Shown in pieces: positions 1 to 38,911 of a DNA stretch of 38,911 nucleotides. The notes below the pieces were generated by a model that was given only the letters and a program-made list of their open reading frames with translations, had not been told where the DNA came from and did no database searches. The DNA is taken from the NCBI GenBank assembly GCA_002843155.1, contig PGZD01000024.1:1-38911 (forward strand). Direction: 5' to 3'. Both the position numbers and the translations under genes were made by a program. Each line of letters begins with the position of its first letter. Position 1 is the first letter of the stretch. The DNA is from Gammaproteobacteria bacterium HGW-Gammaproteobacteria-3 (lineage in GTDB: Bacteria > Pseudomonadota > Gammaproteobacteria > Methylococcales > Methylomonadaceae).

Positions 1-123
1 CGCTCGGCAATCGTTTTGAATGCGGATTCGACTTCCCGAGAAGGGCGACTCCACTAAAAGTTAGGCCGCCAATTTTTATTGTCCGACAGGCTCCTAGGTG
101 AGGGGGATTGTTGAATGTTATTC

Positions 124-143
124 GCGCCTCATGGTCGAGGCGC
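124..143. repeat. Perfect 7-bp stem-loop in the unannotated left edge (1-169)
   Basis: Arms GCGCCTC (124-130) and GAGGCGC (137-143) enclose a 6-base loop. It lies 27 bases beyond the stop codon of the minus-strand gene at 170-430 and could end or protect that transcript, but there is no U-tract. I see no supportable gene in the rest of 1-169. Confidence 0.4.
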
Positions 144-169
144 TAAAAATACCGTCCTGATAGGCGGGA

Positions 170-430
170 TTAAGCCATTTTTTCCGGCAGGCAGAGGTAT
201 TCGGCGGGTAATGCCGCACGCAGTTCTTTAATCAGAAAACGTTTTAGACCTCGCCCCAAACGTTGCGTTAAAAGTGCAATAGCTCTTTGCTTGCTAACGA
301 AAGTTGAGGGTTGTTTGCCTTCGCGATGTTTGGTCAGGGCTTTGCGCGCCTCTGGGCGCAGATAGCATTCCGTACCCGAGGGCAGTGTCGAATCCAAATC
401 TCTTAGTAGATGGGGGGTTATTTTATTCAT
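170..430 (-). CDS. Small hypothetical protein, 86 aa
   Basis: I do not recognise this protein. It is basic and helical in character, with many Leu, Arg and Lys, and has no signal peptide, membrane segment or cysteine motif. It contains one Cys (in ECYLRPEARKAL) and a second near the C-terminus (EYLCLPEKMA). The start is supported by a GGAG ribosome-binding site six bases before the ATG. The leader carries two small hairpins (444-455 and 466-480). It stands alone on the minus strand, about 270 bases from the end of galE. Because it has a good start signal and no longer ORF competes, I consider it a real gene, but no function can be assigned. Confidence 0.6.
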   Translation of the reverse strand: MNKITPHLLRDLDSTLPSGTECYLRPEARKALTKHREGKQPSTFVSKQRAIALLTQRLGRGLKRFLIKELRAALPAEYLCLPEKMA

Positions 431-443
431 GGTATTCTCCAGT

Positions 444-480
444 CTCCTCGCGGAGCGTTGGGTAATTCCTGTACCAGGAA
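444..480 (-). promoter_or_regulatory. Two small hairpins in the leader of the 86-aa gene
   Basis: Read on the minus strand, TTCCTG/CAGGAA arms around a 3-base loop (466-480) are followed by CTCC-GCGA-GGAG, a 4-bp stem closed by a GNRA-type tetraloop (444-455). The second lies just upstream of the GGAG ribosome-binding site. Either could be an operator or a leader structure. The remainder of 431-702 shows nothing I can support. Confidence 0.3.
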
Positions 481-702
481 AAGTCGAATTCCAAACCTGT
501 TATTCAGAAAACAAATAACGTCATTAACTTAACAATTTCCAGCTAAAAAGCAATCAAAATTTACTGTGAAAGATATATTGCAAACAAAACCCAAGCGGGT
601 GACGATAGACGGGATTGTATTCGTTATCCCTTTCAACGCTACCGAACATGCGATTTTTCCGCATACGGTGGTTGAAAATCCATGGCTTTCACTATAAAAA
701 CG

Positions 703-1752
703 CTAACGGTAACCTTCAGGATTTCCACTCTGCCAGCGCCAGGTATCGAGCATCATGGCATCCAGATTTTTTTCGCTACGCCAGTTTAATTCTTGTGCGG
801 CCAGAGACGGGTCGGCGTAGCAGGCGGCAATATCACCCGCCCGCCTCGGCGCGAATTGATAAGCAATTTTTTGCCCCGTCGCCTGCTCAAAAGCCTGCAC
901 CATAGCCAATACACTGATGCCGCTGCCCGTGCCCAGATTATACGCCTGGCAACCGCCTTGTTCCGGCTGTTTGGCAAATAGCGCCAGCAAAGCTTGCAAG
1001 TGCCCTTTGGCCAGATCGACGACGTGAATATAGTCCCTAACGCCGGTGCCATCGGACGTTGGGTAATCGTTGCCGAAAATCGACAATTGCGGCAACTTGC
1101 CGACCGCGACTTGTGCGATATAAGGCATCAGGTTATTGGGAATACCGTTGGGGTCTTCTCCGATCAGGCCGCTTTCATGGGCGCCGATCGGGTTGAAATA
1201 ACGCAGAATCGAAATTTTCCAGGGTGACGATACCGGATTGTTTTGATCGGCCTGAGCTAAATCCCTTAAAATTTCTTCTATGAACAGCTTGGTTCGTCCG
1301 TAGGGGTTGGTCGCCGACAAGGGAAAGTTTTCGGTAATGGGAACTGACTCAGGATCGCCGTACACGGTCGCCGAAGAACTGAAAACCAGGGTTTTTATGG
1401 CGTATTCGGCCATAGTTTCGGTTAAAACCAAAGTGCCGTAAATATTGTTATGATAATAAGCAAGTGGTTTTTCACACGATTCGCCGACGGCCTTGAGTCC
1501 TGCAAAATGAATGACTGCGTCGATTTTATGGCGGCTGAAAACTTCGAATAAAAAGTGCTTGTCCCGGATATCGCCTTGATGAAAAACAAGCGTTTTTTGC
1601 GTAATATGCTGTACGCGTGTCAAAGCTTCTAATTTACTATTGGACAGATTATCAATCACGACGACGTCATACCCTGCCTCCAATAATTCCAGACAAGTAT
1701 GACTGCCAATGTAACCTGCACCACCGGTTACCAGAATGGTTTTACGCTTCAA
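703..1752 (-). CDS. galE: UDP-glucose 4-epimerase
   Basis: Interconverts UDP-glucose and UDP-galactose in the cytoplasm with bound NAD, supplying galactose for surface polysaccharides. The extended short-chain dehydrogenase signature is complete: the N-terminal [12 protein letters not shown]-binding loop, the SSSATVYG strand and the catalytic Tyr/Lys in NPYGRTK, then the family motifs [12 protein letters not shown] and [14 protein letters not shown]. The C-terminus ([11 protein letters not shown]) is typical. The open frame runs back to 1797, overlapping the upstream gene, but I place the start at the TTG at 1752: it gives the usual [12 protein letters not shown]-terminus and has a GGGAG ribosome-binding site nine bases upstream (1762-1766). 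The length is then 349 aa, normal for GalE. It lies 19 bases behind the sugar transferase gene and is very probably co-transcribed with it. Confidence 0.95.
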
Positions 1753-1771
1753 AATAATCAACTCCCAGGTT

Positions 1772-3160
1772 TTATCGGGCGCCTTTGCCCCAGACAACGA
1801 TTTCTATGGTATGCAAAATAATGCTCAAGTCCAGAAACAAGCTGTAATTCTTGACATAATACAAGTCATATTCCAGTTTTCTGACAGCATCTTCTTCGCT
1901 GGCGCCATAGGGATAGGAAATTTGCGCCCAACCGGTAATTCCGGGTTTTATGCGGTGCCTTTCCGCGTAATAATCGATACGCTCGACAAAGCCTTCAACA
2001 AATTCGGGGCGCTCGGGCCTTGGCCCCACAAAACTCATATCGCCTTTTAAAACATTAACAATCTGCGGCAATTCGTCGATCCTGACTTTTCTGATAAACG
2101 CACCCACTTTGGTTACACGGTTATCAACTTCTTTAGCCCATTGCGCGCCATCTTTCTCGGCATTGACCACCATGCTTCTGAACTTGAGCACTTCAAAAAG
2201 TGTATTGTTTTCGCCCACCCGAATCTGTCGGTAAAAAACCGGCGCCTTGATGCCATTTTCCAATTTAATAGCCAGCGCCGTGATTAACATGACCGGCCAG
2301 GTCACAGACAACAACAGCATACTGGCAATAATATCGACGATTCTTTTTTCCACCGCCCTGAAACCGCTTACCGCAAATCCTTCGGAAAATAAAAACCAGC
2401 TCGGATAAATATTGGCCAGTGAAATCAGGCCTTGCTCCCGCTCATAAAAAGTTAGCAGATCGATAACTTCAAAACCGGACATTTTGCAATCCAGTAAGTC
2501 AGTGATGGGCATACTGCGGCGCCGATCATCGATAGCCAGGACTATTTCATCGATAGAAAATTGTCGAGCGATGTCGTGCAATGTTTTTGCGGATTTAATC
2601 AGCAAGGCCGAATCGATTTGGGCAGCCTCATCGGGCAGCGGTACAAAACCGGCTATATTAAAGGATTTGTGAATATAACCGGCATTGATATCGACCAATT
2701 CCAGGGCTTTTTTGCCACTGCCGATGACCAATACCTGTTTTTTGATCCGGTTGAGTTTGGCGTAACGGTAAAAAACATAGCGCACGAGCATCATACCCGA
2801 AAAAGCGCAAACCAGGGCAATACCAAGGACGCTTCGGGCAATCAAAAACTCGGGAAAAACATAGTAAACGAAAACATCGACCAATATTGCGACGCCGAAG
2901 CTGAAACTGACCCGCGCCAACAAGTCGTATTCCTGAATGCCCAGATTGCGCCGGTACAAGCCCAGCGAGATATTGCTCAAAGTCAGAACCGCCGCGAAAA
3001 TCAAACTGGCGAAAACAATATCCTGTTCGGAATACCAGGAAGGGTGATACAAAAACCGAATCTGACTGCCCAGGTACATCGCCAGATAAAAAACGCCCGC
3101 TTCGAAAAACATCAATCCTAAAAAAGCGGTGGAGATGTAGTGCCGGAAAATTTTAATCAT
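1772..3160 (-). CDS. Polyprenyl-phosphate sugar-1-phosphate transferase (EpsB/WcaJ type)
   Basis: Membrane enzyme that starts polysaccharide repeat-unit assembly by moving a hexose-1-phosphate onto undecaprenyl phosphate. At 462 aa it has several N-terminal membrane segments (about 10-130), a central nucleotide-binding-like region ([15 protein letters not shown], about 145-240), then a membrane segment and the C-terminal bacterial sugar transferase domain. That domain shows [20 protein letters not shown]-like [24 protein letters not shown] and [11 protein letters not shown]. The MIKIFRHY opening resembles sugar transferases linked to PEP-CTERM exopolysaccharide loci; this subfamily call is inference, the catalytic call is firm. 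The ribosome-binding site before the ATG is poor. It forms a pair with galE. A repeat element occupies its promoter region. Confidence 0.9.
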
Positions 3161-3196
3161 AATTCAGGTGTAAAACGGCTTGAGTCAAAAGGATTC

Positions 3197-3319
3197 GTAA
3201 CTATTCAACCTATCATCCTGATTGAGCGATGCGTTAGGGATGCGCTTACGCTTATCCCTACACTATTGGCGTTTAAAAAGCTCACGCGGGATGGTCTGAC
3301 TAATGGACTGAATAGTTAC
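3197..3319. repeat. MITE-like element with 11-bp terminal inverted repeats and an internal REP-like hairpin
   Basis: Perfect inverted repeats GTAACTATTCA (3197-3207) and TGAATAGTTAC (3309-3319) bound a 123-bp stretch. Inside, TAGGGAT-GCG (3235-3244) pairs with CGC-TT-ATCCCTA (3249-3260) around a CTTA loop, a hairpin of the kind seen in REP-type intergenic repeats. The element sits in the 322-bp gap (3161-3482) upstream of the sugar transferase gene. No ORF in it has a convincing ribosome-binding site, and the rest of the gap shows nothing else I can support. Confidence 0.5.
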
Positions 3320-3482
3320 AAGGATTATAGAAAAAAACCAGTAAATGGCCAGGTAGGTGTAGCGTATTTTGGCAAAACCGGATAGAGTTCCATGCTGCGT
3401 CACTATCTGCATTTGAGTCCATCACGGTTGCTTCAAGGGCCATTGTAAAGCAATGATAAATAGTGCTAACCAAAGTTTCGTG

Positions 3483-4271
3483 TCAATCGGGCTTTGCCTT
3501 GAGCGTTTTCAACAAATCCTGCAAATGATTGATCGGTATCGCATAAGTAATGCCACTGGGATTTGACAAAACGGCTTCTTTACTTTCCTTGACGAAAACT
3601 TTATTGATAATTCCCACTACCTCGCCGGATTCGACATCATATAAAGGACTGCCGCTGTTACCGGGATAGGCGGTCGCATCCAATTGAAAGACATTATAAG
3701 GATGGCGCAGACGTTTTATCATCTTGGGGTTTAATTGCCGCGTACTCAACTGCGGAATCGCCATGGGCGTAATGGCGGAAACAATGCCTCGGTGTGTGAC
3801 CGGATAAAGCCCCAGTACCATGCCTATCGGATAACCGGTAAAAGCGTATAACCGACCTTCCTGCACATGTCCAACCACGCCCAATTTTAACGGCGGCAAA
3901 CGCCCCGAACCGGACAATTTTAAAATCGCCACATCATGAACCGAATCTATCGCTACTTGCTTGACATAAGCCATTTCCGATTTGCCGGAACGCCTGACAA
4001 AAATGGCCATTTCTTCACGATGCGCGGCATCGAGACTTTTTGGCAAAACATGGGCATTGGTGGCAACCAGACTGCCGTTGCCAACAACAAAACCGGTGCC
4101 CAGAAAAACGCCTCTGGGATTGCGCGTGGGCATGAAAGTACCAACAGCGACAACACCGGATTTAAGTCCCGCCAAAGTCGCGGGGAGTTTTTCGTCGGCG
4201 ATCGCCTCATCTTGAAAACCGGCAAAAAATACCAAGCCCAAGCCTAAGATAAAACAGGATATTATTTTCAT
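3483..4271 (-). CDS. Secreted trypsin-like serine protease (S1/HtrA fold, no PDZ)
   Basis: Probable periplasmic or membrane-tethered endopeptidase. Residues 1-26 form a Sec signal peptide (basic start, hydrophobic core, AIADE cleavage region). The catalytic triad is visible: His74 in VATNAHVL, Asp113 in VHDVAILKL and Ser206 in YPGNSGSPLY. The 262-aa length leaves room for the protease domain only; the PDZ domains of DegP-type proteins are absent, so a substrate-recognition role like DegP's should not be assumed. The start ATG overlaps the stop of the DUF2905 gene by four bases, so the two are translationally coupled. The target is unknown. Confidence 0.85.
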   Translation of the reverse strand: MKIISCFILGLGLVFFAGFQDEAIADEKLPATLAGLKSGVVAVGTFMPTRNPRGVFLGTGFVVGNGSLVATNAHVLPKSLDAAHREEMAIFVRRSGKSEMAYVKQVAIDSVHDVAILKLSGSGRLPPLKLGVVGHVQEGRLYAFTGYPIGMVLGLYPVTHRGIVSAITPMAIPQLSTRQLNPKMIKRLRHPYNVFQLDATAYPGNSGSPLYDVESGEVVGIINKVFVKESKEAVLSNPSGITYAIPINHLQDLLKTLKAKPD

Positions 4272-4486
4272 TTAAAAAAAGACAGCAGATGAAAAACCAG
4301 GCTGATCACGACACTGACAACGAGCATGGATGTCAACGGTATAAAAATAATCTTTTTATCGTCCACGATGCGGATATCGCCAGGCAACCGTCCAAACCAG
4401 CTCAATAGCCACGGCGCGTAAGTCATAACCAGGCCCAAGGCCGCCACAACACAACCCAGCACAATCAGCAGTTTACCTATCGACAT
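4268..4486 (-). CDS. DUF2905 family small membrane protein
   Basis: A 72-aa protein with two membrane helices, one at the N-terminus (GKLLIVLGCVVAALGLVM) and one near the C-terminus (IIFIPLTSMLVVSVVISL). They are joined by WFGRLPGDIRI, the conserved loop of DUF2905. Family function is unknown. The frame has three consecutive possible starts (GTG at 4492, ATG at 4489, ATG at 4486). I prefer 4486 because it is five bases behind the AAGGG ribosome-binding site. It follows the cyclic-nucleotide-binding gene by a short gap and overlaps the protease gene by four bases, so all three should share a transcript. Confidence 0.85.
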   Translation of the reverse strand: MSIGKLLIVLGCVVAALGLVMTYAPWLLSWFGRLPGDIRIVDDKKIIFIPLTSMLVVSVVISLVFHLLSFFK

Positions 4487-4508
4487 CATCACCCTTATGG
4501 CCCCAAAA

Positions 4509-5003
4509 TCATAAATGCCGTTCGATGCCGTGCGCTTTCAAGCCCCAGGCCAGCAGATTTTCGATTCGGCTATTGGCGCTTTTCATCCGGCTCATCAAGA
4601 TTTCGAACAACTTCTTATAAAACCGATAGCCTTGCAACGGATGCGTATCAAAATAAGCATTCAGCCTGGCGCCATCGATTTCCAGAACGCAGCCGTCGGC
4701 AATAGCGGTGACGGTCGCCGTGCGTTGGTGCGTTGCATTCAGGCACATTTCACCGAAAACATCACCGGATTGCAAATCCAGAAATCCGGGTTGGACGCGT
4801 TTGTCCCCGTTAAGCTCGACTTGTCCTGTCACACGCAAACGGCCTGCTTCGATATAATAGAGCGTAGCGCCTTCATCCCCTGCCCTGACGATAACATCTT
4901 TTTCATAAAAATCCCGTCGTCGCCAGGCCGCACTTTCCTGAAAGGCAGGATCATCGAGTATTTGACGTAAAATATCGTTCACTTTTTTGCCGGATTGATT
5001 CAA
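4509..5003 (-). CDS. Cyclic nucleotide-binding domain protein without DNA-binding domain
   Basis: A 164-aa single-domain protein. Residues about 30-140 match the Crp/cNMP-binding beta-barrel: VIVRAGDEGATLYYIEAGRLRV, then SGDVFGEMCLNATHQRTATVTAIADGCVLEID. The GEMCLN...RTATV section corresponds to the phosphate-binding cassette. There is no helix-turn-helix after the barrel, so it is not a Crp-like transcription factor by itself. It could be a sensor partner or a regulatory subunit of the downstream genes. The start is a TTG with a weak ribosome-binding site, so the exact N-terminus is uncertain. It heads the unit with the DUF2905 protein and the protease. Confidence 0.75.
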   Translation of the reverse strand: MNQSGKKVNDILRQILDDPAFQESAAWRRRDFYEKDVIVRAGDEGATLYYIEAGRLRVTGQVELNGDKRVQPGFLDLQSGDVFGEMCLNATHQRTATVTAIADGCVLEIDGARLNAYFDTHPLQGYRFYKKLFEILMSRMKSANSRIENLLAWGLKAHGIERHL

Positions 5004-5066
5004 TTACCATTTCTCTGCCTGATAACGCAGGATCCTTGATTTCCTATCGGACTAAGGGGTGGCCCG

Positions 5067-5159
5067 GCACCTGAATTTTTTCACAGTTCGATTATTTCCG
5101 TTTTAAACGGGACTGTGGATGCTCAAAAGACCGGATTCCTTAATAAGGAATTCAGGTGC
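5067..5159. repeat. Nested inverted-repeat cluster between ureG and the cNMP-domain gene
   Basis: Outer perfect arms GCACCTGAATT (5067-5077) and AATTCAGGTGC (5149-5159) enclose CACAGT/ACTGTG (5082-5087, 5112-5117), which encloses CCGTTT/AAACGG. A separate perfect hairpin ATTCCTTA-A-TAAGGAAT (5135-5151) overlaps the right outer arm, so the two folds exclude each other. No ORF is present. It could be a degenerate mobile repeat or a structured transcript end behind ureG; there is no U-tract. Confidence 0.45.
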
Positions 5160-5240
5160 TGGAAATCGGGTTCATCAATGGCCTTGATTTGGCATCTGAT
5201 GGTGGATTTGCAGGCAGGCATTGGCCTGAAAAAGCGACCC

Positions 5241-5268
5241 GCTACGAACAACTAGCTACGAACAACTA
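5241..5268. repeat. Perfect 14-bp tandem duplication
   Basis: GCTACGAACAACTA occurs twice with no spacer (5241-5254 and 5255-5268). A TATAAT hexamer (5269-5274) follows directly on the plus strand, pointing into the 3' end of ureG. The remainder of the 313-base gap 5004-5316 shows no gene. Confidence 0.6.
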
Positions 5269-5316
5269 TATAATCGCACGGAATTATACATATAGATAGA
5301 CGTGAAGTGTTTGGCG

Positions 5317-5934
5317 TTATTTTGGCGTCAACATGCCTTGTTCGATAATAAAATCCACCACGATGTCCAGACCTTCTCCGGTTTTAAGATTGCTGAACAC
5401 AAAAGGCTTGGCGCCGCGCATTTTACGGGCATCCCGATCCATCACCGGCAAGGACGCGCCGACATAAGGCGCCAGATCGATTTTGTTGATCACCAGCAAA
5501 TCGGAACGGGTAATGCCGGGGCCGCCTTTGCGTGGAATTTTGTCGCCGGCTGAAACATCGATAACGTAAACCGTCAAATCGGCCAGCTCCGGGCTGAAAG
5601 TGGCGCTCAGATTATCGCCGCCGCTTTCCACCAGCACGAAGTCGAGATTTTCGAAACGCTCACACAATTCGGCCACCGCCGCCAGATTCATCGACGCATC
5701 TTCGCGTATGGCGGTATGCGGACAGCCGCCGGTTTCCACGCCGACAATACGCGCTTCGGGCAATGCGCCGCTGCGAATCAGAAACTGCTGATCTTCGCGG
5801 GTATAAATATCGTTGGTGACCACACCGATCTGGTAGTTTTCGCGCATACGCTGGCACAAGGCATTCACCAGCGCGGTTTTACCGGAACCGACCGGGCCGC
5901 CGATACCGATTCTCAATATGTGTTTCTCTGTCAT
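5317..5934 (-). CDS. ureG: Urease accessory GTPase UreG
   Basis: SIMIBI-class GTPase that couples GTP hydrolysis to nickel delivery into apo-urease, together with UreD, UreE and UreF. The 205-aa protein has the P-loop [11 protein letters not shown] near residue 12, the conserved [11 protein letters not shown] segment, [16 protein letters not shown] (the Cys-Pro-His nickel-binding motif), [17 protein letters not shown], and the guanine-specificity motif [13 protein letters not shown]. All family hallmarks are intact. It is the last gene of the urease block, 11 bases after ureF. Nothing unusual in length or sequence. Confidence 0.97.
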
Positions 5935-5945
5935 CGATGATCCTC

Positions 5946-6620
5946 TCAGGAACGGAACAATCGGGAATATTGCATTTCATGACGGCTGCTGGACAAGGCC
6001 AGGGCAAAAACACTGCCGCCTATCTCATCATCGTTCAGTTGCAATCCCTGCGCTACCAGCCCCGGAATTTTTGCCGCCAATTCATGCAACAAACGCTGCC
6101 CCGCCACCTGGCCTAACGGCACCAGCTTCACGGCGGCCAGCACTTGATTTTCCAGCCAACTCCACAAAAATCCCTCAAGCGCCGCCGGCCTTGGAATAGA
6201 CCATCTGACGGCGGCAAAAGCGAACATAAGCGCCAGGGTGGTATTGGCGTTACGTTGCCAATACCGCGCTTCGTCCATGTCCATGGCGCTTAACAAGCTT
6301 GCCAATGCCTGCCCGGTTTGCCTGTCTTCCGTCCGGAGCTCAGAGGTTTCGCGCAAGGCCAACAGCGTAGCGCTCCAGTTTTCGGCCGCCGTCCTGTCAT
6401 TCTGAACCCAGGCATCATAAATCCGCGCCAACACCGGTAAATCAACGCGTACCACGCAATTTTCCAGAACTCCCTCAATCCATTCGCCCGCGTCAGTGGC
6501 GCTGCTCACCCAAGCCTCATCGACGGCGCACTCAAGACCCTGGGAATAACTGTACATGCCGATCGGCAAGCCCGGACTCACCAATTGCAGTAAGCGCAAC
6601 AAGGCCAGATCAGTGATCAT
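5946..6620 (-). CDS. ureF: Urease accessory protein UreF
   Basis: All-helical chaperone that bridges UreD-urease and UreG and controls GTP hydrolysis during nickel insertion. It opens with [21 protein letters not shown], the conserved UreF N-terminal signature, and carries [13 protein letters not shown] in the C-terminal half, another family motif. At 224 aa it has normal length. Its start overlaps the end of ureE by 11 bases, and ureG follows after 11 bases, so the trio is translationally linked. Confidence 0.95.
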
Positions 6621-7041
6621 GGCCTTGATAAGCGCCCGCTTCCGGCTCGAACGGCAAGCGTTCGTGCATCACCTTCAAGCCCAAGCCTTCCAGCATATGA
6701 TCCAGCACATGATCCTGCAAATAGCGCAGTTCACCGGCTAAAATCTGCAACGGCACATGACGATTGCCAAGGTGATAACAAGCTTTGGCAAAGTGCGTGC
6801 AATCCTCGCTGCGCACTACCGAAACCGGCTCGTGCGCGGCTTTGATCTGTACCGCAAAATGATCGAAACCCCTGAGTATCATGCCGGAACGCAGTATTTG
6901 TCCGCGCGCCAAAAACAAGCCGACTTCTTTTGCATTATCGGTTCGGGCCGCCAGGCGGCTTTTTTGCCGCAACTCGAACGGCAAGGTCAGGACATCGTCA
7001 AACGCGGTTCCGGGCGGCGCAATTTCAGTTAATTTCAGCAT
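6610..7041 (-). CDS. ureE: Urease accessory nickel metallochaperone UreE
   Basis: Homodimeric nickel-binding chaperone of the cytoplasm. The 143-aa protein has the N-terminal peptide-binding domain (LTLPFELRQKSRLAARTDNAKEVGLFLARG) and the C-terminal metal-binding domain with CYHLGNRHVPLQI, which holds the conserved dimer-interface histidine. The tail is short and ends in GHDH, so it lacks the long His-rich extension of some relatives and probably stores little nickel. It starts two bases after ureC and overlaps ureF by 11 bases. Confidence 0.95.
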   Translation of the reverse strand: MLKLTEIAPPGTAFDDVLTLPFELRQKSRLAARTDNAKEVGLFLARGQILRSGMILRGFDHFAVQIKAAHEPVSVVRSEDCTHFAKACYHLGNRHVPLQILAGELRYLQDHVLDHMLEGLGLKVMHERLPFEPEAGAYQGHDH

Positions 7042-7043
7042 GT

Positions 7044-8747
7044 TCAGAATAAAAAATAACGTTGCGCCAGCGGCAGACTCGCGGCCGGTTCGCAGGTCAG
7101 CAGCATACCGTCGGCCCGTACCGTGTAAAGCTGCGGATCGACTTCGATGACCGGCTGATAATGGTTGTGCAGCATATCTTTTTTACCGATGTTGCGGGTG
7201 TCTGCAACAATGCCGATCATTGAACGCAAGCCTAATACGGAAGGCAAGCCTGCGGCTGCCGCGATTTTCGGCAAAAACAGCATCGAAGTGGCATGACAGG
7301 CGCCGCCGTAAGCACCGAACATGGGACGGTAATGCACCGGTTGCGGCGTGGGAATGGAGCCGTTGGGATCGCCCATGGGCGCTGCGACAATCATGCCGCC
7401 TTTCAGAATGATACTGGGCTTGACGCCAAAAAAAGCCGGTTCCCATAATACCAAATCAGCCAGTTTACCCGTTTCTATCGAGCCCACTTCATGAGCCATG
7501 CCGTGGCTGATGGCGGGATTGATGGTATATTTGGCGATATAGCGTTTGATGCGAAAATTATCGTTGCGGCTGCTGTCTTCCGGCAAACTGCCGCGCTGGA
7601 TTTTCATTTTATGCGCCGTTTGCCAGGTTCGGACAAGCACTTCGCCCACCCGCCCCATCGCCTGGGAATCCGAGGCAATCATCGAAAATGCGCCCAGATC
7701 GTGCAGTATATCTTCGGCGGCAATGGTTTCGCGGCGTATGCGCGATTCGGCAAAGGCCACATCTTCGGCAATACCCGGGTCGAGATGATGGCAAACCATC
7801 AGCATGTCCAGATGCTCGTCCACGGTATTGATGGTATAAGGCCGGGTCGGATTGGTCGAGGATGGCAGGACATTGGCGGCGCCGCAGGCTTTGATAATAT
7901 CCGGCGCATGGCCGCCACCGGCGCCTTCGGTGTGATAGGTATGGATGGTGCGGCCTTTGAACGCGGCCAGAGTATCTTCGACAAAACCGGATTCGTTCAG
8001 CGTGTCGGTATGAATCGCTACCTGTACGTCGAAACGCTCGGCAACCGACAAGCAGCAATCGATAGCCGCCGGTGTCGTGCCCCAGTCTTCGTGCAGTTTC
8101 AGCCCCATTGCACCGGCTCTGACCTGTTCTTCCAGCGCCCCCGGCAAACTCCCGTTGCCTTTGCCCATCAGGCCGAAATTCATCGGGAAGCTGTCCAGCG
8201 ATTGCAGCATGCGATGCAGGTTCCACGGCCCCGGCGTGCACGTTGTGGCATTGGTGCCGGTGGCAGGGCCGGTGCCGCCGCCCAGCATGGTGGTAATGCC
8301 CGACATCAGGGCTTCTTCGATCAATTGCGGACAAATAAAATGGATATGCGCGTCGATGCCGCCCGCAGTCAGAATCTTGCCTTCACCGGCAAGAATTTCG
8401 GTGCCGGGGCCGATAATGAGGGTGACACCCGGCTGGGTATCGGGATTACCGGCTTTGCCGATGCCGGTAATGCGGCCATTTTTAATGCCCACATCGGCTT
8501 TGACAATGCCCCAGTAATCGACTATCAGCGTATTGGTGATTACTAGATCCTGTGCTGAAACCGAATCGCATTGGCTCTGTCCCATACCGTCACGAATGAC
8601 TTTACCGCCGCCAAATTTGACTTCATCGCCGTAGACCGTAAAGTCTTTTTCCACTTCCAGAAACAGTTCGCTATCGGCCAGACGCACCCTATCGCCGAGC
8701 GTCGGCCCAAACATATCGGCATAAGCTTGACGACTTATTGTACTCAT
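7044..8747 (-). CDS. ureC: Urease alpha (catalytic) subunit
   Basis: Catalytic subunit that hydrolyses urea to ammonia and carbamate at a dinickel centre. Its 567 aa match the classical length. The visible active-site elements are [10 protein letters not shown] (nickel-binding His pair), the carbamylated lysine in [12 protein letters not shown] (about residue 217), [25 protein letters not shown], the mobile flap MVCHHLD with the catalytic His, and [12 protein letters not shown] with the nickel-binding Asp. Subunits are encoded separately as in most Proteobacteria. The ATG overlaps the ureB stop by four bases, so ureB and ureC are coupled. A long opposite-strand frame here is a codon-usage shadow. 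Confidence 0.98.
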
Positions 8748-9061
8748 ACCTCAGCCTCCAACGGCGCCATGATTTGCTGGCGAAAACCGTAAACGGCACG
8801 CTTTCCGGCAAGCGCAACCAGGCGAATCGTGCGCGTCTGTCCGGGTTCAAAACGGATAGCGGTTCCAGCCGGAATATCGGGGCGAAAACCGCGTGTTTGC
8901 GCACGGTCGAATTGCAGCGCCGGATTGGTTTCAAAAAAATGGTAATGCGAGCCGACCTGAATCGGACGGTCACCGCTGTTCGCTACCATTATGCTGATGA
9001 CGGTGCGTCCGGCATTCAGTTCAATAGCGCCTTCGGCAGTCAAAATCTCTCCGGGAATCAT
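8744..9061 (-). CDS. ureB: Urease beta subunit
   Basis: Structural subunit of the UreABC trimer. The 105-aa protein begins [19 protein letters not shown] and contains [34 protein letters not shown] and [13 protein letters not shown], all diagnostic. It lies nine bases after ureA and overlaps ureC by four bases. Length and motifs are normal. Confidence 0.97.
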
Positions 9062-9070
9062 AGCCGTTCC

Positions 9071-9373
9071 TTATTCAATCGGGTTATGAACGGTCACCAG
9101 CTTGGTGCCGTCGGGAAAAGTGGCTTCTACCTGTACATCCGGCAACATGTCGGCAATACCTTCCATGACCTCATCGCTATTGAGTAACGTGCGGCCATAT
9201 TCCATCAATTCGGCCACGCTGCGGCCATCGCGCGCGCCCTCGATCACCGCCGCCGAAATATAAGCGACCGCTTCGGGATAATTCAGTTTAAGGCCACGCG
9301 CCTTGCGCCTTTCTGCGAGTAAAGCAGCAGTAAAAAGCAATAATTTATCTTTTTCTCGTGGTGTCAGTTGCAT
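9071..9373 (-). CDS. ureA: Urease gamma subunit
   Basis: Smallest structural subunit of urease, 100 aa. It begins [20 protein letters not shown] and shows [25 protein letters not shown] and [18 protein letters not shown], the near-invariant family segments. It sits between ureD (15-base gap) and ureB (nine-base gap), the usual D-A-B-C order. Confidence 0.97.
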
Positions 9374-9388
9374 AAGCTTTCTCTTCTT

Positions 9389-10240
9389 TCAGGTTGCCCA
9401 AATTCTCGGTGCATAGTCTTCGCGCCGAACGATTCGTAAGCGAATGGCGGCGCGGAAGTTTTGAAAAACCTGTTTGATTTGTTCCGCATTATCGCCGATA
9501 CAGCGACAGATCAATAAATCATCGATCAAGGTAACGCCCTGCCCCGCTGCATCGGCGATCAGATGCCTGACCGCATCCAGATGCTCGGCGGTGGCAGGAC
9601 ACGCGAGCAGGGTGCCGCAGCACGAGTGCCCCTGCAAACCCCAGCGGGCGGCAAACGCCTTCGCATCCAGACGCATTTTCTCTAAAAACAAGGGCTTGCC
9701 GTCACGCAAAATACGCCAATCCAGCAGCGTCTCGCCGGAGCTGAATCCTTCACCGGCGGCGGGCCTGCCCAAAACCACTATATCCCAGCCGATAAAACGG
9801 GCCGTGCCGGCCAACTCAAGCGTCACTTTCGAAGTCAATCGCGCGCCCTGGTAGATGATAGCTTCCTGCGGCAGCCATTCCAGCACCGCGTTTTCTTCAA
9901 TTTTCAGGACGACGCTCTGGCAAGCCCTGGCTCCTGTGCTGCGGTAAAATTTTCCGGCGCCCGGCGTGGTAATCAAGGCTTCGGCATCTGCCGCGACCGT
10001 TACCCCGATCGCCAAGCGGTCGCCCGCCACCACGCCGCCCGGCGGATGCAGTAAATACACATGGCACATAGCGCCTTCGGGATAAAAAGGCCGCTGCACC
10101 GCCAACGGGCCGCGTTGACGCCGGTGCGCCAGCACTGTTTTCGCTGCCCGCCGGGCAAAACCCAGCGTCAGTTCGGCTGCCCAGCCCGGCTGAACGCCGC
10201 TGTCCGCACACGCTGCGCCAGCGCCCGGTTCGGCATACAC
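9389..10240 (-). CDS. ureD: Urease accessory protein UreD
   Basis: Scaffold chaperone that binds apo-urease and recruits UreF and UreG; it has an internal tunnel thought to carry nickel. The 283-aa protein shows the family segments RPFYPEGAMCHVYLLHPPGGVVAGD, LITTPGAGKFYRS, LEWLPQEAIIYQGA and GWDIVVLGRPA. The gene immediately follows ureJ (four bases) and precedes ureA. Upstream in-frame starts are not available without entering ureJ, so the ATG at 10240 is reasonable. Confidence 0.95.
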   Translation of the reverse strand: MYAEPGAGAACADSGVQPGWAAELTLGFARRAAKTVLAHRRQRGPLAVQRPFYPEGAMCHVYLLHPPGGVVAGDRLAIGVTVAADAEALITTPGAGKFYRSTGARACQSVVLKIEENAVLEWLPQEAIIYQGARLTSKVTLELAGTARFIGWDIVVLGRPAAGEGFSSGETLLDWRILRDGKPLFLEKMRLDAKAFAARWGLQGHSCCGTLLACPATAEHLDAVRHLIADAAGQGVTLIDDLLICRCIGDNAEQIKQVFQNFRAAIRLRIVRREDYAPRIWAT

Positions 10241-10244
10241 GCGC

Positions 10245-10832
10245 TCAGGCTCCGGCCAGCAAGAGTACGCCGGTCAAGGTACAAAGCAACGCCATGACAG
10301 TGCCCAGTTTTTTTAACACCAGCGGCCCGAATAAGCCGGCCATCATGCCAAAAGCGTGCAAGGTCAGGGTCGCGGTCAAAAATCCCAACGCATAACGCGC
10401 GGCATTGGCGTCAATGCCCATGTCGGCGCCATGAACATAGCCGTGTCCCAGACCAAACGCGGCCACCAGCGCGATCGCCGTCCCCCGGGTAAAGCGCCGT
10501 CCAAACCTCAACAAAAAACCCAACATCAACACCGAGAACGCCACCCAGATTTCGGCGTTATCAACCGCGACACCGGCCCAATCGAGCAGCGCGCCGCCAG
10601 CCATGGCCAGCAAAAAAGCGAGCGGTAACAGCCACGGACGCCGCCCGCCCAGCAGCACAGCCCAAAGACCTATCGCCGACATGACCAGCAAGTGATCGAT
10701 ACCCGAAAAAGGATGGCTGAAACCTTCGGCAAAGCTCTGTATCGAACCCATGCCGGTGTGGCCATGAGCCGAAAACGACAGTACCGACAGCGCCGGCAAA
10801 CTGAAACCCGCTTTGATTTTGACTATGTTCAT
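10245..10832 (-). CDS. ureJ: HupE/UreJ family nickel permease
   Basis: Membrane protein predicted to bring nickel into the cell for urease. The 195-aa sequence has a signal-like first segment and about six further hydrophobic helices. Both family signatures are present: HPFSGIDHLLVM near residue 40 and FGLGHGYVHG in the central region, whose His and Asp residues are the proposed metal ligands. It lies between urtE and ureD, so nickel uptake is locked to urea import and urease expression. A hydrogenase-linked role is unlikely because no hydrogenase gene is present. Confidence 0.9.
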   Translation of the reverse strand: MNIVKIKAGFSLPALSVLSFSAHGHTGMGSIQSFAEGFSHPFSGIDHLLVMSAIGLWAVLLGGRRPWLLPLAFLLAMAGGALLDWAGVAVDNAEIWVAFSVLMLGFLLRFGRRFTRGTAIALVAAFGLGHGYVHGADMGIDANAARYALGFLTATLTLHAFGMMAGLFGPLVLKKLGTVMALLCTLTGVLLLAGA

Positions 10833-10848
10833 AATGACCTCTTTAAAG

Positions 10849-11622
10849 TTATACCGTTAAATAGTGCTTGACCATGGTTTCGGTCAATTGGGACATTGCG
10901 CCCGCCACCACATTGCGCCCCCGATCCATGATACAGAATTGATTGGCCACTTTACGCGCGAAGGGCAGCTTTTGCTCGACCAGCAGCACGGTAACGCCCA
11001 TCTCCCGGTTGATTCTGGCGATGGCGTCATGGATTTCGGCTTTGTTTTCCGGAGCGGCAGGCGCCGGAATGCCCCGCCCCCGGTTCAGACGAATAATCAC
11101 ATCGCCGATTTCACTGACGATATTCGGTTGAATGCCTTCGGTCGGCTCATCCAGGATCAACAATTTCGGATTAAGCACCAAGGCCCGGCCAATTGCAAGT
11201 TGTTGCTGCTGACCGCCGGACAAATCACCGCCGCGTCGTCCACGCATGTGTTTGAGTACCGGAAAAATCTCATATATCGTTTCCGGTATTTTTTTGATAC
11301 CCAGTTTACGGACCGCGCGCAATCCGGTTTTCAGATTTTCCTCGACCGTCAGTAACGGGAAAATCTCTCGCCCCTGCGGCACATAACCCACGCCCATTTG
11401 CGCCCGCTTTTCCGCAGTCATGGCGGTAATCGGCTGCGTGTCGAGCATGATCGAACCGCTCTGTACCGGAATCAAACCCATGATGCTTTTCAGTAAAGTG
11501 GTTTTGCCGACGCCGTTACGCCCCATCAGACACAGGCAGGTGCCGGTCGGCACGTCCAGGTTCAGATCCCAAAGCGTGTGGCTTTGGCCGTAAAATTGAT
11601 TTAATGCCGTAATCGTCAACAT
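10849..11622 (-). CDS. urtE: Urea ABC transporter ATP-binding protein UrtE
   Basis: One of two ATPases that drive the UrtBC permease. The Walker A GRNGVGKTT (34-42), the signature LSGGQQQQLAIG (from 134) and Walker B LLILDEPTEGIQP (154-166) are intact. At 257 aa it is longer than the roughly 230 aa usual for UrtE. The extra material is an Ala/Pro-rich stretch at about 181-205 (RGRGIPAPAAPENKAEIHD), placed between Walker B and the H-loop region LLVEQ. The reading frame is uninterrupted, so it is a natural insertion rather than an error visible here. Its start codon shares one base with the urtD stop. Confidence 0.95.
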   Translation of the reverse strand: MLTITALNQFYGQSHTLWDLNLDVPTGTCLCLMGRNGVGKTTLLKSIMGLIPVQSGSIMLDTQPITAMTAEKRAQMGVGYVPQGREIFPLLTVEENLKTGLRAVRKLGIKKIPETIYEIFPVLKHMRGRRGGDLSGGQQQQLAIGRALVLNPKLLILDEPTEGIQPNIVSEIGDVIIRLNRGRGIPAPAAPENKAEIHDAIARINREMGVTVLLVEQKLPFARKVANQFCIMDRGRNVVAGAMSQLTETMVKHYLTV

Positions 11623-12440
11623 CAGTCCCCCAGATAAACCTGAATGACACGCGGGTCATTCTGAATTTCGTCCATAGTGCCTTCGGTCAATACCGAACCC
11701 TCATGCAAAACCGTGACTTTATGGGCAATCGAGCGCACGAATTCCATATCGTGCTCGACCACGACTACCGAATGTCTGCCGCGCAGCGACAGCAACAATT
11801 CCGCCGTGCGCTCCACTTCCTGATGGGTCATGCCCGCCACCGGTTCATCCACCAGCATCACTTTCGGCTCCTGCATCAGCAATATGCCGATTTCCAGCCA
11901 TTGTTTTTGTCCGTGCGAGAGAAACCCGGCCTGTTGCCGACGATGCAGGGATAAATCGATAAGGTCCAGGACCTCATCGATACGGTCGCGTTGCGGCCCG
12001 CTCAATTCGGCAAACAGCGTCGTCCAGGCGCCTTTTTCCGCATTCATGGCCAGTTCCAGATTTTCAAACACCGATAGTTTGTCGAAGACGCTGGGTTTTT
12101 GAAACTTCCGGCAAATACCCGCCTGGGCGATGGCCGGTTCATCCATTGCCAGCAAATCGATGTTTTGCCCGTAATACACCGAGCCGCTGTCAGGCCGGGT
12201 TTTGCCGGTGATCACATCCATCAATGTGGTTTTACCGGCGCCATTAGGCCCAATCAGACAACGCAGCTCGCCGTCGTTAATATACAACGACAGATTATTC
12301 AAGGCTTTGAAACCGTCGAAACTGACGCTGACCTCTTCCAGATACAACGCTACGCCGTGTTTGACATCGACAGGGGCGGAGACGACCGGCCCCCTGACAA
12401 AATCGAACGTATGGTAACGGTCAATAAAAGCGTTGTTCAT
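11622..12440 (-). CDS. urtD: Urea ABC transporter ATP-binding protein UrtD
   Basis: Second ATPase of the urea importer, LivG-like. The 272-aa protein carries Walker A GPNGAGKTT, the UrtD-typical signature LSHGQKQWLEIGILLMQ, Walker B VMLVDEPVAGMT and the H-loop VVVVEHDMEFV. SFDGFKALNNLSLYI and RCLIGPNGAGKTT are characteristic of UrtD. The N-terminal 25 residues are an extension before the ABC fold, common in this family. It overlaps urtC by four bases and urtE by one. Confidence 0.96.
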   Translation of the reverse strand: MNNAFIDRYHTFDFVRGPVVSAPVDVKHGVALYLEEVSVSFDGFKALNNLSLYINDGELRCLIGPNGAGKTTLMDVITGKTRPDSGSVYYGQNIDLLAMDEPAIAQAGICRKFQKPSVFDKLSVFENLELAMNAEKGAWTTLFAELSGPQRDRIDEVLDLIDLSLHRRQQAGFLSHGQKQWLEIGILLMQEPKVMLVDEPVAGMTHQEVERTAELLLSLRGRHSVVVVEHDMEFVRSIAHKVTVLHEGSVLTEGTMDEIQNDPRVIQVYLGD

Positions 12441-13528
12441 AGGCCGGCCCTCCCGGTTTTACGCAACCATAAACCCATCAAACCATCCGGCAGCATAACC
12501 GTGACCACTATGAACACCGCGCCCAACGTGAATAACCAGATTTCCGGTAACAGGCCAGTCAGCACGGTTTTGCCGTAATTGACCAAAATAGCGCCGATAA
12601 TCGCGCCGTACAAAGTGCCGCGACCACCCACCGCCACCCAGACCACGATTTCCAATGAATTGAGCGGCGAAAACTCACCCGGATTGATGATGCCGACCTG
12701 CGGCACATACAAGGCGCCGGCAATACCGGCCAGCATCGCGGCAAAAACAAAAACCCATAATTTGAACATTTCCACCCGGTAGCCCAAAAAACGCACCCGT
12801 GATTCCTGATCGCGCAAGGCCGTAACCACACGACCCAGCTTGCTTTGCATCAGTCGGCGGCAAGCCAGGAAAGCCGCAATCAGAGCCGTACCGGAACTCA
12901 TCAACAGCATGATCCGCGTGCTATCCGCTTGCAGGTTGAAGCCCAGCAGCTCCTTGAAATCGGTCAAACCGTTGTTACCGCCGAAGCCCATTTCATTCCG
13001 GAAAAAAGCCAGCATCAAGGCATAAGTCAAAGCTTGCGTGATGATGGACAGATACACGCCGGTCACTCGGGAACGGAACGCCAGCCAACCGAAGACAAAG
13101 GCCAGCAACGCGGGCACGGCCAGCATCATCAACAACGCGAAAGGGAAATAATCGAAACCCAGCCAATACCACGGCAATACCTGCCAATCCAGAAACACCA
13201 TGAAATCGGGCAATAGCGGATCGCCGTAGACGCCGCGTGTCCCAATCTGGCGCATCAGATACATGCCCATGGCATAGCCGCCCAGTGTAAAAAAAGCCCC
13301 CTGGCCCAGTGCCAGAATACCGCAGTAACCCCAAACCAGATCCAGCGACAGCGCCAACAAGGCAAAAGTCAGATATTTGCCGATCAAAGAAACGCTGTAA
13401 GCGGAAAAATATAAAGGCGAACCCGGCGGAAAAATCAGGTTGCACAAAGGAATGATCAAGGTCACGGCAGCCAGCACCGCTACGATGGCAGCACTTTCTG
13501 AATCGTTGGCAAAAAATTTAAGTCGCAT
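12437..13528 (-). CDS. urtC: Urea ABC transporter permease UrtC
   Basis: Inner-membrane permease of the LivM type that pairs with UrtB. The open frame extends back to 13774, but the first 82 codons overlap urtB out of frame, are rich in Trp and Cys and look like shadow coding. I therefore start at the ATG at 13528, one base after the urtB stop, giving MRLKFFANDSESAAIV and 363 aa, the usual length. Some ten hydrophobic segments follow. The LivM signature is present around GYCGILALGQGAFFTLGGYA and in VPQVGIINPGEFSPLNSLE. The C-terminus overlaps urtD by four bases. Confidence 0.95.
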   Translation of the reverse strand: MRLKFFANDSESAAIVAVLAAVTLIIPLCNLIFPPGSPLYFSAYSVSLIGKYLTFALLALSLDLVWGYCGILALGQGAFFTLGGYAMGMYLMRQIGTRGVYGDPLLPDFMVFLDWQVLPWYWLGFDYFPFALLMMLAVPALLAFVFGWLAFRSRVTGVYLSIITQALTYALMLAFFRNEMGFGGNNGLTDFKELLGFNLQADSTRIMLLMSSGTALIAAFLACRRLMQSKLGRVVTALRDQESRVRFLGYRVEMFKLWVFVFAAMLAGIAGALYVPQVGIINPGEFSPLNSLEIVVWVAVGGRGTLYGAIIGAILVNYGKTVLTGLLPEIWLFTLGAVFIVVTVMLPDGLMGLWLRKTGRAGL

Positions 13529-13529
13529 A

Positions 13530-15188
13530 TCAGGCCTCCGCCGCGCGACCTTTTTGCGGAAACAATCCGCGCGGCCGTTTCTGAATGAACAGAATAATAA
13601 ACACCAACACCAGAATCTTGGCCAATACCGCCCCGGCAAAAGGTTCCAGCACTTTATTGGCAATGCCCAGTATAAAACCCGCCACCAGCGTGCCCCAAAG
13701 ATTGCCGACACCGCCGAACACCACCACCATGAAGGAATCGACGATATAAGCCTGGCCCAGATTCGGCCCGACATTGGTGATCTGGCTCAGCGCCACGCCG
13801 GCAACACCGGCGACTCCCGAACCCAAACCAAAAGTCATGGCATCGACCCGTGCGACAGGAATGCCCATGGCCTTGGCCATGTTACGGTTTTGCGCCACTG
13901 CCCTGACTTCGAGCCCCAGACGGGTGCGCCTCAAAATCTGCAACAGCAGCGTGAACACCAGTAAGCAAAAAATAAATATATACAAACGGTTCCAGGTTAA
14001 CGACAGATATTCGTTGACTTGCCAGGAACCGCTCATCCAGTCCGGCGCGGTCACGCTTCGGTTTAACGGTGAAAAAATGGAACGCACGGTCTGCTGCAAA
14101 AACAGGCTGACGCCGAATGTCGCCAATAATGTTTCCAAAGGCCGTCCGTACAGAAAACGAATAATGCCGCGTTCAATCACGATACCGGTCAGACCGGAAA
14201 TGATGAAAGCCAAAGGAATCGACAACAACAGCGCCAGCCCCAAATAATTCGGCAAAATCTGCTGCATTACATAAGTCGTGTAAGCGCCCAGCATCATCAA
14301 TTCGCCGTGCGCCATGTTGATAACGCCCATGACACCGAAAGTAATGCTCAATCCGATTGCTGCCAAAACCAGCACCGCGCCCAGGCTCAAGCCAAAAAAT
14401 ACGGTCTCCGCCGCCGCATAAAATTGCAGGCGGGCCTCTATTTTGACCAATGCCGATTTTGCCAGCTTGAGCACCTGTGCGTCCTGTTCCGGATAGCCGC
14501 CGTTGGCGTCTTTTCGGGTCAATGCCCGCAAGCGGTTCAAAGCCTCCGGACTGGTTTGCCGATTGAGTGCTTCGAGCGCCGCGAGGCGTAAAGCCCTGTC
14601 ACTGCTGTCCAGATCCTGCAAGGCAAAAGTCAGTTGCAAAGCCTGTTGGATGGCGGCGTCGTTTTCTCGCAGCGATTGGTCTTTGAGCAAGGATAAGGTT
14701 TCATCGTCCGGGTTTTTACCCAGATCCCTGACTGCATTCAATCTGATTTCCGGATCTGTAGCCTTTAATTGCAAAAGGGCGATGCTCATGCGCAGTTGCG
14801 AGCGCATTCGGTTGGTAAGATTTATCCTGTCAAGCCTTGAAGATTCGACAGCCGCCAAACTGTCGCCGGTATCGGCTTGCCAAAGCCGATAGCCGCCATT
14901 TTCTGTTTCACCGATAACGAGCCTTCCGTCGTTTTTCAAGACGAAAAGATTGCCTTTCAATAAGGCCTGTAAAACGGTGAGCGTTTGCGGATGCCGAATC
15001 TGCGCGAAGCGTTCGATGGCCCGGCCGCGTTGCGATAAAGGTGAATCTTTCAAAGCTGTCAAGGCCTCTGAAAATGACGGCACGGTAACGCCCGGCTCCA
15101 CTGCCTGTGCCTGGGCTGCAGCCGATAGCGCCAATGCCGGAAAAATCAATAATTTCACTATGTTCGCCAGTAATCGATGCAATTTCAT
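13530..15188 (-). CDS. urtB: Urea ABC transporter permease UrtB with N-terminal periplasmic domain
   Basis: LivH-type permease of the urea importer, 552 aa. I start at the ATG at 15188 (GGAAG five bases upstream) rather than at the frame opening at 15278, which would overlap urtA. Residues 1-30 are a signal peptide (LLANIVKLLIFPALALSAAA). About 30-260 form a soluble helical domain with HEAT-like Leu/Ala repeats (VRDLGKNPDDETLSLLKDQ). The permease follows from about 265, with GVMGVINMAHGELMMLGAY, VERGIIRFLYGRPLETLLAT and VVVFGGVGNLWGTLVAGF. The N-terminal domain is usual for proteobacterial UrtB and may contact UrtA. Upstream, a hairpin separates it from urtA. Confidence 0.95.
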   Translation of the reverse strand: MKLHRLLANIVKLLIFPALALSAAAQAQAVEPGVTVPSFSEALTALKDSPLSQRGRAIERFAQIRHPQTLTVLQALLKGNLFVLKNDGRLVIGETENGGYRLWQADTGDSLAAVESSRLDRINLTNRMRSQLRMSIALLQLKATDPEIRLNAVRDLGKNPDDETLSLLKDQSLRENDAAIQQALQLTFALQDLDSSDRALRLAALEALNRQTSPEALNRLRALTRKDANGGYPEQDAQVLKLAKSALVKIEARLQFYAAAETVFFGLSLGAVLVLAAIGLSITFGVMGVINMAHGELMMLGAYTTYVMQQILPNYLGLALLLSIPLAFIISGLTGIVIERGIIRFLYGRPLETLLATFGVSLFLQQTVRSIFSPLNRSVTAPDWMSGSWQVNEYLSLTWNRLYIFIFCLLVFTLLLQILRRTRLGLEVRAVAQNRNMAKAMGIPVARVDAMTFGLGSGVAGVAGVALSQITNVGPNLGQAYIVDSFMVVVFGGVGNLWGTLVAGFILGIANKVLEPFAGAVLAKILVLVFIILFIQKRPRGLFPQKGRAAEA

Positions 15189-15215
15189 AGCGGCTTCCGA
15201 ATGATGAATGATGGC

Positions 15216-15247
15216 GGCCGGAACCTGACTTGCGTATTGCTCCGGCC
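15216..15247 (-). terminator. Stem-loop in the urtA-urtB gap (partial terminator or mRNA stabiliser)
   Basis: Perfect arms GGCCGGA (15216-15222) and TCCGGCC (15241-15247) surround an 18-base loop in the 68-base gap after urtA. No U-tract follows. Hairpins after the first gene of transporter operons commonly raise the amount of binding protein relative to permease; that role is inferred here. Confidence 0.45.
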
Positions 15248-15256
15248 CGGTGGGTA

Positions 15257-16570
15257 TCAATAATTTTGACCGGAACACTTTTTAGTTTCGGTGTTGTAGT
15301 TGCCGCAACTGATAGGCGCTGTCCAATCGGCTATAATCGGCTTACTTTCCGGCAGAAAATCCGACCAGGCATCGCCTTTAACCAGGGTATTGGTTTGCCA
15401 GACGGTCAGAAATTGTCCATCCTCCTGAATTTCACCGATCAATACCGGTTTGCTGATGTGATGATTCGGTAGCATTTGCGCCACACCACCGCTTAAGTTA
15501 GGCGTTTTAATTCCGATAATGGCTTTTTGTACGGCTTCCGGGTCGGTAGTACCGGCTTTTTCCACAGCTTTGACCCACATGTTGAAACCGATGTAATGCG
15601 CCTCCATCGGGTCATTGGTGACCCGTTTCGGATTCTTGATATAGTCATGCCATTGCTTGATAAATGCGGCATTTTTAGTGGTATCCACACTCATGAAATA
15701 ATTCCAGGCGGCCAGGTGACCGACCAATGGCTTGGTATCCATGCCGGAAAGCTCCTCTTCCCCGACTGAAAAAGCAATGACCGGAATATCCTCCGCCGAC
15801 AAGCCCTGATTACCCAGCTCCTTGTAGAAAGGAATATTGGCGTCGCCATTGATGGTGGAAACCACAGCCGTTTTCTTGCCGCTGGCACCGAATTTCTTGA
15901 TCTCGGCGACGATGCTTTGCCAGTCGGCATGACCGAACGGCGTGTAATTGATCAGGATGTTCTTGGCATCCACGCCTTTGGCTTTCAGATAAGCTTCCAG
16001 AATCTTGTTGGTGGTGCGCGGATAGACATAATCGGTACCGGCCAGCACCCAACGCTCGGCCTTGATGTCATTCATCAGATAATCGACTGCCGGAATCGCT
16101 TGCTGATTGGGTGCGGCGCCGGTGTAGAATACGTTTTTGGACGATTCTTCACCTTCATATTGCACCGGATAAAACAGCAAACCGTTCAATTCTTCAATAA
16201 CCGGCAACACCGATTTGCGCGACACCGAAGTCCAGCAGCCAAAAATTGCCGCAACTTTGTCCTTGGTCAGCAATTCCCTGGCTTTTTCGGCGAACAACGG
16301 CCAGTTGGAAGCGGGATCGACGACCACGGCTTCGAGTTTCTTGCCGAGCAAACCGCCTTTTTTGTTCTGCGCATCGATCAACATCAGCATCGTGTCTTTC
16401 AGTGTAGTCTCACTGATCGCCATGGTGCCGGACAGTGAATGCAGAACACCCACCTTGATGGTGTCTTCAGCGCTTCTGGCAGATCTCATGCCGACAATGC
16501 CGAGTGCGGTAATCAATAACAGTGCCCACATAGCACTGGATACGCCGGTTTTGCGTAAAAAGTGTGTCAT
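15257..16570 (-). CDS. urtA: Urea ABC transporter substrate-binding protein UrtA
   Basis: Periplasmic binding protein that captures urea for UrtBCDE. The 437-aa sequence begins with a signal peptide (KTGVSSAMWALLLITALGIV...RSAEDT), followed by the LivJ/AmiC-type two-lobe fold. Diagnostic UrtA/FmdD segments are KVGVLHSLSGTMAISE, FGCWTSVSRKSVLPVIEE, LLFYPVQYEGEE and GAAPNQQAIPAVDYL. An AGGAG ribosome-binding site lies seven bases upstream of the ATG. Binding of short-chain amides such as formamide instead of urea is possible for this family, but the adjoining urease genes argue for urea. It is 25 bases downstream of the porin gene. Confidence 0.96.
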   Translation of the reverse strand: MTHFLRKTGVSSAMWALLLITALGIVGMRSARSAEDTIKVGVLHSLSGTMAISETTLKDTMLMLIDAQNKKGGLLGKKLEAVVVDPASNWPLFAEKARELLTKDKVAAIFGCWTSVSRKSVLPVIEELNGLLFYPVQYEGEESSKNVFYTGAAPNQQAIPAVDYLMNDIKAERWVLAGTDYVYPRTTNKILEAYLKAKGVDAKNILINYTPFGHADWQSIVAEIKKFGASGKKTAVVSTINGDANIPFYKELGNQGLSAEDIPVIAFSVGEEELSGMDTKPLVGHLAAWNYFMSVDTTKNAAFIKQWHDYIKNPKRVTNDPMEAHYIGFNMWVKAVEKAGTTDPEAVQKAIIGIKTPNLSGGVAQMLPNHHISKPVLIGEIQEDGQFLTVWQTNTLVKGDAWSDFLPESKPIIADWTAPISCGNYNTETKKCSGQNY

Positions 16571-16595
16571 TTCAATACTCCTGAAAAGTTAAACA

Positions 16596-17825
16596 TTAAA
16601 TTTGCCATTGGAAATTCAGATTGATGGCGTTGACTTCGTCGCCCGAAGCGGTGGACGTGAAATCCTGGCCTTTGGTCAGCAAGTCGCCGTATTGCCAGCT
16701 CATCGACACGCGGGCATTGTGGCCGTCTATCACATAGTTGACGCCCGCCTCATAAACATCACGGTTGGAACTGGTGTCAGGCTTGACATTGACGTAGCGG
16801 ACGAACGGTTGCACCTGGCCTATCCACAGCTTTTGCGGAAACAAATACATGCCGCTGACATCATAGGCATCGCCGTCGAAAATCTGGAAGCCGCCGCCCG
16901 CATCGCGGGACGCCTGACTGAAACCGGAAGAAACCTGGTAATTTTTATATTCACCGTTGAAGGTCAGAACACCGTCATTAGCCAATACTTTTTCCAGCAA
17001 GAAATCGACCGTGGTACCCCGAAAATCGCCCGCATCGGCCTTCGTACCGGCGCCATCTTCCTGATACTGATTCGAGACCGCAACGGTCAAAATATCGCCG
17101 CCTTTGCCGTAGTAAGTGCCCGAAGTGTAATAGCCGGGGTTTTTCTCCACTTCCCAGAAGTTATAGGCAACTCGTTGAGCATAAAGAATATTATCATCGA
17201 CATTGGCGCCGTCGCGCAGGCCCCGGAAAAAACCGACGGCATATTGCAGCCTGCCCGCAAAAAAAGCACCCCAGATGGTGGCGCCGTCGTCACGCCCGAA
17301 AGAACCGGCGGATGTGCCGTCGGATTTGATGGTCAGACTAGAATCGGCCGGTTCAAACGGCGTACCGGAACTGAAAATATTGTACACGGCACTGTAGAAC
17401 GGCCCGTTCATTTCGCGGCGCTCGGCCGGCACCAGCATGCGCCCGGCCCAAACATTAAACATCGGGTGTAACTCGAATTTACCGATGGCATCCAATACCC
17501 GCACTTCACCGCCATCACTACAGGTCTGGCAATCGGTGTTGAATTCCACTTTGATGTATTCGTGGATTTGCCCGTTTAAATACAAACGAATATTATCCAG
17601 ATTGAAGTCATTGCTATATTTATCCCCGGAAGCCCCGGCGCTGTCTTCGATGGCCCGAAAACTGGTACGCAGTCCGACGCCGATACTCAGCCATTTGGTT
17701 TCATCGATTTTAAAAGTGGCTCCGGCCTCGGCCAACGGCGTGTAAGCACTCACCGCCGTCAGTGCGAGCAGCGACAACGGTTTCAAATAACGCCGGTTCA
17801 CGGCGCACTGTGTCAATTTACTCAT
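16596..17825 (-). CDS. Outer-membrane porin associated with urea uptake
   Basis: Predicted beta-barrel channel for urea or short amides, first gene of the urea block. I start at the ATG at 17825, nine bases after GGGGGGA, giving a signal peptide (RRYLKPLSLLALTAVSAYTPLAEAG) and 409 aa; the open frame reaches back to 17870. The body shows alternating polar/aromatic strands and porin-like segments LSIGVGLRTSFRAIED, LDNIRLYLNGQIHEYIKVEF and AGRMLVPAERREMNGP, as in phosphate-selective-porin-like (OprO/P) families. It ends in a strand terminating WQI. One pair of Cys (CQTC, about residue 100) is unusual for a porin. Similar FmdC-type porins accompany amide/urea transporters; substrate assignment rests on context. 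Confidence 0.85.
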   Translation of the reverse strand: MSKLTQCAVNRRYLKPLSLLALTAVSAYTPLAEAGATFKIDETKWLSIGVGLRTSFRAIEDSAGASGDKYSNDFNLDNIRLYLNGQIHEYIKVEFNTDCQTCSDGGEVRVLDAIGKFELHPMFNVWAGRMLVPAERREMNGPFYSAVYNIFSSGTPFEPADSSLTIKSDGTSAGSFGRDDGATIWGAFFAGRLQYAVGFFRGLRDGANVDDNILYAQRVAYNFWEVEKNPGYYTSGTYYGKGGDILTVAVSNQYQEDGAGTKADAGDFRGTTVDFLLEKVLANDGVLTFNGEYKNYQVSSGFSQASRDAGGGFQIFDGDAYDVSGMYLFPQKLWIGQVQPFVRYVNVKPDTSSNRDVYEAGVNYVIDGHNARVSMSWQYGDLLTKGQDFTSTASGDEVNAINLNFQWQI

Positions 17826-17855
17826 GATTGGAAATCCCCCCGAAAATTCAGCGAA

Positions 17856-17874
17856 GCCCATGAAGAACATGGGC
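17856..17874 (-). promoter_or_regulatory. Leader hairpin before the porin gene
   Basis: GCCCATG (17856-17862) and CATGGGC (17868-17874) form a perfect 7-bp stem with a 5-base loop, 31 bases upstream of the porin start codon and upstream of its ribosome-binding site. It would be transcribed if the promoter proposed at 17917-17945 is right, and may stabilise the long mRNA. Confidence 0.4.
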
Positions 17875-17916
17875 GACCAGCCCCCGGCTTTTGACTAACA
17901 GCGCCGGTTGGGAGTG

Positions 17917-17945
17917 ATTATTTTGGCTACGGGAATTTTGCACAA
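17917..17945 (-). promoter_or_regulatory. Candidate promoter of the porin-urt-ure block
   Basis: On the minus strand TTGTGC (17940-17945) and AATAAT (17917-17922) are separated by 17 bases. The -10 is good and the -35 weak, which would suit an activated promoter. No sigma-54 GG-N10-GC motif was found in this gap. Confidence 0.35.
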
Positions 17946-17947
17946 TG

Positions 17948-17975
17948 CGTCATCTGACTGATCAGTCAAATGACG
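17948..17975. promoter_or_regulatory. 28-bp palindromic operator candidate in the divergent promoter region
   Basis: A perfect 14-bp core TGACTGATCAGTCA (17955-17968) is flanked after one mismatched position by CGTCAT (17948-17953) and ATGACG (17970-17975). Only one base pair of 14 is imperfect. It abuts the proposed -35 of the porin/urt promoter (centre about 50 bases upstream of the expected start site, an activator position) and precedes a TATAGT (17976-17981) on the other strand. A dimeric regulator site is the likeliest reading. Confidence 0.6.
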
Positions 17976-18035
17976 TATAGTCAAAAAAAGCGGGAAGATT
18001 TAGAGTGATCCTTACACAAAAAGGAAACTTGACCC

Positions 18036-18839
18036 ATGCGATTAATACAGCTTAAGGCTTATCCAATGCGCTCACTGAAAGCGGCTTTGAAGTTGGCGAT
18101 GCTGGCTTTGGCCCTGACCGGCTGCGCCACGACAAGCGATAACAAAGCCGGCGGGTTCGAGTCCGATAAAGTGGGCCTTATGCTGTTCGATTTCAATCCG
18201 GGCGCGCCATTATTTGGCGTGGCGGTACCGGAAAAAGCGGTATCTGCACAAGTTGCCGACAATCTGTCGGCATCGGGTTACGCCATCACAACGTCGGACA
18301 GTGAAAACTATAGTCACATTGTGACGGTTAAAATGGGTTCGATTGGACACGGCCCGACACCGACAGGCTTTTCTTTCAGCGCGGGCAATTCCGACCCGCG
18401 CGCCATCGATTATCAAAAAACCGATGTTTTACCGATGACTTGTGTACTAACGTCAAAAGATCAGCTGCAACAACACGCGGAATTGACCTTGTCCTTTGGC
18501 GCCGAAGATTATTTACGCGCACTCAGACAAACCGCGCCATCCGAACAATGGCTCAGCCAGTGGGCGGATGACATGAGCACGGTTTGTTTTAATCTGCTGA
18601 GCCAGTTGCATCTGGCGACACCGCGTAAACTTGAAGTTGAAAAAAATTCGACGCCCCACTGGGCACCCGCCATCGAAGTGGAAATTGAAAATTCCGCGCC
18701 GCAGGCAAAACCCGGCGTCCATGCGACCGAAGAACAAGCCGTCGAAGACAAAAAAGTGCTGTCCGAACCCCGCAAGCGCATCATTATTCACAATCAAGGC
18801 TCGCCGGTTATTTTTACTTTCGGTCACGAGCGAAAATAA
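18036..18839 (+). CDS. Putative lipoprotein of unknown function
   Basis: I do not recognise the family. The N-terminus is a lipoprotein signal peptide with the lipobox LALTGCAT, so the protein should be anchored in a membrane facing the periplasm. If translation starts at the ATG at 18066 the signal is a textbook 19 residues (MRSLKAALKLAMLALALTG). The ATG at 18036 has a slightly better ribosome-binding site (AAGGA) but gives a long signal. The mature part is about 235 aa with no obvious motif and a Glu/Lys/Pro-rich, low-complexity stretch near the C-terminus. It is transcribed away from the porin gene across the palindromic region, 172 bases before the permease-kinase, so it may be a periplasmic companion of that system; this is conjecture. 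Confidence 0.75.
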   Translation: MRLIQLKAYPMRSLKAALKLAMLALALTGCATTSDNKAGGFESDKVGLMLFDFNPGAPLFGVAVPEKAVSAQVADNLSASGYAITTSDSENYSHIVTVKMGSIGHGPTPTGFSFSAGNSDPRAIDYQKTDVLPMTCVLTSKDQLQQHAELTLSFGAEDYLRALRQTAPSEQWLSQWADDMSTVCFNLLSQLHLATPRKLEVEKNSTPHWAPAIEVEIENSAPQAKPGVHATEEQAVEDKKVLSEPRKRIIIHNQGSPVIFTFGHERK

Positions 18840-19011
18840 ACGCCGCACTCGATGGGTGCAAAAAAAACAGGCTCTGCACACTTATTGGGCACGCGCGCGG
18901 AGTCCCTGCGCCAATGCTTCAGGAGAAGCCTCGCCGCAGACACAGCTTTGCATTCAGGTATGAATTTTGCCTGTTTAATGTTTTCACCTTCATCAGTGAC
19001 TTTCATTCCCT

Positions 19012-22000
19012 ATGGCTTTTGCCGTTCATCAACGCGTCTCGAAAATCCGCCGCGATTATAATGCCTGGGTGGCCAACGAAACGCTGGAAGATTACGCCTT
19101 GCGCTTTGCCCCGCGCACATTCCGCAAATGGTCCGAATTTCAGGTTGCCAATACCGCATTCGGTTCCACCTCTTTTCTGGTGCTTGAAGCCATCGGCGGT
19201 TTTTTGTCCGTTAACTACGGCTTCACCAACGCTTTTTGGGCCATCATCACGGTCGGCCTGATCATCTTTATCATCAGTTTTCCGATCAGTTATTACGCCG
19301 CCCGTCATCATATCGATTTTGATTTACTGACGCGCAGCGCCGGTTTCGGCTATTTAGGCTCGACACTTACGTCGCTGATTTACGCTTCTTTCACGTTTAC
19401 GCTGTTCGCGCTCGAAGCTTCGATCATGTCGTTGGCCATCGAATTGTATTTATCGATACCGATCGCACTGGCTCATGTCATCAGCGCGCTCATTGTCATT
19501 CCGCTGGTCACTTTCGGTATTACCACCATCAGCCGCTTGCAGCTCTGGACCCAACCCGTGTGGTTGCTGCTGCTGTTTATTCCGTATTACGCCGTCATCA
19601 CCCAGGAACCGGAAGCACTGCTGACGCTTAAAGCCTATTTCGGCATTGTCGGCAGCGGCCAGGGTTTTGACTGGCTGTTGTTCGGTAGCGCCGCTACCAT
19701 GGCTTTTTCGATGGTGGCGCAAATCGGTGAACAAGTCGATTTTTTGCGTTTCATGCCGGAAAAAAAAGCCCACAACCGTTTCCGCTGGTGGGCGGGCACC
19801 ATTATCGCAGGTCCTGGTTGGATAATTTTCGGCATGGCCCGGCAACTGGGCGGCGCATTGCTCGCTCATCTGGCCATTCAGCAGGGCATCGCCCCCGAAC
19901 ACGCGCACGAGCCGACGCAAATGTATTTCGTCGCTTACAGCAAAATAATCACCGATCCCGGCTGGGCATTGGGAATAACCGCTGTCTTTGTCATCATTTC
20001 CCAGCTCAAAATCAATGTCACCAATGCTTATGCCGGTTCACTGGCCTGGTCCAATTTTTTTTCGCGTCTGACCCACAGCCATCCGGGGCGCGTCATCTGG
20101 CTGTTATTCAATGTCGCCATCGCTCTGCTGTTGATGGAATTCGGCGTATTCGGGGCGCTGGAAAAAGTTCTGGGGCTGTTTTCCAATGTCGCCATTGCCT
20201 GGATCAGCGTGGTGGCGGCGGAATTATTGATCAACAAGCCGTTGGGCCTGAGTCCGAAAGTCGTGGAATTCAAGCGTGCTTATTTGCCTGACCTGAACCC
20301 GGTAGGAACGGTCTCGACACTGTGCGCGTCGATTATTTCGATACTGGCGTATATTGGCGCTTTCGGTCACTATGCCCAGGCTTTTTCCGCTTTTATTTCT
20401 TTGGCGCTGGCCTTCATGCTGGCGCCCGGCATCGCTTGTTTGACGCATTACCGGCATTATCTGGCTCGCGCCCGCCATTACAAGCATGACGTTTCGCCGC
20501 GACAGTGCAGTATTTGTGAAAACCATTTCGAACATGAGGATATGGCCTATTGCCCGGTCTACAGAGGCGCTATCTGCTCACTCTGCTGCTCGCTGGATGC
20601 GCGTTGTCTGGATGCCTGCAAGCCTGGCGCACGGCTGGATGATTATCTGGAAAAATTCGCCCGTTGCTGCCTGCCCGCATCGATGCGGCTGAGTTCGAGA
20701 TTGCGCTTACTGCGCTTTGCTTTATCGTTTGTTTTTTTAAGCACCTTGACGGCCATTTTTATCGGCATTATCTATTACCAGGATTTACTGTACGCGCGGC
20801 AGCACCCGGCATCGTTTCATCTGTTATTCGATAATTTTTTCAAAGTTTATTGTTCACTGCTGGTCTTTATCGGTTTGAGCACCTGGTGGTTGATTTTAAA
20901 TCACGAAAGCCGACGTGTGGCGCATGAGGAAACCGCCAGACAAACCCAGTTATTGCTGACGGAAATAGAAGAGCACAAAAAAACCGACGCCAAATTGCAA
21001 CAGGCCATGAAAACTGCGGATAATGCCAACAGCGCCAAAAGCCGTTTTTTGAGCAATATGAGTCATGAAATACGCACACCGCTGAACTGCATTGTCGGCT
21101 ATTCGCATATTCTGCATAACGACCCTTCCTTGCCGCAACACCGGCGTGAGGCGGTGACCATCCTGAAGCGCAGTGGCGAGCATTTAGCCGCGTTGATCGA
21201 GGATATTCTGGATATTGCGGGCATTGAAGCGCGCAAATTCGATCTGCGCTACGCGGCCTTTGATTTTCCGGATTTTATAGAGCATCTGGTCAGTGTTTTC
21301 AAAACTCAGGCAGAAGACAAAGGTCTGAGTTTTCATTGCCAGGCGGACACGCCCCTGCCGAAAAAAATTCGCGGCGACGAAAAACGTATCCGGCAAATAC
21401 TGATCAACCTGCTCAATAATGCCGTCAAATTTACCGATGCCGGTGACATCATCTTGCGCATTGGCTATCGCGGTGAAGTCGCCACGTTTCAGGTCATCGA
21501 CAGCGGCGAAGGTATCGCTGAAAAAGAACTCGAATTGATATTTCAGCCTTTCATCCGGCTGGGCCAGACAGCAGGCAAGTCCCAGGCAGGCAGCGGTCTG
21601 GGACTGACTCTCAGCAAGATTTTAACCGAATTGATGGGCGGCGAATTGACTGTGGTCAGCCGCCCCGGGCACGGTTCGACGTTTACCGTGCGGTTACTGC
21701 TCGCCAATCTGAAAAACATCGCAAAGCCTTTGCAAGAAGCCAATATTATTGGTTTTCAGGAGCCGTCCAGGAATATTCTGGTAGTCGATGACCAGCCTGA
21801 ACAACGCAATCTGCTCGCCGCTTTGCTGGAGCCTTTGGGTTTTCATGTAGCCCGCGCCGAATCAGGCGAAGCGTGTTTACTGCAAGTGGCGCATACTTTG
21901 CCTGACCTGATTCTGCTCGATTTGACCATGGCAGGCATTAGCGGCATCGAAACCGCCAAAAGGCTGCGCCGACAAAAGCGGGCGATGCCGATACTGGTAA

Positions 22001-22437
22001 TCAGCGCCAACGCTTATGCCGGTGATCGGCAAGCCGCAATTACTGCGGGCTGCAACGATTTTTTGGCAAAACCGCTGCAAATCGGCGAACTGCTGGGGAA
22101 ACTTAAATTACACTTGCATCTGAACTGGATTTATGAAGACAAAACATTTGAACCCGTCAAAACACCGACAAGCGGCGCAATGATCATACCACCGCCCAAC
22201 GTCATCGCCCAATTGCTGGACCATGTACAAATAGGCGACATACTGAACCTCAAGCTGTCTCTCAATGAACTGATAAAATCCGAATCCGGTTACCGGGATT
22301 TCGCGCTTCGCATCAGAAACCTGGCGACTGAATTTCGTATCGCAGACATTAAAAAAACTCTTAACGCCCACATTGCAGCGGACGCCCTTTATCGGGACAA
22401 ACCTGCCATCCCGGTGACTGACAAGGGGACAAGCTGA
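19012..22437 (+). CDS. NCS1 permease-like / cysteine cluster / hybrid histidine kinase fusion
   Basis: A 1141-aa membrane sensor. Residues about 15-485 are a full NCS1 (cytosine/purine/allantoin permease) domain with about twelve helices: LEDYALRFAPRTFRKWSEF, then GEQVDFLRFMP and LKINVTNAYAGSLAWSNFF. Next comes a cytosolic cluster of eight cysteines at 499, 502, 514, 522, 525, 526, 532 and 536, probably metal-binding, and two further helices (about 568-590, 608-628). The kinase follows: phospho-acceptor His685 in NMSHEIRTPLN, N-box INLLNNAVKF, G1 DSGEGI and G2 GSGLGLTLS. A receiver domain has phospho-acceptor Asp970 in LILLDLTM. About 90 helical residues end the protein. The permease part likely binds or moves the signal molecule; urea, allantoin or a pyrimidine are candidates. 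The regulator gene is two bases downstream. The ribosome-binding site is weak. Confidence 0.9.
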   Translation: MAFAVHQRVSKIRRDYNAWVANETLEDYALRFAPRTFRKWSEFQVANTAFGSTSFLVLEAIGGFLSVNYGFTNAFWAIITVGLIIFIISFPISYYAARHHIDFDLLTRSAGFGYLGSTLTSLIYASFTFTLFALEASIMSLAIELYLSIPIALAHVISALIVIPLVTFGITTISRLQLWTQPVWLLLLFIPYYAVITQEPEALLTLKAYFGIVGSGQGFDWLLFGSAATMAFSMVAQIGEQVDFLRFMPEKKAHNRFRWWAGTIIAGPGWIIFGMARQLGGALLAHLAIQQGIAPEHAHEPTQMYFVAYSKIITDPGWALGITAVFVIISQLKINVTNAYAGSLAWSNFFSRLTHSHPGRVIWLLFNVAIALLLMEFGVFGALEKVLGLFSNVAIAWISVVAAELLINKPLGLSPKVVEFKRAYLPDLNPVGTVSTLCASIISILAYIGAFGHYAQAFSAFISLALAFMLAPGIACLTHYRHYLARARHYKHDVSPRQCSICENHFEHEDMAYCPVYRGAICSLCCSLDARCLDACKPGARLDDYLEKFARCCLPASMRLSSRLRLLRFALSFVFLSTLTAIFIGIIYYQDLLYARQHPASFHLLFDNFFKVYCSLLVFIGLSTWWLILNHESRRVAHEETARQTQLLLTEIEEHKKTDAKLQQAMKTADNANSAKSRFLSNMSHEIRTPLNCIVGYSHILHNDPSLPQHRREAVTILKRSGEHLAALIEDILDIAGIEARKFDLRYAAFDFPDFIEHLVSVFKTQAEDKGLSFHCQADTPLPKKIRGDEKRIRQILINLLNNAVKFTDAGDIILRIGYRGEVATFQVIDSGEGIAEKELELIFQPFIRLGQTAGKSQAGSGLGLTLSKILTELMGGELTVVSRPGHGSTFTVRLLLANLKNIAKPLQEANIIGFQEPSRNILVVDDQPEQRNLLAALLEPLGFHVARAESGEACLLQVAHTLPDLILLDLTMAGISGIETAKRLRRQKRAMPILVISANAYAGDRQAAITAGCNDFLAKPLQIGELLGKLKLHLHLNWIYEDKTFEPVKTPTSGAMIIPPPNVIAQLLDHVQIGDILNLKLSLNELIKSESGYRDFALRIRNLATEFRIADIKKTLNAHIAADALYRDKPAIPVTDKGTS

Positions 22438-22439
22438 AA

Positions 22440-23363
22440 ATGACTGGAAACAAGCCGCAGGTGAAGGCTACCGTTCTGATTGTCGATGACACCCCGGGAA
22501 ACCTCGCGATGCTGTCCGATCTGCTGTTCGCTGAGGGTTTTCGCGTTTTGGTCGCCACCGATGGCGAATCCGCCCTGGAGCAAATTGACGCACTTAAACC
22601 GGATATTATTTTGCTGGATGTAATGATGCCCGGAATCAACGGTTTTGAAACCTGCCGACGCCTTAAAAACCAGTCAGCGACCATGAGCATTCCGGTTATT
22701 TTCATGACCGGTTTAAGCGAACTCGATAAGCTGTTGCAAGGTTTCGGCGAAGGCGCGGTCGATTATATTGTCAAACCGTTTCACCCGACGGAAGTCCTGG
22801 CCAGAGTCCGCGCGCACACGGCACAGGCCCGGCATTTACAAAGGGCGCAGACAGCGCTGAATGACGTCGTTTTTGCCCTTCTGGCATTCGACAGTTCCGG
22901 CTTGATCACCTGGCTTACACCCAGCGCGGTCGAGGTATTGGAACAAAGTTATGCCGAATTTGATAATTCGGTTCATAACCTCTCAATTGGCGCTTGTCTG
23001 CCCAACTCTTTACACTGGCTCAAAGCACGGGCATCGGCGTCCGGCACGGCTCATCAAACATTCAGTATCGGCAACGATTTTTCCGGCAGACTATTACCGA
23101 GCCGCAACCAGGACGAATATCTGTTGCTGATGCAACAAGTTTCCAGGCACTGGAATCTCGGCGTCCTGAAAACGGCCTATGGTCTGACTGCCCGGGAAGC
23201 TGAAATACTGACGTGGATTGCCAAAGGCAAAACCAACAAGGAAGTGGGTTTGATACTGGCAACAAGCCCTCGTACCGTCAACAAACATCTGGAACACATT
23301 TTTGAAAAACTGGGCGTTCCCACCCGAACCGCAGCGGTCGCCAAAGTGCTGGACAGCGGGTAA
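22440..23363 (+). CDS. LuxR/NarL-type response regulator with central PAS-like region
   Basis: Transcriptional regulator of 307 aa and the probable output of the permease-kinase encoded two bases upstream. The receiver domain (about 10-130) has the acidic pair Asp16/Asp17, phospho-acceptor Asp60 in IILLDVMMPG, and Lys112 in YIVKPF. Residues about 140-235 are a PAS-like segment (VVFALLAFDSSGLITWLTPSAVEVLEQ), uncommon in NarL-type regulators. The C-terminus (247-307) is a LuxR-type helix-turn-helix: LTAREAEILTWIAKGKTNKEV and TSPRTVNKHLEHIFEKLGV. Its target is not shown by the sequence; the palindrome at 17948-17975 is the obvious candidate site. Confidence 0.9.
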   Translation: MTGNKPQVKATVLIVDDTPGNLAMLSDLLFAEGFRVLVATDGESALEQIDALKPDIILLDVMMPGINGFETCRRLKNQSATMSIPVIFMTGLSELDKLLQGFGEGAVDYIVKPFHPTEVLARVRAHTAQARHLQRAQTALNDVVFALLAFDSSGLITWLTPSAVEVLEQSYAEFDNSVHNLSIGACLPNSLHWLKARASASGTAHQTFSIGNDFSGRLLPSRNQDEYLLLMQQVSRHWNLGVLKTAYGLTAREAEILTWIAKGKTNKEVGLILATSPRTVNKHLEHIFEKLGVPTRTAAVAKVLDSG

Positions 23364-23370
23364 GACGTGA

Positions 23371-23439
23371 GGCGGATTCGCCGATAGGCAATCCGCCTTA
23401 GCTTTGGAAGCGTGTTGACGTTTTGCTGTCGCGAAAACG
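23371..23439. terminator. Two hairpins between convergent genes (candidate bidirectional terminator)
   Basis: GGCGGATT (23371-23378) pairs with AATCCGCC (23390-23397), and CGTTTT (23419-23424) pairs with AAAACG (23434-23439). They occupy the 108-base gap between the response regulator and the convergent Cache protein. The U-tracts are poor, so termination is plausible but not certain. Confidence 0.4.
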
Positions 23440-23471
23440 CCCTACAGCGCTACATTTAAGCTGGGTTAAGT

Positions 23472-25496
23472 TTAAAACGGGATAAATACAAAAGCGATGA
23501 CATCGTTGCTGTAATTATCGCAGGTTTTATATTCCCGATAGCCTTGCGACACCGCCATGCCCAGGACATAATTGACGCCGTTGAATTGAATGACTTCAGA
23601 GCCGCGCTGGCCGTTTTTCAGGGTAAAAAAAGCATCTGCTATCGGTAATGAGTCACCCACGCTAAGTTCCGGTTGATTGGCAAGGGCAATAATCATTTTC
23701 TTCCGATCGGTGAAAACCGCAAAACAGCCCGCGAGCAGTTGCCCTTGTTGATCGTTCGGCAGTACCTCGGTCAGCATGGACGCAAACTGGGGTTCGCTGT
23801 CAAACACGATACCGATGCCGCCCAGCACCTCGTCTTTGTGCTGTAAATGGGTGATCGCGGCATTGTAAATATAAGTATGCCGACCCTCATAGAGCGAAGT
23901 CCTGACAAAAGCGGAAACGCTGTAGCGCTGCGAATCGCTGTTTCTCAGCACAGCAAAAGCGCCTGTCTGCTCATCGACCGGCAGGCCGATAATGCCGCGT
24001 TCTTTAGGATTGGAAACGGCCAGGATTTCGCCTTTTTTATCGTAGATATAAAGATTCGTGTAAACCGTATACAAGGCATTGATGTACTGAAGAATTTCCG
24101 TTATCTGATGTTTATCCGAAGCGGACACGACCGGCTGCGCAGTTAAGCGCCTGAAAGCCGAAGTCAAAGCCCACCAACGGCAGTCGTTGGCTCTTTCATA
24201 GAGATTTCGGTCCATGATATCGACCGCCAGCGCCGCTAAAAATCCGGCATTGTTGAGATGCGAAGACATCACCGTGACTTCTTGCAAACTATTGACCGAA
24301 GCGGTAAAGATATTGGCGATATCGGAACCGATTCGTTTGATTGCTTCCAAAACCGGCATGAATTCCGCCGCATTTTTTCGGGCTGCGGCAATTTGTCCGT
24401 TCAATACCAACAATGCCAGATCCGCATTAATATCGCTGGAAGCTTTCCGAATATCTTTCAACTCTTTCGGAAAAGTGCTGGCCTGATCCATAATATCGGC
24501 ATAATCGGTGTTTGACACCGAGGCGCTCTGCTGCTTGAAAGCCATATCCAGCGGCGTTATCATCTGCCCTCGCCAACCCAGGCCATAAAAACCCTGGTAG
24601 CCGTGAGTCGTTCGGGTATTGACGATATAATCACGGCGCTGATGGGAAACGATACTGAGCGGATCGGCTCTATTGAAAGAGACATTTAACGGAAAAGCCT
24701 GTTCATCGCTGCTGGCGATGACTTTACCGTCTGCTCCCAAGACCATTAAAACGCCGATGTCATCAGTATCGAGAAGATTTTGAAAGATTCCCGCCATTTC
24801 GTCGTCAAAACGAAAACACAAGCAGATCACCCCCAATATTTTAGAGCCCTTATTGTTGTTCTGTGTGATCTTGCAGGAATAAATCAACGAATGCCGCCGG
24901 TCGGGTTGCAGATCGGAATACCGAAAAGTTTCGACATAATCATCCACTGTAGCCAGCGTTTGCGCCAGTAGTGGATCTTTTGACCGGGTCACCGGATTGT
25001 TTTGATTCAAATGGGCCTTGACGCGTCCGTGTGTATCAAACACTAAAATTTCATCGTACACGCTATATTTTTTGACATATTCATCGAGTCGCTGTTCGAT
25101 AAATTTGACGCTATCCGTAGTCGGTTCCTGCTCTGCCAAAAACGCCCGAATATCGTCGTCGGTGGCGAGAAAACCAACATCGGCGGTGCGCTCGAATAAA
25201 TTACGGATCAATAAATCAATGCCGACTTGTGCCTTGGACGCGTTATCCAAAACCAGTTTTCGTAAATTTTCAACGAGCAGATTATGTGTGAGCTTTTTTT
25301 GCAGTTCGCCGAACTTATTTTTGGTCAGGCTCATATCATCGAGAAGGGTCGACGCGATATTGTGACTGTTTATTTTGCCGATCAGGGATATTTTTCCCCA
25401 CCAATCATTTAACGACGCCAGGCGGACTTCATTGCTTTCGACCATCGGCATGGCGGACAACAGTTTACTTTTGTGAGTTTCCAGAATCGTATTCAT
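23472..25496 (-). CDS. Soluble double-Cache protein with a chemoreceptor-tip-like helical centre
   Basis: A 674-aa protein with no membrane segment or signal peptide. Residues about 90-310 and 420-655 look like Cache sensor domains (SVYDEILVFDTHGRVKAHLNQ, with the second half echoing it in TNLYIYDKKGEILAVSNPKE; later YNAAITHLQ and GIGIVFDSEPQF). Between them, about 340-410, lies a heptad-like helical stretch. Residues 359-393 (DLALLVLNGQIAAARKN...) follow the pattern of the MCP signalling tip, NLLALNAAIEAARAGE...F..V..EVR.L. A link to CheA/CheW-type signalling or to another partner kinase is therefore inferred; no che gene is in the window. It converges on the response regulator. The ligand is unknown. 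Confidence 0.75.
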   Translation of the reverse strand: MNTILETHKSKLLSAMPMVESNEVRLASLNDWWGKISLIGKINSHNIASTLLDDMSLTKNKFGELQKKLTHNLLVENLRKLVLDNASKAQVGIDLLIRNLFERTADVGFLATDDDIRAFLAEQEPTTDSVKFIEQRLDEYVKKYSVYDEILVFDTHGRVKAHLNQNNPVTRSKDPLLAQTLATVDDYVETFRYSDLQPDRRHSLIYSCKITQNNNKGSKILGVICLCFRFDDEMAGIFQNLLDTDDIGVLMVLGADGKVIASSDEQAFPLNVSFNRADPLSIVSHQRRDYIVNTRTTHGYQGFYGLGWRGQMITPLDMAFKQQSASVSNTDYADIMDQASTFPKELKDIRKASSDINADLALLVLNGQIAAARKNAAEFMPVLEAIKRIGSDIANIFTASVNSLQEVTVMSSHLNNAGFLAALAVDIMDRNLYERANDCRWWALTSAFRRLTAQPVVSASDKHQITEILQYINALYTVYTNLYIYDKKGEILAVSNPKERGIIGLPVDEQTGAFAVLRNSDSQRYSVSAFVRTSLYEGRHTYIYNAAITHLQHKDEVLGGIGIVFDSEPQFASMLTEVLPNDQQGQLLAGCFAVFTDRKKMIIALANQPELSVGDSLPIADAFFTLKNGQRGSEVIQFNGVNYVLGMAVSQGYREYKTCDNYSNDVIAFVFIPF

Positions 25497-25936
25497 TAAG
25501 GCTCTTTTTGTGATTATCGGAAAAAATAATGCTCAAAAACCTTTCGCGTTACTTGTAACCTGCTATTGAGGCGAGAATAGTCGGCAGCACGCGGCACGGT
25601 TTGCCTCATAGCACAGGCAATATTTATTCCATTTACCCGACACAATCGATAAATTGCGAAATCAAACACCACCTCGGGCATTAAACGCTTAAATACAGTG
25701 CGATCAATGCTCCATGTTTGGGCAAATCACGCCATGAACAACCCCAGAACACAGGAAAAAGCTGAAATTTTGTCGGTTTTGATATGTACTTCGCGCGGCC
25801 GAAGTTTGCGGCTTTTATGACATAAGCTATTTTGTTCGACGCTTACAAGGAAGTAAGTAGCAGTGCAAAAGTCACTTAACATTTCCTCAAGCAAATTGGA
25901 TACCCTGATAGTTTAACAGATTTATTTGTTCCGAAG
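25497..25936. other. Intergenic stretch with no recognised gene
   Basis: These 440 bases between the Cache protein start and the hairpin cluster contain no ORF with a convincing start. The segment next to 25496 should hold the promoter of the Cache gene on the minus strand. I identified no repeat or RNA gene here. Confidence 0.5.
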
Positions 25937-26057
25937 GCGGCTTTAGCCCGCACGTATGTGTCGTAGCCCGTGGTTTAAAACCACCGACTTTCAGTCGTCT
26001 TCACTTTAGTCGGCGGTTTAGCCCGCCGAAACCAAACCCACCGGCTTTAGCTGGTGG
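25937..26057. repeat. Cluster of five hairpins sharing TTTA-type loops
   Basis: In order: GCGG/CCGC (25937-25951), GTGGTTT-A-AAACCAC (25970-25984), CGACT-TTC-AGTCG (25985-25997), CGGCGG-TTTAGC-CCGCCG (26011-26028) and CCACCGGC-TTTA-GCTGGTGG (26038-26057, one G-U pair). AACCACCGACT (25979-25989) can also pair with AGTCGGCGGTT (26008-26018). Subterminal hairpins with CTTTAG loops are typical of IS200/IS605-like ends and REP clusters. No transposase remains nearby, so this is probably a relic or a non-autonomous repeat. Confidence 0.55.
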
Positions 26058-26098
26058 TTGTTTAGTTGTTAAAATATTTTTTAGTTATTACTTACCTG

Positions 26099-27280
26099 TC
26101 AAGTCCCGACCGGCAACATCAGCTCAACCAGTTTGACCCAGTAGGCGGCGCCCACGGGTAAAACAGCATCGTTAAAGTCATAATGCGGATTATGCAACAG
26201 GCAGCCGCCCGCCGATGGGCCATTGCCGAGCCAAAGATAACAGCCCGGCTTTTCCTGCAACATAAAAGCGAAATCTTCCGAGCCCATGCTCGGTGTCGGC
26301 GCGCTATTGACTTTCTCGCGCCCAACCACGGCAATGGCGGCGGCCAATGCTGTGGCCGTTGCTTCTTTATTGTTTACCGTCACCGGATAGCCCGGATTTT
26401 CCGGATTGAATGTGACTATGCCGGTCATACCGAAAGTGGCGCAGACCGTTTTGACCATGTGCCGGATTTTATCGGCCATCAAATGCTGAATTTCCGCCTT
26501 GAAACACCGGTAAGTACCGCGCAGCGTGACTGTTTCGGGTAACGCGTTCCAGGTATGCCCGCCCTGAACCTGGGTAATGCTGAGGACTGCCGCTTCAGCC
26601 GGATCGACACTTCGGCTGACGATGGTTTGCAAAGCCATGATCAATTGCGCCGAGGCCACGATCGCATCACTGCCCTGGTGCGGCATAGCGGCATGAGTGG
26701 CGCTACCGGTCACGCTGATTTCAAAGCAATCGAAGGACGCCATCATGGACCCGGGCCTGACGGCGAAGTGCCCTGCCGGAATATCATGAAAATTATGCAG
26801 ACCGAACACATAATCGGCTGGAAACAAGCGCAACAAACCGTCATCGAGCATACGTTTCGCCCCGGCGCGCCCTTCTTCGGCCGGTTGAAAAATAAAATAC
26901 ACGCTGCCGTCGAAATGACGATTTAGCGCCAAATAGCGCGCCGCGCCCAGCAACATGGCCGAATGGCCGTCGTGACCGCACGCATGCATCTTGCCTGCGT
27001 GCCGGGATTTATGCTCAAACTGATTTTGCTCTTGAATGAACAGCGCATCCATATCGGCCCGCAAGGCGATTTTTGCCGCGCCCTTGCCCGCCGACAAACT
27101 GCCGACAACGCCCGTGCCGCCAAGCCCCTGATGCACATCGAGGCCGAACTGGCGCAGTTTTTCGGCAATAAACCGGGCCGTTCCGGTCTCTTCGAAAGCC
27201 GTTTCGGGGAATTGATGCAAATACCGCCGCCATTGGCGCATATCGGCATGTAAATCGGCCGTGGCAAGCACTGTAGACAT
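26099..27280 (-). CDS. M20 family metallo-amidohydrolase (hippurate hydrolase / N-acyl-amino-acid amidohydrolase type)
   Basis: Cytoplasmic zinc or manganese hydrolase that cleaves an acyl group from an N-acyl amino acid. I start at the ATG at 27280, preceded by GGAG at four bases, giving 393 aa; the open frame begins at a TTG at 27295. Metal-binding motifs are in place: KMHACGHDGHSAMLLGAA (Cys101, His103), FQPAEEGRAGAKRML (Glu135/136), GLHNFHDIPAGHFAVR and the C-terminal SMGSEDFAFML. The dimerisation domain holds SATHAAMPHQGSDAI-like ATHAAMPHQGSDAIVA. The true substrate cannot be read from sequence. It is monocistronic, with the hairpin cluster behind its 3' end. Confidence 0.9.
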   Translation of the reverse strand: MSTVLATADLHADMRQWRRYLHQFPETAFEETGTARFIAEKLRQFGLDVHQGLGGTGVVGSLSAGKGAAKIALRADMDALFIQEQNQFEHKSRHAGKMHACGHDGHSAMLLGAARYLALNRHFDGSVYFIFQPAEEGRAGAKRMLDDGLLRLFPADYVFGLHNFHDIPAGHFAVRPGSMMASFDCFEISVTGSATHAAMPHQGSDAIVASAQLIMALQTIVSRSVDPAEAAVLSITQVQGGHTWNALPETVTLRGTYRCFKAEIQHLMADKIRHMVKTVCATFGMTGIVTFNPENPGYPVTVNNKEATATALAAAIAVVGREKVNSAPTPSMGSEDFAFMLQEKPGCYLWLGNGPSAGGCLLHNPHYDFNDAVLPVGAAYWVKLVELMLPVGT

Positions 27281-27463
27281 AAGGCTCCAAAACAAAGTAT
27301 TGACGAAGCAAGCCGTTTCTTATCGAAAGTATATCCCATGCAACAATTTATAGCGGTAGATGATTCGAAAATGTTATAACTAGCACGATTATCCGCCACG
27401 AAGAACAGGGCGGGGTTAAGCTTCAATAATAACCGGCAACATTTTTTTACTGATGGGAATTTT

Positions 27464-27826
27464 ATGATCAAACATCTCCATATGCTATTCGTTGCGCTGT
27501 CACTGGTCAGCTTTATCAGCCGAATCCTGCTGGCCGAATTCAACCCTGATGTGCTCAAACAGAAATGGCTCAGGATTGCCCCGCATGTGATCGATTCCTT
27601 ATTACTGCTCACCGGTTTTGCCCTAGTGATTATCGGCAGTTGGTTTTCGGCCGATTATGGCTGGATTATCGTTAAATTCATTGCTTTGATAGTTTATATC
27701 AGCTTAGGCGTAACCGCCATGCGCAGCCAGGGGGCCAAGCGCTGGTCGTATTTTGCAGGCGCTCTGTTATGTTTTGCCTACATTGCAACTGTGGCGGTCA
27801 CCAAACAGGCACTGTTCTTTTTATAA
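27464..27826 (+). CDS. SirB2 family membrane protein
   Basis: A 120-aa integral membrane protein with four hydrophobic helices. It begins MIKHLHMLFVALSLVSFISR and contains KWLRIAPHVIDSLLLLTG, WIIVKFIALIVYISLG and a final helix, the SirB2 pattern including the conserved His of HVID. The family name comes from a Salmonella invasion regulator, but the biochemical function is unknown. GGGA lies five bases before the ATG. It heads a plus-strand series with ubiC and the methyltransferase. Confidence 0.9.
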   Translation: MIKHLHMLFVALSLVSFISRILLAEFNPDVLKQKWLRIAPHVIDSLLLLTGFALVIIGSWFSADYGWIIVKFIALIVYISLGVTAMRSQGAKRWSYFAGALLCFAYIATVAVTKQALFFL

Positions 27827-27856
27827 AAAATAATCGGCGCCCATTCCCTGCCGCAA

Positions 27857-28477
27857 ATGTGGCCGCGCGAAGTATATATCCCAGACAAAAACCGACCCTA
27901 CGCCAAGGTAAAATCATTGCCGACAAAAAGTTTTTTATTGGCCTGCGAGCCGCGCTGGACGGTAAACCGCCAGGGCGCAAGGCATGACTTACCGCCACCT
28001 GTGCAATCGTGGATTTACGAGCCTGGTTCAATCACGCAACGCTTGCGCAGTTATTACGGCGCGGCGGTTCAGGTCGAGATACTGTTCCATCGATGGCGGG
28101 TGCCGTTTTTAAGCGAACGCAAATTGCTCAAACTCAAAACCAGCCGTTATGCTCTGATTCGTGAAGTTTTACTGCATTCGAACGGAAAACCTTTGGTTCT
28201 GGCGCGTACGATTATTCCCATCGCTACCGTTAAAGCGGCGCGGCGCAATTTGGCGCATTTGGGCAACAGGCCTTTGGGCGAAGTGATTTTTTCATACCCC
28301 AAACTGGAGCGTCTGGAAATGGATTTTACTTTGGCGGAACCTGCCATCTGGACGCCTGCCGCGCTTCAAAAAATGTCAAACGGGCAAGCACTTTGGGGCC
28401 GAAGAACGATTTATGTCATCCGCTCCCGTAACATGCTGGTCAATGAATTCTTTTTCCCCGATGCGTTGAAAATTTAA
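27857..28477 (+). CDS. ubiC: Chorismate lyase, first step of ubiquinone synthesis
   Basis: Converts chorismate to 4-hydroxybenzoate and pyruvate. The 206-aa protein shows LACEPRWTV, GSITQRLRSYYG, REVLLHSNGKPLVLARTIIP, LGNRPLGEVIFSY, LWGRRTIYVI and LVNEFFFPD. These cover the Arg, Leu and Glu residues around the product pocket in UbiC. The N-terminus has about 25 residues before the homologous part, and the ATG at 27857 lacks a good ribosome-binding site, so the true start may be further in, for example the TTG in VKSLPTKSF. It lies 30 bases after the SirB2 gene. Its presence implies ubiquinone, in agreement with the bc1 genes in the window. Confidence 0.9.
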   Translation: MWPREVYIPDKNRPYAKVKSLPTKSFLLACEPRWTVNRQGARHDLPPPVQSWIYEPGSITQRLRSYYGAAVQVEILFHRWRVPFLSERKLLKLKTSRYALIREVLLHSNGKPLVLARTIIPIATVKAARRNLAHLGNRPLGEVIFSYPKLERLEMDFTLAEPAIWTPAALQKMSNGQALWGRRTIYVIRSRNMLVNEFFFPDALKI

Positions 28478-28538
28478 TGCCAACAGCTTCAACCTTGCTG
28501 CGATAAAATTCTTGCTAATGACCGTGTATGGAGGCTTC

Positions 28539-29156
28539 ATGAAACCCGACAGCAACACCATAAAAAAACGTTACGACCTCCTGGCACCCTATTTTGACGG
28601 CCTGGAAGCCGTCATGGAAGGGCTGTTTTTAAAAAAATGGCGTCAACGTTTATGGAGCCAGACGCTCGGCGAACATATTCTGGAGGTGGGCGTCGGAACC
28701 GGAAAAAACTTTGCTTACTATCCCCCTGATGCGCGCATGACGGCCATTGATTTCAGTAAAAAAATGCTGGAACAGGCCGCTCAAAAACGCGAACGCAAAA
28801 GGGTTCCTGTCGATTTGCACTTAATGGATGTCGAATCACTGGATTTCGCCAATAACAGTTTCGACACGGTTGTCGGCTCTTTTGTCTTTTGTTCGGTACC
28901 CTCTCCCTGCAAAGGCTTGCGCGAACTTTACCGGGTTTGCAAGCCGGGTGGACAGGTGTTGCTGCTGGAACATGTGCTGAGTTCAAAACCGTTTGCGGCG
29001 CGCTTGATGAATTGGCTCAATCCGCTCGTAGTCGGCTTGCTGGGCGCCAATATCAACCGGCAGACCGTCAAAACTGTCCAGGCCTGCGGCTTTTCCAGCG
29101 TTCATATCGATGCCATGAGCAGCGATGTCATCAAGCTGATCCGGGCGCGTAAATAA
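28539..29156 (+). CDS. Class I SAM-dependent methyltransferase
   Basis: Methyltransferase of the UbiE/PmtA-like group. Motif I ILEVGVGTGKNF (about 47-58), motif II MTAIDFSKKMLEQA, acidic motif DVESLDFANNSFDTVVGSFVFCSVP and post-motif CKPGGQVLLLEHV are all visible. I start at the ATG at 28539, five bases behind a perfect GGAGG, giving 205 aa; the open frame begins earlier at a TTG. The substrate is not evident: phospholipid (phosphatidylethanolamine) or quinone methylation are possible, the latter suggested only by the neighbouring ubiC. It ends 100 bases before the large oxidoreductase. Confidence 0.85.
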   Translation: MKPDSNTIKKRYDLLAPYFDGLEAVMEGLFLKKWRQRLWSQTLGEHILEVGVGTGKNFAYYPPDARMTAIDFSKKMLEQAAQKRERKRVPVDLHLMDVESLDFANNSFDTVVGSFVFCSVPSPCKGLRELYRVCKPGGQVLLLEHVLSSKPFAARLMNWLNPLVVGLLGANINRQTVKTVQACGFSSVHIDAMSSDVIKLIRARK

Positions 29157-29256
29157 AGCGTAAAGACAAACATGGCGTCATGACCCGGATATTTTTTAAT
29201 CGACACCTCGCGCGTCAATGTTACAATCGAACCTTTAAACTACATCATTGCTCAGG

Positions 29257-32200
29257 ATGTCTGTCGATACCCAATCCCTCCCGCTTGACGACGCATCGCC
29301 TGCCCGGCTTCGCGAAATTCCCTACAACTATACTTCTTTTTCCGACCGTGAAATCGTCATTCGCCTACTGGGTGGAGACAACTGGCGCGTACTGGATTCA
29401 TTGCGAGACGAGCGCATAACCGGACGTTCCGCCAAAATGCTGTTTGAAGTATTGGGCGATATTTGGGCGGTACAGCGCAATCCCTACCTCGAAGACGATT
29501 TGCTGGACAACGCTAAGCGCCGAAAAGCCTTGCTGGACGCATTACGGCATCGTCTGCGGCAAATGCAAAAACGTCACCTCGAACTTGAAGCCGAACGCCC
29601 TGATCGGGCCAGACGGGTTGCGTTGTTGATCGAAGCTGCAGGGCAAGCCGTAGATGCGTTTGCCACCCATTTTGACGATACCCGGAACATGCGCCGCAGA
29701 GCCTTGGCTTTGCTGTCCAAACACACACGCAAGGACAATATCCGTTTCGACGGCTTTGCCCGCGTGTCGCATGTCACCGACGCTACCGACTGGCGCGTGG
29801 AATACCCGTTTGTAGTGCTCTATCCCAACAACGAAGAGGAAGTCGGCCATCTGGTGCGCGATTGCATTAAACTGGGCCTGACCATTATCCCGCGCGGCGG
29901 CGGTACCGGCTACACCGGCGGTGCTGTGCCATTGACGCCTTATGCCGCCGTGATCAATACCGAAAAGCTGATGTCCATAGGCGCGATAGACTTTGCCAGC
30001 GACTTGCCCGGCGTCGATCAAACCTATGCGACGATTTATACCGGCGCCGGTGTGGTGACGCGTCGGGTCATGGATGTCGCCGATAATGCCGGCCTGGTGT
30101 TTGCCTGCGATCCGACATCAGCGGATGCCTCGTGTATCGGCGGTAATGTGGCGATGAACGCCGGCGGCAAAAAAGCCGTGCTGTGGGGAACGGCGCTGGA
30201 TAATCTAGCCTCCTGGCGCATGGTGACACCCGACGGGCTGTGGCTGGAAGTCGAACGTCTCAATCACAATCTCGGCAAAATCCACGATCAGGAACAAGTC
30301 AGTTTTTTATTGAAACGTTTCGATGCCAAAGGACGGCGGTTATTGTCCGAACAACGTCTCGATATTCCGGGCGCGCATTTTCGCAAAGGCGGACTGGGCA
30401 AGGATGTCACCGACAAATTCCTCGGCGGCCTGCCGGGCATACAAAAAGAAGGCTGCGACGGCATCATTACCTCGGCGCGCTGGATTCTGCACAAAATGCC
30501 AAGTTTTACCCGCACCTTTTGCCTGGAGTTTTTCGGCCAGGTTCGGGAAGCCGTGCCCGCGATTGTCGAGATTCGTGATTTTCTGCTCGCCTTGTCTAAA
30601 GGCGGCGAGGCGCAAGTACTGCTGGCAGGACTCGAACATCTTGACGAACGTTATGTCAAAGCGGTCGGCTACGCCAGCAAAGCCAAGCATCAGGGACGTC
30701 CCAAAATGGTGTTGATCGGCGACATTGTCGGCGACAACGATCATCAGGTCGCCCTGGCGGCCTCGGAAGTGGTGCGCCTGTGCAATGCCCGTGGCGCCGA
30801 AGGCTTCATTGCCGTCAGCGCCGAAGCGCGTAAGTCTTTCTGGCTGGACCGGGCGCGCACCGCCGCCATCGCCAAGCATACCAATGCCTTCAAAATCAAT
30901 GAAGACGTCGTGATTCCGCTGCCGCGCATGGGCGATTATTGCGACGGTATCGAGCGTATCAACATCGAGCTGTCGCTGCGCAATAAATTACGTTTGTGCG
31001 ACGCCTTGAGCCGCTTTTTGACCGGCGACTTACCGTTACGCGCTTATGAAGACAACGCCGATAAAACGGAATTGATCGGCGACCGGCGCGACTTGGCGCG
31101 TATTGCTGTGGCGCAGGTGCGCGAACGCTGGCAGTGGCTGCATGACAATCTGGATTTACCTCTGCAACAAGCGCAAGCCCGATTAAACGACTTAGGCGTA
31201 AAAGTCTCCCCGCTGCGGAGCCTTCCGGGACAACCGACGACGCTGTTCCATCGCTTGCAAGACCGCTCGCTGCGGGTATCCTGGAAACTGGAATTGCTGC
31301 CCGCGTTAAAAGAGATTTTCGAAGGCGACAATTTTCGGCCCGTCCTTGAGGGCATCGCTGCGGTACATAAGGAAGTTTTGCGTGGCCGCGTGTTTGTCGC
31401 GCTGCACATGCACGCCGGTGACGGCAATGTCCACACTAATTTGCCGGTCAACTCCGATCATTACGACATGCTGCGCGAAGCCAATGAGGCGGTAGCGCGC
31501 ATCATGGCGTTGGCGCGCTCACTGGGCGGCGTGATTTCCGGTGAGCACGGCATCGGCATTACCAAATACGAATTTCTCAGTGATCTTGAGTTGGCGGATT
31601 TTCATGCCTATAAACAGCGCATCGATCCGGAAGGCCGCTTCAATCGCGGCAAGTTGATGCCGGGCGCCGACTTACGCATGGCCTATACCACATCATTCAG
31701 CCTGATGGGTTATGAGTCGCTGATCATGCAGCAGAGCGACATCGGCGCAATATCAGACTCGGTTAAGGATTGCCTGCGTTGCGGCAAATGCAAGCCGGTG
31801 TGCTCCACGCATGTGCCGCGCGCCAATCTTTTATACTCACCGCGTAATAAAATCCTGGCCACTTCATTATTGATCGAAGCTTTTTTGTACGAGGAACAAA
31901 CGCGGCGCGGCATTTCCATCACCCATTGGAAGGAATTTGAAGACGTGGCCGATCATTGCACGGTGTGCCACAAGTGCTTCAACCCCTGCCCGGTCGATAT
32001 CGATTTCGGTGATGTGTCGATGAATATGCGCAATCTGCTGCGCAAAATGGGCAAACAGAGTTTTAACCCGGTGAAAACTGCGGCCATTGCCTTTTTATCC
32101 ACCGGCAGACCGAATAGCGTCAAAATCCTGCGCAAGCTGTTGATCGAATGGTCTTATAAAGCCCAGCGCCTGGGCAGCTTTTTGCTAAGGCCCTGGGGCC

Positions 32201-33174
32201 GGGCGCAGCTTGCACAGCCGCCGTCATCAACCGGCAAACCCGAATTGCGCGAATATGTGATTCATTTCACCAACCGGAAAATGCCGGGCAAACTGCCGTC
32301 CAAAACTGCCCGGGCACTGCTCGGTATCGAAAGCGATCGGATCGTGCCCATCATTCGTGACCCAGGCAAAACCCGCAGCGATTCCGAAGCGGTATTTTAT
32401 TTTCCGGGTTGCGGTTCCGAACGTTTGTTTTCACAAGTGGGCCTTGCGACGCAAGCCATGCTCTATGAGATTGGTGTACAAACGGTGTTGCCGCCGGGTT
32501 ATTTGTGCTGCGGCTTTCCGCAACGCGCGGCGGGCCAGTTCGACAAAGCGCGGCAAATCACTACCGATAATCGCATATTGTTTCATCGGGTCGCCAATAC
32601 CCTGAACTATCTGGACATCAAGACCGTTGTCGTGAGTTGCGGCACTTGTTTTGACCAGTTGCTCGATTACGAATTCGACAAGATTTTCCCTGGTTGCCGG
32701 ATGCTTGATATTCACGAATACCTGTTGGAAAAAGGCGTCAAGCTCGATGGCGTCGAAGGCCAGCGTTATCTTTATCACGATCCCTGCCACAGCCCGATGA
32801 AACAACAGGACGCGATGAAAACCGTCAACGGCCTGCTCGGCCAGACGGTAAACAAATCCGAACGCTGCTGCGGCGAATCCGGAACCCTGGCGGTGGCACG
32901 GCCGGATATTTCAACGCAGGTGCGTTTTCGTAAAGCCGAAGAATTGCTGAGCGACACGGCCAGACTTCGCGCTGACGGCTATGACGGCCCGGTTAAAATG
33001 CTGACGTCTTGTCCCTCGTGTGTACAGGGTTTACAGCGCTATCAAGGTGAAGTGGAGCAGTTGGAAGTCGATTATATCGTAGTCGAAATTGCCCGTCATG
33101 TACTCGGTAAAGACTGGATGAAAAGTTATATCAAGCAAGCGGCAAAAGGCGGTATCGAGCGGATTCTGGTTTGA
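29257..33174 (+). CDS. DUF3683 FAD-linked oxidase / iron-sulfur / CCG-domain oxidoreductase
   Basis: A 1305-aa cytoplasmic or membrane-associated dehydrogenase, probably for a D-2-hydroxy acid such as lactate or glycolate. The first 180 residues are the DUF3683 region ([20 protein letters not shown]). Then comes a PCMH FAD-binding domain (about 185-420, [15 protein letters not shown]), an FAD-oxidase C-terminal domain with [16 protein letters not shown] and [10 protein letters not shown], a two-cluster 4Fe-4S module ([13 protein letters not shown] and [14 protein letters not shown], about 840-905) and two CCG domains ([35 protein letters not shown]). It therefore combines Dld/GlcD-, GlcF- and CCG-type parts in one chain. 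The start is uncertain: an in-frame TTG at 29248 also exists and the ribosome-binding site is weak. Confidence 0.92.
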
Positions 33175-33282
33175 ATTGCAGCCTTGAGCCGGGTTCTTGA
33201 AGCAGGAAGCTGCATCGTGCCGGGCCCTATCGCCAGGTAAATCGAGCTTCTACATGCAAAAAAAGCCAGCCAACGCCCACCA

Positions 33283-33364
33283 CCTAAATTAGCTATAATT
33301 TTGAATCATAGCCAATGACCTATGTAATTTAGGTTCTGGGCACATCCACGCCCGATGAACGGGC
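33283..33364. repeat. Inverted repeats between the convergent oxidoreductase and sspB genes
   Basis: CCTAAATTA (33283-33291) and TAATTTAGG (33325-33333) are perfect 9-bp inverted repeats, enclosing GCTAT/ATAGC (33292-33296, 33308-33312). A second hairpin, GCCCG-ATGAA-CGGGC (33350-33364), ends two bases from the sspB stop. They may terminate both transcripts, or be a repeat family; no U-tract is evident. Confidence 0.45.
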
Positions 33365-33366
33365 TC

Positions 33367-33750
33367 CTACTTGACGACGCGTAGCTTCGGCTTGGCTCTT
33401 GGCTTGGGTTTTTGCGGTGGCGGCTCGTCGTCCTGAATTATCTCTTCTTGGTCAAAGACCATGCCTTTGCCGTTTTCTTTGGCGTAAATAGCCATGACAC
33501 TTTCAATCGGCACGACGATATGCAGCGGTTTACCGCTAAAACGCGCGTTGAATTCAATGAATTCGTTACTCATGTTCAAGCCTTGAATAGCTTCGGGGCG
33601 CACATTCAATACTATTTTGCCGTCCTCGACAAATTCAACAGGCAAGATAGCATCGTTCGCTTCGGCGTCAACCAGCAAGTGCGGTGTGAGTTCGTTATCT
33701 AAAATCCATTCGTAGATCGAGCGGATCAAATAAGGTTTTAATGAGATCAT
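33367..33750 (-). CDS. sspB: ClpXP protease specificity-enhancing factor SspB
   Basis: Adaptor that delivers ssrA-tagged and other proteins to ClpXP. The 127-aa protein has the SspB fold signature: KPYLIRSIYEWILDNELTPHLLVDA, ILPVEFVEDGKIVLNV, AIQGLNMSNEFIEFNARFSG and VVPIESVMAIYAKENGKGM. A disordered acidic/proline linker follows and ends in PKLRVVK, the short ClpX-docking tail. It overlaps sspA by four bases, the standard arrangement. Confidence 0.96.
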   Translation of the reverse strand: MISLKPYLIRSIYEWILDNELTPHLLVDAEANDAILPVEFVEDGKIVLNVRPEAIQGLNMSNEFIEFNARFSGKPLHIVVPIESVMAIYAKENGKGMVFDQEEIIQDDEPPPQKPKPRAKPKLRVVK

Positions 33751-34382
33751 TTGGGCAATTCGTTCATTTCCCTTTCCGCAGAGCTTAAGCTTGTGGCAAA
33801 AGCCGGTCTTCGGAATAAGCGGTTGGCGTATTTATTGAGCGCGTCGCCTGCTGTGGCAGGCTCTATACCTAAGCTGGGCAAGCGCCATAACAACGGCGCA
33901 ATAGTACAATCGATCAGCGAAAATTCATCGCTCATAAAAAAAGGTCGTGCTTCAAAAACCGGCGCGGTCGACAACAGACTTTCTTTCAGCAGCTTTCTGG
34001 CGCGGGACGCCTTTTTTTCTCCCGAATTGATAATTTCATCCAGCAGTGAATACCAGTCCTGATCGATGCGTTTGATAATCATCCGATCGTTGGCTCTTGA
34101 AACCGGATCCATCTGATGCAGCGGCGGATGAGGAAAACGTTCATCGAGATATTCCATAATGATACGCGCGTCATAAAGCACCAGGCCGCGTTCGACCAAG
34201 GTCGGGGAAATACCGGTCGGATTGAGCTCCAGCAAGTCTTCCGGGGGTTCGTTGACGTCATAATAATCAATTTCCGCCGTTATGTTTTTTTCATGGAGAA
34301 CCAGGCGAGCGCTATGGCTCAAGGCGCAAGTGGGGGACGAAAAAAGCGTCATAGCGGATTTACGGGTACTGGTGTTTGCCAC
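33747..34382 (-). CDS. sspA: Stringent starvation protein A (GST-fold)
   Basis: RNA-polymerase-associated protein of the glutathione-transferase fold, with roles in starvation and stress gene control. The 211-aa chain shows MTLFSSPTCALSHSARLVL, ITAEIDYYDVNEPPEDLLELNP, GISPTLVERGLVLYDARIIMEYLDERFPHPPL and the helical C-terminal domain with FSLIDCTIAPLLWRL. The start is a GTG at 34382, nine bases after AGAGG; an internal ATG at 34352 would remove ten residues. It is preceded by a clear extended -10 promoter and followed by sspB with a four-base overlap. Confidence 0.95.
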   Translation of the reverse strand: MANTSTRKSAMTLFSSPTCALSHSARLVLHEKNITAEIDYYDVNEPPEDLLELNPTGISPTLVERGLVLYDARIIMEYLDERFPHPPLHQMDPVSRANDRMIIKRIDQDWYSLLDEIINSGEKKASRARKLLKESLLSTAPVFEARPFFMSDEFSLIDCTIAPLLWRLPSLGIEPATAGDALNKYANRLFRRPAFATSLSSAEREMNELPK

Positions 34383-34426
34383 GAATCACAACCTCTTATA
34401 AGGGTATACACATCGGTAAAATAGGA

Positions 34427-34435
34427 ATTATAACA
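34427..34435 (-). promoter_or_regulatory. Extended -10 promoter of sspAB
   Basis: On the minus strand TGTTATAAT gives a perfect -10 (34427-34432) with the TG extension, about 45 bases upstream of the GTG of sspA. No strong -35 is seen at 17 bases, as usual for extended -10 promoters. It lets sspAB be expressed separately from petABC. Confidence 0.55.
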
Positions 34436-34518
34436 TGGAAAACCAGGCTTTTGAGTGATTGTGTTGTACTTGACGCTCGGCAGTGATTAAAAAACATCCC
34501 TGTTTTTCGGTTCAATTT

Positions 34519-35241
34519 TTAATGTATGTCCTTCCAGTATTCCCTTTTCAGCAGATAAGCGATAATCAGAAACATAAAAATAAAAAACAGCACATATTTT
34601 CCCATGCGTTGCCTTTCCAGTTGCACCGGTTCGCCCACATAAACCAGAAAATTGACCAGATCGTTTACCATTTTATCGAATTGAGCTTCCGACAGTTGCC
34701 CAGGCTCTTCCATAACCAGACGGCTAATGACCTGCTTGCCGTCAATTTTTTCGTAGAGCGGTGCTTGCGACCCTTGCTGTTGCCAGAGGATATTGGGCAT
34801 CGCCACATCTTGAAAAACGATATTGTTGACGCCATAGGGTCGGCTTTTATCGGTATAGAACCCTTTCAGATAAGTGTACAACCAGTCAGCGCCCCGAGAA
34901 CGACCAATCAGGGACAGATCGGGCGGCATGGTGCCGAACCATTTTTCGGCGTCGTGCGCATTCATGGCCGAGTGCATTTTGTCATAGATAGTAGCGCCTT
35001 CCGGGGCAATTTCACTCAGCACTTTTTCTTTTTCCATGTCGAAGTCAAGGGCGATACGCAAATAACGGATTTGTTTGGCGGAATGACAACCCAGACAATA
35101 GTTGACAAAGTGTTTTGCCCCCCGCTGCAAGGATGCGTTATCGGCGAGGTCGATGTCCGCGTGTTGAAGTTCTATGCCGCCGCCCGCCAAGGCGCCGAAT
35201 GGCAGCATCAATATTAATAAAGTATTGAGTAGATTTTTCAT
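34519..35241 (-). CDS. petC: Cytochrome c1 of the bc1 complex
   Basis: Haem-carrying subunit passing electrons from the Rieske centre to soluble cytochrome c. The 240-aa protein has an N-terminal signal (LLNTLLILMLPFGALAGG), the haem-binding VNYCLGCHSAKQIRYLR (CXXCH near residue 50), the axial-ligand region around VAMPNILWQQQGS and a C-terminal membrane anchor (GKYVLFFIFMFLIIAYLL). It follows petB by one base. All parts expected of c1 are present. Confidence 0.95.
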   Translation of the reverse strand: MKNLLNTLLILMLPFGALAGGGIELQHADIDLADNASLQRGAKHFVNYCLGCHSAKQIRYLRIALDFDMEKEKVLSEIAPEGATIYDKMHSAMNAHDAEKWFGTMPPDLSLIGRSRGADWLYTYLKGFYTDKSRPYGVNNIVFQDVAMPNILWQQQGSQAPLYEKIDGKQVISRLVMEEPGQLSEAQFDKMVNDLVNFLVYVGEPVQLERQRMGKYVLFFIFMFLIIAYLLKREYWKDIH

Positions 35242-35242
35242 A

Positions 35243-36631
35243 TTAATCCAGGCTGCTTTTTAATTTTTTTACCAGGCGTAAGGCAAGATTTCCGAGGCCC
35301 TTGTAATCGGGCTTTCTTCTGAGCCAGATCGAAGCGTTATCGGTTTTGACGGTGATTTCGTCAAATGTCTCAAGCAAAGCCGGTATCCTTTCTTCGAGAC
35401 CCGGCTGATCGGTCAGACGCTCAGGTATGGGTTTGGTTTTTTCCCAGCGGGTATAAATCGGCATGAGCAGGAAAAACCCAAAATAAACCGCCGTTAAAAC
35501 CCGGGCCACTGTCGTGGCGCCGGATGTCGCAGGCTGTGTGCCCAAATAGCCAAGACCGATGAAACTGATGACAAACAGCAGTAACGCTTTTTTGTAAATA
35601 CCCCCCCGGTAACGGATCGACCGGACTTCACTGCGATCGAGCCAAGGCAACAGGAACAGCACGAAAATAGCACCGCCCATGGTAATGACACCGGCAAATT
35701 TATCCGGTACCGCGCGCAGAATGGCGTAAAAAGGCGTGAAATACCAGACCGGCGCGATATGTTCCGGGGTTTTCAGCGGGTCGGCCGGAATGAAATTGTC
35801 GTGTTCAAGAAAATAGCCACCCATTTCCGGCGTATAGAAAATAACGCTGGCGAAAAAGAGCAGGAATACACCGACTCCCGCCAGATCTTTAACGGTGTAA
35901 TAAGGATGGAAAGGAATGCCGTCCAGCGGGATGCCGTTGGCGTCCTTGTTTTTTTTGATGTCGATGCCGTCAGGATTGTTGGAGCCGACTTCGTGCAACG
36001 CGACGATATGCAAAAACACCAGCAATACCAGCACCAGCGGTACGGCAACGACATGGAAAGCGAAAAACCGGTTCAAGGTCGCGTCGGAAACCACATAATC
36101 GCCCCTGATCCAAAGCGATAGCTCATCGCCGACCAGCGGAATGGCGCTGAACAAGGAGATAATGACCTGGGCGCCCCAATAGGACATCTGCCCCCAGGGC
36201 AACAGATAGCCCATAAAGGCTTCGGCCATCAGCGCGACATAAATCAACATGCCGAAAATCCAGATCAACTCGCGTGGTTGCTTGAACGAGCCGTACATCA
36301 TGCCCCTGAACATGTGCAGATAAACCACAATAAAAAAAGCCGAGGCGCCGGTCGAGTGCATGTAGCGCACCAGCCAGCCCCAGTTGACATCGCGCATGAT
36401 GTATTCGACCGAATCGAAAGCCTGATCCGCATCAGGCTTGTAATTCATGGTCAGCAAAATGCCTGTCAGAAACTGAATGACCAGCACCAGCAGGGCCAGC
36501 GAACCGAAAAAATACCAGAAGTTAAAGTTTTTGGGCGCATAGTAATGCGCCATGTGCTCATTCCAGAGCTTGGTCAATGGGAAGCGATCCAGAATCCAGT
36601 TGCCACAGGCAGTCCAGCGATTTGTTTTCAT
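35243..36631 (-). CDS. petB: Cytochrome b of the bc1 complex, with PVWY Qo motif
   Basis: Quinol-oxidising membrane subunit with two b haems. At 462 aa it has eight or more helices, the haem-ligand histidines in RYMHSTGASAFF and YLHMFRGMMYG, paired with FFAFHVVAVPL and VFLHIVALHE. The segment LLPWGQMSYWGA is conserved. The Qo-site motif is PVWY (APVWYFTPFYAILRAVP, about residue 295), not the commoner PEWY. A C-terminal tail of about 60 residues extends beyond the last helix. The start overlaps petA by four bases. Confidence 0.96.
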   Translation of the reverse strand: MKTNRWTACGNWILDRFPLTKLWNEHMAHYYAPKNFNFWYFFGSLALLVLVIQFLTGILLTMNYKPDADQAFDSVEYIMRDVNWGWLVRYMHSTGASAFFIVVYLHMFRGMMYGSFKQPRELIWIFGMLIYVALMAEAFMGYLLPWGQMSYWGAQVIISLFSAIPLVGDELSLWIRGDYVVSDATLNRFFAFHVVAVPLVLVLLVFLHIVALHEVGSNNPDGIDIKKNKDANGIPLDGIPFHPYYTVKDLAGVGVFLLFFASVIFYTPEMGGYFLEHDNFIPADPLKTPEHIAPVWYFTPFYAILRAVPDKFAGVITMGGAIFVLFLLPWLDRSEVRSIRYRGGIYKKALLLFVISFIGLGYLGTQPATSGATTVARVLTAVYFGFFLLMPIYTRWEKTKPIPERLTDQPGLEERIPALLETFDEITVKTDNASIWLRRKPDYKGLGNLALRLVKKLKSSLD

Positions 36632-37227
36632 GCGGCTTTCTCCACGGGATCTTCACCAATAATGATTTGTGTATCGGATACAAAATGATAAGGCGGTATT
36701 TCCAGGTTGGTCGGCGCGGGAACGCCGCGATAAACCCGTCCGGCTAAATCGAACCAGGAGCCGTGACAAGGGCAAAAAAAGCCGCCATGCCAATCCTTAC
36801 CCAAATCGACCGGTGCTATTTCCGGACGGAACGTCGGCGAACAGCCCAGGTGCGTGCATAACCCCACGGCGACAAATATTTCAGGCTTAATCGACCGGAG
36901 CGGGTTTTTCGTGTAATCCGGTTGTTCCGATTCATTGGATAAGGGATCTCTGAGTTTGTCGTCCAGAGTTTTCAAAGTTTCCAGAACTTGCGGGGTTCTG
37001 TTTAAAAGCCATACCGGTTTACCGCGCCAGGCCACACGAATCAATTGCCCCGGTTCCATTTTACTGATGTCCACCGTCACCGGCGCACTGGCCGCCATCG
37101 CTTTTGTGCTCGGTTGCATTTGTGCCAGAAAGGGAACGGCTATATAGCCTGAGCCAACGGCTCCCACTACGGTCAGAGCCGATGTGAGAAACTGGCGTTT
37201 AGACTTATCGACGCCTTCATTATTCAT
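36628..37227 (-). CDS. petA: Rieske iron-sulfur subunit of the bc1 complex
   Basis: 2Fe-2S protein that takes the first electron from quinol. The cluster motifs are CTHLGCSP and CPCHGSWFD. I start at the ATG at 37227, which has AGGAG upstream and gives 199 aa; the open frame continues to 37323 without support. The N-terminus SKRQFLTSALTVVGAVGSGYI is a Tat-type anchor in which the twin arginine is Lys-Arg. It is the first gene of petABC and overlaps petB by four bases. Confidence 0.96.
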   Translation of the reverse strand: MNNEGVDKSKRQFLTSALTVVGAVGSGYIAVPFLAQMQPSTKAMAASAPVTVDISKMEPGQLIRVAWRGKPVWLLNRTPQVLETLKTLDDKLRDPLSNESEQPDYTKNPLRSIKPEIFVAVGLCTHLGCSPTFRPEIAPVDLGKDWHGGFFCPCHGSWFDLAGRVYRGVPAPTNLEIPPYHFVSDTQIIIGEDPVEKAA

Positions 37228-37289
37228 TAGGTCACTCTCCTGGTTGAGGTTAAGCATCGGTTGGCGCTCATTTTTTATAGTTTTATGCA

Positions 37290-37319
37290 AATATACCACT
37301 ACCGCCGGTAATATTTGAA
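37290..37319 (-). promoter_or_regulatory. Candidate promoter of petABC
   Basis: Minus-strand TTCAAA (37314-37319) and TATATT (37290-37295) are 18 bases apart, with TGG before the -10 (extended -10 form). The expected transcript start is about 55 bases before petA. Confidence 0.35.
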
Positions 37320-37710
37320 GCATTTATAGTATGCTGCACATCCACTTTATCAGTTATCTAGTTGCCTGTAACCGGCTCGTGGCTGTCTGTTCCCGGCGCA
37401 GCCCAGCGTTTACTTTCGCCTGCGCCGAATAAAATGATTTGACCCTAAATTCCGTACTTGTGAATTTTCCAAACGCGTCAACACAGATTGCTTATACTTA
37501 CAGGGAGCTTAAGTGTTGCATTTATCCCTGACCGTATCGCCTTATTTAAGACTCAATAGGTTGAAATAGTTAAACTTAATACTGAAATTTACATGAACTA
37601 CAACGATTGATACAGCCTGATATCATACTGCAGGCAGCTACTCGGCGACAGTGCTTTTTCTACCCGCTGGACATTGTCGAAAGATTATTTTTCCCACGCC
37701 GGAGGCGAGA
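37320..37710. other. Intergenic stretch upstream of the sensor gene
   Basis: About 390 bases between the petA promoter area and the small ORF. It is AT-rich and should contain the promoter of the plus-strand pair, but I found no convincing -35/-10 combination and no RNA gene or repeat. Confidence 0.4.
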
Positions 37711-37776
37711 ATGAATACATACAACCCAATTGGCCCTCAGGATGAGGGCGAAGTATATAGGCCACCTGAAATTTAA
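37711..37776 (+). CDS. Small ORF of 21 codons in front of the membrane sensor
   Basis: Encodes MNTYNPIGPQDEGEVYRPPE plus a final Ile. It has an almost ideal ribosome-binding site, GGAGG five bases before the ATG (37701-37705). Its stop codon overlaps the AAGGA ribosome-binding site of the next gene, whose ATG is nine bases downstream, so translation of the two should be coupled. The peptide is acidic and proline-rich without membrane segment or signal. It could be a leader peptide controlling the sensor gene or a small protein in its own right. Family unknown. Confidence 0.5.
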   Translation: MNTYNPIGPQDEGEVYRPPEI

Positions 37777-37785
37777 GGATTAAAC

Positions 37786-38847
37786 ATGGGAGTTATGTTT
37801 CGCCGTACCCCTGACAAGAAAAATAAACAATTTTTCTTCAGCCTGCTCTGGAAGACTATTGTGGCTGTTAGTTTTGCCACTTTTCTGGCTTCGGGTGCTA
37901 TTGTTCTGTTCGGTAAATTGACCCTGAACAAGAATTATGAACAGGAAAGGATTCGCGTTCGAGGTGTTTACCAACAAGCATTTGAAGGCATCCTCAAGCG
38001 CATCAAAAGCGACAGAATCGATATCGGCTGGCTGATCCCGACGTTTCTTGACATTTCACTGTCGGACAACAACGCTCTGCTGGCAATTGCAGACATCATG
38101 AAAAAAAACTGGTTCAAAATCGAATTGCAATCCGATATTGAATCGGCTTTTCTTTTCAACAAAGAAGGCCGGTTAATCGGTGAATGGGGAAGTATTTCAT
38201 ATCAAGGCCAGTTTTCACAGTGGCTGGACTATGTAAAAAAAAATGAAACGACTTTCGATAATATTTTGTGTGAAGAACGCTGCGTCCATTTCCATGCCAC
38301 ACCGTTTTTGCATAACGGCAATTTCATAGGGATTTTTATTTTTGGTATCGACCTGACGGACACTGTCGTACAGATGAAAAATATAACCGGCGCGAATATC
38401 GGTATACTGACGCACCAACAATATCCATCCAACCGTGATCCTTATAAAAATATACCGCCTTGGGCATTCAAAATTATAGCGTTGACGGATTTCGAGAAAA
38501 GCACCGCTTTACTGAAAGCATTTAGTCAACAACATCCTGCTGGGCCGCCTCAAAAAACGTCTTTGTTTGAATTTAAAAACAAGCATTATGAACTGATACC
38601 CTTGCCTTTCAATGGTAATAACAAGACTTTGTTGTATATCATAGAGGACATCAGCCGGGGCCTGACTGATGTCCAAAAAGCGACAGCGCTTTATGCAATC
38701 AATGGTCTCCTCAGTCTGGTACTGTCCGGCGGTGTTTTATTGGTTTTATTGATAAGGCCGACTCGAAAATTAAAAAACCTTGTGGCGCTGTTCCCTTTGA
38801 TTGCCAGAAAACAATACCTGATTACCCATAAGCCTCAGCTAATTTGA
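37786..38847 (+). CDS. Membrane sensor protein lacking an output domain (possibly truncated)
   Basis: A 353-aa inner-membrane protein: helix one at about 20-45 (SLLWKTIVAVSFATFLASGAI), a periplasmic sensor region of about 240 residues with PAS/Cache-like pattern (ESAFLFNKEGRLIGEWGS, later HFHATPFLHNGNFIGIFIFGID), and helix two near 302-326 (LYAINGLLSLVLSGGVLLVLL). After IRPTRKLKNLVALFPLIARKQ it stops about 25 residues into the cytoplasm. Sensors of this layout normally continue into a kinase, diguanylate cyclase or phosphodiesterase. None is present here, so either the protein works with a partner, or a mutation has truncated it. The ribosome-binding site AAGGA is good. Confidence 0.75.
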   Translation: MGVMFRRTPDKKNKQFFFSLLWKTIVAVSFATFLASGAIVLFGKLTLNKNYEQERIRVRGVYQQAFEGILKRIKSDRIDIGWLIPTFLDISLSDNNALLAIADIMKKNWFKIELQSDIESAFLFNKEGRLIGEWGSISYQGQFSQWLDYVKKNETTFDNILCEERCVHFHATPFLHNGNFIGIFIFGIDLTDTVVQMKNITGANIGILTHQQYPSNRDPYKNIPPWAFKIIALTDFEKSTALLKAFSQQHPAGPPQKTSLFEFKNKHYELIPLPFNGNNKTLLYIIEDISRGLTDVQKATALYAINGLLSLVLSGGVLLVLLIRPTRKLKNLVALFPLIARKQYLITHKPQLI

Positions 38848-38911
38848 GCAACCGCCCTGGCATGGGTGGCGTGTTCGCCGCAGCGATGAGAAACCTGGGC
38901 ATGATGGCTTG

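Follow-up and report, generated by a model that had tools for sequence, protein, structure and literature searches.

We found that the kinase encoded beside the urea genes of the window (the whole stretch of DNA that was analysed, 38,911 nucleotides) is best read as an NCS1-fold urea sensor, belonging to a widespread two-component family for urea and short-chain amides. It is probable, in our judgment, that this receptor, the neighbouring regulator and a two-unit operator together induce both divergent operons. The fold, the linkage to urea and amide genes, the conservation of the operator and its co-occurrence with the kinase were established by computation. The features concerned are listed with their coordinates in the window.

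5317-10240, minus strand: ureDABCEFG (Pfam UreD, urease gamma, urease beta, UreE, UreF, CobW/HypB/UreG; ureC by NCBIfam)
10245-10832, minus strand: ureJ (HupE/UreJ, PF04955)
10849-11622, minus strand: urtE (TIGR03410, above cut-off)
11622-12440, minus strand: urtD (TIGR03411, above cut-off)
12437-13774, minus strand: urtC (TIGR03408, above cut-off; match to the UrtC model begins at residue 120)
13530-15278, minus strand: urtB (TIGR03409, above cut-off; match to the UrtB model begins at residue 291)
15257-16570, minus strand: urtA, urea ABC transporter binding protein (TIGR03407, 568.9 bits, cut-off 492.75)
16596-17825, minus strand: outer-membrane porin, first gene of the urea block (NCBIfam porin_ExtI, 95.8 bits, cut-off 150)
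17917-17945, minus strand: predicted porin-urt promoter (-35 TTGTGC at 17945-17940, 17 bp, -10 AATAAT at 17922-17917)
17946-17977, no strand: operator of two abutting 7-2-7 sites (sequence and conservation in relatives)
18001-18006, plus strand: predicted -10 TAGAGT for the lipoprotein-kinase-regulator operon, a weaker case than its porin-side counterpart
18036-18839, plus strand: lipoprotein-like ORF, 267 aa ("lipoprotein" from the N-terminus as judged by eye)
19012-22437, plus strand: NCS1-fold hybrid histidine kinase, 1141 aa (Pfam, fold, profile, motifs)
22440-23363, plus strand: cognate response regulator with REC and LuxR/GerE DNA-binding domains, 307 aa (Pfam)

The labels that the original prediction had given to the urea block, porin-urtABCDE-ureJ-ureDABCEFG, were upheld. 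All five transporter proteins, UrtA to UrtE, exceeded curated NCBIfam cut-offs; UreJ, UreD, UreA, UreB, UreE, UreF and UreG (as CobW/HypB/UreG) exceeded those of Pfam, and UreC that of NCBIfam. The exception was the porin, whose sole NCBIfam match, ExtI, fell below its cut-off; its ORF is open from 17870, with 17825 as the likely start, and the gene is kept upstream of urtA in relatives. The true start of urtC probably lies downstream of the ORF start. On the other strand, a LuxR-type regulator had been placed two bases downstream of the kinase, and its gene does begin two bases past the kinase stop. A gene matching it adjoins the kinase in most of the relatives' loci inspected, and the elements of a two-component pair (HisKA, HATPase_c, REC and the adjoining REC-GerE regulator) were all present. 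The palindromic region, described as divergent, precedes the porin side as claimed; it does not lie directly before the kinase, the ORF at 18036-18839 between the two having been omitted. This lipoprotein-like ORF had no match in a Pfam search and none at E 1e-10 among the 56 loci of a phylum-wide sample, and copies 26-41% identical to it adjoin the porin and/or the kinase in relatives.

The fusion of an NCS1 permease to a hybrid kinase was borne out. For the N-terminal part of the kinase, Pfam and phmmer (PDB sequences) gave nothing; PF02133 matched 0 of 77 family members at E ≤0.1, and the window kinase not even at E ≤10. The NCS1 label was therefore settled by fold and profile. In the fold comparison, the N-terminal domain matched CodB with Z 34.8 over 397 residues (rmsd 3.2) and Mhp1 with Z 26.4-29.5, the following rows being at most 24.7. 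It is not an SLC5 domain, the rows of the solute-sodium-symporter type (DUR3 23.6, sialic acid symporter 22.9) standing well below NCS1. The alignment of the kinase family to 19 NCS1 sequences by hhalign gave a probability of 98.9 and E 1.3e-17 over 391 columns. These sequences were CodB and 18 PF02133 hits out of 25 NCS1 loci (L222 was tried and dropped; L218, L225 and L227-L230 were left out), and the lone CodB sequence aligned over TM1-TM4 only.

The NCS1 domain spans about residues 24-480. HisKA (675-740), HATPase_c (788-897) and REC (922-1031) exceeded Pfam cut-offs, with the motifs SHEIRTPL from residue 684 and LILLDLTM from 966. An eight-Cys domain (499-536) and two helices (560-595 and 599-645) connect the NCS1 domain to the hybrid kinase. 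Predicted alone, the eight-Cys domain had pLDDT 78.4 and pTM 0.51; the best Foldseek E was 0.47 and the best VIA Z 4.3, and the structural matches comprised many RING, FYVE, PHD or ZZ fingers, others being ribosomal proteins. When PDB was searched with the family profile (hmmsearch), two weak, zinc-finger-like chains matched around this domain (E 1.5 and 4). That it may be a zinc domain is only hinted at by these matches.

NCS1 carriers move nucleobases, hydantoins and allantoin. Their substrate pocket was compared with that of the kinases in an alignment of 77 proteins (A2: the window protein, 19 of loci L010-L038 and 57 of 80 scan loci). In CodB, Trp108 and Phe204 sandwich the substrate, and the pair is said to be conserved throughout NCS1 (PMC9379551). 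At the Trp108 position the kinase family has Phe in 53 proteins, Leu in 24 and Trp in none. The TM6 clamp position holds Ser/Ala (233) or Met/Leu (234) and is aromatic in 0 of 77, the TM6 register being uncertain by a few residues. The Na2-site residues Thr278 and Thr279 are replaced by Lys333 in all 77 and by Ile334 in 76 (Val in one). Having lost the aromatic clamp and the sodium threonines, the pocket would fit a small amide and disfavour purines. The most conserved pocket residues are common to the amide and urea clades, and few positions differ; in a post-hoc, exploratory specificity scan, position 399 differed in four of the five urea groups, whose remaining signal was six positions, 57 among them, that differed in three. 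The ligand class is probably that of small amides, urea or formamide depending on the clade, and for this clade the neighbouring genes point to urea.

Conserved linkage with urt/ure genes was found in other genomes, contradicting the no-linkage outcome that the original prediction had named as counting against it. Of the 56 homologous loci in the phylum-wide sample, 54 held urea-uptake or urease genes (17) or formamidase genes (37) within 20 kb, and the remaining two were cut by contig ends. By chance, a random 20-kb stretch is expected to touch such an operon in about 0.6-3.6% of cases, under assumed gene numbers; the 54 loci are related rather than independent. Genomes were drawn evenly from 18 family codes. 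With three candidates scored in each genome, so that further copies could escape notice, the listing gave 63 places. Of these, 56 were used; those set aside were the window's own locus, a second fragment of the G449 gene, and five partial matches: one in G296, one in G348, two in G254, and G253:C40, whose 552-aa frame comprises the N-domain alone. A close kinase orthologue occurred in 27 of 61 genomes, own included; one of the 27 is partial, at a contig end. Sixteen of the 27 had urt in the stretch taken, one had an urt-like/fmd-type operon, and 10 were unlinked or on short contigs; the kinases L039 and L138 of this urea clade are near an urt-like/fmd-type operon instead. In the kinase tree, a quick one in which long branches were joined and the count of urea/amide switches is rough, the partner operon changed several times and long stems lead to some urea clades. 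The family comprises at least 580 loci, and members were also seen on Klebsiella plasmids. A search for allantoicase had no hit in 37 genomes, but its controls gave no signal either.

The near-perfect 28-bp palindrome of the original prediction (17948-17975) was recovered with 13 of 14 pairs matching. Such a dyad is unexceptional per se, as two other places in the window score 12/14 among the matches listed; the palindrome was considered real because it is conserved across genomes. It falls inside a longer operator, unit A (17946-17961) reading TGCGTCA-TC-TGACTGA and unit B (17962-17977) TCAGTCA-AA-TGACGTA, and is in fact two putative NarL-type 7-2-7 regulator sites, each of inverted heptamers with two-base spacing, a form that is weak in some urea clades. 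The centre of unit A lies at about -43.5 from the predicted porin-urt start and that of unit B at about -43.5 relative to the predicted lipoprotein-kinase-regulator promoter, so that one unit on each side would occupy an activator position. Among 32 distinct sites, found with a pattern already tolerating variable positions, ATTG or ACTG stood 2-5 bases beyond the operator on one side in all 32. As the sites were oriented by this tetramer, its position on the "porin side" is partly by construction, which does not apply to the one-sidedness. On the ATTG/ACTG side, AATAAT, AACAAT or AAAAAT followed at 23-36 in 25 of the 32 sites, and on the kinase side a -10-like hexamer TANWST at 21-36 in 20.

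With up to 3 mismatches, 26 palindromes were found in 23 of 61 genomes, at 1-2 copies per genome, and 0 with a reversed-pattern control. Twenty-two of the 26 stand about 1.3-1.6 kb upstream of a close urtA. Two genomes with kinase and urt at separate places, G023 and G029, have another copy upstream of the kinase or its operon. One or two 7-2-7 units were present in all 27 close-orthologue genomes, own included: the window and 22 other genomes have two abutting units, and the remaining four have one unit only, placed between porin and lipoprotein. The operator precedes porin/urtA in 26 of the 27, kinase-urt-separated ones included, its place relative to urt not being placeable in G004. No site with ≤1 mismatch preceded porin/urtA in G003, G030 and G053, which carry urtA without the kinase and have sufficient sequence upstream. 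At 2 mismatches to a 12-base pattern, weak matches do occur in the kinase-less genomes, and in G053 one lies about 1.2 kb upstream of the porin. The kinase-less G020, G050 and G006, whose contigs end near porin or urtA, were left out of this comparison.

Amide-type kinases are preceded by the one-unit site TACGTCANNTGACGTA. A unit with ≤2 mismatches to the symmetric form lies within 450 bp of the kinase in 57 of 66 amide-type loci (shuffles 4.5%). Within the same distance, a looser symmetric unit was found in 9 of 39 loci of the beta-proteobacterial urea clade (shuffles 2.4%), and a unit in 1/5, 0/2 and 3/3 of small urea clades (shuffles 13% for the last) and in 1/4 unlabelled loci. The 0/15 in Methylococcales is explained by the operator lying beyond 450 bp, behind the lipoprotein, where so arranged. 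A strict consensus, derived from loci L125-L204 and tested on L231-L286 (some genera may be in both), matched 19 of 37 amide-type loci with ≤3 mismatches (5 of 740 shuffles did so), and 3 of the other 18 loci; it was missing from most kinase-ureA gaps of urease-linked beta-proteobacteria. The operator is thus unclear in some urea clades.

Several known systems resemble parts of this arrangement. The SLC5/STAC kinases CbrA, CrbS and RpuS also fuse a LeuT-fold transporter domain to a kinase, the Sinorhizobium members being hybrid kinases and RpuS adjoining a LuxR-type regulator gene (PMC13022988, PMC9100948). In contrast, the window's transporter domain is NCS1, its neighbours are urea/amide genes, and the eight-Cys, weakly RING/FYVE/ZZ-like domain (best Z 4.3) and two helices stand where those kinases have STAC (and PAS). 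As in CbrA, a lysine replaces the Na2 sodium, in TM8 of the window kinase by alignment and in TM6 by CbrA numbering. The ammonium sensor kinase KsAmt5 likewise reuses a nitrogen-compound carrier fold as a kinase receptor (PMC8534201; see also PMC5764959), its Amt fold and ammonium corresponding to the NCS1 fold and urea/amide genes here. CodB and Mhp1 have fold and profile homology with the N-domain (PMC9379551), whereas the window protein is kinase-fused, has lost the sodium threonines and aromatic clamp, and is invisible to Pfam. NarL, of GerE type, prefers inverted heptamers two bases apart, forming 16-bp TAC...GTA sites like those of the window, at -40 to -49 (napF) and -38 to -47 (yeaR) (PMC4549865); the window-type heptamer is TACGTCA, the two units abut, and the regulator (307 aa) has a longer linker. 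The fmdCABDEF genes of Methylophilus methylotrophus, induced by formamide and urea, are a similar block of porin, amide/urea ABC uptake and hydrolase (PMC10781810). That review names only a putative positive regulator, and the words two-component and sensor are absent from its text. The ammonia sensor GrtK/GrtR of Burkholderia glumae, described with a PilS-like domain (PMC12918730), was not taken as a relative.

The same circuit could answer another signal, formamide and short-chain amides generally or ammonia or nitrogen status, with urt as one target. This we regard as possible but doubtful. It agrees with the formamidase genes beside 37 of 56 sampled relatives, with invariant pocket residues identical in urea and amide groups and few differing positions, and with L039 and L138 of the urea clade; against it, the repeated change of partner operon and the long stems to some urea clades are as expected with a ligand change, and the genes conserved alongside serve substrate-specific uptake and hydrolysis. 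We think it unlikely that the kinase is a true transceptor, carrying urea or amides as CbrA carries histidine while its kinase part reads transport or a cytoplasmic signal. The complete NCS1 fold is retained, and its invariant Na2 lysine recalls CbrA, which has a lysine in the Na2 site and whose transport needs proton motive force (PMC13022988), whereas a dedicated ABC importer is encoded alongside.

That some other regulator binds the palindrome, kinase and regulator being mere neighbours with other targets, appears very improbable. The beta urea clade without a clear operator would allow it, and binding by the regulator is predicted here; yet the operator accompanies the kinase in 27 of 27 genomes, is absent at ≤1 mismatch from the three testable kinase-less urtA genomes, occurs in 1-2 copies per genome, and also precedes the unlinked kinase or its operon in two. 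Least credible of all is a purine breakdown product such as allantoin, a ligand that the original prediction had offered beside urea. The transport range of the NCS1 family speaks for it, whereas the clamp Trp is Phe or Leu, neither likely TM6 position is aromatic, and the neighbours are formamide, amide or urea genes. Control of the urea block, the other part of that claim, is well supported by comparison: the genes are linked, the sites have the NarL-type form, and urt shares its operator, in two genomes, with a kinase operon located elsewhere.

In the preferred scheme of an NCS1-fold urea receptor, urea would enter the periplasm via the porin and bind the NCS1-fold domain, and the shape change, judging from domain order, would reach the kinase core through the eight-Cys domain and the helix pair. 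The CbrA transporter domain is said to be non-essential for signal perception (PMC9100948), and by this precedent sensing might not reside in the NCS1 domain. As in related kinases, the core would pass phosphate to the adjoining LuxR/NarL-type regulator, two dimers of which, given the form and co-occurrence of the sites, may occupy 17946-17977 and activate the predicted lipoprotein-kinase-regulator and porin-urtABCDE-ureJ-ureDABCEFG promoters. Urea would in this way induce its own uptake and urease, with positive feedback, and relatives in other clades may follow the same scheme for formamide and short-chain amides.

No paper on this kinase family was found in the open-licence full-text literature, and its receptor part has no Pfam domain; the urea/short-chain-amide two-component family is apparently undescribed. 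The probable small-amide ligand class and the resolution of the 28-bp palindrome into two putative regulator sites are also new. On balance we lean towards the view that an NCS1 carrier became a receptor for the smallest amides, urea or formamide, losing its sodium site and clamp, and that several urea/formamide switches followed in a widespread family that largely kept its regulator and 7-2-7 grammar. If true, this would fill the place of the inducer-sensing system that has been missing for the urea and formamide uptake operons of Pseudomonadota, offering a concrete sensor for the known substrate induction of formamide and urea uptake. NCS1 would join the carriers reused as receptors, and the repeated urea/formamide partner changes would make ligand choice in the NCS1 fold testable.

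All parts of the candidate urea-sensing system in the original prediction were present in the window: the NCS1-fold hybrid histidine kinase, the regulator beginning two bases behind it, the dyad, and the porin gene with urtABCDE and ureJ-ureDABCEFG. A lipoprotein-like open reading frame between the dyad and the kinase had been overlooked.

17948-17975: dyad, 13 of 14 pairs matching
18036-18839: lipoprotein-like open reading frame, 267 aa
19012-22437: hybrid histidine kinase
22440-23363: regulator
23472-25496 (-): convergent neighbour, Cache-like regions (dCache_1 at 44 bits, below the cut-off of 45); Pfam gave no output domain

The dyad was real, and by itself it would not impress, because the six rows of the same dyad scan included two further dyads from the window with 12 of 14 pairs.

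The NCS1 label of the kinase's N-terminal domain proved correct. Pfam and PDB sequence searches returned nothing for kinase residues 1-646, and the Pfam NCS1 model matched none of the 77 family members at E 0.1. An AlphaFold2 model of the domain was built from the 77-sequence alignment (pLDDT 86.3, pTM 0.86), and its top five Foldseek matches were CodB and Mhp1. Structure comparison with VIA gave Z 34.8 for CodB (397 of 400 residues aligned, rmsd 3.2) and 26.4-29.5 for Mhp1, while other LeuT-fold families reached 24.7 and lower, including DUR3, a urea carrier, at 23.6. Profile alignment to a set of 19 NCS1 sequences agreed (probability 98.9, E 1.3e-17, 391 columns). The N-terminal domain is therefore an NCS1 branch outside Pfam's coverage. 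Between it and the kinase core, eight cysteines in residues 499-536 were invariant in the 77 sequences, followed by helices 560-595 and 599-645 and then HisKA. This domain occupies the place of STAC in SLC5 kinases; alone, it gave only weak structure matches, many of them RING/FYVE/ZZ-like. A hybrid kinase without a transporter domain (L287:4357-6213, genome G348) keeps a cysteine motif that resembles the Cys domain's final part; judged by eye, the preceding gene resembles an iron-type alcohol dehydrogenase.

Fusions of carriers to kinases are already known (CbrA, CrbS and RpuS with SLC5, KsAmt5 with Amt). No description of an NCS1-type kinase, or of such a two-component urea/amide sensor, was found in aimed searches of open-licence literature.

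The operator was examined with a consensus taken from relatives, CGTCAWWTRACTSATSAGTYAWWTGACG, searched with at most three mismatches in the 61 genomes of the organism and its relatives. We found 26 sites in 23 genomes, and none with the reversed control. The majority of them (22) preceded the porin gene, at a distance of ~1.3-1.6 kb from a close urtA. Of the other four, one is in G004 (an assembly in which no urtA is seen), one precedes the kinase in G023, one precedes lipoprotein-kinase-regulator in G029, and one lies ~1.9 kb upstream of a urt-like operon of G024. Among 32 distinct sites, the most variable positions were the N2 spacers and two others, a variation that the search pattern permitted from the outset. 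The 28-bp palindrome can be read as two putative 7-2-7-type units back to back, at 17946-17977. On this reading a single unit was predicted in relatives without the double site, and all four carried one between porin and lipoprotein: TACGTCATTTGACTGA in G025 and G057, the same with one mismatch in G058, and TACGTCAAATAACGTA in G052. The regulator shares its type of DNA-binding domain with NarL, which is described as preferring inverted heptamers two bases apart (engineered site TACCCCTAAAGGGGTA; PMC4549865). In the kinase-less genomes G003, G030 and G053, no site with at most one mismatch was found before porin or urtA; weak two-mismatch matches occur, one of them ~1.2 kb before the G053 porin. 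G003 has urtA but no kinase match; a lipoprotein-like gene (L291:2627-3439), 26% identical to that of the window, is divergent from its porin too, and the gap between them held no site within one mismatch.

An ATTG or ACTG tetramer stood 2-5 bases beyond the operator on one side in 32 of 32 sites, the porin side in the window, and served to orient them. An AATAAT-like hexamer followed at 23-36 on that side in 25 of 32, giving the window a predicted porin-side promoter:

TTGTGC-17-AATAAT: predicted porin-side promoter

On the opposite side, the window's TAGAGT is a form of a hexamer present in 20 of 32 sites. Taking the start to lie seven bases downstream of each -10 puts the predicted starts near 17910 (-) and 18013 (+) and centres each unit near -43.5 of its own predicted promoter, compared with NarL 7-2-7 sites given at -40 to -49 (napF) and -38 to -47 (yeaR) (PMC4549865). 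From this spacing, each unit is predicted to sit where an activator touches the polymerase.

The linkage to urea genes was viewed across genomes. In the 61-genome set, a homologue was found in 32 and a close orthologue (identity ≥60%; one partial) in 27, of which 16 had urt in the stretch taken, 1 had a urt-like/fmd-type operon, and 10 were apart from urt or on short contigs. A scan of genome contigs returned at least 580 relatives; by record title, the best 80, which were kept, came from Methylococcales, Pseudomonas, Burkholderiales, Rhodocyclales, cyanobacteria and others. To avoid selection by similarity, 398 genomes were drawn evenly across the phylum. Matches occurred in 55 (own genome included; 3 short and partial), and up to 20 kb was fetched around 56 of the 63 matching places. 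Of these 56 loci, 17 had urt and/or ure beside them and 37 had formamidase FmdA, 54 in all; the remaining 2 were on cut contigs. Of the FmdA loci, 35 had a urtABCDE-like set and 20 also an aliphatic amidase. Loci whose 'urtA' was 40% identical were typed as amide on the strength of neighbouring FmdA in two cases (760 and 768 bits) and of an aliphatic amidase in one (710 bits). A cluster of this kind is viewed in the same way in a 2026 paper on Pseudomonas veronii, which can use both formamide and acetamide (PMC13209695); the paper's main text does not contain 'histidine kinase' or 'two-component'.

Several loci departed from these layouts. L044, L045, L046 and L050 (genomes G015, G016, G034 and G008) have an N-domain ~50% identical in longer frames (1305-1544 aa), and their 20-kb stretches showed none of the urt, ure and fmd genes; they are perhaps the same receptor with other outputs. 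A 552-aa open frame (G253:C40:97996-99345) matched the N-domain only (150 bits), possibly a kinase-free relative. At G036:C2:2027435-2029936 the urtA match is split in two pieces, either a broken gene or a sequencing error, and operator and kinase are kept.

The N-terminal part also matched 533 plasmid records (342 with a Klebsiella organism name), under generic or misleading names ('ATP-binding protein', 'hybrid histidine kinase', 'ArcB'). On one IncFIB/IncFII plasmid (L296, NZ_CP025457.1 70889-90799), formamidase-urtEDCBA and the kinase-regulator pair are divergently oriented amid insertion sequences, and the gap contains TACGTCATTTAACGTA. This formamidase is 37% identical to AmiE and is not FmdA.

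The amide-type kinase-urtA gap carries TACGTCA-N2-TGACGTA, present with at most three mismatches in 19 of 37 amide-type loci of a second set (shuffles 5/740); a looser symmetric TACGNNN-N2-NNNCGTA with at most two occurred in 57 of 66 (4.5% of shuffles). Neighbour labels were clustered on a quickly built tree of 168 N-domains (36 changes against a shuffled mean of 87.8; none of 200 shuffles gave as few). Five urea-neighbour groups lay apart among the amide-type ones: Methylococcales, one beta-proteobacterial group and three small groups (stems 0.71, 0.97, 0.72). In the 450 bp nearest the kinase, the operator was unclear in the beta group (9/39; shuffles 2.4%) and in two small groups (1/5 and 0/2), and present in 3/3 of the third (shuffles 13%). 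We read the separate urea groups as probable evidence of several ligand changes, their number being rough because of long branches and the quick tree method.

Pocket residues were placed on CodB by the register of the 19-sequence profile alignment. The CodB sodium site is given as Thr278 and Thr279 (PMC9379551); these positions hold Lys333 in 77 of 77 sequences and Ile334 in 76. CbrA likewise holds a lysine at its Na2 site, and its transport is described as dependent on the proton motive force (PMC13022988). The Trp108 position is Phe (53) or Leu (24). The TM6 aromatic is replaced by Ser/Ala or Met/Leu, at a place where the local alignment may be shifted by a few residues. Invariant positions comprise Gln237, Glu240, Gln241, Asp243 and Arg246 of TM6 and Asn335, Thr337 and Asn338 of TM8. 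Since the ring clamp is missing, such a pocket would suit a small, ring-free ligand. Based on the Methylophilus fmd cluster, whose reported inducers are formamide and urea (PMC10781810), a single receptor may see both.
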